From Rhizomicrobium electricum (lineage in GTDB: Bacteria; Pseudomonadota; Alphaproteobacteria; Micropepsales; Micropepsaceae): a stretch of DNA of 64,000 bases. The position numbers and the translations under genes are program-made. The stretch is from contig NZ_JAASQS010000001.1 of assembly GCF_011762045.1 (NCBI RefSeq), forward strand, positions 335,868-399,867. The letters run 5' to 3'. Position 1 is the first letter of the stretch. Each line of letters opens with the position of its first letter. Positions 1 through 64,000 of the stretch are shown one piece after another. Under the pieces are notes generated by a model. The model did not search any database, had not been told where the DNA came from, and saw only the letters and a program-made list of their open reading frames with translations.

Positions 1-3000
1 TCGCGCCGTTCTTCGATTTCACCAAGAACGTCAATCCGGTCGTCACGATCTGGAGCGCCGGCGGCAACAACACGCTCGATCTCTCCGGCTTTTTAACGCC
101 CAACACGGTCGACCTGCATGCCGGCGCCTATTCAAGCTGCGCCAGGCTGACCAACAACATTGCCATCGCGTTCGACACCGCAGTCGACACCTATGTTGGT
201 TCCGCCGCCACCGATCGCGTCACCTGCAACGACCACTCAGACCACATTTCAACCGGTGCCGGTGACGACTTCATCGTTTCGGGCACCGGCAACGACACCT
301 TGAGCGGCGGGCTCGGTTACGACCGCGTGACCTACGCGCATGCCGCCGCGAGCTATTCCGTCACCCGCAATGCCGACGGCAGCGTGACGATTGCGGGCGC
401 AGACGGCACCGACGTGCTGTCGGGCATCGAGGAAATCGATTTCAGCGACGGCAAAACGATCCTGTCGACCCTCAACGGCACGGCCGGAAGCGAGACCCTT
501 TCAGGCACAGCGGCGGGCGATGTCATCGACGCCACTCAGGGTGGTGCCGATCAGATCAATGCCGCGGGCGGCGACGACATGATCCTCCTCGGTGGCGCCT
601 TGACCGCGAGCGACAGGATCGACGGCGGCGCTGGGACCGATATTGTACGCCTGAACGGCAACTATTCCGCCGGTCTGACCCTGACCGCGGCGACAATGAC
701 GAATGTGGAAATCCTGTCACTCGAGAGCGGCCATAGCTACGCGCTCACACTGGCCGACGGAACGGTTTCCAGCGGCTCGAGTTTTTGTATCGATGCCAGT
801 CAACTCGGAGAATCCGATGCTCTGACGCTGAACGGAGCGAACGTCTCGTCCGGCAGCCTTTCGGTGATCGGTGGCGAAGGAATCCTTGGGTTCACCGGCG
901 GAGCCGGCAACGACAGCATCCGGCTCTGGCTCGGCGACGCGGCCATCAACGGCGGCGGCGGATACGATACGGTGTTCATTGCCTGCGAGTACACCAACAT
1001 TCCCGTGAAATGGAATCTGGACGGCTCGCTCGTCGTGGGCTGGTACGATTTTTCAAGACCGAAATCTTATCAAGCCAGCTTGTCCAACGTCGAAGAAGTC
1101 GACTACCTCAATGTCAAAGTGAATGCCGCAATGATCCGCGGCACGTCCGCGAGCGACACGCTGGCCGGAACGGCGATGATCGACGGCATCGACGCCACCC
1201 AAGGCGGCGCCGACACCATCACAGCCGGTGACGGCGACGACACCATCTTCCTCGGAGCCGCACTGACCGCTGCAGACGCCATCGATGGCGGCGCGGGAAC
1301 CGACAAGGTGATGCTCGACGGCGATTATTCGGCGGGCATCGTCCTCGGTTCGCAGACGATCACCAATGTCGAAACGATCGTTTGCGCTGCCGGCCACACC
1401 TACAAGCTGACAATCGACGACACGCTGATCGCAACCTCGAATTCGAGCTGCACGATCGGTGGATACGATCTCGGTGCCTCGGACCGTTTGATTGTCGATG
1501 CGTCGGCCGAGAAGGATGGCGAGATCGATCTGTCCGGCGGCGGCGGCAACGACATCCTGCGCGGAACCTTCAATACCAACGTTTTTGGCAACGGCGGCGA
1601 CGACCTGATCATCCGCTCCTTTGCGGCGGGCGTGCAGGGCCTGGCAAGCCTGAACGGCGGCGACGGAATCGACACGGCCGACTATAGCGGCGACACCGCA
1701 GGACTCGCGGCCGTTCTGACTGCCGGTTACGGCGGCACGGTGCAGGGTGGCAGCGTTCACGATCAGATCGGTGGCGTCGAGAACTTCATCGGCGGATCGG
1801 GTAACGATACGATCACCGGCTACGACGTCGCCAACAGTTTGAGCGGCGGCGGCGGCAACGATGTCCTCAACGGCGGCGCCGGCAACGACGTCCTGTCGGG
1901 CGGTTCCGGCACCAACACGATCGACGGCGGCGACGGCACCGACACGGCGGTGCTTGCAGGACAGGTGTCGGATTATCTGGTCACTTCGAACGGCGACGGC
2001 AGCACGACCGTGACCGGTGCTGGCGAGACCGATACGCTGATCAACATCGAGAAGGTCACGTTCGGCGGCGGCCAGACATTGACGCTGGCCGACTTCGAGG
2101 TGCAGGCGTTTTCGAAGTTGCAGGCGCTGGAATACATCGCATCCTACAAAGACCTGATGGGGGCTTTCGGCGACGATGCGGTGTGGGGTGCACGGCACTA
2201 TTTCAACAACGGCAAGGCCGAGGGGCGGACGATTTCGTTCAATGCGCTGAACTATATCTGCTCCTATGGCGATCTGGTTGTCGCCTTCCATGATGACCAA
2301 CTGGCGGCAACGGAGCACTATCTGAAGAACGGTTCCTACGAAGGGCGGAAAGTGACCTTCGATCCGCTGGCGTATGTCTGCTCGTACAGCGACCTGTTGA
2401 TCGCGTTCCACAACGACAAGACCGCCGCGGCGGAGCACTACATCAAGAATGGCTATTGGGAGAATCGCAAGGTCACGTTCGACGCGCTCGCTTATGTGTG
2501 CTCCTACGACGATCTGGTGATCGCCTTCCACAACGACAAAACGGCCGCCGAAGAACACTACATCCGCAACGGCTATTGGGAAGGCCGCAAGGTCACGTTC
2601 AATGCGCTGGCCTACATCGCGTCCTACACGGACCTGATCGGTGCGTTCGGCACCGATGTGCAGGCGGCCGAGGAACACTACATCCGCAACGGCTTCTGGG
2701 AAGGGCGGAAGGTGACGTTCGATCCGGTGGCCTATCTCATCAACAACACCGATCTGGGGACGTGCGGCTTCACGGCAAGCGATGCCACCGAACACTATCT
2801 CAAGAACGGCTACTGGGAGCATCGCACCACCAACGGCGCGTTCGGCTCGGAGCAGACCAACCACGATCTCACGGTTGGCGGTTCGGTCACCGATACGATC
2901 GGAACGGCTGGCGACAAGGATTGGTTCGCGGTTTCGGTGACTGCCGGCCAGACCTACACCTTCACGCTCTCCGGCGTCGACGGCGGCAACGGCACCCTCG

Positions 3001-3182
3001 CCGATCCGTTCCTGTCAATCTGCGATGCGCACGGGGTTCAGCTGACGTATGCCAACGACTCGACCAACCATGACGCGGTGATCCGCTTCACGGCTTTGTC
3101 GACCGGCACTTGCTATCTCGTCGCTTCGGCCAATGACACCGGGACCGGCACCTACAAGCTGTTCGCCACCGCAGGCGGCTGA
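1..3182 (+). CDS. RTX-type secreted protein with serralysin-like C-terminal domain, 5' end outside window
   Basis: The frame is open from the first full codon at position 3, so the gene begins before the window. The first ~100 visible residues (NTLDLSGF, VDLHAGAYSS, NIAIAF) match the M10 serralysin C-terminal region; any protease domain would lie upstream and cannot be seen. Then come glycine/aspartate RTX nonapeptides (GGxGxDxxx, Ca-binding) around 280-660, 900-990 and 1780-1950. A ~200-residue module (SGTxxGDxIDATQGGAD...NVE...AGHxYxLT) occurs twice, from about 480 and 1140. The end is six 40-residue repeats (2124-2843) and a PPC-like domain (2850-3179). This C-terminal layout suggests type I secretion, but no transporter genes are nearby. 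Cysteines in repeats 2-4 (ICSY/VCSY) are unusual for an RTX protein. The next gene carries the same C-terminal cassette. Confidence 0.85.
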   Translation, partial: APFFDFTKNVNPVVTIWSAGGNNTLDLSGFLTPNTVDLHAGAYSSCARLTNNIAIAFDTAVDTYVGSAATDRVTCNDHSDHISTGAGDDFIVSGTGNDTLSGGLGYDRVTYAHAAASYSVTRNADGSVTIAGADGTDVLSGIEEIDFSDGKTILSTLNGTAGSETLSGTAAGDVIDATQGGADQINAAGGDDMILLGGALTASDRIDGGAGTDIVRLNGNYSAGLTLTAATMTNVEILSLESGHSYALTLADGTVSSGSSFCIDASQLGESDALTLNGANVSSGSLSVIGGEGILGFTGGAGNDSIRLWLGDAAINGGGGYDTVFIACEYTNIPVKWNLDGSLVVGWYDFSRPKSYQASLSNVEEVDYLNVKVNAAMIRGTSASDTLAGTAMIDGIDATQGGADTITAGDGDDTIFLGAALTAADAIDGGAGTDKVMLDGDYSAGIVLGSQTITNVETIVCAAGHTYKLTIDDTLIATSNSSCTIGGYDLGASDRLIVDASAEKDGEIDLSGGGGNDILRGTFNTNVFGNGGDDLIIRSFAAGVQGLASLNGGDGIDTADYSGDTAGLAAVLTAGYGGTVQGGSVHDQIGGVENFIGGSGNDTITGYDVANSLSGGGGNDVLNGGAGNDVLSGGSGTNTIDGGDGTDTAVLAGQVSDYLVTSNGDGSTTVTGAGETDTLINIEKVTFGGGQTLTLADFEVQAFSKLQALEYIASYKDLMGAFGDDAVWGARHYFNNGKAEGRTISFNALNYICSYGDLVVAFHDDQLAATEHYLKNGSYEGRKVTFDPLAYVCSYSDLLIAFHNDKTAAAEHYIKNGYWENRKVTFDALAYVCSYDDLVIAFHNDKTAAEEHYIRNGYWEGRKVTFNALAYIASYTDLIGAFGTDVQAAEEHYIRNGFWEGRKVTFDPVAYLINNTDLGTCGFTASDATEHYLKNGYWEHRTTNGAFGSEQTNHDLTVGGSVTDTIGTAGDKDWFAVSVTAGQTYTFTLSGVDGGNGTLADPFLSICDAHGVQLTYANDSTNHDAVIRFTALSTGTCYLVASANDTGTGTYKLFATAGG
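2124..2843 (+). repeat. Six tandem 120-bp coding repeats (40-residue YIASYxDL units)
   Basis: Six in-frame units of exactly 40 codons start at 2124, 2244, 2364, 2484, 2604 and 2724. Each follows the pattern ALxYIxSYxDLxxAFxxD...AxxHYxxNGxxEGRxxxF. The last unit diverges (LINNTDLG). Similar repeats are known in alphaproteobacterial RTX proteins; I cannot give a function. They are coding repeats, not a CRISPR or a satellite. Confidence 0.9.
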
Positions 3183-3328
3183 AACAGAAGGGACGAGTTG
3201 AATGCTGACGGGGGAAACTCTCGACGCGGAACAACACGCTGTGGCCAGGATGTTTGCCTAAGGATGACGGGTGTAGGGCGAAAATCTGACCCTTACGCGG
3301 CGTTTCAGGCTACTTTTTTGGGCCTAAA

Positions 3329-3356
3329 ACTCAAACGGCAGTGTGAGACTCAAACG
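3329..3356 (+). promoter_or_regulatory. Possible regulator site: 9-bp direct repeats upstream of the second RTX gene
   Basis: The 217-bp gap between the RTX genes has no ORF of note. It contains the 9-mer ACTCAAACG twice, at 3329-3337 and 3348-3356, a 19-bp period (close to two helical turns). An inverted half (TTGAG, 3360-3364) follows. The pair ends 44 bp before the ATG at 3401. Spaced direct repeats just upstream of a gene can be activator sites. No convincing -35/-10 pair was found, so this is weak inference. Confidence 0.25.
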
Positions 3357-3400
3357 CAATTGAGATAGACTTCTGCCTGTAAAAAGTCCGGGGGGTTATC

Positions 3401-6400
3401 ATGGGTGCTGCGTCAGACGGTTCCGTCTCGTATGAGGCGGGAGCAGGCGTGATAACGGCGAGCGGAGGGGGCACCGGGACGCCGGGAGTAATCTCTCCCG
3501 ACACGCCAATCGTTGATGCGACACCTCCTAACCTGACGACTATGTCGCCATGGAATCACGTCGCCAATGTGTCGGTGAATGCCGATATCGTTTTGACCTA
3601 CGATGAAAACGTTGTCGCCCGCTACGGGAATATCACCCTTGCCAGCCTGGACGGCAGTTTCAGCGAAACGATTTCGATTACCGACAAATCCAAGGTGACC
3701 ATTTCCGGCAATACGGTCACCATCAATCCTTCGGCGACGCTCGGCTATTTCGCCATGTACAAAATCACGGTTCCGGCCGGAATCGTCAAAGACACCGCAG
3801 GCAATGCGTCCCAGTACGGGTTCACAACCGACTTCCGGACGCAATGGGATCCGAACGAGAAGACACCTCCTACCCTGACGGCATCGAGTCCGGCAGCGGG
3901 CGAAGGTAACGTCGACTACCTGTCGAATATCACACTGACATTCAGCGAACCGATCGCGGCCGGCGTGGGATCCATCAGCATCTACAAAGCGGACGGCACG
4001 TTGGTCACGAAGCTCGCCGCGAACGATCTCACGCAGGTGCAGATTCTCTACGACAATCAAGTCTGGATCAATCCCAATGCCGTCCTCGCCCAGGGCGCCA
4101 GCTATTACGTCCTGATCGACGCGAACGCCTTCACCGATCAGGCCGGCAACGCCTATGCCGGCATCACCTCGCCGTCGGCCTTCACCTTCACGACGGCGGC
4201 AGCACCGGGGCCGCAATTCACCGATCTGGTCGCCAGCAACGGCGCCAGCAGCACAGCCCTCACCGGTACGCTGCGGCTCGATTTCGACAAGACCGTGGTC
4301 GCGGGCAACGGCTCGATCCGCATCTACAAGGCGTCGGACAATTCGCTGGTCACTACGATTGCGATCGCCGATACGACCCAGGTTTCGATCGATGGCGTGA
4401 TGGTGACCGTCGATCCGACCACCAATTTCGATCCACTCACCGCGTACTACGTAGTCTACGATGCCGGGCTCGTTACCGACAGTTCCGGAACCGGATGCAA
4501 TGCGGTCACCAGTACGACGGCGATCAGCTTCACGACCGGCCCCGGCGCACCCACGCCCATCACCATCGCCGCCGGTCAGACGGTGAGCAATGTCCTGACC
4601 AATGCGGACATGTTCAGCGCCTACCGGTCCGAAACCGATTCCGCACATCCCTCCGCCGAAGTGAAGGGTTTCGCCAATCACGGAAAACTTTCGATCACAT
4701 CGACTTTTGCCAACGCATCCGTCCTTGGCTTTTATCTGTACGGCCCGACGATGTGGTACGACGGGGCCATCCTCAACGACGGTGAACTCACCATCAACAC
4801 GCCGAACGCGGACTACGCAGCAGCCATCACTTGCGGCGGGTTCGGGCCGCAGATCACCAATACCGTCAACGGCAAGATCACGGTCGATGCCCAAACCGCG
4901 AAGGGCATCATCACGTATGACCCCAACCGGACGGTGGTCAACGCCGGTTCGATTACCGTCAACGGCGTTCTGGGCGCCTACGGCGTCCAGCTTGAGAACT
5001 ATTCCGCATCGCTGACCAACTCGGGCTCCATAACGGTTCACTCGGGAACGGCCTATGATCCCGACGATCCATGGTTTTCGTTCCGCGCAATCGCTGCAAC
5101 AGTCTACGGGTATCTCGACAATTCCGGATCGATCGAGTGCACCGCCGACAACTATTCGCGATATTCTGTCGGCGTCCTCTTCAACTACAGCGACCGGATC
5201 GCCACCTCCGGCATCGTCAATTCCGGCACCATCAAGGCCGGTATCGCCATCTGGGAAGCAACGCCCAACTGGAGCAACACCCACGTCAATACCGTGAAGA
5301 ACACCGGTACGATCGAGGGCGCGATCCTGCTCACGTACGGCAGCGACGGACTGATCAACTCCGGCACGATCACCGGCGAAATCGATATGGGCCAGGGCGA
5401 CAATATCGTCGTCAATTCCGGCACCATCAACGGCATCATCTATCTCGACGCCGGCGATGACGTCTACGAGAGCGACAACGGTGTGGTCAACGGCGGCGTC
5501 TACGGCGGCTCCGGCACCGACGTCGCGATTTTCTCGGGAAAGAAAAGCGACTACCAGATCACGACCGACAACACCGGGAAGACGATCGTCACCGGCGCTC
5601 ACGGCTCGACCACTTTGTGGTATTTCGAGACGGTGAAGTTCGACGACAGTCAGGTCTCGCTCAGCCACTCCAATGGCGACCAGAACATCCAGCCGTTGCT
5701 GGTCTATGACGATATGACCGTCGCCGCGGACGCAAACTATTATCTTACGTCCGCCGGATGGAATTTCATCGACTCGACCATCGCGCTCAGGTCGCACGAT
5801 CTCAACGGTTCCCAATTCCACAATCTGGGAACGATTTCCGCGTCGTCCGGCATCAGCCACGACATCGTTGCCGGCGTGGCCTGCGATACGAGCTCGATCT
5901 ATACCGGCGGCTCCATCGTCAACGACGGCATGATCAACATCGACAGCAATGTCGCCTCGCTTTCAGCCGGCATTCTGACGACCGGCTACCTGCCGGCCAC
6001 GACCAACGGCGCCAACGGCGTCATCCTGGTGCGCGGCGGCGAAGCGGTCGGGATCATGAGCTGCGATCCGAGAAACGCCATCCGCAACGACGGCACGATG
6101 ACCGTGACGGGCAACACGTTCGCGGCCGGCATCGATGTCTCGAACTGCGACTATAAGATCACCAACACCGGCACCATCACGGTTCATTCCGGCACCGGCA
6201 CGCCGACGGCGCTGAACACGCCGCTCATGGCGTTCGGACTGACCGGAGCCATCGGGCTTTATATACACGGGTCCGGCGATACCATCGTCAACAGCGGCAC
6301 GATCGCGGTGTCCGCCGATCAGGGTGCGGATCAAACCATCGGCATCACGTGGAACCCGCTGAGCTTCACGCCGGAGACGATCACCAACAGCGGCACGATT

Positions 6401-8227
6401 TCCGCCGCCATCGCGCTGTATGAAGTTCCATCCGGCAACGACGCGTCGGCCTGCAAGAGTTTGATCACCAACAGCGGAACGATCACCGGCAATATTCTGC
6501 TCGATGTCGGGACCGACGTTCTTCGCAATACCGGCACGATCACCGGAAATATCCAGCTCGGGGTCAACACGCTGATCAATGACTGGCAAACCGATGTCGA
6601 TACATTCGACGGCCGCGGCGGGACCTTCACGGGAACACTGCACGCCGGTCTGGGGGCCGATACGATCTGGGCGGGCGCCGGCAACGCGTCCTATTCCGGC
6701 GACGCCGGCGACGATTTCATCGCGGCGGGCACCGGCACGGAAGCCCTCGACGGCGGAGCGGGCACCGACACGCTGAGCTTCGAGAGCGCCACCGGCGGCG
6801 TTACGGCGAGCCTTGCAGTGACGGCGGCTCAAACGGTGGGCGGCGGCCTCGGGACCATCACGGCCATCAATTTCGAGAACCTGACCGGCTCCGCATACAA
6901 CGACGTGCTCACCGGAAACGGCGGCGACAACACGCTGCGCGGCGGTCTCGGCATCAACACGCTCGACGGCGGGGCGGGAACCGATACGGCGGCGTTCGCG
7001 GGACGGGCATCGGACTATCAGGTCGTCCTGAACGGCAACGGCAGCTATACCGTGACCGGCGCCGGCCTGACGGATACGCTGACCAACATCGAAAGAGCCT
7101 CGTTCGACGGCTCGGGCCAGACGCTGAGCTTGGCCGATTTCCAAGCGCAGTCGTTTTCGAAGTTGCAGGCGCTGGAATACATCGCCTCCTACAAGGACCT
7201 GATCGGCGCGTTCGGCGACGACGCGGCCTGGGGCGCCAAGCATTACTTCAACAACGGCCTCGCCGAAGGACGCAAGATCAGCTTCAACGCGCTGAACTAT
7301 ATCGCCTCGTATGGCGACCTCGTTGTCGCCTTCCACGACGACCAGCTGGCGGCGACCGAACACTATCTGAAAAACGGCTATTACGAAGGACGGAAAGCCA
7401 CCTTCGATCCACTGGCCTATGTGTGCTCGTACAACGATCTGGTGATCTCGTTCCGCGACGACCAGACCGCGGCGGCGGAGCATTACATCAAGAACGGCTA
7501 CTGGGAAGGCCGCAGGGTCACGTTCGATCCGCTGGCCTATGTGTGCTCGTACAACGACCTGGTGATTGCGTTCGGCGACAACAAGACCGCAGCCGAAGAG
7601 CACTACATCAAGAACGGCTTCTGGGAGAACCGCAAAGTCACCTTCAATGCGCTGGCGTATATCGCCTCCTACACCGATCTGATCGCTGCGTTTGGGGACG
7701 ACGCGCAAGCGGCCGAGGAGCACTATATCCGCAACGGATTCTGGGAAGGCCGGAAGGTGACGTTCGACCCGGTCGCTTATCTCATCAACAACACCGATCT
7801 CGGCGCCGCCGGCTTCACCGCGACGGACGCGACCGAGCATTACCTGAAGAACGGCTATTGGGAGCACCGCACCGCCAACGGCGCCTTCGGTTCGGAACAG
7901 ACCAATCACGATCTCATGATTGGCGATTCGGCCACTGACACAATCGGCACCACGGGCGACAAGGATTGGTTTGCCGTCAGTGTTACAGCCGGACAGACCT
8001 ACACCTTCAAGCTCTCCGGCGTCGACGGCGGCAACGGCACCCTCGCCGATCCGTTCCTGGCGATCTGCGACGCACACGGCGTCCAGCTGACTTATGCCAA
8101 CGACTCGACCAACCACGACGCGGTGATCCGCTTCACCGCCCTGTCGACCGGCACGTGTTATCTGGTCGCTTCGGCCAACGACACCGGCACCGGCACCTAC
8201 AAGCTGTTCGCGACCGGGGGCGGCTGA
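3401..8227 (+). CDS. Giant RTX/adhesin-like surface protein (1608 aa)
   Basis: The ATG at 3401 follows a G-rich ribosome site (GGGGGG, 3390-3395). There is no N-terminal signal peptide, which fits C-terminally signalled type I secretion. Residues ~40-380 hold three bacterial Ig-like (Big_5-type) domains (PPNLTTMSP, TPPTLTASSP, PGPQFTDLV starts). Residues ~385-1060 are rich in NSGTI/NTGTI turns, as in beta-helical adhesins, with an inserted RTX-like stretch near 690-760. Residues ~1070-1240 are RTX repeats. Residues 1257-1496 are six 40-residue repeats, and the last ~110 are a PPC-like domain. The C-terminal ~355 residues are nearly identical to those of the preceding gene. Likely a large secreted or surface adhesin; ligand unknown. 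Confidence 0.85.
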   Translation: MGAASDGSVSYEAGAGVITASGGGTGTPGVISPDTPIVDATPPNLTTMSPWNHVANVSVNADIVLTYDENVVARYGNITLASLDGSFSETISITDKSKVTISGNTVTINPSATLGYFAMYKITVPAGIVKDTAGNASQYGFTTDFRTQWDPNEKTPPTLTASSPAAGEGNVDYLSNITLTFSEPIAAGVGSISIYKADGTLVTKLAANDLTQVQILYDNQVWINPNAVLAQGASYYVLIDANAFTDQAGNAYAGITSPSAFTFTTAAAPGPQFTDLVASNGASSTALTGTLRLDFDKTVVAGNGSIRIYKASDNSLVTTIAIADTTQVSIDGVMVTVDPTTNFDPLTAYYVVYDAGLVTDSSGTGCNAVTSTTAISFTTGPGAPTPITIAAGQTVSNVLTNADMFSAYRSETDSAHPSAEVKGFANHGKLSITSTFANASVLGFYLYGPTMWYDGAILNDGELTINTPNADYAAAITCGGFGPQITNTVNGKITVDAQTAKGIITYDPNRTVVNAGSITVNGVLGAYGVQLENYSASLTNSGSITVHSGTAYDPDDPWFSFRAIAATVYGYLDNSGSIECTADNYSRYSVGVLFNYSDRIATSGIVNSGTIKAGIAIWEATPNWSNTHVNTVKNTGTIEGAILLTYGSDGLINSGTITGEIDMGQGDNIVVNSGTINGIIYLDAGDDVYESDNGVVNGGVYGGSGTDVAIFSGKKSDYQITTDNTGKTIVTGAHGSTTLWYFETVKFDDSQVSLSHSNGDQNIQPLLVYDDMTVAADANYYLTSAGWNFIDSTIALRSHDLNGSQFHNLGTISASSGISHDIVAGVACDTSSIYTGGSIVNDGMINIDSNVASLSAGILTTGYLPATTNGANGVILVRGGEAVGIMSCDPRNAIRNDGTMTVTGNTFAAGIDVSNCDYKITNTGTITVHSGTGTPTALNTPLMAFGLTGAIGLYIHGSGDTIVNSGTIAVSADQGADQTIGITWNPLSFTPETITNSGTISAAIALYEVPSGNDASACKSLITNSGTITGNILLDVGTDVLRNTGTITGNIQLGVNTLINDWQTDVDTFDGRGGTFTGTLHAGLGADTIWAGAGNASYSGDAGDDFIAAGTGTEALDGGAGTDTLSFESATGGVTASLAVTAAQTVGGGLGTITAINFENLTGSAYNDVLTGNGGDNTLRGGLGINTLDGGAGTDTAAFAGRASDYQVVLNGNGSYTVTGAGLTDTLTNIERASFDGSGQTLSLADFQAQSFSKLQALEYIASYKDLIGAFGDDAAWGAKHYFNNGLAEGRKISFNALNYIASYGDLVVAFHDDQLAATEHYLKNGYYEGRKATFDPLAYVCSYNDLVISFRDDQTAAAEHYIKNGYWEGRRVTFDPLAYVCSYNDLVIAFGDNKTAAEEHYIKNGFWENRKVTFNALAYIASYTDLIAAFGDDAQAAEEHYIRNGFWEGRKVTFDPVAYLINNTDLGAAGFTATDATEHYLKNGYWEHRTANGAFGSEQTNHDLMIGDSATDTIGTTGDKDWFAVSVTAGQTYTFKLSGVDGGNGTLADPFLAICDAHGVQLTYANDSTNHDAVIRFTALSTGTCYLVASANDTGTGTYKLFATGGG
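7169..7888 (+). repeat. Second copy of the six-unit 120-bp repeat array
   Basis: Units start at 7169, 7289, 7409, 7529, 7649 and 7769. They line up one-to-one with the array at 2124-2843 at a constant offset of 5045 bp. The order of unit subtypes is the same (ALEY, ALNY, PLAY, x-LAY, ALAY, PVAY), so the whole array was copied rather than single units. Here cysteines remain only in units 3 and 4. Confidence 0.9.
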
Positions 8228-8248
8228 CCCAGGATCGGAAGAAATCTC

Positions 8249-8291
8249 TCCGGAACGCGGCGAACTGCGCTATCGTCCGCCGTTTTCCGGA
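8249..8291 (+). promoter_or_regulatory. Stem-loop overlapping the ribosome site of the GH gene
   Basis: TCCGGAA (8249-8255) pairs with TTCCGGA (8285-8291), with a 2x2 mismatch and a second stem CGGCG/CGCCG inside. The 3' arm includes the GGA of the strong Shine-Dalgarno GGAGGTG (8289-8295) that serves the ATG at 8300. Folding would partly hide that site. It could also act as a weak attenuator after the RTX gene that ends at 8227. No T-run follows. Confidence 0.35.
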
Positions 8292-8299
8292 GGTGATGC

Positions 8300-10804
8300 A
8301 TGTCCATTCGCGCAGCCGTTGCGGCAGTCGTTTTGATGGCGGGTTCGGCGGCGGCGGGCGATTTGTTCCCCTTCACCATGCCCTGGAACGATGCCGGAAC
8401 CGGCAACATCACCGACATTTCGGCCTGGAACGACAAGCCGGCGGGCGCCAAGGGCTTCGTGACCGTCGCCAATGGACATCTGACGGCGGGCGGCAAACGC
8501 CTGCAACTGCTGGGCGTCAACGTGACTTTCGGTGCGAATGCGCCGACGCATGAGGACGCCGATATCGTCGCGCGCCGGATGGCCCGTTTCGGCATCAATA
8601 TCGTGCGGCTGCATCACATGGACACGCACAACGCGCCGAACGGCCTTCTGGAAAATGACCGCATCACCTTCAACCCCGAATACCTGGACCGGCTGGACTA
8701 CTTCATTGCCGCGCTGAAACGCCAAGGCGTCTATGTCGACATCAACCTGCATGTCGGGCGCACGTATCCGGGATTTGCGACCTGGCCGGGGGGCGACAAC
8801 TATTTCAAGGGCGTCGATCACTTCTACCCGCAAATGGTGAAATTGCAGAAGGACTATGCCCGCGATCTTCTCAGCCATCGCAATCCCTACACCGGAACCC
8901 GTTACGGCGAAGAGCCGGCGGTCGCCATCGTCGAGATCAACAACGAGAACGGCCTGATCCGCGAATGGGGCGCCGGTGCACTCGACGGCATGACCGAGCC
9001 GCTGCGCGGCGAAATCACCCGCCAGTGGAATGCCTGGCTCAAGCAGCGCTACGGCAGCGACGCGGCGCTTCGCAAAGCCTGGGGCGCGCGCAGCGAGCCG
9101 CTGGGCAAGGAGATGTTCACCTCCGGCTGGCAACTGCAGACGCTCGGCGGCGCCAAAGCTAAACTCGCCACTACTGCGGCCGGCGTGGCGATGACGATGG
9201 AGAGCAAAGGGCAGGAAGACTGGCACGTCCAGATGCACCAGGGCGGTCTCAATTTCATCGCCGATCAGCCCTACACCCTGACGCTGAAGCTCAGGGCCGA
9301 TCACCCGATGAGCCTCGCCGTGCAGGCGATGCAGACCCACGAGCCCTGGAAATGGCTGTGGTCCGACACCATCAAGGTCGGCACCGAATGGAAGACAGTG
9401 AGCGTCACCTTTTCTCCCACATTCGGCGAGACCGGCGCGCGGCTGACGTTGGGCGGGCTCGGTTTCGAAACCGGCACGCTCGAAATCGCCGAAGCGAGCC
9501 TTCGCCCCGGCGGTACGTCGGGCCTCAAGCCCGGCGAAAGCCTCGACCGCGGCACCATCGCGATCAGCGAGCACGCGTCCCGCTTCAGCCGCACGCCCGC
9601 AGCGCAGCGCGACTGGCTGAATTTCCTGTGGGACACCGAAGTGGGCTACTGGCGCGAAATGCAGCGGTTCCTGAAGGAAGATCTCGGCGTCAAACCGCCG
9701 ATCGTCGGTTCTCAGGCGGTCTACAGCCCGGCGCCGATCCAGAGCATGCTCGATGTCGTCGACGATCATTCCTATTGGCAGCATCCGCATTTCCCCGGCC
9801 GCCCTTGGGATCCGGACAATTGGCGGATCAAGAACGTGCCTATGGCGGGTGTCGAAAATGGCGGCACCATCGCGGAACTGGCGCTGCGCCGCGTGCCGGG
9901 CAAGCCGTTCATCGTCTCCGAATATAACGCGCCGGCGCCCAACGATTACCAAGCCGAGACGATGCCGCTGATCGCGGCTTACGGCGCCTTGCAGGATTGG
10001 GACGGCATCTTCCTGTTCGATTTCGGCGGCTGGAACAACAACTGGCACACCGATCACATCGACAGCTTCTTCGACAGCCGCTCCAATCCGGTCAAACTGG
10101 CAAGCCTGATTGCGACCGCGGCGATGCTGCGGCGGGGCGACGTGACCGCGGCTGCTCCCACCCATGCAACCCTGCCCGATCGTGCGGCCTGGATCGAAGC
10201 GCTGCGGCAGTCGGCCTATCCGCCCAGCGGTGCCAATTTCGGCATGCCGAAAGACGCCGCGCTGGCGCGCTCGGTCGGCGCGATTGCCGGCAGCGGTCCG
10301 GCGCCCGCGTGGCCGGTCAAGAGCGACACCGGCGAGCTTACCTGGGGGATCGGCGGCAAGACCGTGGTAATCGATGCGGCCCGCAGCAAAGGCCTGATCG
10401 GCGCGAAGCTCGGCCAAGCCTACGACGCGCACGGCGTCGGACTGGAACTCACCGAAGCGCAAGGCGACTGGGGCGTGCTGACGGCGACGGTCGTTCAGGG
10501 TACGGATTTTTCCTCGCCCGGCCGCATTCTCGTCACCGCCTTGGGGCGCGAAGAGAATACCGGACAGCAATGGACCGATGCCTCGCGGACTTCGGTGGGC
10601 CGCAATTGGGGCCAGGCGCCGGTGTTGGTGGAAGGCTTAGGGGCCCGCATCACCCTGCCCGTTGCGGCATCACGCGTGACCGCCTTCGCGCTCGACGAAC
10701 TCGGCAACCGCAAGGCCCCGCTGCCCGTGACCGGCAGCGCACGCGCGACCGTCGAAATCGGCGAACGCTATCGCACGCTGTGGTATGAAATCGTGGTGAA
10801 GTGA
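8300..10804 (+). CDS. Secreted clan GH-A glycoside hydrolase with inserted jelly-roll domain
   Basis: 834 residues. The ATG follows GGAGGTG. A signal peptide ends near residue 19 (AGSAAA). A GH-A TIM barrel starts with GVNVTFG and NIVRLHH. The acid/base is probably Glu216 in INNENG and the nucleophile Glu541 in VSEYN, the usual Asn-Glu and Glu pair of the clan. Between them, residues ~268-410 look like a CBM4/9-type jelly-roll (YTLTLKLRAD, EWKTVSVTF). So a carbohydrate-binding domain is inserted inside the barrel. The last ~250 residues are beta-rich and unassigned. Substrate unknown. Its 3' end is 4 bp from the converging beta-helix gene. Probably hydrolyses a polysaccharide or oligosaccharide outside the inner membrane. 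Confidence 0.8.
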   Translation: MSIRAAVAAVVLMAGSAAAGDLFPFTMPWNDAGTGNITDISAWNDKPAGAKGFVTVANGHLTAGGKRLQLLGVNVTFGANAPTHEDADIVARRMARFGINIVRLHHMDTHNAPNGLLENDRITFNPEYLDRLDYFIAALKRQGVYVDINLHVGRTYPGFATWPGGDNYFKGVDHFYPQMVKLQKDYARDLLSHRNPYTGTRYGEEPAVAIVEINNENGLIREWGAGALDGMTEPLRGEITRQWNAWLKQRYGSDAALRKAWGARSEPLGKEMFTSGWQLQTLGGAKAKLATTAAGVAMTMESKGQEDWHVQMHQGGLNFIADQPYTLTLKLRADHPMSLAVQAMQTHEPWKWLWSDTIKVGTEWKTVSVTFSPTFGETGARLTLGGLGFETGTLEIAEASLRPGGTSGLKPGESLDRGTIAISEHASRFSRTPAAQRDWLNFLWDTEVGYWREMQRFLKEDLGVKPPIVGSQAVYSPAPIQSMLDVVDDHSYWQHPHFPGRPWDPDNWRIKNVPMAGVENGGTIAELALRRVPGKPFIVSEYNAPAPNDYQAETMPLIAAYGALQDWDGIFLFDFGGWNNNWHTDHIDSFFDSRSNPVKLASLIATAAMLRRGDVTAAAPTHATLPDRAAWIEALRQSAYPPSGANFGMPKDAALARSVGAIAGSGPAPAWPVKSDTGELTWGIGGKTVVIDAARSKGLIGAKLGQAYDAHGVGLELTEAQGDWGVLTATVVQGTDFSSPGRILVTALGREENTGQQWTDASRTSVGRNWGQAPVLVEGLGARITLPVAASRVTAFALDELGNRKAPLPVTGSARATVEIGERYRTLWYEIVVK

Positions 10805-10808
10805 GTGC

Positions 10809-13800
10809 TCACGGCGTCACCGCGTAAAGCGCGTGATGGGTGACGATGTAGAGCCTCGGTCCCGCGAACACGAGTTGCAGCGGGCGGTCGGGCACGTCGA
10901 TGCGGCCGGTCTCGCGGCCATCGGATGAATAAACGAAGATCTGGCCGTTGGCGACATAGACGCGACCGGATGAATCCGTCGCCACGCATTCGCCGCCGCG
11001 GTCGGCGAAGACTTTGAGATCGGTCAGCGCGCCGGATTTGCCCACTTTGGCGCTGTAAGTCTTGCCTTCCGCCGAATTGCTGAGGAAGACGCGCGATCCC
11101 GGCGCCGCGGTCGTGAAACCGTAAGTGTCGAGCGCGTGCGAGAAACGCCAGCCGCGATTGTCGGGCGGGCCTTGATGCACCACACGATAATCCGGCAGCG
11201 CCAGACTGCCATCCGGCGAAACGTACTGCTTGGCGGGCGCATTGGCGGCATCGCGCGCGAACAACTCGGCGAGCGTGGTGAAATGATCGGTTTTCGGATC
11301 GTATTGATCGCGGAATTCGCCGTTCACCCACCAATTGGTCGGCAGCGCCAGCTTTTTCGCGCGTGAAACCGCCGTCGGCTCGAGCGGCACGATCGCGGCA
11401 TTGGGCGCATCGGGATCGAGACTGAAGGCGGCGCCGTAAAATCCGGCCGACGACTGCACCAAGAGACGATCGGAGGCATCGACGGCGACATTGACCGCAT
11501 CGAAAGGATGATCGCTGACCACCTCCAGCCCCTTGTCCGACCAGCGATAGATGCGCTGGAACGTGCGGTCGACGAAATAGAACCGGCCTTTCGAATCCGC
11601 CGCGCCACCGCCAAGCGCAAAAAAGCCGTCGGCGAGTTTCTTCACCTGCGGACCGGAAGCGGGCTCGGCTGCGGGCGGCTTGCCGGTGACGTCGAGCGAC
11701 GCGAACTGACGCTCGCGCACCACCGTGCCGGACGTGCGGTCCTCGATGGCGTTTTCATAGGGGAACTTGTTGGGGCGCAGGTAGGTGGTGCAATCCTTGT
11801 CCGTATTATCGCAATAGGTGAAGCCGCTTTCGGCATTCACCGCCACATTGCGGAAGCGGATGTTGCGGGCGTTGTAAAGCCTGACCGCGGTGGGTGCCGG
11901 GACCAGCGTACGGGTGACGCGATAGGCGTGGTAATTCGCGATCAGGATATCGCGGGAATCGCGGATCTCGAACGAGGTGGCATTGCCGCTTTCGCGATAC
12001 TCCTCTTCGGTCTGGGGCGCCAGGAACTCCCAATTGGCGACACGTTCGAGCACGATCTCGGCGCGGACATGATGTTCCACGCTCATCTCGTAGGCATGAC
12101 CGGGCGTGGTGGTGTCGGAGATATAGAACCCGGCGCCCGCATAGGTATCCGGCGTCCAGCAACCGACGAAGGTGCCGCCGCCGCCTTTGGTCACCCACAG
12201 ACTCGGATACTGCCCATCCCAGCGCGGCGCCGGATTGGGATCGAGGAACGGGTTGGTGTTGACGCGGGCGGCGGTCTGCGCGGCGTTGAACGGGGTCGAT
12301 TGCGCCATGCCGGTGAAGTCGTTGCCGAGCGCGAGCTGGAACTTGATGTCGTCGACCAGCGAATTTTCGCCCGCCATCCACAGCATCGCCGTGGCGCGCG
12401 GATTGATGCCGCCGGAATAGAGCCCGAAACCGGAAACGATCGCATCGCCGCCTTCGGCCGATTGAATCATCGCCTTGGGCGCCCCCACGCCTGCAAACGC
12501 CGGCGTCTGATCGTTCAGGATGATCTGGGTCAGGTTGGGATGCAGCGCCACCAGTACCGTATCCGGCTTCAGGCGCAGCGTGTCGCTGATGCGGTAAAAC
12601 CCGAGCGGCAGATAGACGACACGATGGCTGTCGATGGCGCGCTGCAGCGCAGCGGTATCGTCCGCCTTGCCGTCGCCGACCGCACCGCCATCCCGCACGC
12701 TGTACCACTCCGCCACCGGCGGCAGCGGACGGACCAAAGGTGCGTGTTCCGGCGGCAGTGCGGCAAGCGGCGCGATGTCGGATGTTGTCTTGATGGCGCC
12801 CATGCGGCCGAGATCGGGCACGTGCACGCCGTGGCTGAAGGCGGCGACGCGATAGGCGCGGCCACTCCCAGCGACCGTCTTGCCGCTGTCGCGGAACTTG
12901 GCAAAGACCGGCGTATCGGCAGCGAGCGCGTTGTCGAAACCGACCTGGGTATAGACGGTGTTCTCGTTCGAGATGATCACGCCCGCATCGCGCACACTCT
13001 CGAAGCGGACATCCTTGCCCCAAAGCCAATCGCTGTAGCCCTTGTCGATCTCGATGCCGACCGGCACGTTGCGGATCGCGACATTGGCGAGGGTCAGTGC
13101 GAGTTCGTGCTCGCGGATGGCGGCGCTGCGTTGGCCTTCGAAGCTGGAATCGAGCACGGTGAACTGCCAGGCGGGCGATGTCTTCTCGCTGACGATGCCG
13201 TAACGGCCGCCGTGAAAATGAACGTCGCGGATGAAATTGCTCGCCTGATAGATGCCGGCGAAACCCGAGCCGAGGTGCAGATCCATGTGGCTCAGAAAGC
13301 CGTGCTGAGCGACACGGAAGCGGAACGCCGCGGCGGCCGGATTGCCCTCGCCGATCTCGACGTCGACATTGCTCATGGCCGAGTAGAACGTGGCGGAATG
13401 GGCGTCGGCGATCTTCGGATCGAACGGCACGATGCCCGACGGCGGGAACGGCACATGGGGGATCACGCCGCGCGGCGCACCGACGAACGCCACCATATAG
13501 GAGACGCCCTTCTGGAAGCCGGACGTCTTGTCGCCCAGCACCAGAACGGGGCGCGTGGCGCCGACGCCGAACACGCGCACGCCAGGCCAGACCAGAAGCG
13601 TGCGGCTGATGCGGTAGCGGCCGGACGGCAGGAACACGACCCCGCCGCCCTTCTCGCCTTTGTCGATCGCCGCCTGGATCGCTGCGGTATCGTCGGCAAC
13701 TCCGTCGCCTTTGCCTTGGACCGTCACCGCGCGCGGATCGGCCGGGGCCGTCTGGTAGACGGACGTCGAAGCCAATGCCGGAACGGCCGCGCAAAAGAAC

Positions 13801-13829
13801 GCGATCAGAGCGCCTCGGAGAAACCGCAT
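10809..13829 (-). CDS. Tandem beta-helix (GH55/pectate-lyase-3-like) protein fused to a propeller
   Basis: 1006 residues from the ATG at 13829. This start is preferred over one upstream because GAGGGG precedes it and MRFLRGALIAFFCAA begins a clean signal peptide. Two pectate-lyase-3 type openings are seen: GVADDTAAIQAAID near residue 40 and GKADDTAALQRAID near residue 390. Each is followed by VVFLPSGRYRIS or VVYLPLGFYRIS. The tandem beta-helix layout is that of GH55. Residues ~725-1006 read as an NHL/SMP-30-like propeller (DSKGRFYFVD, DSSGRVYVANG). Its start lies 7 bp after the stop of the TonB receptor gene, so the two are co-transcribed. Likely a periplasmic or surface polysaccharide-active protein; substrate unknown. 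Confidence 0.75.
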   Translation of the reverse strand: MRFLRGALIAFFCAAVPALASTSVYQTAPADPRAVTVQGKGDGVADDTAAIQAAIDKGEKGGGVVFLPSGRYRISRTLLVWPGVRVFGVGATRPVLVLGDKTSGFQKGVSYMVAFVGAPRGVIPHVPFPPSGIVPFDPKIADAHSATFYSAMSNVDVEIGEGNPAAAAFRFRVAQHGFLSHMDLHLGSGFAGIYQASNFIRDVHFHGGRYGIVSEKTSPAWQFTVLDSSFEGQRSAAIREHELALTLANVAIRNVPVGIEIDKGYSDWLWGKDVRFESVRDAGVIISNENTVYTQVGFDNALAADTPVFAKFRDSGKTVAGSGRAYRVAAFSHGVHVPDLGRMGAIKTTSDIAPLAALPPEHAPLVRPLPPVAEWYSVRDGGAVGDGKADDTAALQRAIDSHRVVYLPLGFYRISDTLRLKPDTVLVALHPNLTQIILNDQTPAFAGVGAPKAMIQSAEGGDAIVSGFGLYSGGINPRATAMLWMAGENSLVDDIKFQLALGNDFTGMAQSTPFNAAQTAARVNTNPFLDPNPAPRWDGQYPSLWVTKGGGGTFVGCWTPDTYAGAGFYISDTTTPGHAYEMSVEHHVRAEIVLERVANWEFLAPQTEEEYRESGNATSFEIRDSRDILIANYHAYRVTRTLVPAPTAVRLYNARNIRFRNVAVNAESGFTYCDNTDKDCTTYLRPNKFPYENAIEDRTSGTVVRERQFASLDVTGKPPAAEPASGPQVKKLADGFFALGGGAADSKGRFYFVDRTFQRIYRWSDKGLEVVSDHPFDAVNVAVDASDRLLVQSSAGFYGAAFSLDPDAPNAAIVPLEPTAVSRAKKLALPTNWWVNGEFRDQYDPKTDHFTTLAELFARDAANAPAKQYVSPDGSLALPDYRVVHQGPPDNRGWRFSHALDTYGFTTAAPGSRVFLSNSAEGKTYSAKVGKSGALTDLKVFADRGGECVATDSSGRVYVANGQIFVYSSDGRETGRIDVPDRPLQLVFAGPRLYIVTHHALYAVTP

Positions 13830-13836
13830 CGTCCCC

Positions 13837-16791
13837 TCACAGATTGAAGCGCACGCCGATGCGGTACACCCGGCCCACCAAGTCATAAAGCGCGGGATTG
13901 ACGTCGAGACCGGTGTTGGTCTGCGGCGATGCCGCCGGATCGCGATCCAAGAGGTTGTCGATCTTGAAATACGCGGTCATCTGATCGGTCAGGTTGTAGG
14001 TACCGCCGACATCGAGATAGAACGCGCCCGCCATGTGGTTTCTGTCGAGCGTAGGGAAATTGGTGCTCGTCGCCGGGCATCCGGTGGTGCACTCGATGTA
14101 TTGGCGGCCGATGACGCCGTCGGAGAACCAGCGCTGCTGCAGCATGATGCCGAACTTCTCGGTGTCCCAGCTTTCGATCAAGAGCAGCTTCCAGTGAGGC
14201 GTGTTACCGCTGTTGGTGCCAGCGCTCTGCACCGGAGCCGACCCCGGAATGCCCGGATCAGTGACGAAACTCGAGATGTTGGTGGCCAATCCGTGCACGA
14301 CGAAGCGTCCCGGCAACCCGACATCCTCAAGGCCGAACTGATAGCTGGCCTCGTAGTCGAAGCCTTCGGTGAAGATCGAAGCCAGGTTGAACTGCTGCAC
14401 GTTGACATACGGCGTCGGGCCGGTGAGATCGAAGGCACCGCAGGTCTGGGCGATGCCGCCCCGGCAGAAGTTGACGATCTGGTCGGCGGAAAGGCTCGAA
14501 ATGCCCTTGGTGAGCTTGATGCGATAGTAATCGAACGAGACGCTGAGGCCCGGCATCCAATCGGGCTGCGACAGCACGATGCCGGCCTCGATATTGCGCG
14601 CGATTTCTGGCTTGAGCGCCGTGTTGCCGATGGTGTTCTGGAAGATGGTGAGCTTGGACGGCGGATTGGTGAACGGATTGGTGAAGCTGGGGACCGTAGT
14701 GGTCGTAGGCGCCGCGAAAAGCTCCGACAGATTCGGGGCGCGCACGTCGTTCGACGTCACGGCCCGGAGGCGGACGCCGTTGAGCGGCGTATCCCAGGTG
14801 GCGCCGATCTTCCACGTCCAGACGACGCCGGAGGTCGAATAGTCGGTCCAGCGTCCGGCGACGTTGAGGTTCGCCTTGCCGAGTTCCGGCGTATCCACGA
14901 ACGGCATGTTCACTTCGGCATAGGCTTCCTTCACGTCGTACATGCCGGTGCCGTTGTGATAGTTGCCGGCATACCAGTTCGAGCCGTTGGTCGACAGCGT
15001 CGGATCGGCCGGATAGGCGTCGTTATACGGCGTGCCATTGGCGGAACCGTTGCCGTAGGGATCGGCCTCGACGCGATAATACTCACGCCGGTATTCGCCG
15101 CCGAACGCCACCGACACCGGCCCTGCCCACAGCGAAACCGGCTCGCCGTTGATATTGAGGCTGACCACGTCCTGCGCCTGATGGGTATGCTGGAATGGGC
15201 CGTTCGACGGCTGGAGATACGCGAGCGTAGACGGGCTCGGCGTGCGACCGCCGAAGATATTGAGCGGCTGGCAGCCGTTCGCACTGGCGACGAGATCGGC
15301 GCACACGATCTGACCATTTGAGATCGTCGCGTTGATTGCCTGGCTGTAGTGCGGGTTCAGCAGCATGTTGCGAACGCGAATCCAGGTGAGTTCCTCGCCG
15401 TGTTCGTAATAGGTGTCATACCGCCAGTTGGTGCCGCCGAGATCGAACTTGCCGTCGGCGCCCAGCACGGCACGCATCTGTCCGCGCGACGTGTTGACAT
15501 GGATATTCGGCAGCATCGCGTTGTCGGTACCGAAACTGAAGCCGGTGATGTTGTTGGCCGTACACGCCGCCGCGACCGAAGCGGGCAGATAGGGATTGGC
15601 GCACGAAACCGAGATGTTGGACTTCTGGGCACCGGGATTGGGCTGGTTGTTGGTGGTGACCCGCGACCAATTGAGGGTGGCATAGACCTCATTGTCCGAA
15701 TTGAGGTCGTAACCGATCCTCGTATAGCCGTTGAGGCGCTTGATGCCCGACTTCAGCGACGCGCCGATGCCGACGCCGCCGGAGCGGTCGCCGCCGACAC
15801 AGAAGCCGCTGATGCAGCCCGTCACATCGCCGTTAGGATTGTGGGTGGGCACTCCGCCGGAGCCGTAAACGAATGGGAACGGATTGCCGTTGACGTCGAA
15901 CGCCGTTCCCTGCAGCGGACCTTTGCTGATCAATCCGTATTTCGAATAGGCATAGGCCTGGGCGTGATCGCGATAGAGATAGCGGGGACCGCCGTCGTTG
16001 ACGGTCGGGCCGCGATCGAGCAGCGTCGTCGCCCGGTACCACTGCCGCCCGTTCGGTGCGCTCTCGCCAAATCCGGCAGCCGGCACGCCATCTTCATGAT
16101 CGTATTCGCCCGACACTTCGACATGCAGCTTGCCGCCGAGAAACGCCTGCCCCACCGCCGCCTGGAGAAGATATTGCGCATCGTCGCCGTAGGTGGAAAT
16201 GCCGCCCTGGACGTTGGCTTTGACGCCCTCGAAATGCTTGTTGGTGATGAAGTTGACCACACCGCCCACGGCATCGGAGCCGTAGGACGCGGACGCACCG
16301 CCCGTCACGACGTCGACGCGCTCGACCAGAAGCTGAGGAAACAGGCTGATGTCGGGAACGCCGGTGACATTGGCACCGACCACGCGCTGGCCGTCGAGCA
16401 ACGTCAGGGTTCGGATCGTGCCGAGACCGCGCAGCGAAAAATTGGAGAGGCCCTGCTGACCGCTGGAAGTGGAGAAAGTATTCGTGCTTGTGCCGGACGA
16501 GCCCTGGAGCGACGGCAACTGGGCGATGGTGTTATAGATGTTGGGCTGCGCGTTCTTTTCGATCTGCTCAGTGCCGACGATGGTGGTCGGCGTCGGCGCG
16601 GTGAAGCCGGTCGCCTGAATGCGCGTGCCGGTGACGACGACAGTCTCGGCCATCTCGGCGCTGGGCTGCGCCGTTCCGGGCGTTTGAGCAGCGGACGCAT
16701 TCGCGAGCGCAACGAGACTGGCGGACGCAAGCAAAGCTGTCAGCGCAAGATGCCGAGGGCGGTTCGCAACGGGTTGGCCGCTCTGTCGCAT
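13837..16791 (-). CDS. TonB-dependent outer membrane receptor (984 aa)
   Basis: Signal peptide to about residue 35 (NASAAQ). A plug domain follows (VVVTGTRI, then SLRGLGTIRTLTLLDGQR and GSDAVGGVVNFI). A long beta-barrel ends in the aromatic-containing terminus RIGVRFNL. GGGGAG precedes the ATG. It is the first gene of a two-gene unit with the beta-helix/propeller gene, the usual partnership for TonB-dependent uptake of saccharides released by a secreted enzyme. There is no STN domain, so it is not a transducing receptor. The substrate is inferred from context only. Confidence 0.85.
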   Translation of the reverse strand: MRQSGQPVANRPRHLALTALLASASLVALANASAAQTPGTAQPSAEMAETVVVTGTRIQATGFTAPTPTTIVGTEQIEKNAQPNIYNTIAQLPSLQGSSGTSTNTFSTSSGQQGLSNFSLRGLGTIRTLTLLDGQRVVGANVTGVPDISLFPQLLVERVDVVTGGASASYGSDAVGGVVNFITNKHFEGVKANVQGGISTYGDDAQYLLQAAVGQAFLGGKLHVEVSGEYDHEDGVPAAGFGESAPNGRQWYRATTLLDRGPTVNDGGPRYLYRDHAQAYAYSKYGLISKGPLQGTAFDVNGNPFPFVYGSGGVPTHNPNGDVTGCISGFCVGGDRSGGVGIGASLKSGIKRLNGYTRIGYDLNSDNEVYATLNWSRVTTNNQPNPGAQKSNISVSCANPYLPASVAAACTANNITGFSFGTDNAMLPNIHVNTSRGQMRAVLGADGKFDLGGTNWRYDTYYEHGEELTWIRVRNMLLNPHYSQAINATISNGQIVCADLVASANGCQPLNIFGGRTPSPSTLAYLQPSNGPFQHTHQAQDVVSLNINGEPVSLWAGPVSVAFGGEYRREYYRVEADPYGNGSANGTPYNDAYPADPTLSTNGSNWYAGNYHNGTGMYDVKEAYAEVNMPFVDTPELGKANLNVAGRWTDYSTSGVVWTWKIGATWDTPLNGVRLRAVTSNDVRAPNLSELFAAPTTTTVPSFTNPFTNPPSKLTIFQNTIGNTALKPEIARNIEAGIVLSQPDWMPGLSVSFDYYRIKLTKGISSLSADQIVNFCRGGIAQTCGAFDLTGPTPYVNVQQFNLASIFTEGFDYEASYQFGLEDVGLPGRFVVHGLATNISSFVTDPGIPGSAPVQSAGTNSGNTPHWKLLLIESWDTEKFGIMLQQRWFSDGVIGRQYIECTTGCPATSTNFPTLDRNHMAGAFYLDVGGTYNLTDQMTAYFKIDNLLDRDPAASPQTNTGLDVNPALYDLVGRVYRIGVRFNL

Positions 16792-16951
16792 TGATCTTCA
16801 CTCCCCAATTGTATGTTGTACGGCTGTTCCGCCGCTCCATGTTGATGATATCGGGAGTTTCGAAGCAGACATCCTCGACCAAGGTCGTAGTTTTCTCGCG
16901 GCGGAGAAACCTCGATATTGGGTCACCACATCAGCAGATCGTTGGGGAACC

Positions 16952-17482
16952 GTGGCGGATTCATCACGCGGCATCGCACCGTTGGCCATCATCATCATGG
17001 GCGTGAGCGGCAGCGGGAAGTCGACGCTAGCCCGCGAAATTTCCGCGGCGATGGGCCTGGATTTCCTCGAAGGCGATGCGTTCCACATGCCGGAATCGAT
17101 CGCCAAGATGGCGGCCGGATCGCCGCTGACCGACGACGACCGCTGGCCCTGGCTCGACCGCCTCGGACACGCCGTCAACGCAAACGTCGAGACGCATGGC
17201 GTGGCGCTGGCAACCTGCTCGGCGCTCAAGCGCATCTATCGCGACCGCTTGCGCCAGACCATAGCCGCGCCGGTCAATTTCGTGCTGCTCGAAGGCGAAC
17301 GCGACGTGCTGGCACGCCGGCTTTCCAGCCGCACCGGGCATTACATGCCGGCGAGCCTTCTATCCAGCCAGCTCGAAACCCTGGAACTGCCCGGACCGGA
17401 CGAGCACGTGCTCACGCTCGACGCCGCACTGCCGCCAGCGGAGCTGCGCGACGACGTGCTGAAATGGCTGGCGGAGTGTTGA
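16952..17482 (+). CDS. gntK: Gluconokinase
   Basis: 176 residues, the normal size for thermoresistant-type gluconokinase. Phosphorylates D-gluconate with ATP to 6-phosphogluconate, feeding the Entner-Doudoroff or pentose phosphate route. The Walker A motif is GVSGSGKST (residues 17-25). Family blocks are FLEGDAFH, the ALKRIYRDRLR helix and GHYMPASLLSSQLETLE. The start is a GTG at 16952; the next ATG lies inside the P-loop and is too late. It diverges from the TonB receptor gene across 160 bp and converges with the RmlD-like gene at a 12-bp gap. A gluconate permease gene lies 1.3 kb further on. Confidence 0.9.
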   Translation: MADSSRGIAPLAIIIMGVSGSGKSTLAREISAAMGLDFLEGDAFHMPESIAKMAAGSPLTDDDRWPWLDRLGHAVNANVETHGVALATCSALKRIYRDRLRQTIAAPVNFVLLEGERDVLARRLSSRTGHYMPASLLSSQLETLELPGPDEHVLTLDAALPPAELRDDVLKWLAEC

Positions 17483-17494
17483 AGCGGCGCGCGC

Positions 17495-18415
17495 TTACGG
17501 ACGATAGTCCGGCGCGAAGCTCTTGACGTGATCGGTGAAGTAATTGGCCAGATAGTCCTTCAGACCGGCGCGCCAATCCTGCATGAGATTCATGCCGCGC
17601 AAATTGAGCCGGTAATTCACCAACCGCTCGGATGGTGGCCGCGGCGCGAAATACTCGGTTGCGAAATAGCCCGACGAGACCGGAATGACCGCAACCTTGT
17701 TCTCCAGGTTCAGCAGCTTGACGAGCTCCTGCGCCACCTCGAGCCGGCTGGTTTCGCCGCCGCAGACCATGTTGTAGAGGCCATAATACGGCGTGTTGAT
17801 CATGGCTTCGAGGTTGCGCGCAAAATCGACGGTGTAGGTCGGCGTGCCGAAGAGATCGTCCACGACATGGATCTTGTCGACGCCCGTCTCCAGCTGCTTC
17901 ACCAGCTTATTGATGAACTTCTTGTCCTTCGCCGGACCACCGCCCATCATCCACCCGGCGCGGAAAATGAAATGCTTCGCCACGCGCGTCTGCACGACGA
18001 GTTCGCCCTGGTATTTGCTGCGCGCGTAGACACCGAGAGGATTGGGTTTGTCCCAGTCGTCGAAAACCTCTTTGCTGCCGTCGAAAATACCGGCCGTGCT
18101 GATATAGACCAGCGGAATGCCGTGCGCGTTGGCGATCGTCGCCGCGTGCTCAACCGACAGCGTGTTGGTTCGATAAGTCTCTTCCGGATGCCGTTCGCAG
18201 TATTCCAGATCGGTGTACGCGCCGACATGCATCAGGATATCGGGCTTGAACGCCGACACCATCCGCTCGTATTCGCCGAAATCACGAAAATCGCCGTACT
18301 TCAACCACGGCTCATTCACATCGATATCGGTACAAAAAAGCTTGTTCTTGCTCTTCAGTACTTTGTGCAGCGCTTCGCCCAGCATGCCGCCGGCGCCAGC
18401 GATGAATGCTCGCAT
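17495..18415 (-). CDS. RmlD-like NAD(P)-dependent sugar-nucleotide reductase
   Basis: 306 residues from the ATG at 18415 (GGGGAG upstream, then MRAFIAGAGGMLG). Extended/RmlD short-chain dehydrogenase fold: nucleotide-binding GAGGMLG (residues 7-13), the segment AYTDLEYCE as in dTDP-4-dehydrorhamnose reductases, and catalytic YxxxK in YARSK. It is more diverged from RmlD than the true rfbD in the island (37210-38067) and lies among gluconate genes. Its substrate may therefore be another 4-keto sugar nucleotide. A good sigma-70 type promoter lies directly upstream. Confidence 0.65.
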   Translation of the reverse strand: MRAFIAGAGGMLGEALHKVLKSKNKLFCTDIDVNEPWLKYGDFRDFGEYERMVSAFKPDILMHVGAYTDLEYCERHPEETYRTNTLSVEHAATIANAHGIPLVYISTAGIFDGSKEVFDDWDKPNPLGVYARSKYQGELVVQTRVAKHFIFRAGWMMGGGPAKDKKFINKLVKQLETGVDKIHVVDDLFGTPTYTVDFARNLEAMINTPYYGLYNMVCGGETSRLEVAQELVKLLNLENKVAVIPVSSGYFATEYFAPRPPSERLVNYRLNLRGMNLMQDWRAGLKDYLANYFTDHVKSFAPDYRP

Positions 18416-18437
18416 ATGATCACTCCCCAAGCGCCGG

Positions 18438-18466
18438 AATTTAGTAAAGGCGATAGCGGCTCTCAA
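18438..18466 (-). promoter_or_regulatory. Sigma-70 type promoter for the RmlD-like gene
   Basis: On the minus strand TTGAGA (18461-18466, 5 of 6 match to TTGACA) and TAAATT (18438-18443, 4 of 6) are separated by exactly 17 bp. The expected start of transcription is near 18431. That leaves a short leader that still contains the GGGGAG ribosome site before the ATG at 18415. Confidence 0.5.
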
Positions 18467-18763
18467 GGCACATGGATGTACTGCTTCAGTCTGCCACGTA
18501 CAAACGTAATGACACACTCCGAGATCGTCGGTGCGTAATTTGTTCGTTGGAGAATGAATTAGGCGAATGCAGGAAAAAGCCATTCGGCGATTGCAGAGTA
18601 CTGCAAGTGAGACGCTTTTCTTTCCGTCGCGTGCACGAACGTCGCAGAGATGTGCATCGCACGCGCGTCATTCCGCCGGTGTAGATCCACAATGATTCAA
18701 ATGCTGAAAAATTGACCAGCTATCGATGCCGTAATGCAACGAGAGCCGGTGCGATGCGCAGCG
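18467..18763. other. Intergenic region between the RmlD-like gene and the gluconate permease gene
   Basis: Together with the promoter this gap is 348 bp. No ORF with coding character was found. It holds an inverted repeat TTGCAG-AGTA-CTGCAA (18591-18606) and a weaker one CGAATG/CATTCG (18564-18569 with 18581-18586). Either could be an operator. The permease gene ends at 18764 without an obvious T-tailed hairpin. Confidence 0.4.
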
Positions 18764-20095
18764 CTAAACGAAACGACTCAGCAGAAAAACAAATCCCAAT
18801 CCCACCACCGAGATGAACGTCTCAAGCACCGACCAAGTGCGGAACGTGGCCGATGTCGATGTTCCCAAATAGCTTTTCACCAGCCAAAAGCCGGGATCAT
18901 TGACGTGGCTGAAAAACACCGACCCGGCGCCGATGGCGAGAACAACACATTCCGGCGCCACACCCGAGGCCGCCACCACGCCCGGCATCACACCGGCTGC
19001 GGTGATGGTCGCAACTGTCGCGGAGCCGGTAGCAAGCCGGATGGCGACCGCTATTAACCATGCCAGGATGATCGGCGACAGCGTACCGACAGCGGCAGCG
19101 TGCGCCAGCAACTCCGAAAGGCCGGCGCTGACCAGGACCTGCTTCAGTGCGCCGCCCGCTCCGATCGCCAGAAGGATGCCTCCCGCCGGCTTCACAGCCT
19201 CGAGCCAGATCGCGTCCTGGGTGGCAGGCTGTCGCATGCGCGGGCCGAATAGAAGGGGCAAGGCGGCCAGACAGGCGATCAACAGGGCCAGCACCGGGTT
19301 GCTGGCGACCGCCAGCCAGGCAAAATGGGGTGCCAGGGCCGGCGGCAGGACGGCTTCGACCTGCCCGGCCGCGATCAGGACCACCGGCAGCAGCACGACG
19401 ATCAGGGCGCGCCAGACCGCCACCCCTTCCCCGCTGGCCATCTCCACGGGCAAAGGAGACGCGGGGACGAGCCCGCGGGTCGTCAGCCTAGCCAGTAATG
19501 GACCGGACAGGATCGCGGTCGGCACCGCCACCAGCACGCCGTAGAGGATTGTGCGGCCGAGATCGGCATTCAGGGTCGCCACCGCCAGCAGGGGCCCCGG
19601 ATGGGGCGGCACCAGGGCATGCACAACGGAAAGGCCTGCCAATGCCGAGAGCATCAATTGCAGCATGCGCTGAGGCCGCACATCCGCCGCGGCGGCGCTG
19701 GCAATGATAGGCAGAATCAAAACAAGCCCGGTCTCGAAGAACAGCGGCAGGCCGATCACCAGCGCAACCGCCAGACTCATCCAAGGCGCCCGCGGCGTAT
19801 CGGCCCGACCGATCATCACCCGCGCCAGCCTCGAGGCCCCGTTCGACAGCTGGAGCATGGTGCCGAGCGCCAAACCCAGCGCCACGATGAGCCCGATGCT
19901 GCCGAGGACGTCGCCGGCCCCCTTCTGGACCGCCTTGGCGGTGTCGGCGAGACTGAGCCCCCCGAGCGGGCCGATCACGAAGGCACCACACAACAGCGCC
20001 ACGAACGGATGCAGACGGCCGCGCACGATCAACAGGATCGACAGAGCGATGCCGAGAACCGCCGCTAAGGCGATTCGGCCGTCGGCGGCGATCAT
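18764..20095 (-). CDS. gntP: Gluconate:H+ symporter, GntP family
   Basis: 443 residues, very hydrophobic, with about 12 membrane spans over its length. GntP family signatures are LPLFFETGLVLILPI (near residue 115) and ALVPPHPGPL (near residue 162). Imports gluconate or a related aldonate across the inner membrane, which the nearby gluconokinase would phosphorylate. The ribosome site before the ATG at 20095 is modest (AAAGG). The gene is read away from the LuxR-type gene across about 300 bp. Exact substrate (gluconate versus other aldonates) cannot be told from sequence. Confidence 0.85.
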   Translation of the reverse strand: MIAADGRIALAAVLGIALSILLIVRGRLHPFVALLCGAFVIGPLGGLSLADTAKAVQKGAGDVLGSIGLIVALGLALGTMLQLSNGASRLARVMIGRADTPRAPWMSLAVALVIGLPLFFETGLVLILPIIASAAAADVRPQRMLQLMLSALAGLSVVHALVPPHPGPLLAVATLNADLGRTILYGVLVAVPTAILSGPLLARLTTRGLVPASPLPVEMASGEGVAVWRALIVVLLPVVLIAAGQVEAVLPPALAPHFAWLAVASNPVLALLIACLAALPLLFGPRMRQPATQDAIWLEAVKPAGGILLAIGAGGALKQVLVSAGLSELLAHAAAVGTLSPIILAWLIAVAIRLATGSATVATITAAGVMPGVVAASGVAPECVVLAIGAGSVFFSHVNDPGFWLVKSYLGTSTSATFRTWSVLETFISVVGLGFVFLLSRFV

Positions 20096-20398
20096 GCCTT
20101 TACGGCGCCCCGGAACAACACAGCATTGCGCTCAGTCATCTTCAGCCCTCCTCGGCTTTCTCCCATTGCTCGCAGCCTTGTTCCCGGCTTTTCGAAAATG
20201 CTGTATGACAGATAATGATGAGTAAATCCAACATATTGCTTGATTTATACGAAGACGACGTGACCATCCGCTTGAATCTGTCCGACCAATTCGGTTAGGG
20301 TGAACCTGTGACAGCCCGTCGCAAGGCCGACGCTAATTTTCGAGCGTTCCTGTCAACATTAAAGGCCATGGAGACACGGGCGCAAACGGGAGATGGCC
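20096..20398. other. Divergent control region between gntP and the LuxR-type gene
   Basis: About 303 bp, with an AT-rich stretch at 20190-20300 that stands out in this GC-rich window. It contains the palindrome CTGT-ATG-ACAG (20201-20211), close to the GT-N3-AC core of FadR/GntR-family operators and about 106 bp before the gntP start. A 27-codon ORF (20218-20301) has no ribosome site and I do not call it a gene. Confidence 0.4.
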
Positions 20399-20668
20399 AT
20401 GGACGGATATACGGACGGGTATCTGGCGCCGCAGGCGCCTAGCGGCGAGAGCGCAACCCGCCTGACGCCAATGCAACTGAAAATCCTCAAAGGGGTTCAG
20501 TCGGGGCGACTCAACAAGCAGATCGCCTTCGACCTCGGCATCGCCGAGGCCACCGTCAAAGCGCATATGACGGCGCTGATGCGCAAACTCAACGTCCGCA
20601 ACCGCACCCAGGTCGCGCTGGCGGCGCAATCAATGGACCGGATGGCAATGGAACGGCTGGCCGGTTGA
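20399..20668 (+). CDS. Stand-alone LuxR/GerE-type HTH regulator (89 aa)
   Basis: The ATG at 20399 is preferred to the one 6 bp earlier because GGGAG (20388-20392) then sits 6 bp upstream. Residues ~22-85 form a complete GerE helix-turn-helix: LTPMQLKILKGVQSG, NKQIAFDLGIAEATVKAHM, LNVRNRTQVALAA. There is no receiver or autoinducer-binding domain; only ~20 residues precede the HTH. Such short proteins may act as DNA-binding regulators on their own or with partners. The gene faces away from gntP, so gntP is one candidate target (inference). It converges with the next gene at a 4-bp gap. Confidence 0.75.
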   Translation: MDGYTDGYLAPQAPSGESATRLTPMQLKILKGVQSGRLNKQIAFDLGIAEATVKAHMTALMRKLNVRNRTQVALAAQSMDRMAMERLAG

Positions 20669-20672
20669 GGCT

Positions 20673-21329
20673 TCAGATCTTCAGGATCTTGGCGCGCTGG
20701 CGGACGTCGGCGAGGCTGAGATCCTTCTTCCGCACCACGTAGCAACAGAATGCGTTGACGCTCATCGCGGTCATCGAGGGCATCATGCCGGAGGCCGAAA
20801 CATCGGGACCGCCGGGCCCGCCCGGTACCGTCGCAACCATGCCGCCGACATCGGGCTGCCCCCAGAACGGCGACGCATTGGCACTGCCGCGACCGAGGAA
20901 GAGGTCGTCAAGCGCCCGCGAGGGACGGCCGGGCAAGGCGAGATCGCCCATCACGTAGTTTTCCGGTTTCTCGACCTTCTGGCGCCAGCCATGTCCTTCG
21001 ACCGACTCCAACCGATCGGGTGCAAAGGCGAGCGTCAGGAGCAGGTACCGCATCGCGCCTTCGGCGTGATATACGGCGCGGCTCTGGGCAACGTCGGCAA
21101 CACCGGCGGAACCGAACCCGAAGGTGAGCCAATAGCCCGGCCCCTCCCACAAGGTCAGGAACGCCCCTTTGGTGCACGGCACTTTCACGCCATCGCTGAA
21201 ATCGAGATAGGGCGGCTTGCCCTTGACCACCGTGGCTTTCGGCAGATCGCTGTCGTCCTCTGCGTGGGCGATGCCGCCCGCCGCCAGCACCGCCAGCCCG
21301 GAAATCACAATCGAACGTCTCGTCTGCAT
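20673..21329 (-). CDS. Exported protein of unknown function (218 aa)
   Basis: The ATG at 21329 follows AGGGGGA and starts a signal peptide (MQTRRSIVISGLAVLAAGG, cleavage near AHA). The twin Arg (TRRS) is suggestive but not a full Tat motif. The mature part has a segment with aromatic and glycine residues (GPGYWLTFGFG), a Gly/Pro-rich stretch (VPGGPGGPDVSASG) and a basic C-terminus (DVRQRAKILKI). I do not recognise the family. It lies downstream of the autotransporter gene on the same strand, but two hairpins stand between them. Confidence 0.65.
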   Translation of the reverse strand: MQTRRSIVISGLAVLAAGGIAHAEDDSDLPKATVVKGKPPYLDFSDGVKVPCTKGAFLTLWEGPGYWLTFGFGSAGVADVAQSRAVYHAEGAMRYLLLTLAFAPDRLESVEGHGWRQKVEKPENYVMGDLALPGRPSRALDDLFLGRGSANASPFWGQPDVGGMVATVPGGPGGPDVSASGMMPSMTAMSVNAFCCYVVRKKDLSLADVRQRAKILKI

Positions 21330-21361
21330 GGCGTCCCCCTTGCTGCGTCGGCTTGATATGA

Positions 21362-21419
21362 ATCGGGGCGGCAACCGCCGCCCCGATAGTAAGACCCGTC
21401 TGTCTGTTACCGGACAGAC
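21362..21419 (-). terminator. Double hairpin after the autotransporter gene
   Basis: Two inverted repeats lie directly after the stop at 21422. GTCTGTC/GACAGAC (21398-21404 with 21413-21419, loop 8) is followed by a 10-bp stem, ATCGGGGCGG with CCGCCCCGAT (21362-21371 with 21378-21387, loop 6). The tail on the minus strand is only weakly T-rich. Likely a terminator or an mRNA 3' end. Confidence 0.55.
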
Positions 21420-21421
21420 TA

Positions 21422-23650
21422 TCAGAAGCGGTACTTCGCGTTCAGCGCCAGTTCGCCGGACGTCTGGAACAGCGAGAACCGGCCGTTGACGCGACCCGCG
21501 ATTTCCAGCTTGTCGGTGATCTGACGCGCCACATCGATACCGACAACGCCCGTGTTCTCGGAATCGCCGCGCCAGTAGGAACTCCAAGCCTGGCCGTTGT
21601 CGACCGGGAACGTGCCCACCACCTTCTCGCCCAGCGCCGAGAAGTCGTGCTCGAGAGCGAGGGTGACGAACAGCTTGGTCTTGCTTTCCGGATGCGACCG
21701 CAGCGGATCGATGCGGAAGCCGAGATCGCCGACGAAATAATTGCCGTTGATCGCGTTGTAGCGAAGGTTCAGCAGCGGCGAGCCCGTTTCAACCGAGGCG
21801 TCGAGATGCTGACGCGAGAGAGCGCCGCGCAGATACGGAGTCACAAGACCGCGGAACAGCGGCAGGCTGACCTGCAGCGAACCGCCCCAGGCGTAGCCGG
21901 ACGGGCTCGTCTTAGCCGTACCCGGCGTACCGAACGCACGCTCGGCATCGGTGCTGTAGCCGTTGTAGAACAACGCGCCGTCGAGGCGGAAATACTGCAC
22001 GTCGGCGCCGCCGTAAGCCGCAACCGTCCACGCATCCATCGAGGCGGTGCTCGCGCCCTTGGCCTTCATGTCGCCGCTCGAATAGGAGACGGCAACACCG
22101 ACAACCTTATTGGACTCGGTGCGATACTCGGCACCGGCCGTGAAGCCGGCCGTCGTCGCATGATAGCCGACGTCGTTGCGCGACACGCTGGACTGACGGC
22201 CGAAGCCTTCGACCCAGACGTACTTGTTGCGGCCGATCTGCTGGTCGCCGCGCGGCGAGTCGACGTTGATCCGGTCGTACAACGACCCGATGAAGTAGGC
22301 GTTGTTGAGCCGGTTGACGTCGACCAGATGCCCGACCACGATCGGAGCGGTCGCGGCCTTGCCCTGCACCACCTGGGTCACGACCTGATAGCCGTGATCC
22401 GTCCGCGTCACCGCGGCGATGGCGCCCTGCACGGCGCTCGAGGTGGTGATCGACTTGAAATCGCCGGACATGGTGCCGTCGACCTGGACGATGTTGTAGA
22501 TCTGGGTGGCGTAATTGCCGGCGTCGATCGTGACGTTGAGCGTGCCGCCGAGAGTTGCGTTACCCAGGACATGCAAGCCGGAAACCGCATCCGGGCTCAC
22601 TTCGACTTTGAGCGTGCCCGTATTGTCCTGCGTGTACGCGGCCACCGTCAGGTTGCCGAGCTTGCTAGAACCGTAGCCCGGCTGGACGACCGCGGCAGAG
22701 TTGGCAACGAGCATATCGATCGTGCCGAAACCGCGCAGGATCGGCCCGCCCGAGGTCGAGCCTGTGAGGGCCAGTGTGGTCGCAGTTGCATGGGTCGGAT
22801 CGCCCAAGATCGCACCGCTGTGAGAGGCATCGCCGACCACCAAGGTCTGCGCGGCCGAAACCACGAGCGAGCCGGCAAACGGATTGGCTCCTGTGTTGGC
22901 GCCGTTGATTACCAGCGTGCCGGTATAGAGGTTCAAAGTACCGGTGCCGCTGATCGTCCCGCCCATCACGAGCGGCGAGGATTCCAGCTGATAAATGTCG
23001 AGCCTCGAATTCGCCGCCAGACTGATATTGGTGTTCGGGCCGAACGCCGAGGCCGCCTTCGACCAGCTATAACCCAACTCGACATAAGCTTGGTTCTGAA
23101 GGGTCATATTCCCGAGGAACTGGTTGGTACCGAGGAACGCCACCAGCGGATTACCCCAGGACTGGGTCGGGCCGGGAAATTCGAATACGAGATCGCCCTT
23201 CGAGACCAGCGCCGATTGCAATTCGACGTTACCGAAATACCAGGACTGATTGACGGTCGTCCGGCCGGCAAACGTCAGCGTCGCACCGCTATCGACCGTG
23301 ATGGTCGGGGCATGGGCGTTGCCGCAGTCCCAATTAAAAACGCAGGAGCCGGTGGTCGAAATGCCGGCATTGCTGCCGTCGTGGGCCGGATCGCCGGCAC
23401 CCAGCTTCAAGGTGTTGGCAGGCGGCGCCCAAGTGACGTTGTTTTTGACGTAATAAGCGGTCGTGCCAGACACCAGCTCGATGGCGGTATCGGTGCTGGA
23501 AAACAAGCTATACGTCCCGCTGGACGAATTGAGCAGGACCGGATCTGCATTGGCGCTGCCCGCGGCAGCGAAGGCGCCCGCGGCGATCGCCAACGCGCTG
23601 ACAGCCGAGCGAAGCTCGCTGCGGAGGTCACTCTTGTGGACCTTGAACAT
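21422..23650 (-). CDS. Autotransporter (type Va secretion) with beta-helical passenger
   Basis: 742 residues from the ATG at 23650, after GGGAGAAAC. Signal peptide to about residue 37 (AGSANA). Residues ~40-450 are a beta-helix-like passenger rich in SGTLNLYTGTLVING-type turns. Residues ~480-742 are an autotransporter barrel (YVWVEGFGRQ, then GAEYRTES and TPYLRGALSRQ) ending ALNAKYRF with the terminal Phe expected for outer membrane insertion. No protease triad or cysteine-rich region was noticed in the passenger. Function of the passenger is unknown, possibly adhesion. The leader before the start holds a short palindrome GCGGC/GCCGC (23669-23683). Confidence 0.85.
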   Translation of the reverse strand: MFKVHKSDLRSELRSAVSALAIAAGAFAAAGSANADPVLLNSSSGTYSLFSSTDTAIELVSGTTAYYVKNNVTWAPPANTLKLGAGDPAHDGSNAGISTTGSCVFNWDCGNAHAPTITVDSGATLTFAGRTTVNQSWYFGNVELQSALVSKGDLVFEFPGPTQSWGNPLVAFLGTNQFLGNMTLQNQAYVELGYSWSKAASAFGPNTNISLAANSRLDIYQLESSPLVMGGTISGTGTLNLYTGTLVINGANTGANPFAGSLVVSAAQTLVVGDASHSGAILGDPTHATATTLALTGSTSGGPILRGFGTIDMLVANSAAVVQPGYGSSKLGNLTVAAYTQDNTGTLKVEVSPDAVSGLHVLGNATLGGTLNVTIDAGNYATQIYNIVQVDGTMSGDFKSITTSSAVQGAIAAVTRTDHGYQVVTQVVQGKAATAPIVVGHLVDVNRLNNAYFIGSLYDRINVDSPRGDQQIGRNKYVWVEGFGRQSSVSRNDVGYHATTAGFTAGAEYRTESNKVVGVAVSYSSGDMKAKGASTASMDAWTVAAYGGADVQYFRLDGALFYNGYSTDAERAFGTPGTAKTSPSGYAWGGSLQVSLPLFRGLVTPYLRGALSRQHLDASVETGSPLLNLRYNAINGNYFVGDLGFRIDPLRSHPESKTKLFVTLALEHDFSALGEKVVGTFPVDNGQAWSSYWRGDSENTGVVGIDVARQITDKLEIAGRVNGRFSLFQTSGELALNAKYRF

Positions 23651-23715
23651 CTGTTTCTCCCAAACTCGGCGGCTTAAAGCCGCTTCATTGTGCGTCCGTT
23701 TCCTAGACCGCCGCC

Positions 23716-23746
23716 GGTGCCGGGGTGCGCACACATCCTCGGCACC
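23716..23746 (-). terminator. Hairpin after the STN-TonB receptor gene
   Basis: CGGCACC (23740-23746) and GGTGCCG (23716-23722) form a 7-bp GC-rich stem 13 bp after the receptor stop at 23760. No T-run follows on the minus strand, so termination may be partial and the autotransporter may share transcripts with this operon. Confidence 0.35.
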
Positions 23747-23759
23747 AACGATCCGGTCT

Positions 23760-26700
23760 TTAGAATTTCACGCGCAGTTGCGACGTGTACCGCGTATCGG
23801 CTGTGTACCAGCTGCGGTTTTCCCGATGATTGCCGACGCCCATGTACAAGCGGGCGACGGTCTTCGTCAGGTTCGATGCCTGCAGCGTCCATTCGATATT
23901 GTCGGTCAGCGTCAGCGCCAGGTTCGCGTCGAGCGTGCCCATCGGATACTGGAATACCGGGAGGGAGTAATGGACGACGGAACCCTGCGGGACGCCGCCC
24001 GCCGAGGATTGGTTGAGCGCATAGTTGTAGGTGTTCGTGGTCTGGTAGGCGGCCGAGGTGACCAGGAAGTCGTCGCGCCAGTTATAAGCAAGGCGGATCG
24101 ACACCGGACGACGGTCGTACATCAGAGTTGCATTGATCGTGTTCTTCGACAGACCGACCATCGGCAGCCCGTTAATGCGGTTGCCCTTCATGTCGTAAGC
24201 GAGGGCGCCCGGCTGCGAGCTGGAAATGTAGGTGTAGTTGAAGTCGACGCCAAAGCTGTTGATCGGATCCGGCAGGAAGTCGGCATATTTGGTCAAACCG
24301 ACCTCGAAGCCTCTGACGATCGCGTTCTGCTTTTCATTGACCCATGTAACCATCGTCACCGGCACGGTCTGCGGGCAGAGCTCGCCGATCATGTTGGACG
24401 CAGGTGTAGTCACTGTGCAGCCCATGTTGCCCTGGCTCAGCGTGCCGCCGGCGACCTTGGTGTTGATGGTGGTGCTGATCTGCGAGGAACCCTGCGCAAT
24501 GTAGTTGTGGATCTGCTTGTAGAACGGCGAGACGTGGACCATGCCGCTGTGGTCGAAATAGTACTCGATCGAGGCGTCGAACTGTTCCGCCTTCTCGGGC
24601 TTCAGCCAGGGGTTACCCACGCTGCCGTTGAAGTAGGATTGATAGGTGCCGACGTAGTTGCCGGAAGCCGAACCCTTGGGATTCAACTGGGCGAAGCTCG
24701 GACGCGAAACGCCCTGCGACGCCGCCAAACGAACCTTCAGACCCGGCAGGTTGTCGGGCATCGGCACGACCTGGATATTGAGCGAAGGCAGCGCGTCAAC
24801 CTGAGAATGGCTGCCGGAACTCTTCACGTAGGTCTTGTCCGCCGTGAAAGTAATCGTATTCGCCACATAGCCGCCGTGGCTGATGCACTCTGCGGGATAA
24901 TTGCCGCTTCCGGCAGGAGCCAGCTCGGCGCAGCTCGGATATCCCGTCGGAGACATCAGGCTGATCGGGTTGGTGTAGTACGGATTGACGAACGCGCCGC
25001 TCGCCTTGTCCTTGTAGGCCACCACGCGCATGCCGATGTTGCCGGAAATCTGCGGGCCCAGGCGGTCGTACGCGAAATTGGCCTGCGCATAAGCCGCAAA
25101 CATCGTCTCCTTGAGCCGGCTCTGGTCCTCGGGCGCGAAGGAAACCGCCGTCACCGCATCACCGGGCGCACCCAATCCCTTGGAATAGGAATGGATGGTG
25201 GTGAAGTCCTGGCTGAGCAGATTCAGCGACGGGAACCATGCCTGCGCCGGCAGCCCGGCCTTGCCGTTATACCATGTGCCGGTGTCGACCAGAGACGAGA
25301 AGCTCGGATCCGCACTGCCGGCGGTGTTGACGGCGTGCACCGCAGCGATGTTCTTTGAGGCGCAGGTCGGCGACTGCACAAAGCACTCGATCACCCGCCC
25401 CGACGAGTCGTATTGCTCGGTGCCCGCGGCATTAACCTGGACCCAAGCGCTCTGATAGGACGGGGTCAGCGCCTTCCAATTATAAGGCGTTTCCCAATCG
25501 TTTTCGGTGCGGTCAGTGACCTTCACGCCGAACTTGAGGGCACGCAGGAAGCCGGTGTCACTCACCTTCCAGCTGCCATCGAGATAGATCGCGTTCTCCT
25601 GGCCGGCATTGGCCGTGTTGTGATCCATCGTGTTGTTCCAACCGAAGCGATAGGGGTTGGTCAGATCGATGGAGGGGAACGACAGAACCGGTGCCGCTTC
25701 TTCACCGTATCGGCTGAGCGTCACGCCGTAACCCGGAATGAAGGCATAAAGGTCGGCCCACTTGCCGGTATTGCGGGCGAAGGACTCGACGTGCTGTGCC
25801 GCGAATTTGATCGCGACGTTGTCGTTGGGATCGAATTCGCCGCCGACCGAAATGTCGGTCGTCTGGTTCACCTGATGGCTCAGGTTCGAATCGAACTGGT
25901 AGGGAATTTTCTGATAGGTCCAACCCGAGTTGACGCCGAAGTACGTTGCGGCGCTCGGATCCTGATAGGCGAACGACGTCAGGCCGCCGACCGACGAGAT
26001 CAGGTTGCCGTTCTTGTCGAACGTGTTGGTGCTGTCCGGAGCCAAGGCCACATAACCCGACACCGTGTTCGAGATCGAACGGGACAGCGTGTTTTCGTTG
26101 TAGCGTGAACGGAAGGCGGTCGCGAACAGCGACAGGCGCTCGTTCGGATTCCACTGCAATGCCGCATAGAGACCAGTGCGCTGGCGGTCGTCGTTGCGCT
26201 GCGTGTAATTGATCGCCTGCGGAACATAGACTTCCTGACAGGTGAAGCCGGCGGCGCCGGAACAAGCCGTCGGATCGGGGTTGTCGCTCGACAGGCTATA
26301 GGAGCTGACATACGGCATGCCCTGTGCCGTCGGATAATTGGGCGACCACACAACGGGAACGTACGGGGAAACCTGCACGCCATCGGCCTTGGTCTTGAGG
26401 TCGGAATAGGCAACGTTCAGCAGCAGGCCGATCTCGCCGATCTTGGTCTGCCAGCGGTCGCTGATGAGAGCGACACCACCGAAGCGCGCGGCACCGGCAT
26501 AGTCGGCATAGTTGCCGTTCACCGAAGCGTTGATCGTAAGCCCGTCGAAATCGAACGGCTGGCGGGTGCGGAGATTGATGACACCGCCGAAGCCACCTTC
26601 CGGCATCCAAGAGGAAAGCGACTTATAAACGTCGACGCCCTGGGCCAATTCGGGCGGGATGTCTTCCCACGCCAGGCTGCGGCCGTTGGCCGAGCTGAAC

Positions 26701-27506
26701 GCATCGCGGCCGTTGAGCTGGCTGACGACGCTGTCGAGACCGCGGATGGTGATGCCCGTGCCTTCACCGACGTAGTTTTCGGAAGTGCCGCCCGTCTGGA
26801 TGCGGGTGATGTTCACGCCCGGAACGCGCTGCAGCACTTCCGTGACGGAGTTGTCCGGCAGCTTGCCGACGTCTTCCGCCGAAACGCTGTCGATGATTTC
26901 TTCGGCCTTCGCCTTCAACTGGATGGCGGACTCGATGGCCGCGCGCTGTCCGGTGACGACGACCGTTTCCATCTGCGCATCGGCTTGCGCGCTTGCCGGC
27001 CCCCCGTACAACGCGCCGCTGACGAGCAATGCCAGTACCGAGACTGCCGTCTTCTGTTCTTTCAACATACCTTCCCGCTCCTCATGACCTCTTGGTTCCG
27101 GCGGCAAGATCGTCACGATCCCGTCAGCCGAGCGACTGGCAGTAAGACCAGTCCCCTTGAGCATCAGATTGAGGGCGGCAATTACATCGAAAGTACCCTT
27201 AACTTCGGGGGTAATGACGCCGTGAAGCTGTTCGCCAGGCGCAACAACCTGTATCCCAGCTTGACGAGCAAGTTCGGGTATCGATCTTCCGGCGTCTTCA
27301 GACGGAACATCGAACTGGCGAACCTGCGCGACGGCCGGTGAGCCTAAGAACATCCCTGCTACAGTTATCGTTCCGCAGACCGCAGCACGAACAACTGTGG
27401 TTCTCACGCCCCACCCATTTTGTTGTAACCCCTCGGGTGATGTGCGCCCTCTCCTGTCACTCGAACAGTTGACGGACGATTTTTCGATTTCCCTATGGGG
27501 CCCCAT
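23760..27506 (-). CDS. TonB-dependent receptor with N-terminal STN signalling domain (up to 1248 aa)
   Basis: Residues ~61-135 form an STN domain (FDVPSEDAGRSIPELARQAG, VTILPP), as in FecA-type receptors that signal to a FecR. The plug has METVVVTGQR and KLPDNSVTEVLQRVPGVNITRI, typical of the Xanthomonas/Caulobacter receptor group often linked to carbohydrates. The barrel ends TSQLRVKF. The start is uncertain: ATG 27506 overlaps fecR by 14 bp but lacks a good ribosome site, and GTG 27407 gives a cleaner signal peptide. Oddly, residue 147 is a Met (27068) with its own AGGAGCGGGAAGG-like site, followed by a second signal-like stretch (VSVLALLVSGALYG...ASAQA). Substrate unknown. Confidence 0.85.
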   Translation of the reverse strand: MGPHREIEKSSVNCSSDRRGRTSPEGLQQNGWGVRTTVVRAAVCGTITVAGMFLGSPAVAQVRQFDVPSEDAGRSIPELARQAGIQVVAPGEQLHGVITPEVKGTFDVIAALNLMLKGTGLTASRSADGIVTILPPEPRGHEEREGMLKEQKTAVSVLALLVSGALYGGPASAQADAQMETVVVTGQRAAIESAIQLKAKAEEIIDSVSAEDVGKLPDNSVTEVLQRVPGVNITRIQTGGTSENYVGEGTGITIRGLDSVVSQLNGRDAFSSANGRSLAWEDIPPELAQGVDVYKSLSSWMPEGGFGGVINLRTRQPFDFDGLTINASVNGNYADYAGAARFGGVALISDRWQTKIGEIGLLLNVAYSDLKTKADGVQVSPYVPVVWSPNYPTAQGMPYVSSYSLSSDNPDPTACSGAAGFTCQEVYVPQAINYTQRNDDRQRTGLYAALQWNPNERLSLFATAFRSRYNENTLSRSISNTVSGYVALAPDSTNTFDKNGNLISSVGGLTSFAYQDPSAATYFGVNSGWTYQKIPYQFDSNLSHQVNQTTDISVGGEFDPNDNVAIKFAAQHVESFARNTGKWADLYAFIPGYGVTLSRYGEEAAPVLSFPSIDLTNPYRFGWNNTMDHNTANAGQENAIYLDGSWKVSDTGFLRALKFGVKVTDRTENDWETPYNWKALTPSYQSAWVQVNAAGTEQYDSSGRVIECFVQSPTCASKNIAAVHAVNTAGSADPSFSSLVDTGTWYNGKAGLPAQAWFPSLNLLSQDFTTIHSYSKGLGAPGDAVTAVSFAPEDQSRLKETMFAAYAQANFAYDRLGPQISGNIGMRVVAYKDKASGAFVNPYYTNPISLMSPTGYPSCAELAPAGSGNYPAECISHGGYVANTITFTADKTYVKSSGSHSQVDALPSLNIQVVPMPDNLPGLKVRLAASQGVSRPSFAQLNPKGSASGNYVGTYQSYFNGSVGNPWLKPEKAEQFDASIEYYFDHSGMVHVSPFYKQIHNYIAQGSSQISTTINTKVAGGTLSQGNMGCTVTTPASNMIGELCPQTVPVTMVTWVNEKQNAIVRGFEVGLTKYADFLPDPINSFGVDFNYTYISSSQPGALAYDMKGNRINGLPMVGLSKNTINATLMYDRRPVSIRLAYNWRDDFLVTSAAYQTTNTYNYALNQSSAGGVPQGSVVHYSLPVFQYPMGTLDANLALTLTDNIEWTLQASNLTKTVARLYMGVGNHRENRSWYTADTRYTSQLRVKF

Positions 27507-28470
27507 CCGGTTTGCCAGAAAGCTTTACTTCCCGCTCGCTTACTTGGACGTGCAGATTGAGAACTGCCGCGGCAGCTTTGGCAAATCCGATGGGATCGTT
27601 GGATACGAACAAGCCCGTAACGGTACGTTTTGCCACGGCCGGATCGACCACGATCCGAACATCACTATAGCGTGCGAATTCGCCGACCGCATCCTGGAGT
27701 GTCTCATTGTCGAACGCGAGCCGGCCGAACTGCCAGGCCAAAGTGCGCTCAAGCTTGGATTGAGCAACTCCCGCCGCCACAATCGGAGCGTCAGCAGGTG
27801 CAATGGCCTGCGTATACGCCTTAACCCTCACTGGCGGCCCCTTGGCCGGCCCGCTACGTTTCAGTTCGACCACCCCCTCTTTGACCAGAACTTGGATGGG
27901 GCGCTGAGGCAGCATCGACACGGTGAAAGCCGTGCCGACGGCTCGCACTTGCATATCGCCCGCCATCACAACAAACGGGCGCTTCTTGTTCTTGGCGACA
28001 TCGAACAGCGCTTCGCCTTGGACCAAGTGAATCTCGCGCCGCTCCGGCGTGAAGCGCACCTTTACTTTCGAATTGGTGTTGAGGACGACCAGCGAACCAT
28101 CCGCCAGCGGAATTTCACGCACCTGGCCAAGCCCGGTGGCGTACACCTGCTCGCGCCCCGCCTCCCAGATAGCGGTGCCAAACACACCGAAAGCGGCAAG
28201 GCCCGCCGCGATACTGCCGGTCATAACCACGCGCCGACGCGCCCACAGCGGCGCCGGCTTATAGGCGCGCACCTGCTCGATGGCGCCGCTATGAACGCGA
28301 TCGAGGCGCCCCAGCACGGCTTCCGCCCGGCCGTAAGCGCCGAGATGACGAATATCGGCCGCCAGCCAAGCGTCGAACTCGGCTTGAGCCTCGGGAGACA
28401 ACTCTCCCAAGTCCCGCCTTACCGCCCAGTCGGCTGCCTGCCGATCAATCTCGTGATTTACTGTCGCCAT
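27493..28470 (-). CDS. fecR: FecR-family anti-sigma/sigma regulator
   Basis: 325 residues from the ATG at 28470; a GTG six codons earlier is possible. The N-terminal cytoplasmic part (RQAADWAVRRDLGELSPEAQAEFDAWL) is the FecR N-terminal domain. A single membrane span lies near residues 82-100 (VVMTGSIAAGLAAFGVFG). The periplasmic FecR domain follows (REIPLADGSLVVLNTNSKV, GEALFDVAKN, GTAFTVS). It should relay the state of the STN receptor to the sigma factor. Its start overlaps the end of the sigma gene by 26 bp and its end overlaps the longest receptor ORF, so expression is coupled. Confidence 0.9.
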   Translation of the reverse strand: MATVNHEIDRQAADWAVRRDLGELSPEAQAEFDAWLAADIRHLGAYGRAEAVLGRLDRVHSGAIEQVRAYKPAPLWARRRVVMTGSIAAGLAAFGVFGTAIWEAGREQVYATGLGQVREIPLADGSLVVLNTNSKVKVRFTPERREIHLVQGEALFDVAKNKKRPFVVMAGDMQVRAVGTAFTVSMLPQRPIQVLVKEGVVELKRSGPAKGPPVRVKAYTQAIAPADAPIVAAGVAQSKLERTLAWQFGRLAFDNETLQDAVGEFARYSDVRIVVDPAVAKRTVTGLFVSNDPIGFAKAAAAVLNLHVQVSEREVKLSGKPDGAP

Positions 28471-29038
28471 CGTCGATACACACTTCACCTGACTTAAATG
28501 ACGTTTGTGACCGGGATTTCCCTCCTCGACCGAATATCTTTATGAGCAGCCGCACCCCGTTAGACATGTATTTTTCGACAGTCTTTTCGCTAATTTTAAG
28601 GCGTTCGGCGACTTCCTTCTGCGACAAGCCCTCCATTCGCCGCAGGATCAGGACCTCCCGCGAGAGCTCGGGGAGCTGCGCCAGCGCGTCCGCCACCGCG
28701 AGAATTTCACCCTGAAATTCAAGGCGTTCCTCGGTATTCGCCTCCTGAACCGGCGTATCGAGGGCATCCAGGCTGCCGCTCGATGTGATCGAAATGACGC
28801 GCGAATGCCGCACGTGGTCGATCACAATCGATTTTGCCGTCTGGACTGCGTACTGGCGTGGATAACGGATGGTATCCAGAGACGGCACCGACAGAATGCG
28901 TGCATACATTTCCTGGATCACGTCTTCAACATCGAGGCCGTAAACCGAGATCGCGCTCAATTTGGCGCGCACCAAGGCCTCGTGCGGCAGAACGTTCCGG
29001 GCTAGCCATCGCCCGCGCTCGCGAAGATCGTCAGACAT
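28445..29038 (-). CDS. ECF RNA polymerase sigma factor, FecI-like
   Basis: 197 residues from the ATG at 29038 (MSDDLRERG). Region 2 is seen in LDVEDVIQEMYARIL and RYPRQYAVQTAKSIVIDHVRH. Region 4 is LPELSREVLILRRMEGLSQKE plus a helix-turn-helix KISEKTVEKYMSNGVRLL. Region 3 is absent, as in ECF sigmas. It is first in a sigma-fecR-STN receptor operon, the classic cell-surface signalling arrangement, and would switch on the receptor operon when the ligand is sensed. The ribosome site is not obvious. Confidence 0.88.
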   Translation of the reverse strand: MSDDLRERGRWLARNVLPHEALVRAKLSAISVYGLDVEDVIQEMYARILSVPSLDTIRYPRQYAVQTAKSIVIDHVRHSRVISITSSGSLDALDTPVQEANTEERLEFQGEILAVADALAQLPELSREVLILRRMEGLSQKEVAERLKISEKTVEKYMSNGVRLLIKIFGRGGKSRSQTSFKSGEVCIDDGDSKSRD

Positions 29039-29173
29039 GGCGTTAGGAAAGCACGCGTTTGCCCATTTGCAAGGCGCACTCTGCCGCCTCCCGCCGTTTC
29101 CCGCACCACTGTGCCTTCTCTCGGTTTCCGCCAACAATTTTGTAGGGAAACCGCACAGTCGTACGTCAGCTAT

Positions 29174-29749
29174 TTAATACGCCGTCGTCGGATTGACCTC
29201 TCCCATGTCCATCAGTCGCGCATGACGGCCGACGGCACAACGGTTGCGGGAATGACGCGGCGTCGTCAGGGACAACTTCGAACCCACTTCGGCAAGTTCC
29301 TCGTCCACCGTCAACCGGCCCATCATGGCCCCTTGCACCCGCGCGATCGTCACCCGGCCGAAATCGGGGTAACTCTGGCGCCAAACCGCCAGGCAGGCAC
29401 GAATGCCGATCTGCAGCTCCACCGCATCCGGTGAGACAACGACGCGATGCAGGACCGCCTCAAGATCGCCTTGTCGCCAGTCCTCGCCAAGCAGTCCGAC
29501 GCGCTTGAGCAGACCGACGACGCGGCGGTCGAGACGCGCGGCCGGAATCCGCGCACGTTCCGAACCATCAGGCGATGACACCACACTGACATAATAGCGC
29601 GCGCGGCCCGATGCCGTCCGGCGGCTCGGCACCATCGGATGGCCGGCAGCATCAATTACCAGGCCCGCCAGCAGCGGGTCGCAGCCGTCGTGCGATATTC
29701 GCATGCCGAAACGTGTGGGGGTGCCGTGCATAAGCGCCGTGATCCGCAA
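29174..29749 (-). pseudogene. Remnant of a large serine recombinase (C-terminal fragment)
   Basis: Open frame of 191 codons with a TTG start (an ATG lies at 29731). The segment DPLLAGLVIDAAGHPMVPS...RARYYVS and the later RIPAARLDRRVVGLL resemble the region after the zinc ribbon of phage/ICE-type large serine recombinases. LEAVLHRVVVSPDAVELQI continues that domain. The catalytic N-terminal domain and the usual C-terminal HTH tail are missing, so it cannot act as a recombinase. It lies between the receptor operon and the polysaccharide island and may mark an old integration. The family assignment is from memory of the motif pattern. Confidence 0.5.
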
Positions 29750-29903
29750 CTACCCGCAGCGCAACCCGCCGTGTTGTGAGGGACGATGTTTGCACGCCGC
29801 AATCGCAACCCGAACGGCCCGGGCCGCTCCTGTCGTTTCAGGAGACGGTTGAAAGTTCGCTTTCCCTATGCAGCGCCAGCGTTGCGTATGTCAGAGACCG
29901 GTA

Positions 29904-30980
29904 TCAGGCCACCCGGCCGCGGTCGTTCGCGATCGAGATGACATTGCCCGACCGCAGATCGGCGCGCTGGAGGACGGGCGCGACGGCTTCCTTCGCGCGC
30001 TTTCCCGCTGTTCCGAAATAGAACCCCGACAGAATGCACAAGCACAGCGGAGCCCAATGCGGCGCGATGGTGGAGACCAACGAGGTTATCCCAACCGAGC
30101 CGAGATAGACGACCAGCCCCCAGGTCTTCCCGACCCGATCCTCGAGCCGGTGATGGAAATGATCGCGATCCGGAAGAAATGGCGAACGTCCCCGCCGCAT
30201 CCGCTCGATCACCACTCGCAGGCAATCGATCACCGGAATGAAGAACCAAACGATGACGGTCTCAATCTGCACCTGGTCGCCGGCGTGTGCGAGGATCACC
30301 AGCAAGCCGATGACAAATGTGATCCCGTACGAGCCGCAGTCACCGAGAAACACCTTGCCCCTGGGCTTCAGATTGAACACCAGGAACACCAGACAGAGCA
30401 CGTGCAAGACGGCCGCTATCGAGCGGCTAGACCCGGTCGTCGAATAGGCCAGACACGCCGTCCAGATCGCGAACATGCCGCCGGCAATGCCGTCTTGGCC
30501 GTCCGCCATGTTTACGGAATTCACGATCCCAAGTGCCGCGATCACGACCAAGGCGCTGTAGATCACGACGGGCAGATCCACATCCACGAACAGCATGGAA
30601 TTGATCCTCGGGACCAACAGACTGGGATCGAGGGCGAAAGCCAGCAGCATGAACACAACAAGGAATGCCAAACGGGCCAGAGGCGTCGTTCCGTTTTGGT
30701 CGTCGGTAAAGCCGACCAATGCGACGCCCGAGCCGCACAGCAGGACAGTGGTCACGAACTCGGAATCGCCAAAGCCAAAGGCGGTTCCGATCGCCAGCCA
30801 CAGCATGAAGCCAGAAAGAACGGCAACACCGCCAATCTGCGGTGTCACCCGGCGATGGAGCTTGCGCGTGTTGTCTGGACGGTCCAGCACGCCAAGCACA
30901 CGTCCGATCCCCGCAGCACGCCAGCAAATCGCAGTGCTAACGATGATCGCAATCGCGGTGATTGCGAGCATATTCCCCAT
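29904..30980 (-). CDS. Polyprenyl-phosphate sugar-1-phosphate transferase, WecA/MraY family
   Basis: 358 residues with about 10-11 membrane spans. Family motifs are in order: RKLHRRVTPQIGGVAV (near residue 39), GFTDDQNG, NSVNMADGQDG, KVFLGDCGSYG and the cytoplasmic DRDHFHHRL. It should move a HexNAc-1-phosphate from a UDP-sugar to undecaprenyl phosphate at the inner membrane, the first step of polysaccharide assembly. AGAGG precedes the ATG. It is the last gene of the minus-strand island. WecA-type enzymes pair naturally with the WecG/TagA transferase at 58540-59352. Confidence 0.88.
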   Translation of the reverse strand: MGNMLAITAIAIIVSTAICWRAAGIGRVLGVLDRPDNTRKLHRRVTPQIGGVAVLSGFMLWLAIGTAFGFGDSEFVTTVLLCGSGVALVGFTDDQNGTTPLARLAFLVVFMLLAFALDPSLLVPRINSMLFVDVDLPVVIYSALVVIAALGIVNSVNMADGQDGIAGGMFAIWTACLAYSTTGSSRSIAAVLHVLCLVFLVFNLKPRGKVFLGDCGSYGITFVIGLLVILAHAGDQVQIETVIVWFFIPVIDCLRVVIERMRRGRSPFLPDRDHFHHRLEDRVGKTWGLVVYLGSVGITSLVSTIAPHWAPLCLCILSGFYFGTAGKRAKEAVAPVLQRADLRSGNVISIANDRGRVA

Positions 30981-31317
30981 AACCTCTGCCCCCCAGAACC
31001 CGTTACGCGAATGCGCTCCCGAAACGAACCCGGCGGGATTTTATGCACAAAGGATGCGGCTGATCTATGACAAACTTGGCTTTAAACATCGAACTTTATT
31101 TTATTCTACTCATGCGATTATCACTAACGTTATTCGTTTCACGACGCGAGAGTTCGATGGACATGCAAACGAGGAGAAGCAGAACTTCCGCAGTAGTTTA
31201 GCGGACACTCTATATACGACCTAAGGTATACCCCACTCCTGCAACGAAGTCGCACGAATATTGCGGTCCGGGCATCCGGACTATGGCTGAGCCGCCCACA
31301 AAGATGACCAATCGAGA
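30981..31317. other. AT-rich intergenic region upstream of the WecA-type gene
   Basis: 337 bp with no coding signal. Positions 31070-31215 are strikingly AT-rich (runs such as TTTATTTTATT) compared with the surroundings. It probably contains the promoter of the WecA-type gene, but I could not place a good -35/-10 pair. Confidence 0.4.
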
Positions 31318-32916
31318 TCAGAGGCCGAATTTGAGCGCCATTTCGAACGCCAGCTGGGTGCCGTGGCCGGGTCGCGGCTGATCGTTCTGCCAGCGCCCGA
31401 CCATGTCGATATGGGCACGGTACTCGCCCCATTGCAGCGGCACGCCCACGCGTCCCTCGACCGCGTGGAAGCGCACCGGCGAGGGGGAGACCACGTTATA
31501 GAAGAGATGATTGTCCCTGGCGATCAGCGGAGACGAGACCAAGGCGCGATGATAGGTCAGCGTATAGGTCCATTTTTGCGGATCCACGACCGCAAGCTGC
31601 GCGGAATAAAGGATGGAGTCGCTATCCAGACTGAATCCGAGCGAGCGGCCGCGATAGCGCATACCGTCGAGGTACTGGTAGTTGTTGTAAGCCACACCAT
31701 GCTGCGCACCGCTGCCCCAGAGATTGTTGGTGGCAATGCTGTTGGCGTATTCGAGGGTCAGCCGCGTCGACAGACCCTGGAACGGCAGCCAAACCGATCC
31801 GCCGTACAGCCGGCTGGTCGAGGAATGCACGACGGGCGAGCTGTCTTCGTTCATGAACTGGGCGTAGACGGCGAACGGAACCGACAGCAGCGTGTTGGTG
31901 TAGCGGATATCCATCGATCCCTGATCGTTGGTGCTGTTGACGCTCTTGGGATCGTTGCTGAATGTGAAATAGCTGGCCAGCGGACTGCAGGTGTGCCTTT
32001 GGACCTTGTATAGCGGGTTGACTTCCTGGGTGCCGCACATCTGGGTCGTGCGCGATCCGGCGACTTCGAGACCGGGAATGGGATTCATCGCCCAGCGGAC
32101 GGCGACGTAGACGGTGTTGCTGGCGCGACGTTGACCGTCCAAGACGCCGACAAATCCTTCGAATTGCCAGGGCCCCATCCAGCTGAGCCACCACGACTGC
32201 GACTGGTGTGTCTGCACCCGCGAAAACCCGATCTGGGGCATCGGCCGCGCGTTGTTCGACAACTGCAGGGCCGAGATCCAGCCCGGCCCCCACCAGTGCG
32301 GGACATAGCCGGCATAGACGATGACACCGTCGAGCCGCTTCGCGATATAGCTGGAATCAAAGATCAGGGTCTGCTTGTCGGTCCCGGAATTGCGCCGCGC
32401 GCCGGCCGCAATACGAACGGCGGCATCGGACGAGACGTACTCGTAAACAGCCTGCGCCTGAGCCGTCGTGTCCGATAAAGCGTCGTAGCCTCGCACCGTT
32501 GCCGGATCCGTGGCGGCATTGATCGCGACCCAGGCCCGCGGCCGGTGTATATGGACGTCGTCCTTGCCCTTGAGCTGCAAGCGCTCGACGGCTTCGCGGA
32601 CGTTATCGGGCAAGACGTCGTCTTTGCTGCGCCGGTCGTGCAGCCCCCCCAGGATGCTGGTCCACGGCAGCGGCCACTCCATGGTGATGCCGTCGACCAG
32701 TCCCATCGATGCGGCCAGTTCGACGTCCGACCGTGTCTGGGCATCGCCAACCTCGGCCCACGGGCCTGCTCCGGCCGGACCAACTGCAAGCATCAGGACG
32801 AACGCCATCGTGGCGCCCATGCGCAGCCCCACCGCACCGGCAACGCGCGCGGCAAACACCCTCGCCTGGCGCGACACCAAGCCTGCGCTCATCCGTTTTT
32901 GGCGCGGCGAACCCAT
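31318..32916 (-). CDS. wzi: Wzi-family outer membrane capsule/polysaccharide assembly protein
   Basis: 532 residues. The ATG at 32916 has GGTGAG four bases upstream. A long basic N-region is followed by a signal peptide (MAFVLMLAVGPAGAG, cleavage near residue 46). The Wzi family is indicated by the periplasmic helical part (ELAASMGLVDGITMEWPLPW), the barrel motif HWWGPGWISALQLSNNARPMP, and alternating beta strands to the end (FEMALKFGL). Wzi acts as a surface lectin that holds exported polysaccharide on the cell. It lies after the SLBB export gene, as expected for one export module. Confidence 0.85.
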   Translation of the reverse strand: MGSPRQKRMSAGLVSRQARVFAARVAGAVGLRMGATMAFVLMLAVGPAGAGPWAEVGDAQTRSDVELAASMGLVDGITMEWPLPWTSILGGLHDRRSKDDVLPDNVREAVERLQLKGKDDVHIHRPRAWVAINAATDPATVRGYDALSDTTAQAQAVYEYVSSDAAVRIAAGARRNSGTDKQTLIFDSSYIAKRLDGVIVYAGYVPHWWGPGWISALQLSNNARPMPQIGFSRVQTHQSQSWWLSWMGPWQFEGFVGVLDGQRRASNTVYVAVRWAMNPIPGLEVAGSRTTQMCGTQEVNPLYKVQRHTCSPLASYFTFSNDPKSVNSTNDQGSMDIRYTNTLLSVPFAVYAQFMNEDSSPVVHSSTSRLYGGSVWLPFQGLSTRLTLEYANSIATNNLWGSGAQHGVAYNNYQYLDGMRYRGRSLGFSLDSDSILYSAQLAVVDPQKWTYTLTYHRALVSSPLIARDNHLFYNVVSPSPVRFHAVEGRVGVPLQWGEYRAHIDMVGRWQNDQPRPGHGTQLAFEMALKFGL

Positions 32917-32962
32917 ATCGCTCACCAATACTGTGGGGCCGGCGCCGCCATATAATCCGTCC

Positions 32963-35785
32963 TTACTGCTTGCTCAGCACCGCCAGCGCAGCCGCACTCG
33001 TAGCAAGCTGGGCAAAGATCTGGACCGTATCCACCACGAACTGGTGGACGGTGTACGGATCGAGCTCACGCGGAACGAAGACCGTGCTTCCCACCGGGAT
33101 TTTCGAACCAAACCCGAAATTCAGCCACGAGTTGCTGTTGCTCCGCACCGAACCATCGGGAAGAACGATGATGATCCGCGAGGTGTCGGCCTGCTGCGTC
33201 GTGCCACCCGCCCGCTCGATGTAGTCGTCAACCGAGTTGGACGCCTCAAAGCGCTGGGCGCCGGAGCGCATGACCTCGCCCATCACCAATACCGTCGCAG
33301 GCTTCTTCGGAATCGTGATGCTGTCGCCGGATTCCAGAGCCGTGTCGAGATCGGGATGCTTCTGGAGCGCCGCCGGATCGGCGGTCACCGGGACACGTCC
33401 CAACGCCACGTTCTGCTCCAACTCGGTCATCAAGACTTCCATCGCCTTAAGGGTCTCCCCATTCGGCGCCTGGGCATTGGGCATGCTCGGTTTCACCATG
33501 AGAGCGAGCATCTGGTTGCGCATGTCGGCTATGACACGCCGGTTCTCGTCCTGCTCGGCCTCGGCGACGGAATCGCGAAGGAAGACCGCTCCCTCCGGGA
33601 AGGCCACATCGGTCATGCCGCCGGCGCGCTGCAGCACCGAACTGAGCTTTTCGTTGCGCAGGATGCTGTAAACGCCGGGATAACGGACCTCGCCGTCGAC
33701 TTTGACGGATCCCGAATACTTGTCGGAATAGACTCGGCGGAAATGGACGCGGTCGAACGGAGCGACGACGATTTTCGCAAACTGCTCCCTGGTGGCCGGA
33801 TAAGCGCTGCGCGAGGTGGTCGAACGTCCCGTGGAATTGTCGATCACGGTCGATGTCAGTTCGAATTCCGAGCTGTCGACGTCGTCGACAAGACCGCCGA
33901 TGGCCGCGAGCACCTCCTCCATGGTGGTTCCGGGTGCGACGAGGTAGAAGCCGGGCGCGTGAACAGCGCCGGACACGTTCACCCAATAATCGCTGAGCGA
34001 TTTTCCGAAGAATGCACCATCGGCCGCGCTCATGTCACCCTGACCTGGGGCGCCGGAATTTCCGGCATCGCCGGCAGCCGGTGCGCCGGACGGCCCAGCC
34101 GAAAGTCCGGCCGAACTGCTCCCGCCCGATCCTGCCGCGGAACGCGCATCCGCCGAAGTCATATCTCCGCCGGAGAATGATCCGGCATTGTTGTTGCCCG
34201 ACGTGCCGCCCTGGATCGATCGGTAATCCTGCCCGCCACCCTGCTGGCCTGAGCCTCGCGAATTGTCGCCTCTCTGACCTTGGGCATTCGTCCCACGCAC
34301 CCTCTTGCCGGTGTCGTCGTCCTTTTGATCGGCCTCGTCCAACTCATCTTTCAACGACTGGTCGAATTCCTGCTTGAACAAGCGGTCCCTGGCAAAAGCG
34401 GCAGCCAGGATCTTGCGCATTTCGACCTTGGTCAGGATGCGTACCGAGTCGTCCGACATCAGACGGACATTCTCTTTGCCCTGAACGACGTGCAGCGGCG
34501 AGAACGGCAAAGCCGAACGCTGGAGGGTCGCCGGATCCATCCGATCGATCACACCCATCAAGGTGTAGGCACCGGGTTGCAGGACATCCATCGACGGCAG
34601 GACGTCGTGCAGTGTCGCGTATTTCCCGAGCGCAAAAGAGCCGGGCGTGCGAACGGCACCCGTCAACTGAACCTGATTGATGGACACATCGACGGCCGTG
34701 CGCACGAGCACGACTTCGCCGTCTGCCACCGGAGCGTTGCGAGCGCCCGTCACATCGATAAACCGGCGCTTGCCGTCGGGCTGCATCTGCATCAGCGAGA
34801 TCGTATAGGAGCCCGGCACGGTCGTGCCGTTGGCCAGCCGCATGGCTTCATGAACACTGACGGAGCGAGCGCCCGGAGGAAGCTCGTAAATGCCCGGCCG
34901 GCGCACATTGCCCGCAACCGCGAGCGTCCGTCCGAGCGGCGGCACCACGATCTTGTCGCCCTCGGTCAGGACGGCATTATCCGCTGCCCCCCGGCCGATC
35001 ATCACGCTGTAGAGATCGACGGTCAGGATACGGTCGCCGCGCACGATCTGAATGCTGCGCAGACTGCCGCTTTTCTTGATGCCGCCGGAAACCAGCAGCG
35101 CGTCGACCACGGTCGAAAGACCCGTCAGCGTGCGCACGCCGGGGTCGCTCACCTCGCCGCTCACCAAAACACTGATCTGGCGCACGCGGCCGACCGTGAC
35201 GAAGGCCTCGGTCGACACAAAACTACGCCGAACGGTGGCGAGGAGGTTGCTGCGGAATTTGCCGAAGCTCTGGCCCGCGGCCGGCACCGGGTTCAGCTTC
35301 GGAAAGACCACGGAACCGTCGCGATTGATCTCCGCGCGGTATTCCATGTTCTCCTGGCCGCGCAGCGTGAGCACGATCTCGTCGCCGACACCGAGGATAT
35401 AGCGGTCCTGAACCGCACCGACCTGCGACTGGGTCACAGGACGGCCCTGGCCGAACTGGTCGTAGCCAAATTGCTGAAGCTTTGTTCCGGCGCGAGCCGA
35501 CAGGATGCGCTCCAAGTCCGTCGTACCCTGTGGGGCCGAAGTGCTGGTCGGCTCGAGGATGGTCTCGGTGCGGGAAACTGGGGGCTGGATGGTCTGCTGG
35601 GCGTTGTTACCGCCCTTCATCTGCTGCTGCATCTGCTGCAGCATCTGAAGCTGGTCGGGGGTAACGCCACTTGAGGACTGGGCCATTGCGGCCCCGCCCG
35701 GCAACCCGGTGAACAACAGCCCGCACAACCCCGCCATGCCCAACGCCCTCGCCAAATGGAGCGAGAGGCTGTCCTTCAACTGCAT
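32963..35785 (-). CDS. Large multi-SLBB polysaccharide export protein (Wza-like)
   Basis: 940 residues from the ATG at 35785 (GGGGG upstream); the longer frame upstream has no support. Signal peptide to about residue 35 (GAAMAQ). A polysaccharide export domain (YILGVGDEIVLTLRGQ, NRDGSVVFPKL) is followed by several SLBB domains (VLVSGEVSDPGVRTL, VAGNVRRPGIYELPPG, VQLTGAVRTPGSF, VNVSGAVHAPGFYL, VKVDGEVRYPGVYSI, VLVMGEVMRSGAQRF). A ~100-residue Gly/Ser/Gln-rich linker lies between them (about 34010-34290). Wza is only ~380 residues, so this is a much larger relative. It lacks a clear lipobox. Likely forms the periplasm-spanning export channel. Confidence 0.85.
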   Translation of the reverse strand: MQLKDSLSLHLARALGMAGLCGLLFTGLPGGAAMAQSSSGVTPDQLQMLQQMQQQMKGGNNAQQTIQPPVSRTETILEPTSTSAPQGTTDLERILSARAGTKLQQFGYDQFGQGRPVTQSQVGAVQDRYILGVGDEIVLTLRGQENMEYRAEINRDGSVVFPKLNPVPAAGQSFGKFRSNLLATVRRSFVSTEAFVTVGRVRQISVLVSGEVSDPGVRTLTGLSTVVDALLVSGGIKKSGSLRSIQIVRGDRILTVDLYSVMIGRGAADNAVLTEGDKIVVPPLGRTLAVAGNVRRPGIYELPPGARSVSVHEAMRLANGTTVPGSYTISLMQMQPDGKRRFIDVTGARNAPVADGEVVLVRTAVDVSINQVQLTGAVRTPGSFALGKYATLHDVLPSMDVLQPGAYTLMGVIDRMDPATLQRSALPFSPLHVVQGKENVRLMSDDSVRILTKVEMRKILAAAFARDRLFKQEFDQSLKDELDEADQKDDDTGKRVRGTNAQGQRGDNSRGSGQQGGGQDYRSIQGGTSGNNNAGSFSGGDMTSADARSAAGSGGSSSAGLSAGPSGAPAAGDAGNSGAPGQGDMSAADGAFFGKSLSDYWVNVSGAVHAPGFYLVAPGTTMEEVLAAIGGLVDDVDSSEFELTSTVIDNSTGRSTTSRSAYPATREQFAKIVVAPFDRVHFRRVYSDKYSGSVKVDGEVRYPGVYSILRNEKLSSVLQRAGGMTDVAFPEGAVFLRDSVAEAEQDENRRVIADMRNQMLALMVKPSMPNAQAPNGETLKAMEVLMTELEQNVALGRVPVTADPAALQKHPDLDTALESGDSITIPKKPATVLVMGEVMRSGAQRFEASNSVDDYIERAGGTTQQADTSRIIIVLPDGSVRSNSNSWLNFGFGSKIPVGSTVFVPRELDPYTVHQFVVDTVQIFAQLATSAAALAVLSKQ

Positions 35786-36116
35786 GTCGAACCCCCATTT
35801 ACGGTCGCAGGAACCCACCGATTTTTCGGAAATACCCAGGTTGATCCGATTATTAGCATGGGTTTCCCACGATTTGAAAGTAACCATGCGGCTGCGACAT
35901 CTGCCCAAACGATGCGGTCTCCATTCGCACGGAGTGGAGATCTTGAGGGGGCCCATCAAGGCCCGCATCGGCGATACCAGCGACCCCGATTACAAAGCCG
36001 CTGGAGCCACCAGCAACGGCCTGGCGATCTCGTCGTGATTCGCAAGATACGAGCGATCTAGTCGCATACTATGTCGCATCGCCTCGAACCGCGGGGTCGA
36101 ACCTCGAACGAAGAGC
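35786..36116. other. Leader/promoter region of the SLBB export gene
   Basis: 331 bp between rfbB (ends 36117) and the export gene. No convincing gene. On the minus strand AATAAT (35849-35854) and TTTCAA (35874-35879) form a weak promoter candidate with a long 19-bp spacer. It would give a leader of about 57 nt. It suggests that the export genes can be transcribed apart from the rfb genes. Confidence 0.3.
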
Positions 36117-37217
36117 CTATAACCCGCGCTGGGCGTAATTCATCTTCAGCCAGTCGCGGTAGCTCCCATCCAGGACGGCGCTCCACCACGGCTGATGGCC
36201 GAGGTACCAGTCCACGGTCCGGCCGATAGCATCCGCAAAATCGTGGCTCACCGCGTAGCCGAGTTCGCGGCGAATCTTGCTGTCGTCAATGGCATAGCGC
36301 CAGTCGTGCCCTTTGCGGTCGGCGACGAACGTCTTCAGCGATTCGCTCTTATTGCCCTTGGCCGCCGGAGCCTCGGGGAAACGCTTCGCCAGATCGGGCC
36401 GGGATGCGAATGCGGCATCCACTGCGGCGCAAATGCGGTCGATGACGGCCAGATTGGGAAGCTCCTCGCCGCCGCCGATATTGTAGGTCTCGCCGGGCCT
36501 GCCTTTGGCGAGAATCAGCTCAATGCCGCGGCAATGGTCTTCCACGAACAGCCAGTCGCGCACATTGCCGCCGTTGCCGTAGATCGGCAGCGGCTTGCCG
36601 CTCAGGGCATTGATGACGAACAGCGGGATCAGCTTTTCGGGGAACTGGTACGGGCCGTAGTTGTTGGAACAATTCGAAACTGTGGTTTGCAGACCGTAGG
36701 TCTGGCAATAGGCGCGCACCAGATGGTCCGATGCGGCCTTCGACGCGGAATAGGGCGAATTCGGCTGGTAAGGCGTGGTTTCGGTGAACGCTGCATCGTC
36801 CGGCGCGAGCGAACCGAACACCTCGTCGGTCGAGACATGATGGAAACGATGCGGCCGGCCGCTGCCCTGATCGAGCCATTCCGCCTTGGCCGCTTTGAGC
36901 AGCGTGTGGGTGCCGACGATGTTGGTATCGATGAACGCATCCGGGCCATGAATCGACCGGTCGACATGGGTCTCGGCGGCAAAATGCACGATGGTGTCGA
37001 TCGCGCGCTCGGCCAACAGCCGCTTGACCAGATCGTAGTCCCGGATGTCGCCCTGGACGAACGCGACGTCGGGAATGCCATCCAGACTGGCGGCATTGCC
37101 GGCATAGGTCAGCGCGTCGAGCGCCACGATGCCGTCGCCGGGATGGGTACGGCGCCAGTAGCGCACAAAATTAGCGCCGATGAAGCCGGCCGCGCCGGTC
37201 ACCATGAGATTAGGCAT
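36117..37217 (-). CDS. rfbB: dTDP-glucose 4,6-dehydratase
   Basis: 366 residues, normal family length. Converts dTDP-glucose to dTDP-4-keto-6-deoxyglucose. Rossmann motif GAAGFIGAN (residues 8-16); substrate region HFAAETHVDRSI; the catalytic STDEVFG loop; YSASKAASD with the YxxxK pair; NNYGPYQFPEKLIP; NVRDWLFVEDHC. Last in the rfbA-rfbC-rfbD-rfbB operon. Its ATG overlaps the end of rfbD by 8 bp, which implies translational coupling. Confidence 0.95.
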   Translation of the reverse strand: MPNLMVTGAAGFIGANFVRYWRRTHPGDGIVALDALTYAGNAASLDGIPDVAFVQGDIRDYDLVKRLLAERAIDTIVHFAAETHVDRSIHGPDAFIDTNIVGTHTLLKAAKAEWLDQGSGRPHRFHHVSTDEVFGSLAPDDAAFTETTPYQPNSPYSASKAASDHLVRAYCQTYGLQTTVSNCSNNYGPYQFPEKLIPLFVINALSGKPLPIYGNGGNVRDWLFVEDHCRGIELILAKGRPGETYNIGGGEELPNLAVIDRICAAVDAAFASRPDLAKRFPEAPAAKGNKSESLKTFVADRKGHDWRYAIDDSKIRRELGYAVSHDFADAIGRTVDWYLGHQPWWSAVLDGSYRDWLKMNYAQRGL

Positions 37218-38067
37218 GCGGCAGTCTCCCCATCATCTCGCGCAGGGCTTCGCGCCAGTGCCTGCCAACACCGATCGCGGCATGGCTCTTGGATTTGTCC
37301 AACACGCTGAAGGCCGGGCGCCGGGCGGGTGTCGGATAGTCCTTGGTGCCGATCGGCACCACCATCGCAGCCTTTTTGAGCGCGCCGGCCGCAAGGCCTT
37401 CTTCACGGATCGCCACGGCGAAATCGTACCAGCTCGCCACGCCTTCGTTGGTGAAATGGAAAACGCCGCTCGCACCCTGCCCGGCCAGCGCCCACAGCGC
37501 CGCCGCCAGATCGCGGGCATAGGTCGGCGTGCCGATCTGGTCGGCAACCACGGCGAGGCGGTCGCGCTCGGCCATCAGCCGCAGCATGGTCCGCACAAAG
37601 TTCCGGCCGGTCTCGTCATAGACCCAGGCGGTGCGCACAACCAGATTGCGAGGATGCGTCAATGCCAGACGCTCGCCCGCCAGCTTGGTGCGTCCGTAAA
37701 CGCTGAGCGGATTGGGCGCATCGTCCGGCGCATACGGCCGGCCCAGCACACCGTCGAACACAAAGTCGGTGGACACATGCACCAAGCACGCGCCGACACG
37801 CACCGCGGCCTCCGCGAGCGCGCCAACGGCTGCGGCATTGACCCGTTCGGCTGCCGCTTCATCCTGCTCCGCCGCGTCCACCGCGGTATAGGCGGCGGCA
37901 TTGAACACTACGTCGGGGCGTACGCGATCCAGCCAGCCTTGTACCTGATCGGGATCGGTCAGATTGCATTCCGCCTCCGGCGGCGCGACCGCTTCGGCCC
38001 CTTCCGGCACGGCGGCAGCGAGCCCCCGGCCGAGCTGCCCATTGGCTCCGATAATCAGAGCCTTCAT
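37210..38067 (-). CDS. rfbD: dTDP-4-dehydrorhamnose reductase
   Basis: 285 residues from the ATG at 38067 (ATGA overlap with the end of rfbC). Last step of dTDP-L-rhamnose synthesis, NAD(P)H-dependent reduction. GANGQLGRGL nucleotide site (residues 7-16), NAAAYTAVDAAE, VSTDFVFDG, YGRTKLAGE with catalytic Tyr and Lys, RTAWVY, and DQIGTPTYARDLA. All are diagnostic of RfbD/RmlD. A further-upstream in-frame start would run far into rfbC and is not used. Confidence 0.95.
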   Translation of the reverse strand: MKALIIGANGQLGRGLAAAVPEGAEAVAPPEAECNLTDPDQVQGWLDRVRPDVVFNAAAYTAVDAAEQDEAAAERVNAAAVGALAEAAVRVGACLVHVSTDFVFDGVLGRPYAPDDAPNPLSVYGRTKLAGERLALTHPRNLVVRTAWVYDETGRNFVRTMLRLMAERDRLAVVADQIGTPTYARDLAAALWALAGQGASGVFHFTNEGVASWYDFAVAIREEGLAAGALKKAAMVVPIGTKDYPTPARRPAFSVLDKSKSHAAIGVGRHWREALREMMGRLPHA

Positions 38068-38609
38068 GGGAACACCTCCGCATCGGCGAGGAGTTTTCCG
38101 ACCTGATCCTTCGCCGACAGAACCGGCGCCACTCCTTGCAGCGGCCACGTAATGCCGATCGCCGGATCGTTCCAGAGGATCGAACGCTCGTGGGCCGGGG
38201 CATAGAAATCGGTGCACTTGTAGAGGAACTCGCTGCCGTCCTCGAGGCAAAGGAAGCCATGCGCAAATCCCGGCGGGATCCAGAGCTGCCGCCTGTTCTC
38301 GGCCGACAGTTCGACGCCGATCCAGCGGCCGAAATTGGGAGACGACTTCCGGATATCGACGGCGACGTCGAACACCCGGCCGGCAACCACCCGGATGAGT
38401 TTTCCCTGCGTATTCTGGATTTGATAATGCAGTCCGCGCAGCACGCCCTTGCCGGACCGGCTATGGTTCTCCTGCACGAACGACAGGTCGAGGCCCGCTT
38501 CGGCCCACGTCCTGGCGTTCCAGCTTTCCAGGAAGAACCCGCGCCGATCCTCGAACACCTTCGGCTCGATGATCTTGACGCCCGCCAGCGCGGTATCAAT
38601 CACATTCAT
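38064..38609 (-). CDS. rfbC: dTDP-4-dehydrorhamnose 3,5-epimerase
   Basis: 181 residues, the usual size. Epimerises dTDP-4-keto-6-deoxyglucose at C3 and C5. Cupin fold with [31 protein letters not shown] (catalytic His in GLHYQ), [18 protein letters not shown] and [13 protein letters not shown]. Starts inside the rfbA stop (ATGA overlap at 38606-38609) and ends inside the rfbD start in the same way, so the operon is tightly coupled. Confidence 0.95.
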
Positions 38610-39523
38610 GAACGCAACTCCGACGTCAACAGACGCATCAGATACTCGCCGTAACCGCTTTTGCGGAGGGGAGCAGCAAGCTTCTCCAGTTGACCGGAGT
38701 TGATATAACCCATGCGCCAAGCGATCTCTTCAGGGCAGCAGATCTTGAAGCCCTGCCGGTCCTCGACGATCTTGACGTATACCGACGCGTCGACCAACGA
38801 GCGATGCGTGCCGGTATCGAGCCAGGCATAGCCGCGCCCCATCACTTCGACATTCAGCGTGCCGGCCGCCAGATACATGCGATTCAAGTCGGTGATTTCG
38901 AGCTCGCCGCGCGCGGACGGCGTGATGGCGTGGGCGTATTCCACCGCCTTCTCGTCATAAAAATAGAGACCGGTCACGGCGTAGTTCGATTTCGGCGTCG
39001 CCGGCTTTTCCTCGATGCACTGGGCCTTGCCTTTGGCATCGAACGACACCACGCCATAGGCACGCGGATCGGAGACATAGTAGCCGAACACAGTCGCCCC
39101 CGTGGTCCGCGCTGCAGCGCGGGCAAGCAGGTCCCGCAATCCCTGGCCGTAAAAGATGTTGTCGCCGAGGATCAACGTCGAGGGACGGCCCGCGACGAAG
39201 TCCTTGCCGATATGAAAGGCCTGGGCCAATCCACCGGGCTCCGGCTGCACGGCATATTCGAGGGAAAGACCCCAATCCGATCCGTCGCCGAGCAGCCGCT
39301 GGAAACACGCCAGATCTTCCGGCGTGGTGATGATGAGAATCTCGCGGACGTTCGCCAGCATCAGCACCGACAGCGGATAGTAAATCATCGGCTTGTCGTA
39401 GATCGGCACCAATTGCTTGCTCAGCGCCTTGGTCGCCGGATAGAGCCGTGTACCCGATCCGCCCGCCAGGATGATGCCCCTGCGAGATGCCGCCGAAGCG
39501 TTCGTTTTCGTGCCGTCGCTCAC
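38606..39523 (-). CDS. rfbA: Glucose-1-phosphate thymidylyltransferase
   Basis: 305 residues from a GTG at 39523 preceded by GGAGGGG; the ATG at 39541 has no ribosome site. Makes dTDP-glucose from dTTP and glucose-1-phosphate, the first step of dTDP-L-rhamnose synthesis. Nucleotidyltransferase signature [40 protein letters not shown], and [10 protein letters not shown]. First gene of the rfbACDB operon, 135 bp downstream of the Wzy-like gene. Confidence 0.95.
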
Positions 39524-39658
39524 CGAAGATCCCCTCCGCATCCACGAGATATGTCTTTAGTGGACATGAAGGCAAGACAGTTGCCAAAGAGATGCAACGC
39601 TATGCCGCTCATGTCCGAGACTAAAACCTCGCCGAAGCACTGCAAATGCCAAAATTAG

Positions 39659-40924
39659 TCACATTCCGTCTGCAGACGACGGTATCGCGACTCTCGGTCT
39701 CATGCGCTGCAGACTGCATCTCAGTTCTTCCGCCAGATGTGAGAAACCGCCGAAAATCACTAGCATCGGAAATGGCGTGAAAAAGATGGGCTCACTCAGC
39801 AAAGCGACGAACAACAGCCCGCCCACGATTTTCGGATGCGGAAACAGCCTTGATGTAAATAAGCCGACGACGAAAGGAATACTAAGCAAGATTCCCGTGC
39901 AGACCAACAGCATCACGACACCGTTGGTCGTCGTGCGCAGCATCGTCTTTTCCTGATCGACAAAATAAACGGGATATCCCGCCTTTTTAAGCGCTCTGGC
40001 GTAGTCCGTAGGAGCAAAACCGATACCGAACAGCGGATGATCCGTGAAGATATCCACTCCCGCCTTCAAGTCAGTCAGTCTGGCCACATATGAGCCTGCG
40101 TCGGCGCCCGAAAACTTGTCGGCGGCATTTCGGTACATATAGGCACCCAGGACCGGCGTGAGGACAATACCGACGACGACGGCAAGGATGACCTTACTTC
40201 GCCTCATCGTGCCAAATACCCAAGCGAATTTTATGCAAATCAGGGCGACACATATCATGGCGCCTGTTGTCGACCACGTGGACAACACGGCCAGCAGACC
40301 CAGAGAGGACTGCCGCCAGCTTTTGAACACGAACAGGGCCAGATAGAAATAGACGTTCAAATAAATCTGGAAAATACCCGGCTCCCAAAAAAAGCCCGAA
40401 GGACGGATGAAGCCATCGTCACTGTCGAGCGCGTAACTTCTAAAATGATAAATCAGCACCAAGAGGAATGATCGCGTATTCGGCCCAAAGAAATCGATCG
40501 TCACGAAAAGCGGATTCATCGTGTTCGCGAGTACACACGTAACCACGGACTGAATCGCCATCCATTTCAATATCGGATAAAGGTCCTTTGAAAGCGTATC
40601 GCGACCTTCGCACAAATACACATTCAGCAGCAGCGCTGCCCCGAGGAAATTGGCGAGTCTGATGGCGAACTGACTGATCCCAGATTGGTTCGGCCAAATT
40701 GTTTGAACAAAGAGCACGACCGATATCAGTGCCAAGACAGGGATAATCCCGCGATGAATCTTGTTCCTGGCTTTTATGAGAACAATGCAAATCCCGAGCA
40801 AAATGAGGATCAACGGGATTCGCGGAAACAGAAACCAACCGCCGCTGAGCAGCATGGCCGATACCAGTGCCACTCGCCTGAGCACGTCGATCTTCGTCAG
40901 GTCCTGGGTCTTCTGTATCGACAT
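39659..40924 (-). CDS. wzy: Wzy-like O-antigen/capsule repeat-unit polymerase
   Basis: 421 residues from the ATG at 40924; a GTG at 41011 would add 29 non-hydrophobic residues and is less likely. About 11 membrane spans, a large periplasmic loop, and the O-antigen ligase/polymerase-type signature HPLFGIGFAPTDYA late in the protein. Wzy sequences are poorly conserved, so the call rests on topology, this motif and place in the cluster. It would link lipid-carried repeat units in the periplasm. The stretch looks more AT-rich than its neighbours, as is common for wzy genes acquired by transfer. Confidence 0.7.
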   Translation of the reverse strand: MSIQKTQDLTKIDVLRRVALVSAMLLSGGWFLFPRIPLILILLGICIVLIKARNKIHRGIIPVLALISVVLFVQTIWPNQSGISQFAIRLANFLGAALLLNVYLCEGRDTLSKDLYPILKWMAIQSVVTCVLANTMNPLFVTIDFFGPNTRSFLLVLIYHFRSYALDSDDGFIRPSGFFWEPGIFQIYLNVYFYLALFVFKSWRQSSLGLLAVLSTWSTTGAMICVALICIKFAWVFGTMRRSKVILAVVVGIVLTPVLGAYMYRNAADKFSGADAGSYVARLTDLKAGVDIFTDHPLFGIGFAPTDYARALKKAGYPVYFVDQEKTMLRTTTNGVVMLLVCTGILLSIPFVVGLFTSRLFPHPKIVGGLLFVALLSEPIFFTPFPMLVIFGGFSHLAEELRCSLQRMRPRVAIPSSADGM

Positions 40925-41075
40925 CTGGTTACCCAGCAAGCGGTCATATTTCCCGACAGGCTGATAAGCGTTCCATTCTGAGCGGGGATAACGGTATAGA
41001 ACGCTCCTCACCCCAACTGCCAGCCAACCTCGACGTTGCCTTCAGCACTCGGCCCCGCCAGCCATATCGCTGCCG

Positions 41076-42623
41076 TTAAGCGACTTCCTCTCCCGCCATT
41101 TTTGCCGCAACAAGATGATTTAGCAAGGACAGTGGGCGCCCCTCTTCAGCGGCCTGTACCATCACCGCCACCGCCGGATCCTGGTACATTTCGTCAAAAC
41201 TCACCCTGTGCCTGGAGATTTCCATGGGTGTGTAGGGCGTGAACGCCCAGTTTCTGCATTGCGTCAGATAATAGCAGTAGTACGCGTCCCTCTTCATTTC
41301 CGGCGTGACCGTCAGACCGCCCCTCGCCGCCTGCAGGAGCGTGGAATGGTAGTCTTGCTGGCTGCGGCAGGCCCATACAAATCCCAGGCCGGAGTAATAC
41401 GAGTTCGACTCCGTGATTACCGGCTTGCCAAGAGCCGTGGCCTCCACCCCCAGTGTCGAGGTGTACACGATGACGGCAGCCACACTGTCGAGAAGATCAT
41501 AGCTGTTCACGTCTTCTTCCGCCGCGATGAAGCGGATGCGCGGATCGGCACCGAAATTGCTGGAAAGCAACTTGGCGTAATTATCGGTGGAGCGCGCCCC
41601 CTCCAGTCTCTCGGCGGGATGCTGCCGAATGACGATGAGATTGTCCGTGTGGTCGAGCAGGAAGCGAACGGTTTCGACAACCCACTCCATGCTCGTCTTG
41701 AAGACGCTATGCAGACCGAGCGCAGCGCCGTCCCACGACGAATTCAACGCGATCATCACGGCGCCCGCGTACTGATGGCAACTGCCGGACGAGCCACGCT
41801 TTTGCGATGAGAACTTGTCAGTGCCGGAACGGCGAAGGCCCATTTCCGTATGGGCCATCTTCAAGACATAGTCGTGTTCGGCCGGGCTCGCCAAGCAGCG
41901 CTCCTTCAGGGCCCCATGTGCGAGCGGAATGTCCTGAAGCTGGCAAGCGACACCAGTCACTGCCAGCATGGCGACACCGCTCGCCCCACCGTCATAACTG
42001 ACGATCCGCATGCCGGCGGCCCGTGCACATGCGACCCACAGTCCGCTGTTACCGTACACGCCACCCGGAACGAACAAAACGTCGAACCTGCCGCTCCGCA
42101 TTACTTCCGAAATTGCGCCGTAAGCCCCGCTGTACTGCGTAGTGAACAAATTGACGAGCTCGGCGCGGCGGTTCTCGATCATCTCGCCGCGCAACGTCCA
42201 AACCGTATTCAACTCCGCCAAACGCGAGATGGTGCGGCCGGCTTCCTCATCCAAAGGATTTTCAGGTTTGGTCGAGCTTAAGTAAGCCACTTCGAACCGG
42301 CGTCCCACCAGCCCGAGTACCATCCGGATGCAAGCCATCAGGAAATAGTGGCGGAAGATATTGGTCCCGAACCGACTATCATCGACAACAAACGAGACTT
42401 TGTGCCCCTTCCTGGCAATCAGCATGGCGAAAGCGAGTGAGTAAAACGGAGTTCCGGAACCCAACCAGGGCGCGATCACGACGAGGTATTTTTCCGCCTC
42501 GGCCCGGATCTCACCTCGAATCTCAAAACTCCGCACATAGCGCCGCATCCGCAGCGTGTGCAGAATTGACCGGAGCGGATTGAACCCTATCGTGTTCCTA
42601 AGAAACCGCTTAATGAAGAGCAT
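41076..42623 (-). CDS. Putative capsule-type (Kdo/nonulosonate-like) glycosyltransferase
   Basis: 515 residues, soluble, GT-B-like. The early VIAPWLGSGTPFYSLAFAMLIARKGHKV resembles a first Rossmann half. The second half has IVIRQHPAERLEG and VYTSTLGVEATALGKPVITESNSYYSGLGF. This pattern is seen in capsule synthesis proteins related to KpsC/KpsS, which use CMP-Kdo. Since the cluster makes a CMP-nonulosonate and has no recognisable sialyltransferase, this gene is a candidate for that role (inference). It overlaps the wzx end by 37 bp. Confidence 0.5.
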   Translation of the reverse strand: MLFIKRFLRNTIGFNPLRSILHTLRMRRYVRSFEIRGEIRAEAEKYLVVIAPWLGSGTPFYSLAFAMLIARKGHKVSFVVDDSRFGTNIFRHYFLMACIRMVLGLVGRRFEVAYLSSTKPENPLDEEAGRTISRLAELNTVWTLRGEMIENRRAELVNLFTTQYSGAYGAISEVMRSGRFDVLFVPGGVYGNSGLWVACARAAGMRIVSYDGGASGVAMLAVTGVACQLQDIPLAHGALKERCLASPAEHDYVLKMAHTEMGLRRSGTDKFSSQKRGSSGSCHQYAGAVMIALNSSWDGAALGLHSVFKTSMEWVVETVRFLLDHTDNLIVIRQHPAERLEGARSTDNYAKLLSSNFGADPRIRFIAAEEDVNSYDLLDSVAAVIVYTSTLGVEATALGKPVITESNSYYSGLGFVWACRSQQDYHSTLLQAARGGLTVTPEMKRDAYYCYYLTQCRNWAFTPYTPMEISRHRVSFDEMYQDPAVAVMVQAAEEGRPLSLLNHLVAAKMAGEEVA

Positions 42624-44035
42624 AACCGTCTTATCCCGTTAGGAAACGCTACAAAGCACACAGGTATGACAACTGCGCTGAGCAGGATGAGCTTCAGCAA
42701 GATCAGAAGCCCAATCCCCCAATCGAGCAGGTTCAAAAGCGCCGACAAGACAGCGAGGAAACAGACCGCCGCCCCCGACAAAATCAGCAGCTTGAAATAC
42801 GATAGACGGTTTAGCCTGTACGCCAGAATGAAGCTAGTCGCAGTCATCACCAGATAGGCACATGACGTCGCAATCGCTCCGCCTATGAGGTGGTAGCGCG
42901 GGACCAGCACGATCCCCAGGCCCGCCGATATCACCGCCCCCGCGATGGAGTTCACCGTAAGAACCTGCGGGCGACGGTGATACAAAAGCGCCAAGTTTGA
43001 TGCAAATCCCAGAGAATAGAAAAAGCTGCCGACAAGCAGAATTAAAAGCGCCGTATAACCGTTGAGATAATTCCTGCTGCCCACCACCAGAATGATTTCG
43101 CGCGCGAACATCAAGACCTGCGCCGAAACGACAAACAGCAGCAAGATGTATACATTGCTGGAACTGCGCAGGAGATCCTGAGCGTCTTTTTCCGGTGCAC
43201 CGTATACGATTGGCTGGATCGCCTTGCCGAGAGATGCTCCCAGCAGCGTGATCAGCGTGGCGATTTGCTGCGCCAGTCCGAAAACCGCGATCTGATCGAG
43301 CGGGACGTAGTGCTGCAGGGTCAGCAGGTTGAAGCGGTTGACGACGAAGTAGGCGATATAGCCCATCGCGAACGGCAGGCCGAAGCGGACGGATTCGATC
43401 ACGTAGGCGCGATGGATCGCCGGGCGGAGCTTGCCGCCGATGCGATAGAACAGTGCCGCAGACGCCGGCATGTAGCCGAGGATCAATGCCAAGAGCAGCC
43501 CGTTCAGTCCCAATTTCAGGACAACAAGATTCACGAAGGCCGCAATAGCGGTCACCGCCGAGGCCACGATCTGGATCGTGACGAACCGCTTCACCTGTTC
43601 GTCAAGGCGAAACCACAACGAGCCGATGCCGGCAAAAAAATTGGCCGCGGCAAGCGCGAGACAATACCAGATGTACGGCCGAGACGCCGTTTGCGGAGCC
43701 AGCCGGCGCCAAGCCGCATCGCCGAAAAACTCGAGCGCCACCGCGGCCGCCAGCACCACGACGACGAAGAACATGACGATGGAGTTGAGATACTCCCGCT
43801 GCCGCCCCTTGGCCTTGTAGTCGAAATAGATGCGCGCGACGGAGGAGAGCAAACCGAAGTACAGCACGTACTGCAGAATTTCGGCATTGACCTTGACGAT
43901 CAGGTAATCGGCGAAGGCGGCTTGCGACAGCGTACGTGTGTACAACGGCAACAACAGAAAGCCGCCGACGGCCAGAACGAGCATGTCGCCGATGCCGTAG
44001 AGTGCGCTTGCGCTGAGGAAGCGGCGGATGTTCAC
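42587..44035 (-). CDS. wzx: Wzx-type polysaccharide repeat-unit flippase
   Basis: 482 residues from a GTG at 44035. The open frame extends upstream to 44125, but only TTG starts without support are there. About 12-14 membrane spans of the MATE/PST type: SASALYGIGDMLVLAVGGFLLLPLYTR at the start, LPFAMGYIAYFVVNRFNLLTLQHYV in the middle. Flips undecaprenyl-linked repeat units to the periplasm. First gene after the terminator at 44169-44217, so it probably has its own promoter in the 130 bp before it. Confidence 0.85.
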   Translation of the reverse strand: MNIRRFLSASALYGIGDMLVLAVGGFLLLPLYTRTLSQAAFADYLIVKVNAEILQYVLYFGLLSSVARIYFDYKAKGRQREYLNSIVMFFVVVVLAAAVALEFFGDAAWRRLAPQTASRPYIWYCLALAAANFFAGIGSLWFRLDEQVKRFVTIQIVASAVTAIAAFVNLVVLKLGLNGLLLALILGYMPASAALFYRIGGKLRPAIHRAYVIESVRFGLPFAMGYIAYFVVNRFNLLTLQHYVPLDQIAVFGLAQQIATLITLLGASLGKAIQPIVYGAPEKDAQDLLRSSSNVYILLLFVVSAQVLMFAREIILVVGSRNYLNGYTALLILLVGSFFYSLGFASNLALLYHRRPQVLTVNSIAGAVISAGLGIVLVPRYHLIGGAIATSCAYLVMTATSFILAYRLNRLSYFKLLILSGAAVCFLAVLSALLNLLDWGIGLLILLKLILLSAVVIPVCFVAFPNGIRRLCSSLSGFLGTR

Positions 44036-44168
44036 AACGAATCCGCGTGTCCGTGAGAGCCGGCTGACCAGCTCAAATGATCCGTCATCTCGCAACCACC
44101 CTTGTTCCCCCCGAGGCGCCCGCAACCAGGGTTAGTAGTATCTCAGCCGGGGGCGGTAAAGTATTCAA

Positions 44169-44217
44169 AACCGCGCGTGCCCCGGCGGGCCAGTCGCGGG
44201 GACGGCGACGCGCGGTT
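44169..44217 (-). terminator. Rho-independent-type terminator of the nonulosonic acid block
   Basis: A perfect 10-bp stem AACCGCGCGT (44169-44178) with ACGCGCGGTT (44208-44217), extended by a GCCCC/GGGG inner pair, lies 6 bp after the stop at 44224. On the minus strand it is followed by a T-rich tail (TTTTGAATACTTT). It separates the sugar block from wzx and downstream genes. Confidence 0.65.
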
Positions 44218-44223
44218 GGCGGC

Positions 44224-44892
44224 TCAGCGCGATGCCAACGCCCGCTCGGCGCGGAGCAGGTCCGCTTCCGTGTCGATGTCGATCGACCGCTCGGCCGGCA
44301 TCACGAAACCGACGGTGTCCTTGTCGACGAAGGCGCGGGTTTTCCGCAGCCAATCGCTCCGGAACGCGTAAAGCGCCCCATTCAGCAGGTATACGGCCGG
44401 AAGATCCTGGCGGCGGGCATAGGCGTCCCCGCCCTCTATCAGGCGGCTGAGCTTCCCATCTCCCTCCAGACGATACATCCAATACGGGCTTTCTTCGGCC
44501 GCGCAGACGCTGACGCAGCTCGACTTGCCTCGCATCGCCGTGAGACAGCCGTCAATGTCCTCCGCCGTCCGGAGCGGCGATGTCGGCTGCAGCAGGATTG
44601 CCAGTTCATATCCGGGGACCGCGTCCAAGGCGTGCAGCACCACGTCAAGCGAGCCCGCCACATCGGTCGCCAGCTCGGCCGGACGGCGCAGCGGCACCGA
44701 AGGATCGAACGCAGCCGCCACCGAGAGGATTTCGTCGTCGTCGGACGATACGACGATGCGGTCGACACAGGCTGAGGCTTTTGCCGCTTCCAGCGTCCAG
44801 CGGATCAGCGGCTTGCCAGCGACGGGGCGCACGTTCTTGCGCGGCACGCCCTTGCTGCCGCCGCGGGCCGGAACGATAGCCAGGATTTTCAT
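44224..44892 (-). CDS. CMP-nonulosonic acid cytidylyltransferase (LegF/NeuA-like)
   Basis: 222 residues from the ATG at 44892; an ATG at 44904 is also possible. Activates a nonulosonic acid with CTP to its CMP form. Diagnostic CMP-NeuAc synthetase N-terminus: AIVPARGGSKGVPRKNVRPVAGKPLI (P-loop-like residues 5-20), then DRIVVSSDDDEIL, LQPTSPLRTAEDID and DIDTEADLLRAE. Last gene before the terminator. Context points to legionaminic acid rather than sialic acid, but the sequence alone cannot decide. Confidence 0.88.
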   Translation of the reverse strand: MKILAIVPARGGSKGVPRKNVRPVAGKPLIRWTLEAAKASACVDRIVVSSDDDEILSVAAAFDPSVPLRRPAELATDVAGSLDVVLHALDAVPGYELAILLQPTSPLRTAEDIDGCLTAMRGKSSCVSVCAAEESPYWMYRLEGDGKLSRLIEGGDAYARRQDLPAVYLLNGALYAFRSDWLRKTRAFVDKDTVGFVMPAERSIDIDTEADLLRAERALASR

Positions 44893-44929
44893 ACCGTCGA
44901 GCATCCGCCCCACCTGTCGAAGGAAATCG

Positions 44930-46000
44930 TTACTCGGCCGGCGGCGCGCCGTTGCGCGCCTTTTCGAGATCGTTGGGCCGGCCGACATCGAGCCAAGCTT
45001 CGTGCATCGGGAAGGCAATCGTCTTCTCCGAACGCTCGCGCAAGCGCATGAACAGTTCGGGCATATCGCACGGCTCATTGCGGCCGATGAGATCGAGCGC
45101 CTGCGGATCGATCACATACATGCCGGCATTGATGTGACAGCGCGACACCGGCTTCTCCTCGAAACCGACGATGTCGACGCCCTCGGTGCGCACCACGCCG
45201 AACGGGTTCTGGGTTTCGTAGATGCGCACCGCCATGGTGGCGACCGCCTGATGATAGAGGTGAAATTCCAGAAGTTCGGAATAGCGGAAGTCGGTCACGA
45301 GATCGCCGTTGGTGACGATGAACGGCACCGAAGGCCGGCTCTCGAACAACCCAAGCGCACCGGCGGTTCCCAGCGGCGAATTTTCCCTTAAGTATTCGAT
45401 CTTGACGTTCCAGCGGCTGCCGTCGCCGAAATACTCCTCGATCATGTGCCCGAGGTAGTGGATGGCGATCACGAAATGCTCGAAACCTTCGAGCTTGGCC
45501 CGTTCGATCACCCGCTCCAGCATGGGCTTTCCCGCCACCGGCAGCATCGGCTTGGGGCAATTCTCGGTGAAAGGCCTCAGCCGCGTCCCCTTCCCGCCCG
45601 CCATCACGACGATCGGATTGGAGCGCGTCTCCGGCACGAGAAATTCGTCCCAGACATGCAGGCCGACCACGCGCCGCGCAGCGTCGACGACCGGCAACTG
45701 GCGAATTTTGTTGGCCACCATCAACTGAAGGACCATGTCGTGGCCCCACTGCGGCGGCGCCACGAGAGGATCGCGATGCATGACCTCGTGTACGGGATTC
45801 GACAGCAAAACACCCCGTATCAGGCCTCTGCGAATGTCGCCGTCCGTCAGCGTGCCCACCAGCACGCCGCCCGCATCGACGATCATCACAATCTGCAGGC
45901 CGCTTCTGTCCAGACAGGCAATCGCTTCCTGAACACTCGCCGTCTCGGGCAACAGGCAGCCTCGCCACTGTTCGGCCGGCAGCGAACCGTCAATTTTCAT
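44930..46000 (-). CDS. ptmE: CBS-domain sugar-1-phosphate nucleotidyltransferase (PtmE-like)
   Basis: 356 residues; ATG at 46000, or a TTG two codons before. Residues ~15-120 form a pair of CBS domains (VGTLTDGDIRRGLI, IRQLPVVDAARRVVGL). Residues ~128-356 form a nucleotidyltransferase (VVMAGGKGTRLRPFTENCPKPMLPVAGKPML, VTNGDLVTDF, INAGMYVIDP, WLDVGRPNDLEKA). This CBS-plus-transferase layout is that of PtmE, which makes GDP-GlcN/GDP-GlcNAc for legionaminic acid in Campylobacter. 24 bp after the neuC-like gene. Guanylyl specificity is inferred from layout and context. Confidence 0.8.
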   Translation of the reverse strand: MKIDGSLPAEQWRGCLLPETASVQEAIACLDRSGLQIVMIVDAGGVLVGTLTDGDIRRGLIRGVLLSNPVHEVMHRDPLVAPPQWGHDMVLQLMVANKIRQLPVVDAARRVVGLHVWDEFLVPETRSNPIVVMAGGKGTRLRPFTENCPKPMLPVAGKPMLERVIERAKLEGFEHFVIAIHYLGHMIEEYFGDGSRWNVKIEYLRENSPLGTAGALGLFESRPSVPFIVTNGDLVTDFRYSELLEFHLYHQAVATMAVRIYETQNPFGVVRTEGVDIVGFEEKPVSRCHINAGMYVIDPQALDLIGRNEPCDMPELFMRLRERSEKTIAFPMHEAWLDVGRPNDLEKARNGAPPAE

Positions 46001-46024
46001 CGTCAACGTGTCCCCCCAATCCCA

Positions 46025-47185
46025 CTAAACCTGGTCCCGGAAGGACTTATGCAGCAACTTCTCGAGGGGAACGTTTGCCAAGACCTCGACGATCTTCTTG
46101 CTCGCGCCGCCATCGCCGTAGGGATTCGTCACTCCGGCCTTCAGCATGCGCTGAAAATCGGCGGAATAAAGCTTCTGGATTGCCGCCGTAATGGCGCCAC
46201 GCTCCGGCTCGCAGTCGATAACGCTCTGCGCTCTCAACCGTCCGTCCTGGCGGGCCCCGATATTGACCGTTCCGATATTGAACGTCGGCGCTTCGCACAG
46301 GCCGCTGGACGAATTGCCCACCACGCCATCGACGTGTTTCAGGCAGGACAGATAGCGCTGCTGGCCGAGCGAAACAAAGCTCTTCGCGCGGGGATGCGTT
46401 GCCACGAACTGCTTGATGTCGCCGGCCAACTCGCGTCCGCCGGTGTCGGCGTTAGACGCCGTGAAGATGAGTGTCACATCTTTAAGCGTCGACAGAGCGG
46501 CCAACACCTCCTGCTGCTCCGCCGTCGAGTCCACATCGCCGCGCGTCACCGGATGGTAGGTCACCATCAGGCTCTTCGCCCCCAACTCGAGGCCCAGTTC
46601 GGCTTCGAGCGCCTTCCGGTCCAAGAGATCGGCGTGCGTGATCGCATCGACACCCAAACCGCCGACCAGATAGACCCGCTCGGGATCCTCTCCCATCTGA
46701 ATGACCCGTCGGCGATAGTCCTCCGCGGCCACGAAATGCAGATGGGACATCTTGGTCACGGCATGGCGGATGCAATCATCGAAGGCACCCTCGGTGACCT
46801 CCCCGCCATGCAGATGTGCAATCGGAATGCGCAGGATCAGGGCCGCGGTTGCCGCCGCGAGCAGTTCGTAACGGTCGCCGAGCAGAACGACGATATCGGG
46901 CTTCAGCCGGCTCAAGGCATCGGCGATCCCCATCACGCCAAGCCCGACCGATCGGGCTATGCCGGTGGACGTGTCGGCGCTCAGCAGCATCTCCACTTTC
47001 TCGTCAATGGAGAAACCGTCGCCCTCGATCTCATGGAACGTCAGACCGAACTCCGGCGACAGGTGCATGCCGGTAACAAGGACCTGCAGAACTAAGCCCG
47101 CATACGACCGGATACCTTCCATAACCCAGCGCAGGCCGCCGTATTCCGCCCGAGTGCCGGTAACGATGCAGATTTTGCGGATCAT
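46025..47185 (-). CDS. Hydrolysing NDP-sugar 2-epimerase (LegG/NeuC-like)
   Basis: 386 residues from the ATG at 47185 (ATGA overlap with the methyltransferase stop). Removes the nucleotide and inverts C2 to give a ManNAc-type sugar. IVTGTRAEYGGL start, LLGDRYELLAAA, IAHLHGGEVTEGAFDDCIRHA, VTYHPVTRGD, and VVGNSSSGLCEAP are the conserved blocks of the NeuC group. In the GDP route it would act on GDP-2,4-diacetamido-trideoxyglucose. Substrate assignment follows the LegB/LegC/PtmE neighbours. Confidence 0.88.
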   Translation of the reverse strand: MIRKICIVTGTRAEYGGLRWVMEGIRSYAGLVLQVLVTGMHLSPEFGLTFHEIEGDGFSIDEKVEMLLSADTSTGIARSVGLGVMGIADALSRLKPDIVVLLGDRYELLAAATAALILRIPIAHLHGGEVTEGAFDDCIRHAVTKMSHLHFVAAEDYRRRVIQMGEDPERVYLVGGLGVDAITHADLLDRKALEAELGLELGAKSLMVTYHPVTRGDVDSTAEQQEVLAALSTLKDVTLIFTASNADTGGRELAGDIKQFVATHPRAKSFVSLGQQRYLSCLKHVDGVVGNSSSGLCEAPTFNIGTVNIGARQDGRLRAQSVIDCEPERGAITAAIQKLYSADFQRMLKAGVTNPYGDGGASKKIVEVLANVPLEKLLHKSFRDQV

Positions 47186-47856
47186 GGCGTGGGCTCTTTG
47201 ACGGCTTCGATCAACCACTCACGAACTTCATCCTGGCGGCCGTTCATTGTCCAGGTCGCGAGCTCCAGGCTCGTCTGGCGCAATCCGCCGAGCAGCACTT
47301 CGACGTCCTCAAGTGCCGTGAAGCGGATCAGCCCCTCGTCGGCCGTCGGTCCCTTGGTCACATACCAGGCATTGTAGCCGGCGGGCTTACCTGTTCCGTC
47401 GCCGACACATCCCTTGGCAAACGCCCGAGAGAAGAACTTCCCCCCCGGCTTGAGAACGCGCCACGCTTCCCGATAAGCCGCCTTCGCATCCTCGAAGCCG
47501 GCGCAGCAGATCGCCTCGTGATCGATGACGCCATCGAACACGCCGTCTGCATAGGGCAAATGAACGAAATCACCCGTTTGCAGTTCTCCCGTCCAGCCGG
47601 CGCATTCGGCATCAAGGCGTTCGCGGGCAATGTGTATAGCTGTCTCAGAACCGTCGATGCCGAATACGGAAAAGCCTTCCCGCGCCATATACCACAGATT
47701 GGCACCCGGCCCGCAACCGAGTTCGCACAGGCGGATTTGAGACCGGTCCGGCGCTGAATAAAAATTGCGCGCGACAAAGCGAATAAGCGGCTCGCTGGGG
47801 TATTTGCCCCAAGGCCTGCTACGGAACATCTTCTCCCAAACGGGATCCCACGTCAT
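47182..47856 (-). CDS. SAM-dependent methyltransferase in the nonulosonic acid block
   Basis: 224 residues; ATG at 47856 after GGGGGAAG. Class I methyltransferase: CELGCGPGANLWYMA (motif I, near residue 44), GIDGSETAI, GDFVHLPYADGVFDGV (motif II region) and WRVLKPGGKFFSRAF. It overlaps the neuC-like gene by 4 bp, so it belongs to the same unit. A methyltransferase (PtmH) also sits beside the legionaminic acid genes of Campylobacter, so it may methylate the nonulosonic acid or its N-acyl group. The target is not known. Confidence 0.75.
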   Translation of the reverse strand: MTWDPVWEKMFRSRPWGKYPSEPLIRFVARNFYSAPDRSQIRLCELGCGPGANLWYMAREGFSVFGIDGSETAIHIARERLDAECAGWTGELQTGDFVHLPYADGVFDGVIDHEAICCAGFEDAKAAYREAWRVLKPGGKFFSRAFAKGCVGDGTGKPAGYNAWYVTKGPTADEGLIRFTALEDVEVLLGGLRQTSLELATWTMNGRQDEVREWLIEAVKEPTP

Positions 47857-47886
47857 GACACTTCCCCCAAGCGACCGATTTGCAGA

Positions 47887-48888
47887 TCAGCAACGATAAA
47901 ACAGGACACGTTGCGGGAACCGGTCGTATTGATCCCTAAACGCAGACTTAAGGTCATCGTACGCCGCCGCGAGATGAATATGTCGGCCTATATGATAAGC
48001 GCGGCGTTGGGCGGAAAAACTCGCCTTAAAAAGAAGTAATTTGTCGTCCGGATCGCGGCTGGTGCCGCCACCCAGGTAAAGGCTCGAACATCCTGCGGCC
48101 TGGCCGAAGGTTGCCGCAGTGTGCAGAATGGCGGTCGGTGCTCCTTGCGTCCGCCCCTGCGGGGTTGCGCCCGCCAAGTGATATTCCATCAATTTTGGGC
48201 CAACCAGAAACAACGACGAAGCCACGATCTGCCCATTCGGATCGCGGCACACGGCGCATTTCATCTGCGCCATTGCCAGCAATTGCTCGAAATACTTTTG
48301 CGGGAAGAAATAGGACTCGTCCGCCCCGATTTCTTCCATGGCCGCATGATAAACGACGGGAAAAACCCGCAGCGCCTCGTCCGCATCCAGCCATGTGACG
48401 GAATAGACGTTCCGTTCGGCCTTGCGCGCGCGAGCACGCGCGCCGCGCGTGTAGGATGCAAGAAGGTCCGGCTGGCGCAGATCGATATAGACCGTATCAC
48501 GGTCGAATTCCGTCGTTCCGCCGTAATCGCGCCAGTTCTCCAACATCGGATGAAAGCGGATGAACTCGCAGACCACACGGGCCTCGGCACAATAACGGCA
48601 CCAGGACGCCCACGCCGCTTCCAAAAAACCCGCACTGTGGTCGTTGGTCAGCGGCCCGCCGTAGCCGTAGGGCGACTGGACATCGTAATAGTCCGTTCCG
48701 GGGATGGCGCCCAAATGAAAGGCTTGAAGCAAGCGCGACCCGCCCCGCTCGAACAGCCAAAACGTCGGAATCAAATCAGCCGATCTCGCGGCGTCCGCCA
48801 AGACGTAGGACGGCGACAGAGTCGGGGCAGTGCTCTCGGGGGCTAACGAGGAAAAAACGGCTTCGGCTTGGGACAGATCAATCAACAT
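47887..48888 (-). CDS. FemAB/GNAT-like acyl- or aminoacyltransferase
   Basis: 333 residues. The ATG at 48888 lies inside the neuB-like gene end (11-bp overlap). Two GNAT-like halves of the FemAB kind: YYDVQSPYGYGGPL (near residue 68) and YTRGARARARKAERN followed by AGCSSLYLGGGTSRDPDDKLLLFKASF. FemAB proteins use aminoacyl-tRNA or acyl donors. Within this block it could add an amino acid or acyl group to an amino sugar. No close functional relative is recalled, so the donor and acceptor are unknown. Confidence 0.65.
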   Translation of the reverse strand: MLIDLSQAEAVFSSLAPESTAPTLSPSYVLADAARSADLIPTFWLFERGGSRLLQAFHLGAIPGTDYYDVQSPYGYGGPLTNDHSAGFLEAAWASWCRYCAEARVVCEFIRFHPMLENWRDYGGTTEFDRDTVYIDLRQPDLLASYTRGARARARKAERNVYSVTWLDADEALRVFPVVYHAAMEEIGADESYFFPQKYFEQLLAMAQMKCAVCRDPNGQIVASSLFLVGPKLMEYHLAGATPQGRTQGAPTAILHTAATFGQAAGCSSLYLGGGTSRDPDDKLLLFKASFSAQRRAYHIGRHIHLAAAYDDLKSAFRDQYDRFPQRVLFYRC

Positions 48889-49990
48889 GCTCGCACACGA
48901 GATCGTCCGCTTCGTAAGCTCGAGAAGCGCGCTGTCCGAGCAGTTTCCAATAGGTCATCGGCGACATGCCGTTTCCCGGCCGCTTGGCAATAAGGTTCTC
49001 CTCGGTAAAAAGTTCTCCGGCAGCGATCGGCACCCGTGCCACAAGGCTTCGCCGGGCGATAGGGATGTTCTTCATCTCCGCCGGTGCCGGCACCTTGAGG
49101 CCGTTGCCGAGCGCCGCCTTGGCGGTCCGCACGCCCTCGACCAGGGCCCGCAGTTCGGAGGGTTCAAGCGATGCCCGGTGATCGGGGCCCGGCAAATTGC
49201 GATCCAGGGTAAAGTGCTTTTCGATGATGACCGCACCACGCGCCGCTGCCGCGATCGCGACCGCAATTCCTGGGGTATGATCGGACAATCCGACCGGCAG
49301 GCCGAACGCCGTCGCCATCGTATCCATGGCGCGCAGGTTGGCTTCGTCCGCCGGCGACGGGTATTCGGTCGTGCAATGCAACAGCGTCACCTTCGAACGA
49401 AGCTGTTCCTGCCCTTCGACCGAGCAATAGGCCCGGCGGAACGCTTCGGCCGACGGCTTTTCTTTGCCGCCGAGATATCCGAACGCCAGCACTCCCAGCG
49501 CGGCTTCGACTTCTCCGAGAGTGCTCATGCCGGTGGAGAAAATGACCGGTTTCCCGGTGCGAGCCGCCGCCAAGAGCAAGGCGCCATGCGTGACTTCGCC
49601 CGAAGCGATCTTGAGCTCCGTGGCGCCGAGTTCGTTGCTGACGAAATCCAGACTGGGCAGATCGAATGCCGTCGTCATGAACGCGATGCCGCGCGCGATG
49701 CAATGATCGCGGACTTTATGGAACTGCTCGGCATTGAGTTCGAGCTTCCGGACGAGTTCCACCTGGGTGGCGACGTCGCCGGTATTGCGGCGCTGATATT
49801 CCGCAGTCGGAGCATGGCGGCTGATGCCCAGTTCCGTCTTGAAGGTCTGGAACTTGACCAAATCCGCACCGGCTTCGCGCGCCACATCGATCAGCTGCAG
49901 CGCAAGATCCAGAGAACCGTTATGATTGACGCCTGCCTCGGCGATGATCCGGATGTTGTCGACATCGCGAATCTTATCAGCTTCGGGCAT
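48878..49990 (-). CDS. Nonulosonic acid synthase (LegI/NeuB-like)
   Basis: 370 residues from the ATG at 49990 (GGGAG 7 bp upstream). Condenses phosphoenolpyruvate with a ManNAc-type sugar. TIM barrel with IIAEAGVNHNGS, DLVKFQTF, LKIASGEVTHG, IFSTGMSTLGEVE, LLHCTTEYPSP, GLSDHTPG and IEKHFTLDR. The C-terminal SAF (antifreeze-like) domain is at residues ~310-370 (RRSLVARVPIAAGELFTEENL). The full two-domain layout is kept. Family blocks alone do not separate sialic, legionaminic and pseudaminic substrates. Confidence 0.92.
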   Translation of the reverse strand: MPEADKIRDVDNIRIIAEAGVNHNGSLDLALQLIDVAREAGADLVKFQTFKTELGISRHAPTAEYQRRNTGDVATQVELVRKLELNAEQFHKVRDHCIARGIAFMTTAFDLPSLDFVSNELGATELKIASGEVTHGALLLAAARTGKPVIFSTGMSTLGEVEAALGVLAFGYLGGKEKPSAEAFRRAYCSVEGQEQLRSKVTLLHCTTEYPSPADEANLRAMDTMATAFGLPVGLSDHTPGIAVAIAAAARGAVIIEKHFTLDRNLPGPDHRASLEPSELRALVEGVRTAKAALGNGLKVPAPAEMKNIPIARRSLVARVPIAAGELFTEENLIAKRPGNGMSPMTYWKLLGQRASRAYEADDLVCEHVD

Positions 49991-50175
49991 CCATCGTCTC
50001 CCACCATGGCCGCACAAGCGGACTTCAAAAAGGAATAGATAATCTCAATCGTCTTACCGGAAGGACCGCCGCGTCACAAGCCCAGATGGAACCTCACCAA
50101 AAGCGCAATACCGGAACCATCGGTAACCGGCGCCACTTCCATCCCACAACCAGACCACACGACCGCGAACGTCAA

Positions 50176-50637
50176 TCAGTCGTGTCGCGATCCCGGCGGT
50201 GTCGACGGCTCGAATATCCGCTCCATTTTGATGAACTCGCCATCCTCGCCCGCGTCTTCGAAACCGAGCGACCGGTACAAATTGGCGGCCAGGAGATTAC
50301 GTTTGTGCACGCGCAGGCCACACTGCTTGAAATCCCGCGACTGAATCGCGGTCAGCGCCGCACTCACCAACGACTTCGCGATGCCCTTCTTCCGACTCTC
50401 GGGCCGGACGACGACCATCGTGATGAACGCACCGCGCGCGGGGTCGTTACAATAGAACGCAACGAATCCCTCAAGGACCTCTCTCGTCCAGAGGATGATG
50501 TCGGCCTCGGTGCAAATTTTTTCGACATATTGGTGGATTTGATCGGGAGGGACGATCTCGAAGTCCACCAAGGACTGGACTTCGAGCAGCAACGACTCCA
50601 TCCGCTCTTTGATCATTAGATAGGGAAAGTGGGTCAT
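50176..50637 (-). CDS. GNAT N-acetyltransferase (LegH candidate)
   Basis: 153 residues. GNAT core: GAFITMVVVRPESRKKGIAKSLV (acetyl-CoA binding RxxGI/A at residues ~82-87) and NLLAANLYRSLGFE. Located between the LegC- and NeuB-like genes with gaps of about 180 bp on each side. In the legionaminic acid route a GNAT enzyme (LegH) acetylates the 4-amino group made by LegC. It is the only small GNAT in the block, which supports that role but does not prove it. Confidence 0.7.
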   Translation of the reverse strand: MTHFPYLMIKERMESLLLEVQSLVDFEIVPPDQIHQYVEKICTEADIILWTREVLEGFVAFYCNDPARGAFITMVVVRPESRKKGIAKSLVSAALTAIQSRDFKQCGLRVHKRNLLAANLYRSLGFEDAGEDGEFIKMERIFEPSTPPGSRHD

Positions 50638-50815
50638 GTCGCCTCTGGACGTGATCTCAAGCTTTCTCGCTCGGCGCCGAGAACCAAAACGCAGTCAATT
50701 CATTCACGCCGCTTCCATGCCACCACAGCGGAACCGACGCTCAACAGACCCCCAATTTCCCGCAATCGCCCCTAGACCGCAACTCCATTTAGTACGGCGT
50801 GACGGTCAAATATCG

Positions 50816-51976
50816 TCACGCCGGCCGCACACTGCTCGGAATGTTAACAACCCGCGATTCCAGCCATTCCGCATTCTCGAGCGGGCCGCGCTGCGCCTCA
50901 ACAAAAGCTGGAAGCCGATGCATCAGCGTCCAGACCGGCCGCGTCATCACCCCGGTGCCGTTGCTCTCTTCGAGAAAGGCGTCCCGCTCCTCGCGGCCAC
51001 CCGTGAGGATGGCATTAAGCCAGAAATTTGAAGTCGTTCCAGGACGCTCATCGACGAAACTGATGCCATGCTCCCGGCAGAACCGCCGGTAACGGCCGGC
51101 GGTATCGCGCTTGTCCGCCAGCATCTCGGACAACTGCTCCAGCTGGGCACAGGCCAAGGCCGCGTTGAGATTGGGCAGGCGGTAGTTGAAGCCGATCTGG
51201 TCGTGGAAGAACTCCCAGGCGTGGGGCACCTTGGCCGTCGTGGTCAGATGCTTGCCCAACCGGCCGAGTTCCTCATCGTCGGTCACGATGCAGCCACCGC
51301 CGCCGCAAGTGACGGTCTTGTTGCCGTTGAAACTGAAGGCGCCAAGCAGGCCGAACGTGCCGGTGTGCCGGTTGCCGACCAGCGAGCCGATCGACTCCGC
51401 AGCATCTTCCACCAGCACCGTATTCCATTCACGGCAAATCTCGACCAGAGCCTCGATGCGGCCCGGCAGGCCGAAACTATGCATGACGACGACGGCAGCG
51501 ATGCGCCGGCCAGTCGAGCGGTTGTAGCACCCGCCGTCACGCCGCTCGCCGTTCGCTTCGAGGAACGCGCGCAAGGCTTCGGGAGAAAGACTCATCGTGT
51601 CGCGATCGACGTCGACGAAAACCGGATGCGCCCGCTGATAGGCGATGGCATTACAGGTCGCCACGAAGCTCAACGGCTGGGTGATGACCTCGTCGCCGTC
51701 GCGCACGCCCGCCAGGATCAGCGACATGTGCAGCGCGAGCGTGCCGTTGGCGGTGGCAATGGCGTAACGCGCGCCGGTCAACTCGCGCATATCCGCCTCG
51801 AAGCGATTGACGTACTCGCCGACAGAGGACACGTAGGTGGAATCGATCGCATCAACCAGATAGCGCTTCTCGTTGCCGCGGAACCGCGGTTCGTGCAACG
51901 GGATGAAACCGCTTTGCCCGTAAAGCTCGCGGATAAACGTCAGCAGCGCGCGATAGTTTTCCGGCAGGTCAGACAT
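50816..51976 (-). CDS. PLP-dependent sugar aminotransferase (LegC-like, DegT/DnrJ/EryC1 family)
   Basis: 386 residues from the ATG at 51976, overlapping legB by 8 bp. Adds an amino group at C4 of a 4-keto-6-deoxy sugar nucleotide, glutamate as donor. PLP-lysine in SFNGNKTVTCGGGG; VEDAAESIGS with the ring-stacking region; GFNYRLPNLNAALACAQLEQL near the C-terminal third; HEPRFRGNEKRYL at the start. The combination with a LegB next door fits the LegC group. Confidence 0.88.
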   Translation of the reverse strand: MSDLPENYRALLTFIRELYGQSGFIPLHEPRFRGNEKRYLVDAIDSTYVSSVGEYVNRFEADMRELTGARYAIATANGTLALHMSLILAGVRDGDEVITQPLSFVATCNAIAYQRAHPVFVDVDRDTMSLSPEALRAFLEANGERRDGGCYNRSTGRRIAAVVVMHSFGLPGRIEALVEICREWNTVLVEDAAESIGSLVGNRHTGTFGLLGAFSFNGNKTVTCGGGGCIVTDDEELGRLGKHLTTTAKVPHAWEFFHDQIGFNYRLPNLNAALACAQLEQLSEMLADKRDTAGRYRRFCREHGISFVDERPGTTSNFWLNAILTGGREERDAFLEESNGTGVMTRPVWTLMHRLPAFVEAQRGPLENAEWLESRVVNIPSSVRPA

Positions 51977-52955
51977 TGTAGATATTCGCCTTGTACTTGG
52001 CGAGGTTGGCCGGATCGCCAAACCAGGCGACGGTGCGGCGCAAGCCTTCTTCCAGCGTAAATTGCGGCCGGAAACCCGTCAATTCGCGCAGCAGCGTGTT
52101 GTCGCAGCAAAGCCGGAACACCTCCGACTGCGGCGGGCGGATGCGTTCGGCCTCGACCACCGCAGCGGCGTCGGACCGCATCATGCCGCGGATCATCGCC
52201 AGCGTATCGCCGATCGACACTTCGGTGCCGGATCCGACATTGACGGTCTTGCCGACCGCCGCATCGCACTCGGCCAGCGCAATGAAACCGCCGCAGGTAT
52301 CGGCAACGTAGTTGAAATCGCGCGTCGGGCTCAGATCGCCGAGCTTGACCTCTTTGCCGGCGGCAATCTGGGTGATGATCGTCGGAATGACGGCGCGGGC
52401 GCTTTGCCGCGGACCATAGGTGTTGAACGGACGCACCAGCGTCACCGGCAAACCGAAGGCGTTATGAAAGCTCATCGCCATCGCATCGGCGCCGATCTTG
52501 CTGGCGCTGTAGGGCGACTGCGGCTGCAACGGGTGCTTTTCGTCGATCGGGACATAACGCGCGGTGCCGTAAACTTCGGATGTCGAGGTCACCAGCACAC
52601 GGCTCACGCCACACTCGCGCGCCGCCTGGCAGATGTTGAGCGTACCGCGAACGTTGGTGTCGACGTAGGAATCCGGCGCGACGTAGGAATAGGGAATGGC
52701 GATCAGCGCCGCCAGATGGAACACCATCTCCCGGCCCCGCACGATCTCCTTGCAGAAATGAGGATCACGAACATCGCCACAGACGACTTTGACCCGGTCT
52801 TTGCAGCCGACGTCCTCCAGCCAACCCCAATTGTTGAAGGAGTTGTACAGCGAGAGCGCGGTGACGTCGTAACCGCGCGCAACAAGCATCTCGACGAGAT
52901 GAGAACCGATAAAACCGTCGGCACCGGTGACCAATACCTTCTTCTGCCCGCTCAT
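51969..52955 (-). CDS. NDP-HexNAc 4,6-dehydratase (LegB-like)
   Basis: 328 residues from the ATG at 52955. Extended short-chain dehydrogenase: VTGADGFIGSHLVE (residues 7-20), LYNSFNNWGWLED (a run typical of LegB), STSEVYGTA, YSASKIGADAMA with YxxxK, RPFNTYGPRQS. First committed step: GDP-GlcNAc to the 4-keto-6-deoxy form. Coupled to legC by overlap. Confidence 0.88.
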   Translation of the reverse strand: MSGQKKVLVTGADGFIGSHLVEMLVARGYDVTALSLYNSFNNWGWLEDVGCKDRVKVVCGDVRDPHFCKEIVRGREMVFHLAALIAIPYSYVAPDSYVDTNVRGTLNICQAARECGVSRVLVTSTSEVYGTARYVPIDEKHPLQPQSPYSASKIGADAMAMSFHNAFGLPVTLVRPFNTYGPRQSARAVIPTIITQIAAGKEVKLGDLSPTRDFNYVADTCGGFIALAECDAAVGKTVNVGSGTEVSIGDTLAMIRGMMRSDAAAVVEAERIRPPQSEVFRLCCDNTLLRELTGFRPQFTLEEGLRRTVAWFGDPANLAKYKANIYNV

Positions 52956-53074
52956 CGCCGATTCTCTGCCGAAGTGTTCGCCTACCAACCCTCAAGACAT
53001 TTAGCAGCCCCTAGCCATGTTCGCCACAACTAACGGCGGCGGGGCGCGTCGCGCTCATATGCCGGGTCAGACCG

Positions 53075-53947
53075 TCATTTAATCAGGCGAATGGTTTCCT
53101 CTATGTGGGGTCGCGATGACGCCCCGAACACAACCGACTGAATGTTGAGGCTATTGACGAAGTCGTAGGCCTCTTTCGGCGGCACCGCACCGGACGCCAG
53201 CGTCGACATCGCCATCATAGGAAATGCCTCGGGGTCGTTTTCCGCCAGCGCCTGCTTGTACGCCTCCACGCCCGGAGACATCAGGTAGCCGATCTTGTTG
53301 ATCGAGGAACAAATCACCACCCCGGAGATGCCCCACTCCATCAGCTTGTTCCGGAGGTAAGGCATATTTTGGGTAATCAGCCCCGGCATCGCTCCGTACT
53401 TGCGGCGCACGTGCTCACAATATTCGCGGAAGATGTCGGCCGTATCCAGTCCGAGCAGCAGATCCGTGACAATGTTCTGCAAAAAGACGACCTTGATGTT
53501 GAGGCCGTCGAACATCTGCATTTCGGCATCGACCAGCATCTTCATCATGCGGACGATGTCCATCGACATCAGCGCCAGACCGCCTTGCGCCAGCTTGCCG
53601 ATGCCCGACAACCGGCCCTTTTGAAACAAGACGTCGTTCAGAGTTCCGACGATGCCCTTCTCGGCAACCCAATTGGCGTACTTGTGGGGATACGGGATCG
53701 AAGGATACCAGCTGAGGCCGGCGTATCGCGAAGGATTGCTGCGGAAGCGGTCGCAGATCTCGGCCGCCCGGCTGTTGCTGTTGAGCATTACGGCGCGGAG
53801 GCCGGCGTCGATGGCGGCATCGTAGACCGAGAAAATTGCGTCGAGGTCGTGGAAGCGCTCCGCCAACTGCTGCGCCTTGTCCTGCGACATATGGTTGATG
53901 CCGAAGAACTGATTATCGCCGAAAACGATTTGGTCGATCGTGCTCAC
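53075..53947 (-). CDS. TIM-barrel-like protein of unknown function in the nonulosonic acid block
   Basis: 290 residues from a GTG at 53947, with AGGAG about 9 bp upstream inside the preceding gene. Opening IVFGDNQFFGINHMS, then ISGVVICSSINKIGYL, and a closing MAMSTLASGAVPPKEA...IQSVVFGASSRPHIEETI that resembles the last strand and helix of aldo/keto-reductase barrels. I see no clear Asp-Tyr-Lys-His reductase tetrad. It follows the Gfo/Idh gene with no real gap, so the two likely act together on the sugar or its side chain. I do not recognise a characterised family. Confidence 0.7.
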   Translation of the reverse strand: MSTIDQIVFGDNQFFGINHMSQDKAQQLAERFHDLDAIFSVYDAAIDAGLRAVMLNSNSRAAEICDRFRSNPSRYAGLSWYPSIPYPHKYANWVAEKGIVGTLNDVLFQKGRLSGIGKLAQGGLALMSMDIVRMMKMLVDAEMQMFDGLNIKVVFLQNIVTDLLLGLDTADIFREYCEHVRRKYGAMPGLITQNMPYLRNKLMEWGISGVVICSSINKIGYLMSPGVEAYKQALAENDPEAFPMMAMSTLASGAVPPKEAYDFVNSLNIQSVVFGASSRPHIEETIRLIK

Positions 53948-53948
53948 C

Positions 53949-54998
53949 TCAGACCATCTCCTTCTCGATCACAGCCGCGTCGCGGAAAATCTCGTCGATC
54001 ACGGCCAGCGTTGCCGTCGCATCGGCGAAACTGCACATGGTCCGGCGATCCTCCGCGGCTTTGATCTTCTCGATGAAATGGTAGAGCTGCGCCGTAAACT
54101 CGACGCCTCTGACGTAAAACGGAACGGAGTTGAACACATCCGTTATATAGAGCGTGTTCCAGCCCCTCTTGAAACCGCGCTCGGGATCGTCGTGATCGAG
54201 AAAAAGCTTCAGCCCGTGCTGATCGGCCAGGATCTTGCCGCGGCGCCCGAACACTTCGAGTTTGTTGGTCGGCTTGCGGAAGCTCGCATCGCTCCAGTTC
54301 ACATACAGCGCGCCGGTGCAGCCCGACTTATAGGCAAACGTGCTGGAGACAACATCCTCCACGTTCTTCGAAAACACATGCGTCAGGCGGCTGCCAGCCA
54401 CTTTGTCGGGCGGACCGAACAGGAAATTGATGAGATCGATGGCGTGCGAAGCCATCTCGTAGGTCGCTCCGCCGCCATTTGCGTGCGACGAGCGCCAGCC
54501 CTCTCCCGCCTCTTCGCGAACGACGGTGCTACTGTACATTTCGCTGCGAAACCGCAGGATTTCGCCGAGCAGTCCGGCCTGCAGATAACGCTTCACCGCA
54601 ACGAAAACGTCGTTGAAGCGGTTCACATAGCCGACCTGATTGACCAATCGGCTGCCGTCGAACAGTGCGGCCAGCTCTTCGCCCTCACGAACCGAGAGCA
54701 GGAAGGGCTTTTCGACAAAGGCGTGCAATCCCTTGCGGTGCGCAGCCGTCAGGATTCCATGGTTGAGCGCGGGCGGGGTACACAGCAGGATCGCGTCCAG
54801 CGCCTGCTTGTCGAACATTGTCTCGGCATCCTTGTAGGTCGCCGCCTTCACGGACTTATCGAGGAACAGACGCATCACCGACGAGGGTTCGGCAACAGCC
54901 GTAACCTCAACATCCGGGTGCGAGTTAATGATCGCATAGTGCGTAATCCCCATCCGGCCCGCACCAACGATACCAACCCTGATTTTTCCTCCGGACAT
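53949..54998 (-). CDS. Gfo/Idh/MocA-family oxidoreductase
   Basis: 349 residues from the ATG at 54998 (GGGGGAG upstream). NAD(P)-binding VGIVGAGRMGITHY (near residue 7), the family EKPF motif in HAFVEKPFLL, and a C-terminal alpha/beta domain with GGGATYEMASHAIDLINFLFG (conserved His). Such enzymes oxidise or reduce sugars or sugar nucleotides at a ring or side-chain carbon. First gene of the nonulosonic acid block; forms a pair with the TIM-barrel-like protein. Substrate not known. Confidence 0.8.
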   Translation of the reverse strand: MSGGKIRVGIVGAGRMGITHYAIINSHPDVEVTAVAEPSSVMRLFLDKSVKAATYKDAETMFDKQALDAILLCTPPALNHGILTAAHRKGLHAFVEKPFLLSVREGEELAALFDGSRLVNQVGYVNRFNDVFVAVKRYLQAGLLGEILRFRSEMYSSTVVREEAGEGWRSSHANGGGATYEMASHAIDLINFLFGPPDKVAGSRLTHVFSKNVEDVVSSTFAYKSGCTGALYVNWSDASFRKPTNKLEVFGRRGKILADQHGLKLFLDHDDPERGFKRGWNTLYITDVFNSVPFYVRGVEFTAQLYHFIEKIKAAEDRRTMCSFADATATLAVIDEIFRDAAVIEKEMV

Positions 54999-55391
54999 TG
55001 CTCCCCCTTTTTTGAACACCCGCGACAGGAGAGAACCTGACGCTTCCCGCCGGCGTTTGTCGCATCTGCTTCAGCCGGCTTCGCGTTCCGTCGCAAATAC
55101 CGGAAACCCCTGACGATGTTGGTGTGGTAACACCCCTGCAGGCCCCTGGTTTAGCGCCAACCGGTGGTAAGCAGCAAGTCTCCAGGACACACTATTCGTT
55201 GAGTTTGCGTTTGCCGAACCGAGATACGACGGTCCCACGCCAATGATCGGCTTGCCGCCCGCGGCAACGCAGACGCACGCTCATCCCGCCGACGAAAAGG
55301 TGCTGCAAATTGTCACGAACGCGACTGGCCGCATCGAACTCCTCCAGTACCGAAGCAACGCACCATGAATCGGCCCGATCGAATGTCGATT
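54999..55391. other. Intergenic region before the nonulosonic acid block
   Basis: 393 bp. It probably carries the promoter of the block (minus strand), but no good consensus was found. A 67-codon TTG-start frame on the minus strand (55192-55395) overlaps the FkbM stop by 4 bp and has mixed codon use and no strong ribosome site. I leave it uncalled, though a small coupled protein is possible. Confidence 0.35.
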
Positions 55392-56120
55392 TCAAACCTT
55401 CTGGTAGGAGTTATCCTGAAACAGAGGATTTTCTTTGCGGGCGAAGAACAGATCCATCTGCCACAACGAATGGTCCGACGGACGCTGCATGGGGTCGGCT
55501 AAGTTGAAGCAGCGAAAACCCAGCGTATCGAGCAGCATACACATCTCGGGAAACAGCCGCGTCGTTTCGGTGTGACGGAAATTATAAACTTCCATCACGA
55601 TGAAGCTGGTCTGCTTCAAAGTCTCCGCCGCACCGTTGAGAATAGGGACTTCGACGCCATGCGTGTCGAACTTCAGGACGAACGGGCCGCGGCAGTTTTT
55701 CATCTGCGCGATAGCATCGATCGAATGGGATGGAACGCTTCTGACCCGCCCCTCGCGACCGCCGACGGTGCTTCCGTCCAGATCGTCGCTGACACTGAGC
55801 TCGATGGTCTCGTTTGCCTTCTCGCCTGCCACACACAAAACGTAGTCGAACTTCGGGTGGCTCGCCTTCAACTGCTTCAGCGCGGGCTCTCTTTCCGCGA
55901 GCGGATCAATGGCGACAAAGTCCGCTTCCGGAAAATACTTCATCGCCGTTTTGCTCCAGCGGCCGTTGGAGGCACCGATATCGATGACGGAGCGGACATC
56001 TTGGGCCCCTCTCGCCATCACCTTGATGACGGATTCCATATCGATGCCGCTCTTGTAGAGTTGAACGCCGAACGGGCTGATGATCCCATTGGCGAAATTC
56101 AACAGCGTCCTTTTGAGCAT
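55392..56120 (-). CDS. FkbM-family methyltransferase
   Basis: 242 residues; ATG at 56120 with GGAGGG upstream. VIDIGASNGRWSKTAMKYFP (SAM site near residue 45), FVAIDPLAEREPALKQLK, and VPSHSIDAIAQ...GPFVLKFDTHGVEVPILNGA are the FkbM pattern. Members O-methylate sugars in glycans and antibiotics, so this one may methylate the polymer. It is in the same direction as the rest of the island with ~200-bp gaps on its upstream side. The acceptor is unknown. Confidence 0.85.
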   Translation of the reverse strand: MLKRTLLNFANGIISPFGVQLYKSGIDMESVIKVMARGAQDVRSVIDIGASNGRWSKTAMKYFPEADFVAIDPLAEREPALKQLKASHPKFDYVLCVAGEKANETIELSVSDDLDGSTVGGREGRVRSVPSHSIDAIAQMKNCRGPFVLKFDTHGVEVPILNGAAETLKQTSFIVMEVYNFRHTETTRLFPEMCMLLDTLGFRCFNLADPMQRPSDHSLWQMDLFFARKENPLFQDNSYQKV

Positions 56121-56322
56121 CCCACCCTCCGCTCGATCCGCAATTTCGTATGATGTCCGGTCCCATTCGAAGGAAGTTCAGAGACGAAGGACCCGACCAA
56201 CGCGCCGGTTCCTGTGCAGACATAGTGACGAGTTGGTCCCGTAGTACACGTTTACGATTTAGGCCACAACGCAAACAAAGTCGCGCCCTGGTCCGGCAGA
56301 CATCCGATCACCGAAGCGGATT

Positions 56323-57453
56323 TTACTTCATCAAACCCTTGGATTTCATCTCCGCGAGCGAGCCTTCGTAATCGCTCGTCACTGCGCCGATGGTCCGGAC
56401 CCAGGCGCAGAAACGGTCAAGGCCTTCATCGAAGCTGACCCGCGGCTTGAAGCCCAAGATCCTTTCGATGCGCTCCAGAGAAGCAAAATTGTGGCGGATA
56501 TCACCGATCCGGAAGTTGCCGGTGACCGTAATCGGAGAATTGCCGTTCAGCTTGCGGTTCAAGGCATTGGCAACGGTCATCACATCCGTGGGAACGCCGG
56601 TTCCGACGTTGAACACATAGCCGCTTGCCCGATCGTCCATGATCGCAGCCGCCGTGATCCGCGCGACGTCGTCGATGAACACGAAATCGCGGCTTTCGGT
56701 GCCATCCTCGAAGACGTTGATGGGCTTGCCGCTCATGATCAGGTTGGAAAAGATTGAAAGGATGCCGGTATAAGGGTTGGAGAGCGACTGCCCCGGCCCA
56801 TAGACATTCTGGTATCTGAGCGCGACGGGAGCAACCTTGATAGCCGGGCAGACCGTCATGACAAGCTGTTCTTGAACCTGCTTGGTAATGCCGTATACCG
56901 AGGACGGATGGAGTTTCGACTCTTCGTCGGTTGCCGTGAGCGCCAACCGCGAACTGCCGGGGTATTTCACCTCGAAGTCGCCCTTGCTCATGTCCTCGGC
57001 GGAACGGTGTTCGGGGTAGACCGCGCCAAGTTCCTTCGAAACGTATTTGCCTTCGCCGTAGATCGAGCGCGAAGAAGCGACCACGAGACGCTTCACGCTG
57101 TGCGGTTCATTGGCGAGAATGTCGAGCAGCAGCGATGTCCCGCCCACATTGACCTTCATATAATGGTCGATGCGGTACATGGACTGTCCCGTACCGGTTT
57201 CGGCGGCGAGATGGACGACCGCATCCTGGCCCGCCAGCGCGCGACGCAGATCGGCCCTGTCCGTCACATCACCACGGATAAACGCGACCTTGCCGGCGAT
57301 GGACCGGTAGAGCACGGACTTCTCCGGCTCCTCGCCATGGATCTGGGGCGACAGATTATCGAGAACGGTAACCTTGCATCCCTCGGCAAGCAGCTTGGTC
57401 ACGAGGTTCGTGCCGATGAACCCCGCCCCTCCGGTGACCAGAATATTTTTCAT
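56323..57453 (-). CDS. NAD-dependent epimerase/dehydratase (extended SDR)
   Basis: 376 residues; ATG at 57453 after GAGGAG. ILVTGGAGFIGTNLV (residues 4-18), VVHLAAETGTGQSMY, VASSRSIYGEG, YGITKQVQEQ with catalytic Tyr and Lys, LRYQNVYGPGQSL, DGTESRDFVFIDDVA. It contains an insert before the YxxxK region (HRSAEDMSKGDFEVKYPG). Related to sugar-nucleotide epimerases of the GalE/WcaG kind, but the exact substrate cannot be read from sequence. It would supply or modify one sugar of the polymer. Confidence 0.8.
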   Translation of the reverse strand: MKNILVTGGAGFIGTNLVTKLLAEGCKVTVLDNLSPQIHGEEPEKSVLYRSIAGKVAFIRGDVTDRADLRRALAGQDAVVHLAAETGTGQSMYRIDHYMKVNVGGTSLLLDILANEPHSVKRLVVASSRSIYGEGKYVSKELGAVYPEHRSAEDMSKGDFEVKYPGSSRLALTATDEESKLHPSSVYGITKQVQEQLVMTVCPAIKVAPVALRYQNVYGPGQSLSNPYTGILSIFSNLIMSGKPINVFEDGTESRDFVFIDDVARITAAAIMDDRASGYVFNVGTGVPTDVMTVANALNRKLNGNSPITVTGNFRIGDIRHNFASLERIERILGFKPRVSFDEGLDRFCAWVRTIGAVTSDYEGSLAEMKSKGLMK

Positions 57454-57521
57454 TTCTACTCCTCGATCGCCCCAAAACCATCGGGCGCCTAAAGCTTTTC
57501 CGCATCCGCGGCGGCGGAACG

Positions 57522-58535
57522 TTAGTCGATCAGGCGCCGTACGAAATTCTGAATGTGATAGGCCTCAATTGCATCGACGCCGCCTTCCAGCCCTCGCGCC
57601 AGAAACGTCTTCACGCCCGAAAAATCCAGGTCTCGATACGTGTGAATTCGATCGGGAGAATAGAACGCTTCCTGCAGGACGTTTTCGTTATTGGTGATGA
57701 TTTTCCTGTCCATGCAGAGATTTTCGATCAGCCGCATGGTGTAGCCCGATTGGCGGTGATTGGCGAAATCGAAGACCGCCACCGAACGCGCGATCATGTC
57801 GTGTGCCCGTTTCCCGGATATCGGGAAGAAGGTAACTCCACGCGGAAAAATTCCCTGACGCAGAAGAAGGTAGAAGGCGTAAACGCTGCACGTCATATGC
57901 GTGTAGAAGGCGATGCCGTTTGCCCGGCAGTATGCCGCGAACGCCCGGACAGCGAGATAGCGCGGAGCGGTCGCAACATTGCCGATGCAATAGACGGCCC
58001 CTTCCGATGGCGGAACCGTCCGCATCGCCTGAAGCGATCGGAGGCAGAACAACGGCAGATAGCCGATCCCGAGCGCCGACGCATCGGCTTTGTCGAAGGT
58101 GAATACGCGATCGAAGACGTGCATCACGGGCCGGTAGTCGTGCGTGTATATCGAATCCCAGTTGTAAAGCACGAAGCGCGCCCCGGCGTGCTGGTGACGC
58201 AGGGTCTGGAGGTTTTCGACTGAGACTTGATGCGCCTGGATGAAGACCACGAAGTCGTAATGCCGGTTCTGCTCGGCCGCGATGATCGCGCGATGGTGGC
58301 GATCGAGCATCCGGCGATAGCGCGACGGCCACAGCCGGCGGACCAGCTGGAACTGCAAAGACCGGGGTTGCACCTCGTGATACGTGACCGCAAATCCCAT
58401 CCGCTCGAATTCGGCGGCAATTCCGTCCGTATAGGCGTGATAGCGCAGCCCGATCAGCAGCAATCGGCTCGTTTCCGAGGATCGCGTTTGTAGGTCAAGG
58501 GTCTCTTGAGATGTCGGCGGAAGGTGCGGGCACAT
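57522..58535 (-). CDS. Putative GT-B-like glycosyltransferase
   Basis: 337 residues; ATG at 58535, just after the stop of the WecG/TagA gene. LLLIGLRYHAYTDGIAAEFERMG opens a Rossmann-like half. FVVFIQAHQVSVE, FVLYNWDSIYTHDYRPVMHVFDRVFTFDKADA and FDFANHRQSGYTMRLIENL with KIITNNE resemble CgeB/eps-type transferases, where the last part contacts the nucleotide sugar. No membrane segments. Likely adds a sugar to the lipid-linked unit on the cytoplasmic side. Donor unknown. Confidence 0.6.
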   Translation of the reverse strand: MCPHLPPTSQETLDLQTRSSETSRLLLIGLRYHAYTDGIAAEFERMGFAVTYHEVQPRSLQFQLVRRLWPSRYRRMLDRHHRAIIAAEQNRHYDFVVFIQAHQVSVENLQTLRHQHAGARFVLYNWDSIYTHDYRPVMHVFDRVFTFDKADASALGIGYLPLFCLRSLQAMRTVPPSEGAVYCIGNVATAPRYLAVRAFAAYCRANGIAFYTHMTCSVYAFYLLLRQGIFPRGVTFFPISGKRAHDMIARSVAVFDFANHRQSGYTMRLIENLCMDRKIITNNENVLQEAFYSPDRIHTYRDLDFSGVKTFLARGLEGGVDAIEAYHIQNFVRRLID

Positions 58536-58539
58536 CGGG

Positions 58540-59352
58540 CTATCTCCTCAGGAACCGTGCGGTAAACAGCCCTTTGAAGAAGATCTCCGCCGTGCCGACA
58601 GCGGACCACCATAGCCGCTTGGCGCGCACCTTTGGCTGCATAATCAGACGGAACAGCCACTCCAGCCCAAGCTTTCGGATGATATAGGGGGCCCAGGGCA
58701 CCACGCCTGAATGGAAATCGAACGCCCCTCCGACGCCGACCATCCAGGGTGCGTTGATGCGCCCGAGATGGCTGGCAATCCAGGCTTCTTGCTTGGGCAA
58801 TCCCAAGCCAACCCAAACGATGTCGGGCTTGGCCTGATTGATCATCGCGACGATCTGATCGTCTTCCTCTTTCGTGAGTTCGCGAAACGGCGGCGTATAT
58901 ATCCCGCAAACGTTCAGATCCGGGTATTTCTCTCTGAGCCGCCGCGCCATTTCCTCGGCAACGCCTTCCTTGCCGCCGTAATAAAAATGCCGCCACCCCC
59001 GGCTCTGGCCGTAACGCGAACACTCGAGCTGGAAGAGAGGTCCGTTGAAACGCCGGATGCGGTAGCCCCAGGTCCAGCCGGCGACGATCACCCCAACGCC
59101 ATCGCACAGCGAAAAGTCGGAACCCCGGATGAAGTCGCCGTGCCCCGGCCGCCGTAACCCATGGTACAGAGCTTCCGAATTGGTGATCGAGACATAGTGC
59201 CCGCACTCTTTGGCCGCAATGGCGCGCCCCACTTCCGCGAGCACCACGTCTGCGGGAGACAGCGAAATGGTCAATCCGCCAATGTTGGCCGTCGCCGGGC
59301 GGCGCCCTGGCGCTGGCTCTCCCGCACCTAATTCCTTTTCCGGATTATTCAT
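58540..59352 (-). CDS. WecG/TagA/CpsF-family glycosyltransferase
   Basis: 270 residues. GT26 signatures: YVSITNSEALYHGLR (near residue 53), FSLCDGVGVIVAG, FYYGGKEGVAEEMARRLREKYP, PDIVWVGLGLPKQEAWI, and GVGGAFDFHSGVVPWAP. WecG/TagA enzymes move ManNAc or ManNAcA to undecaprenyl-PP-GlcNAc, so this is probably the second sugar after the WecA-type enzyme. The GGAGGA ribosome site is about 13 bp upstream. 99 bp after fcl. Confidence 0.9.
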   Translation of the reverse strand: MNNPEKELGAGEPAPGRRPATANIGGLTISLSPADVVLAEVGRAIAAKECGHYVSITNSEALYHGLRRPGHGDFIRGSDFSLCDGVGVIVAGWTWGYRIRRFNGPLFQLECSRYGQSRGWRHFYYGGKEGVAEEMARRLREKYPDLNVCGIYTPPFRELTKEEDDQIVAMINQAKPDIVWVGLGLPKQEAWIASHLGRINAPWMVGVGGAFDFHSGVVPWAPYIIRKLGLEWLFRLIMQPKVRAKRLWWSAVGTAEIFFKGLFTARFLRR

Positions 59353-59451
59353 TGCCCGTTTCTATCCTCCGGAACAACCCAGTGCTCCGGTACGCATACT
59401 CGGCGCGAAAGATTATGCGAGCGCGCCCCTCGAGTATCCCGAACTGCCGCT

Positions 59452-62558
<3,107 letters not shown>

Positions 62559-63220
62559 GTGACACCTATGCAGACAAACGATACGGGGGCAGCCGATCTA
62601 GCACGCCGATTTCCCCGGCCCTACGAACGCTTGCGGCCGCAGCAGAGGGACGTTTCTACGAGAAATTGAATCGCACGAGATTTTATAGCACCTGTTGTAC
62701 TTAATCCAGAGGAATGCCCTAGCGTTTTCCTCACTCAATCCGCAAAGCTGCCCATTGCGCTCACCGGCCCCGGACGCGGCCCCGTGCTTTTAGTTCGGAT
62801 TTGTTCTCCATAGCGCAGCGGATGGCTCAAATCCAGGCGCTCATCAAGCGCATAGCGATAGTGCTCGCGGCCGAAACCGTCGCGACATTCAACGCACCAA
62901 AAGCTCAGCCGACAGGTGCGACATTGAGTACATATCATCCGAGCGCCGACGGCATCCGGCGTCCGCGCGGACCAGTCACGTTGAGCACCACGTGCATTCC
63001 CGATTTCGCTCAGATCACAAGACGAGCATCCGAAACCTTGAAAACGCATCACGGACGAGTCGCAGAACCACGGCCGCGACGTCATCTACGTTTCGCCCCG
63101 CCGCAATCGAACACAACAACTTTCCGGAAGTGGAACTTGCCAAACAAATAGCGCGAGAGGAGTGCCAAGGCGGTGCACTTCCATGTATGGTCGGCGCGCA
63201 TCACAGGGAAAGCGGATTGG
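62559..63220. other. Divergent intergenic region between wzz and galE
   Basis: 662 bp. On the minus strand TATAAA at 62682-62687 is a good -10 candidate for wzz and the island, without a good -35. A minus-strand 116-codon frame (62735-63085) encodes a cysteine-clustered product (CSSC, CTQCRTC, CVEC) but its codon use is mixed and no ribosome site stands out. I report it only as a possibility. Confidence 0.35.
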
Positions 63221-64000
63221 ATGTCAAACGTACTGGTTACGGGCGGAGCCGGCTTCATCGGCAGTCACATGACCTATGCTCTTCTCGATCGCGGCGACGA
63301 AGTCACCGTGCTCGACAATCTTGCCACCGGCGTGCGGTCCCTGGTTGCACAGCAAGCGGATTTCATCGAAGGCGATGTGGCCGACGCCGGACTGGTGCGC
63401 GACATTCTCCGCGGCCGCAAGATCGACGCCGTCATCCATTTCGCCGGATCCGTCGTGGTGCCGGAGTCGGTGGCTGATCCGCTCAAGTATTACGGCAACA
63501 ACACAGCCGCGACCCGCGATCTTCTCGAAGCCTGCATCGCCGAGCGTATTGGCCGCTTCGTCTTCTCTTCGACCGCAGCAGTCTACGGCATGCCGGACGA
63601 GACCATCGTGACCGAAGAAACGCCAACGGCACCGATCAATCCTTACGGCCGCTCCAAACTGATGACGGAATGGATGCTGCGCGACATCGCCAAGGCGCAT
63701 CCGTTCCGCTTCGTGGCGCTGCGCTACTTCAACGTTGCCGGGGCCGACCCGGCAGGGCGTACCGGACAGTCGACGCCGCGCGCCACCCATCTCATCAAAC
63801 GCGCCTGCCAGGCTGCGCTCGGCCGGGCTCCGGCGCTCGATATTTTCGGGACCGATTTCTCCACGCCGGACGGTACCGGTGTGCGTGACTACATTCACAT
63901 CAGCGATCTGATCGCCGCCCACCTGAAGGCGCTCGACGCTCTCGCGAACGGCGCGGAGTCCGACGTGTATAATTGCGGCTACGGCCGCGGCCTCAGCGTG
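63221..64000 (+). CDS. galE: UDP-glucose 4-epimerase, 3' end outside window
   Basis: 260 residues visible of a usual ~330; the frame is open to the last base. Interconverts UDP-glucose and UDP-galactose (or the GlcNAc forms). VLVTGGAGFIGSHM (residues 4-17), HFAGSVVVPESVADPLKYY, FSSTAAVYGMPDE, NPYGRSKLMTEWML (catalytic YxxxK), LRYFNVAGADPAGRTGQ, DGTGVRDYIHISDLIAAH. Read away from the island; may supply galactose-type sugars to it. Confidence 0.93.
   Translation, partial: MSNVLVTGGAGFIGSHMTYALLDRGDEVTVLDNLATGVRSLVAQQADFIEGDVADAGLVRDILRGRKIDAVIHFAGSVVVPESVADPLKYYGNNTAATRDLLEACIAERIGRFVFSSTAAVYGMPDETIVTEETPTAPINPYGRSKLMTEWMLRDIAKAHPFRFVALRYFNVAGADPAGRTGQSTPRATHLIKRACQAALGRAPALDIFGTDFSTPDGTGVRDYIHISDLIAAHLKALDALANGAESDVYNCGYGRGLSV

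Follow-up and report, generated by a model that had tools for sequence, protein, structure and literature searches.

A polysaccharide locus of Rhizomicrobium electricum probably encodes a CMP-legionaminic-type pathway in which a FemX-like transferase replaces LegH, the product being an aminoacylated, possibly methylated legionaminic acid. The window, i.e. the whole stretch of DNA analysed, is 64 000 nucleotides long, and all positions refer to it. Since the customary acetyl-adding enzyme, a NeuD-type LegH, is missing and a FemX relative stands among the genes, the sugar probably bears an amino acid and not a plain acetyl group. The genes concerned are the following.

44224..44892, minus strand: LegF/NeuA-like CMP-nonulosonate cytidylyltransferase (222 aa, ATG at 44892 read from the sequence; PF02348, E 6e-21)
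44930..46006, minus strand: PtmE-like protein with CBS and nucleotidyltransferase domains (PF00483 + PF00571)
46025..47185, minus strand: LegG/NeuC hydrolysing 2-epimerase (ATG at 47185 read from the sequence; TIGR03568, 469 bits, cut-off 235.9)
47182..47856, minus strand: SAM-dependent methyltransferase (PF08241), FemAB-linked in some nonulosonate loci
47887..48888, minus strand: FemX/FemAB-like aminoacyltransferase, the proposed LegH substitute (profile A3 against PDB FemX, E 3e-20)
48878..49990, minus strand: LegI/NeuB nonulosonate synthase (ORF opens at 50017, ATG at 49990 read from the sequence; TIGR03569, 446 bits, cut-off 399.65)
50176..50637, minus strand: RimI-like GNAT N-acetyltransferase in the place of LegH (153 aa; PF00583, E 1.4e-10; TIGR01575, 43.3 bits, below the cut-off of 86.4)
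50816..51976, minus strand: LegC aminotransferase (ORF opens at 52021, likely ATG at 51976; TIGR04181, 516.7 bits, cut-off 420)
51969..52955, minus strand: LegB NAD-dependent 4,6-dehydratase (ORF opens at 52988, likely ATG at 52955; TIGR04180, 491 bits, cut-off 475)
53075..53947, minus strand: protein of an uncatalogued family with a modelled AKR (TIM-barrel) fold, Gfo partner, outside the nonulosonate pathway
53949..55019, minus strand: Gfo/Idh/MocA oxidoreductase, partner of the AKR-fold gene (PF01408, PF22725)
56323..57453, minus strand: SDR epimerase-like gene belonging to the Gfo/AKR-fold module, which neighbours the Leg block

The LegB, LegC, NeuB/LegI, NeuC/LegG, PtmE-like and CMP-transferase-like genes were confirmed to form a single contiguous minus-strand block, within a larger polysaccharide locus that also holds gmd, fcl, SDR and FkbM genes. 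Extra genes do overlap or adjoin pathway genes, as the earlier note had it: the LegI and FemAB genes overlap by 11 nt, and the methyltransferase stop and the NeuC ATG share ATGA (read from the sequence). A terminator had been placed at 44169–44217. As a terminator it is weak: its hairpin has a folding energy of −30 kcal/mol, which 9 of 200 shuffles match (z −1.31). Scanning for terminator patterns returned 13 sites versus 12.2 in shuffles, and 44169–44217 was unlisted because the loop limit of 8 excludes it.

Profile scores support a nonulosonate pathway of legionaminic type, neither sialic nor pseudaminic, as had been proposed. The LegB, LegC, NeuC and NeuB proteins scored over the cut-offs of their models; NeuB reached 242 with the PseI model (cut-off 340.25), and none of the PseB, PseC and PseI NCBIfam models attained its cut-off with the block proteins. 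LegB and a C. jejuni LegB record share 57.5% identity over 96%. A sialic or pseudaminic acid is highly improbable: TIGR03569 is named N-acetylneuraminate synthase and the top NCBIfam model of the LegF-like protein was PseF (151.5 bits, cut-off 205.7), but LegB and LegC exceed their own cut-offs and the Pse models do not. As the PseF score is below cut-off, the name LegF depends on context; PF02348 passes, and the protein is 39.6% identical to its counterpart in an Escherichia coli O161-labelled locus. The PtmE-like protein is 41.8% and 40.6% identical to proteins of the E. coli O161- and O108-labelled loci, respectively, and has a relative at 60% within the Leg locus of another genome (G119, locus L122). 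From the LegB similarity and the PtmE-like gene, GDP-linked substrates are plausible.

The CMP-legionaminic acid pathway of Campylobacter, reportedly set out by Schoenhofen in 2009, consists of LegB, LegC, LegH, LegG, LegI and LegF plus PtmE. The window has counterparts of LegB, LegC, LegG, LegI, LegF and PtmE. Unlike Campylobacter, for which the steps partly follow passages of PMC4481668, it has no NeuD-type LegH and, by the gene list of the block, no PtmF- or PtmA-type gene, and it has an extra GNAT, FemAB and methyltransferase. The block had been said to offer one candidate for each step. This stands for LegB, LegC, LegG, LegI, the PtmE-like protein and the cytidylyltransferase; the acyltransferase step is without a LegH homologue. 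The gene at 50176–50637, previously called LegH-like, was rejected as a NeuD/PglD-type LegH: its product is a RimI-like GNAT, which is not homologous to NeuD-type LegH. Three LegH queries gave zero matches in positions 38001–63000, and one LegH query against the whole genome gave weak partial matches at five places (best E 3e-6, 30%).

For comparison, 39 LegB regions were used (36 of the 37 other matching genomes of the class, plus three plasmids). LegB, LegC and LegI occurred together in 13, of which 12 carried LegH (the source locus of the query counted among them); FemAB, the methyltransferase and the window-type GNAT were found in none of the 13. The informative feature of the window is this gap at the acyltransferase step.

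The FemAB-like protein alone passed PF13480 (26.3, cut-off 22), fell below PF02388 FemAB (18.6, cut-off 24) and scored 23.5 bits with the NCBIfam FemX model (cut-off 500); alone, it matched no PDB chain at E 0.1. The five-row profile A3 matched FemX (4ii9), a UDP-MurNAc-pentapeptide-lysine N6-alanyltransferase, at E 3e-20 over about 200 residues. Profile homology thus places the protein with FemX/FemABX (PDB 4ii9, 1ne9), F287–K288 aligning with the conserved Phe-Lys pair at FemX 304–305, which has a catalytic role. This motif was found in nine of ten FemABs, the pattern missing L182. The acceptor of FemX/FemABX is a peptidoglycan peptide, whereas an amino sugar is proposed as that of the window protein.

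Recurrence beside NeuB/NeuC shows that the link of FemAB and the methyltransferase with nonulosonate genes is genuine. Among 11 other genomes with a FemAB relative, this gene adjoined NeuB/NeuC in five; in the other six, one of which (G621) has it on a 4.3-kb contig, NeuB was not beside FemAB. Profile A3 was partly built from nonulosonate-linked members, so the second FemAB sample is biased towards such loci. A methyltransferase accompanies three of the five FemABs that adjoin NeuB/NeuC; relatives of the window methyltransferase occur in the nonulosonate loci L195 (51%) and L180 (40%), over 218/224 residues, and a short one in L194 (35%). The gene order in L195 (genome G362) is LegB-MT-LegC-FemAB-LegI-LegG, and neither LegH nor a window-type GNAT was found there. 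In a tree of 14 FemABs, the window protein fell in a six-row clade (96/95) whose members, the O161-labelled one included, are all nonulosonate-linked; the FemAB of G603 is nonulosonate-linked and lies outside it. In genome G589, a NeuD-type LegH occurs in the same nonulosonate locus as a FemAB that is fused to a GNAT domain, so the replacement of LegH by FemAB is not universal. That the product is plain Leg5Ac7Ac (or 8-epi-Leg), with the extra genes modifying other polysaccharide sugars, is quite unlikely. The core enzymes are typical and the large locus holds other sugar genes (gmd, fcl, SDR, FkbM), but LegI and LegG are in physical linkage with FemAB and the methyltransferase, two genes that also recur with NeuB/NeuC, and NeuD-type LegH is missing.

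At the level of RefSeq labels, the genes of E. coli loci labelled O161 correspond to the structure of the O161 sugar. FemAB was present in 7 of 5426 E. coli genomes, and all seven have a wzx labelled as of the O161 family. In the two loci viewed (L199, L203), FemAB lies between LegC and NeuB and LegH was not found; the O61- and O108-labelled loci instead carry LegH proteins that are mutually 44% identical. Like the window, the O161-labelled locus has LegC, FemAB, NeuB, NeuC, PtmE and LegF without LegH, although the FemABs are only about 30% identical. It differs from the window in carrying a PLP-type gene as well as a PF02719-type dehydratase and in giving no methyltransferase or GNAT match. 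The O161 sugar is given in a review table as Legp5NAc7NR with R = D-alanyl, i.e. Leg5Ac7(D-alanyl) (PMC10609480). Nothing in positions 38001–63000 matched the PLP-type protein present in the FemAB loci of O161, G362, G621 and Priestia, which makes a D-configuration doubtful for the window sugar.

An N-acetylalanyl form is also on record: Leg5Ac7AcAla is described for Vibrio vulnificus CMCP6 in a passage of PMC7371886, with an alanyl substituent on legionaminic acid as proposed here. The earlier expectation of a modified sugar is thus supported, and its description as possibly undescribed is softened by these two compounds. Two reports concern the type B flagellin locus of Clostridium difficile: it includes a FemAB-like gene, CDR20291_0244 (PMC5207246), and its flagellin glycan, which contains Fuc3N, bears a taurine/alanine/glycine cap (PMC5207245). 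As in the window, a FemAB-like protein there stands amid amino-sugar genes, with a peptidylamido cap; in contrast to the nonulosonate of the window, the sugar is Fuc3N, and the role of the FemAB-like gene is putative. The passages on alanylated legionaminic acids in this literature name no enzyme for the alanylation; the window locus and its relatives make a FemX-like transferase the candidate.

The GNAT might instead be a non-homologous LegH acetylating the 4-amino group, FemAB and the methyltransferase then having other targets, such as N5, CMP-Leg or a different amino sugar of the polysaccharide. We regard this as unlikely, though deserving some weight. The GNAT lies between LegC and LegI, as LegH does in some Leg loci (e.g. 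L120), and G589 combines LegH with FemAB. The window NeuB is 56% identical to the O108-labelled NeuB versus 44% to the O161-labelled one, and in the NeuB tree the O161, G204 and G362 proteins cluster without it (85/81, not starred; the O161 and G362 pair is starred), so perhaps this NeuB is not adapted to an alanylated substrate. Against a GNAT acting as LegH, FemAB stands without a NeuD-type LegH or this GNAT in L195, in both O161-labelled loci viewed and, bar a weak LegH match (26%), in L194; moreover, FemAB overlaps LegI in the window and adjoins it in L178, L180, L194 and L195.

With FemAB in the place of LegH, we infer the following reactions for R. electricum, together with the identity of the amino acid and the site of methylation. 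PtmE would provide GDP-GlcN(Ac), from which LegB and LegC would form a GDP-2-acetamido-4-amino-2,4,6-trideoxy sugar. FemAB would then transfer an aminoacyl group, most likely alanine from aminoacyl-tRNA, to the 4-amino group of the LegC product, which ends up as N7 in the nonulosonate. The aminoacyl group may then be capped by the methyltransferase and perhaps also by the GNAT. LegG and LegI would yield the nine-carbon acid and LegF the CMP sugar. More tentatively, it is possible that FemAB and the methyltransferase make a nonulosonic acid whose N7 bears an N-methylated aminoacyl group (e.g. N-methylalanyl), and that FemX-derived, tRNA-fed acylation has replaced the CoA-dependent LegH in scattered legionaminic loci. 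Acylation of this kind would connect the diversity of surface sugars with the pool of aminoacyl-tRNA. The gene content of the window locus and of related loci could serve as a marker for predicting alanylated legionaminic sugars.

Four extra genes had been credited with tailoring the sugar. This is likely for FemAB and the methyltransferase; the Gfo/Idh and TIM-barrel genes adjoin the Leg block and are a separate conserved module. The TIM-barrel protein matched nothing in Pfam or NCBIfam at E 0.001. Its predicted model (pLDDT 85.2, pTM 0.83) has an aldo-keto-reductase fold: the top Foldseek match was 4exa (E 4.7e-7), and superposition on 4exb gave Z 18.2 and an rmsd of 2.9 over 222 aligned residues. 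There was no PF00248 match, and the profile alignment (hhalign probability 10%) was too weak for placing the catalytic tetrad. Gfo, with homologues at 36–64%, pairs with this gene. It was rejected as PtmF, being 24% identical to the O108 protein in the PtmF place (E 8e-11) and giving no match at 1e-3 to that of L155.

Each of the 85 other loci with the AKR-fold protein has Gfo upstream on the same strand, 83 of them within 150 nt, and nonulosonate-type matches were found in the fetched flanks of only two. This argues against all four genes tailoring one nonulosonic acid, as do the lack of a LegI match at E 1e-40 in six of the nine closest proteobacterial Gfo/AKR-fold genomes and of an AKR-fold match among the 39 LegB regions. 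Such joint tailoring is very unlikely, despite the single contiguous same-strand block and a LegI within the same locus in the other three of the nine. Three related polysaccharide loci with both Leg and Gfo/AKR-fold modules have a LegH match (29–46%) and neither FemAB nor the methyltransferase. The likely tailoring genes can now be separated from the neighbouring module, which may be devoted to a different sugar within this polysaccharide. By database record titles the module occurs in several phyla, commonly amid glycosyltransferase and polysaccharide genes, and SDR epimerase-like homologues (62–68%) adjoin the pair in all nine closest proteobacterial loci.

The minus-strand block was read, on its gene content, as a Leg-type nonulosonate locus in which a putative FemX-like aminoacylating step probably replaces LegH and which carries a recurrent methyltransferase. 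An earlier note had judged a modified product likely, and the analysis agrees with that judgement. The outer genes of the block and the gene that follows it are, in transcription order:

55392-56120, minus strand: FkbM methyltransferase, first in this order
53949-55019, minus strand: Gfo/Idh oxidoreductase, second
53075-53947, minus strand: TIM-type protein, third
ending at 44224, minus strand: LegF-like gene, last before the flippase-like gene
42587-44125, minus strand: flippase-like gene (PF01943 just over cut-off), after the LegF-like gene

Between the TIM gene and the end of the block, the minus strand reads LegB, LegC, GNAT (50176-50637), LegI (NeuB-type), FemAB-like (47887-48888), methyltransferase (MT, 47182-47856), LegG (NeuC-type), PtmE-like and LegF-like. 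WaaS/CpsH-family glycosyltransferase, WecG, GDP-fucose-synthase-like and GDP-mannose dehydratase genes lie upstream. Four pathway proteins exceeded the cut-offs of their family models: LegB (491 bits against 475), LegC (516.7 against 420), NeuC (469 against 235.9) and NeuB (446 against 399.65). The synthase scored below the cut-off of the pseudaminic PseI model, and the cytidylyltransferase (LegF-like) passed the cut-off of no NCBIfam model. FemAB overlaps LegI by 11 nt and is separated from MT by 30 nt; as read from the sequence, one ATGA holds both the stop codon of MT and the ATG of LegG. A promoter scan found 3, compared with 3.4 in shuffles. A NeuB tree built for the separation of Leg from Neu was discarded because most of it lacked resolution, with stars on 2 of its 16 inner branches. 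Contig C12:127129-127812 of genome G000 holds another NeuB-like synthase, a short one of 288 aa, which adjoins a protein that looks by eye like an SpsF/PseG-like fusion.

The gene that had been called LegH-like was reassigned by family models to a small RimI-type GNAT. Window positions 38001-63000 gave no match to three NeuD-type LegH queries, from a plasmid Leg locus (L155) and from the O61- and O108-labelled loci of E. coli (E 1e-4, 40% coverage). The L155 LegH was also searched against the whole genome of the window and matched five places, all partial and weak (best E 3e-6). LegB was present in 38 of 385 genomes of the class at E 1e-90, that of the window included. The comparison set was made of 36 of the 37 other genomes and three plasmid loci (three of four fetched, from 22 matching plasmid records), giving 39 regions; the G603 match, on a short contig, and the Deinococcus plasmid locus L158 were left out. 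Regions were scored for LegB at 48% or more, LegC at 35% and LegI at 40%, the last two with more than 150 bits. All three genes occurred together in 13 of the 39, and 12 of these 13 had a NeuD-type LegH (one being the query itself). FemAB, MT, the window-type GNAT and the TIM gene were found in none of the 13, nor in the best matches listed for all 39 (E 1e-6, half coverage).

A profile of five FemABs (A3) matched FemX, the UDP-MurNAc-pentapeptide-lysine N6-alanyltransferase, at E 3e-20. Used alone, the window FemAB sequence found no counterpart among PDB chains at E 0.1 and stayed under the cut-offs of the FemX and FemAB models. Window residues F287-K288 were aligned on FemX positions 304-305, whose lysine we take to be catalytically important, and the Phe-Lys motif was present in nine of ten FemABs tested.

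FemAB and MT were assigned to nonulosonate loci. A search of 385 genomes of the class at E 1e-12 gave FemAB matches in six besides that of the window, and a search of 398 genomes of the phylum with profile A3 at E 1e-15 gave seven; two were common to both searches, leaving 11 distinct genomes. The phylum search is biased towards the kind of G399, G603, G589 and G621, because A3 contains these four. FemAB adjoined NeuB/NeuC in five of the 11 (G589, G603, G399, G204 and G362), three of which had MT relatives: G399 (40%), G362 (51%) and G204 (35%, short frame). The G362 order is LegB-MT-LegC-FemAB-LegI-LegG, followed at some distance by PtmE-like and LegF-like genes; this locus gave no match to LegH. 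In G204, LegB was unmatched, LegH matched at 26%, and one gene looks by eye like a PglF-like dehydratase. Formyltransferase-like and PIG-L-deacetylase-like genes (by eye) follow LegG in this FemAB-containing Leg-type locus (L194:5792-7329). NeuB was not found in the fetched stretch of the other six (G621, whose contig is 4.3 kb, G315, G280, G187, G045 and G231). Four of five plasmid records with a FemAB relative were viewed: in Cetobacterium, Priestia and Deinococcus proteolyticus it lay among amino-sugar aminotransferase genes, and in Azospirillum among radical-SAM genes. A plasmid scan for MT returned generic matches only, and none at 1e-15 when the G362 MT was the query. A literature search for FemAB together with legionaminic acid gave one paper, and among the papers listed by a search on N-methylalanyl groups (15 of 236) none contained N-methylalanine terms; published accounts may nevertheless exist. 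One FemAB relative (31%) was obtained in a viral scan, on an IMG/VR contig (L218).

In a maximum-likelihood tree of 14 FemABs, made without the weak matches G187, G045 and G231 and without D. actinosclerus, the window protein fell in a clade (96/95) whose six rows are all nonulosonate-linked; G603 fell outside it. The exact placement of the window FemAB is unsure because branches are long, its own being the longest. The nonulosonate locus of G589 retains a NeuD-type LegH alongside a FemAB that bears a GNAT domain at its C-terminus (L176:8746-10299). This fusion suggests that a GNAT is able to work together with FemAB, which the formation of an N-acetylalanyl product would require. A comparison of the fused domain with the window GNAT gave no match.

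The FemAB gene was found in 7 of 5426 E. coli genomes, each with a wzx labelled 'O161 family'; O161 is used here as this RefSeq label. The O161 repeat is given in a review table as ->8)-alpha-Legp5NAc7NR-(2->4)-beta-D-GlcpA-(1->3)-beta-D-GlcpNAc-, where R is D-alanyl (PMC10609480). The two O161-labelled loci viewed have FemAB between LegC and NeuB, together with PtmE-like and LegF-like genes; LegH, MT and GNAT were unmatched in them. In the clusters labelled O61 and O108, a NeuD-type LegH is present instead of FemAB; these serotypes presumably carry di-N-acetyl-8-epilegionaminic acid. If the labels and this assumption are valid, the LegH-for-FemAB exchange in E. coli therefore accompanies an acetyl-for-alanyl exchange at N7. 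The window FemAB shares about 30% identity with the O161-labelled FemAB, and the window NeuB is nearer to that of O108 (56%) than to that of O161 (44%). The O161 label calls for caution. Similarity between the O161 set and ten proteins of P. shigelloides is stated in PMC4875605, and Table 5 of PMC4481668 pairs Elg5 of E. coli with LegH and WeiH with PtmF. The RefSeq O61 locus is the better fit to those genes, and the O161 paper is linked to two accessions.

A PLP-type gene (21-33% identity) is common to the FemAB loci of G362, G621, Priestia and the O161 label and had no match in window positions 38001-63000. The G621 member matched DegT at 1e-7; those of the O161-labelled and G362 loci had no Pfam match. 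The divergent PLP/DegT-like proteins near FemAB are:

L199:15165-15956 (O161-labelled E. coli locus)
L195:12627-13649 (G362)
L181:2023-3102
L184:8767-9864

Such a protein recurs near FemAB, including in the O161-labelled locus with its D-alanine sugar. It is a possible source of the D-configuration.

The four extra genes had been proposed to tailor the nonulosonate. The evidence favours this for FemAB and MT, of which MT may methylate the amino acid, another position or another sugar, and goes against it for the Gfo/Idh and TIM genes, which are a separate conserved module, distinct from the nonulosonate pathway. A PtmF identity for the Gfo/Idh gene was rejected. TIM relatives were rare in the genome samples (the window's own genome and one other in 398; its own only in 385). 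A genome_contigs scan confirmed at least 458, of which the best 80 were retained; with five earlier loci (L004-L008) they gave 85 loci, a set of best matches and not a random sample. Among these 85 (best 80 of at least 458, plus five), a Gfo/Idh homologue lay upstream on the same strand in all, the two genes stood no more than 150 nt apart in 83 loci and 0.9-1 kb apart in the remaining L008 and L045, and nonulosonate-type matches with stated identities occurred in the fetched flanks of two (L011 and L012), many contigs stopping inside the 10-kb flank. A homologue (62-68%) of the window SDR gene at 56323-57453 adjoins the pair in the nine closest proteobacterial loci among the best 80 of at least 458 (L009-L015, L019 and L020); a LegI match at E 1e-40 was absent from six of these nine genomes and present in three, 10-17 kb from the pair by our own reckoning. 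The loci of these three genomes, L222, L223 and L224 (labelled Brevundimonas, Erythrobacter and Caulobacterales), carry the Gfo/AKR-fold/SDR module and a nonulosonate module with LegH instead of FemAB/MT. Their LegH matches were at 46, 30 and 29% across the three loci, without FemAB or MT; LegB was at 60-61% in L222 and L223, with only a 25% match in the third. L223 is the nearest to the window in overall gene content.

The TIM protein had no Pfam or NCBIfam match at E 0.001 and no PDB-sequence match at E 1; a profile search returned 6hg6 alone (E 0.82). Its structure model (pLDDT 85.2, pTM 0.83), in which residues 95-97 and 109-125 are weak, was made from 67 rows, the alignment (A2) having taken in 66 of the 80 retained loci. 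The predicted fold is that of an aldo-keto reductase (222 residues aligned, Z 18.2, rmsd 2.9). A profile alignment aimed at the catalytic tetrad of aldo-keto reductases was weak (hhalign probability 10%). The start FGDNQFFGxNHxS was kept in at least 90% of the 67 rows, partly by construction, since the scan looked for this motif. By record titles, the two-gene module of Gfo/Idh and AKR-fold protein spans several phyla.

Follow-up and report, generated by a model that had tools for sequence, protein, structure and literature searches.

Results

Gene organization around the Gfo-ORPH pair

The window analyzed here, a stretch of 64,000 nucleotides from Rhizomicrobium electricum, contains a ~31-kb polysaccharide locus (from about 31 to 62.5 kb) that includes a gene for a Gfo/Idh-type dehydrogenase (Gfo) followed by a gene for an orphan barrel protein (ORPH). 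Legionaminate (Leg) genes flank the pair on one side and an FkbM, SDR, glycosyltransferase, WecG, and GDP-fucose segment on the other. A sequence-only reading had placed the pair at the head of a sugar block; the block is indeed a polysaccharide locus, but the pair sits inside it. The features are as follows.

44224-52988, minus strand: CMP-legionaminate gene set (context, outside the module; NCBIfam and Pfam matches), with the seven members that follow
44224-45078, minus strand: LegF
44930-46006, minus strand: PtmE-like
46025-47218, minus strand: NeuC/LegG
48878-50017, minus strand: NeuB/LegI
50176-50637, minus strand: GNAT protein, candidate LegH
50816-52021, minus strand: LegC
51969-52988, minus strand: LegB
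53075-53947, minus strand: ORPH, orphan barrel protein of the predicted aldo/keto reductase (AKR) fold, 290 amino acids, GTG start (open reading frame, relatives, AlphaFold2 model, AKR fold)
53949-54998, minus strand: Gfo/Idh/MocA dehydrogenase, 349 amino acids (Pfam PF01408, PF22725, and PF02894; catalytic residues; own clade)
53958-53963, minus strand: Shine-Dalgarno-like AAGGAG inside the last Gfo codons (direct reading)
55392-56120, minus strand: FkbM methyltransferase (PF05050), between the pair and SDR2
56323-57453, minus strand: SDR2, GalE-like NAD-dependent epimerase/dehydratase, 376 amino acids (Pfam Epimerase)
57522-58535, minus strand: putative glycosyltransferase, no Pfam match, related genes near the pair in eight loci
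58540-59352, minus strand: WecG/TagA/CpsF glycosyltransferase (TIGR00696)

Direct reading of the minus strand gave the junction GAGAAGGAGATGGTC-TGA-G-GTG, in which the Gfo stop codon (53951-53949) is followed by one base and then by the ORPH GTG start at 53947. This junction and the open reading frame at 53075-53947 agree with the earlier description of a 290-codon gene beginning 1 bp past the dehydrogenase stop, and the proposed ribosome site inside the Gfo gene corresponds to AAGGAG at 53963-53958, 10 nt ahead of the GTG. The Gfo frame is open to 55019 (53949-55019, minus strand), with a likely start at 54998. Searches of ORPH against Pfam, NCBIfam, PHROG, and PDB sequences returned no match, in keeping with the view that it has no characterized sequence relative, and its relatives in annotated records are named "hypothetical protein." Sequence conservation nevertheless indicates that the ORPH coding region is genuine, because ORPH shares 44-71% identity along its entire length with relatives from many phyla. 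Literature searches found no published work on the Gfo-ORPH pair.

Among the genes beyond the pair, the FkbM methyltransferase has related genes near the pair in four relatives, and WecG lies at most three genes away in 15 relatives. SDR2 scored under every family cut-off of NCBIfam; its counterparts (62-71% identical) directly follow the pair in nine loci and occupy position +6 in a tenth, and SDR2 is probably a third partner within the close clade. Upstream of the polysaccharide locus, at 300-8227 on the plus strand, two adjoining giant repeat proteins of 960 and 1608 amino acids have near-identical C-terminal repeat blocks.

Distribution and co-evolution of the two genes

A single scan across 84,980 species genomes revealed at least 455 relatives of ORPH, of which the best 80 were kept; the scan relied on exact motifs and is thus biased toward close relatives. 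These 80 loci, some of them from metagenome bins, represent about nine phyla (Pseudomonadota, Bacteroidota, Actinomycetota, Planctomycetota, Ignavibacteriota, Chlorobiota, Fibrobacterota, Myxococcota, and Thermodesulfobacteriota). Fixed genome samples showed ORPH to be rare, with 2 carriers among 398 genomes from the window's phylum and 5 carriers among 296 from that of Dysgonomonas. Four records among 72,556 plasmids carry it (Bacteroides, Palleronia, Rhodovulum, and Novosphingobium), and no relatives were found in phages and viral contigs.

Counting the window, 85 of 86 loci have the Gfo gene immediately upstream of ORPH and in the same orientation. In the remaining locus a PssD/PssE-like pair stands between the two, and the gene order is kept in all 86; the Gfo-ORPH gap is mostly -17 to +77 bp. 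Distance matrices of Gfo and ORPH were correlated with r = 0.91 (63 pairs; permutation maximum 0.12), compared to 0.43 for WecG and ORPH at the same loci. All 63 partner Gfo proteins fell into one clade in an IQ-TREE analysis (support 100/99), with two further Gfo genes from the Rhodovulum locus placed outside it, in a tree where some outgroup branches are very long. When the plasmids were searched reciprocally, the window Gfo matched the four ORPH carriers best (all at E 3e-55 or better), ahead of a fifth match at E 5e-13; each partner occurs in this collection only together with the other. The arrangement extends to a Bacteroidota locus (L114, 6359-8840) whose ORPH is 30% identical and still downstream of WecG and Gfo. 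Its N-terminal motif is GHNPLFG in place of GDNQFFG, and this trio is a second branch of the ORPH family. Given the gene order, the co-evolution, the single Gfo clade, the plasmid reciprocity, and the distant trio, the Gfo and ORPH genes are one co-evolving unit, in keeping with the coupling proposed in the sequence-only reading.

Properties of the Gfo/Idh dehydrogenase

The window Gfo matched PF01408 (9.5e-20), PF22725 (9.7e-23), and PF02894 (1.9e-15), and both the Rossmann domain and the Gfo/Idh C-terminal domain are present. Its catalytic EKP lysine and D/E-x3-His motif are intact, with E96, K97, P98, and H185 invariant in 63 sequences. Gfo/Idh enzymes oxidize sugar hydroxyls. The best single-sequence PDB match was 3q2i (E 4e-18), which we take to be WlbA. 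WbpB and WlbA, which are UDP-GlcNAcA 3-dehydrogenases, resemble the window Gfo in being Gfo/Idh enzymes of surface polysaccharide pathways, but the partner of WbpB is the aminotransferase WbpE whereas that of the window Gfo is an AKR-fold barrel. With the partner-Gfo family profile, WbpB/WlbA scored as well as other functional groups of the Gfo/Idh family, several of which scored about equally, so that these scores speak for relatedness only. Assignment of the window Gfo as PtmF was rejected; it belongs to the ORPH-partner clade, and PtmF is separate in the IQ-TREE analysis (100/99).

Predicted fold and active site of ORPH

AlphaFold2 run with 67 relatives yielded a confident TIM barrel (pLDDT 86.5, pTM 0.85; residues 110-126 unsure), superseding a single-sequence model with pLDDT 36.9. 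A Foldseek search of the PDB with this model placed AKRs on top (4exa, E 4e-7), and in VIA-align 2 all 50 of the matches listed were AKRs or AKR-fold Kv-beta subunits (Z 16-18), the best having Z 18.0, rmsd 3.0 over 222 residues, and 11% identity. The model and fold search thus point to a TIM barrel of the AKR type, as the sequence-only reading had proposed from the look of the protein's ends. The corresponding sequence signal is weak and confined to the C-terminal part: the ORPH family HMM gave only three PDB matches, two of them AKRs (E 0.59 and 2.6), and profile-profile comparison with AKRs aligned only the C-terminal 37 residues (beta-8 region). The window ORPH did not match the AKR family PF00248 at E 1, and PF00248 was absent from the families shown for members of the ORPH alignment. 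Compared with known AKRs (PA4992, PDB 4exa; AKRtyl; YghZ; Kv-beta), ORPH shares the (beta/alpha)8 fold and the C-terminal GAS(S/R) motif of beta-8; of the features bearing on putative NAD(P)H binding, this motif and the beta-5 Asn are present. It differs in the low identity, the lack of PF00248, a substituted tetrad, and new conserved residues after beta-3, beta-4, and beta-6.

The AKR tetrad Asp-Tyr-Lys-His, suspected earlier to be missing, is substituted at all four positions in a comparison with AKRs encoded by the genome to which the window belongs: M54 (72 of 73 sequences), D/E/S59, P82-S/C83, and N158 (73 of 73). The global ORPH-AKR profile alignment is unreliable in the middle and only its N and C termini were read; hence M54 and D/E/S59 derive from this alignment, and P82-S/C83 and N158 from the beta-3/beta-4 strand register in the model. 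Polar residues that are almost invariant (D11, N12, Q13, Y86, H88, K89, Y90, Q157, N158, D162, T192, N194, N217, and S277) are enriched in the model at the C-terminal strand ends (14 of 24; Fisher p 9e-4), which is where TIM barrel active sites lie. The 30%-identical relative retains Y86, K89, Y90, D162, N194, N217, and K218. Judging from the model, we take ORPH to be an enzyme with a rebuilt active site and not a dead AKR.

The loss of the tetrad, along with the strict pairing and co-evolution with Gfo, would also fit a noncatalytic ORPH that serves as a subunit or scaffold tuning or anchoring the dehydrogenase, much as Kv-beta subunits re-use the AKR fold. We consider this role unlikely, since the conserved polar residues gather on the catalytic face instead of being spread across the surface, and since the one fusion partner of ORPH is a glycosyltransferase and not Gfo: at L044 9171-10856 a single open reading frame of 561 amino acids joins ORPH to WecG/TagA/CpsF. 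Returning to a catalytic ORPH, a tentative and somewhat doubtful extension is that it founds a new AKR-fold catalytic class, whose relocated site would isomerize or epimerize the keto-sugar made by Gfo to give an unrecognized sugar donor for the polysaccharides of about nine phyla. In the model, candidate residues for such a site are Tyr86/Lys89 after beta-3, Asp162 after beta-4, and Asn217-Lys218 after beta-6.

Relation of the pair to legionaminic acid synthesis

The sequence-only reading had offered a step in nonulosonic acid or side-chain synthesis as the role of the pair. The window encourages the former: the pair shares its strand with the Leg genes, LegB is 119 bp away, and no terminator was seen in the interval. 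NeuB also lies eight genes from the pair in one relative (L011, Caulobacterales). A further parallel comes from EpaA/EpaB of Acinetobacter prophages (8-epipseudaminic acid), likewise adjacent genes for an AKR-type protein and an NAD-type dehydrogenase that remodel a polysaccharide sugar, in that case pseudaminic acid. The likeness has limits: EpaA carries a CTP_transf_3 domain and an AKR domain detectable by Pfam, unlike ORPH, EpaB is an SDR and not a Gfo/Idh enzyme, and their substrate is a nonulosonic acid.

Surveying the other genomes gave a different picture. LegB, LegC, NeuC, and LegF were near the pair in none of 85 relatives and NeuB in one, essentially the lack of co-occurrence that the sequence-only reading had named as counting against such a role. 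Across whole genomes, a NeuB match above the family threshold was present in 7 of the 50 that carry the pair and in 69 of a background set of 398 (from one phylum), which is no enrichment. The Leg gene set (PMC4481668; for the UDP-linked pathway of B. subtilis, PMC7439481) was recognized in the window by NCBIfam matches over cut-off (TIGR04180, TIGR04181, TIGR03568, and TIGR03569), and its core is complete without the pair, comprising LegB, LegC, the GNAT protein (which may serve as LegH), LegG, LegI, LegF, and the PtmE-like protein. In the Leg loci examined from E. coli, Sulfitobacter, and Rhizobium, the corresponding place is held by PtmF and PtmA or by neither, and never by ORPH. PtmF is likewise a Gfo/Idh protein inside Leg clusters, but forms a separate, well supported clade and is accompanied by the SDR PtmA rather than by ORPH. 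On the basis of the neighborhoods, genome counts, complete Leg core, and PtmF tree, we rejected a role of the pair in nonulosonic (legionaminic) acid synthesis or EpaA/EpaB-like epimerization and regard it as very unlikely; synthesis of a side chain or another sugar, taken broadly, remains likely.

The window Leg set (44224-46006) is without PtmF and PtmA, as is that of Sulfitobacter W027; in E. coli S30, Sulfitobacter faviae, and Rhizobium WL3 these two genes stand next to PtmE and LegF. Between NeuC and NeuB, at 47182-48888, the window encodes a SAM methyltransferase and a FemX-like GNAT protein, which possibly add a further substituent to the nonulosonic acid.

Neighboring genes and proposed function

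In roughly three quarters of 70 loci, Gfo is immediately preceded by a glycosyltransferase gene (WecG in 11, DUF354 in 13, GT4-type in 23, and GT28 C-terminal, PssE-like, in 6). Directly downstream, the commonest genes encode NAD-dependent epimerases (15 of 54) and UDP-GlcNAc 2-epimerase (8 of 54). The neighborhoods of relatives also include genes for exosortase, Wzz/Wzc-type proteins, flippase, and polysaccharide lyase. Companion sugar genes are each found in part of the loci only (WecB in 10, GDP-fucose synthase in 12, dTDP-rhamnose genes in ~6, and SDR2 in 10), and we abandoned the deduction of one substrate from them. Because most loci share no sugar-nucleotide gene, the substrate is probably a housekeeping or common nucleotide sugar.

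We judge the chances to be somewhat better than even that Gfo and ORPH form a sugar-modifying two-enzyme module feeding the neighboring glycosyltransferase, with the exact chemistry less certain. Such a module would be dedicated, horizontally mobile, and devoted to a modified sugar for surface polysaccharides. EpaA/EpaB provide a precedent in which an AKR-type protein and a dehydrogenase jointly epimerize pseudaminic acid by inverting a center (PMC12053666), and an NAD-recycling Gfo/Idh enzyme generates a keto intermediate of sialic acid (PMC7535918). From the EpaA/EpaB precedent and the sugar oxidation typical of Gfo/Idh enzymes, we infer that Gfo would oxidize one ring hydroxyl of a nucleotide-activated, possibly lipid-linked, sugar and that ORPH would then act on the keto-sugar by stereo-inverting reduction or isomerization. 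Oxidation would most likely occur at C3, by analogy with glycoside 3-dehydrogenases and with WbpB/WlbA, WbpB acting at C3 of UDP-GlcNAcA (PMC10622841); this position is tentative, as several functional groups score about equally with the Gfo profile. Candidate active-site residues of ORPH in place of the tetrad are Y86, K89, D162, N194, and N217-K218, and the product would be used by the glycosyltransferase encoded next to the pair. Two observations speak against this module: the complete loss of the tetrad is unexpected if ORPH performs an ordinary reduction, and the companion genes that differ by locus (WecB, dTDP-rhamnose, GDP-fucose) do not point to one substrate.

The missing common nucleotide-sugar gene is also compatible with editing of a sugar already on the undecaprenyl carrier or nascent glycan, as are the ORPH-WecG fusion and the second-sugar transfer onto UndPP-linked sugars attributed to WecG-type enzymes (PMC11340318). 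Neither Gfo nor ORPH has an obvious membrane segment when the sequences are read by eye, which argues against this site of action. Soluble Gfo/Idh relatives, moreover, commonly use free or nucleotide sugars, and we hold the carrier-linked substrate to be improbable.

The Gfo/Idh dehydrogenase and its tetrad-less AKR-fold partner form a widespread two-gene module that is apparently undescribed. The pair occurs in hundreds of polysaccharide loci, including those of gut Bacteroides, soil Burkholderiales, Mycobacterium, and Planctomycetota. Should the pair produce one specific sugar, an entire class of loci would become partly readable, a missing biosynthetic route would be open to in vitro assay using two soluble proteins, and the AKR fold would gain a member working without the AKR tetrad.

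Two further neighborhoods were observed. In Bradyrhizobium jicamae (L064, 18107-20470) a WecB-WecC fusion (UDP-GlcNAc 2-epimerase and UDP-ManNAc dehydrogenase) lies within a few genes of the pair. Genes for polysaccharide lyases (heparinase II/III, PF14099) stand beside the pair at L053 5962-7797 and also in L032, L041, L082, and L048, hinting at uronic acid-containing polymers.
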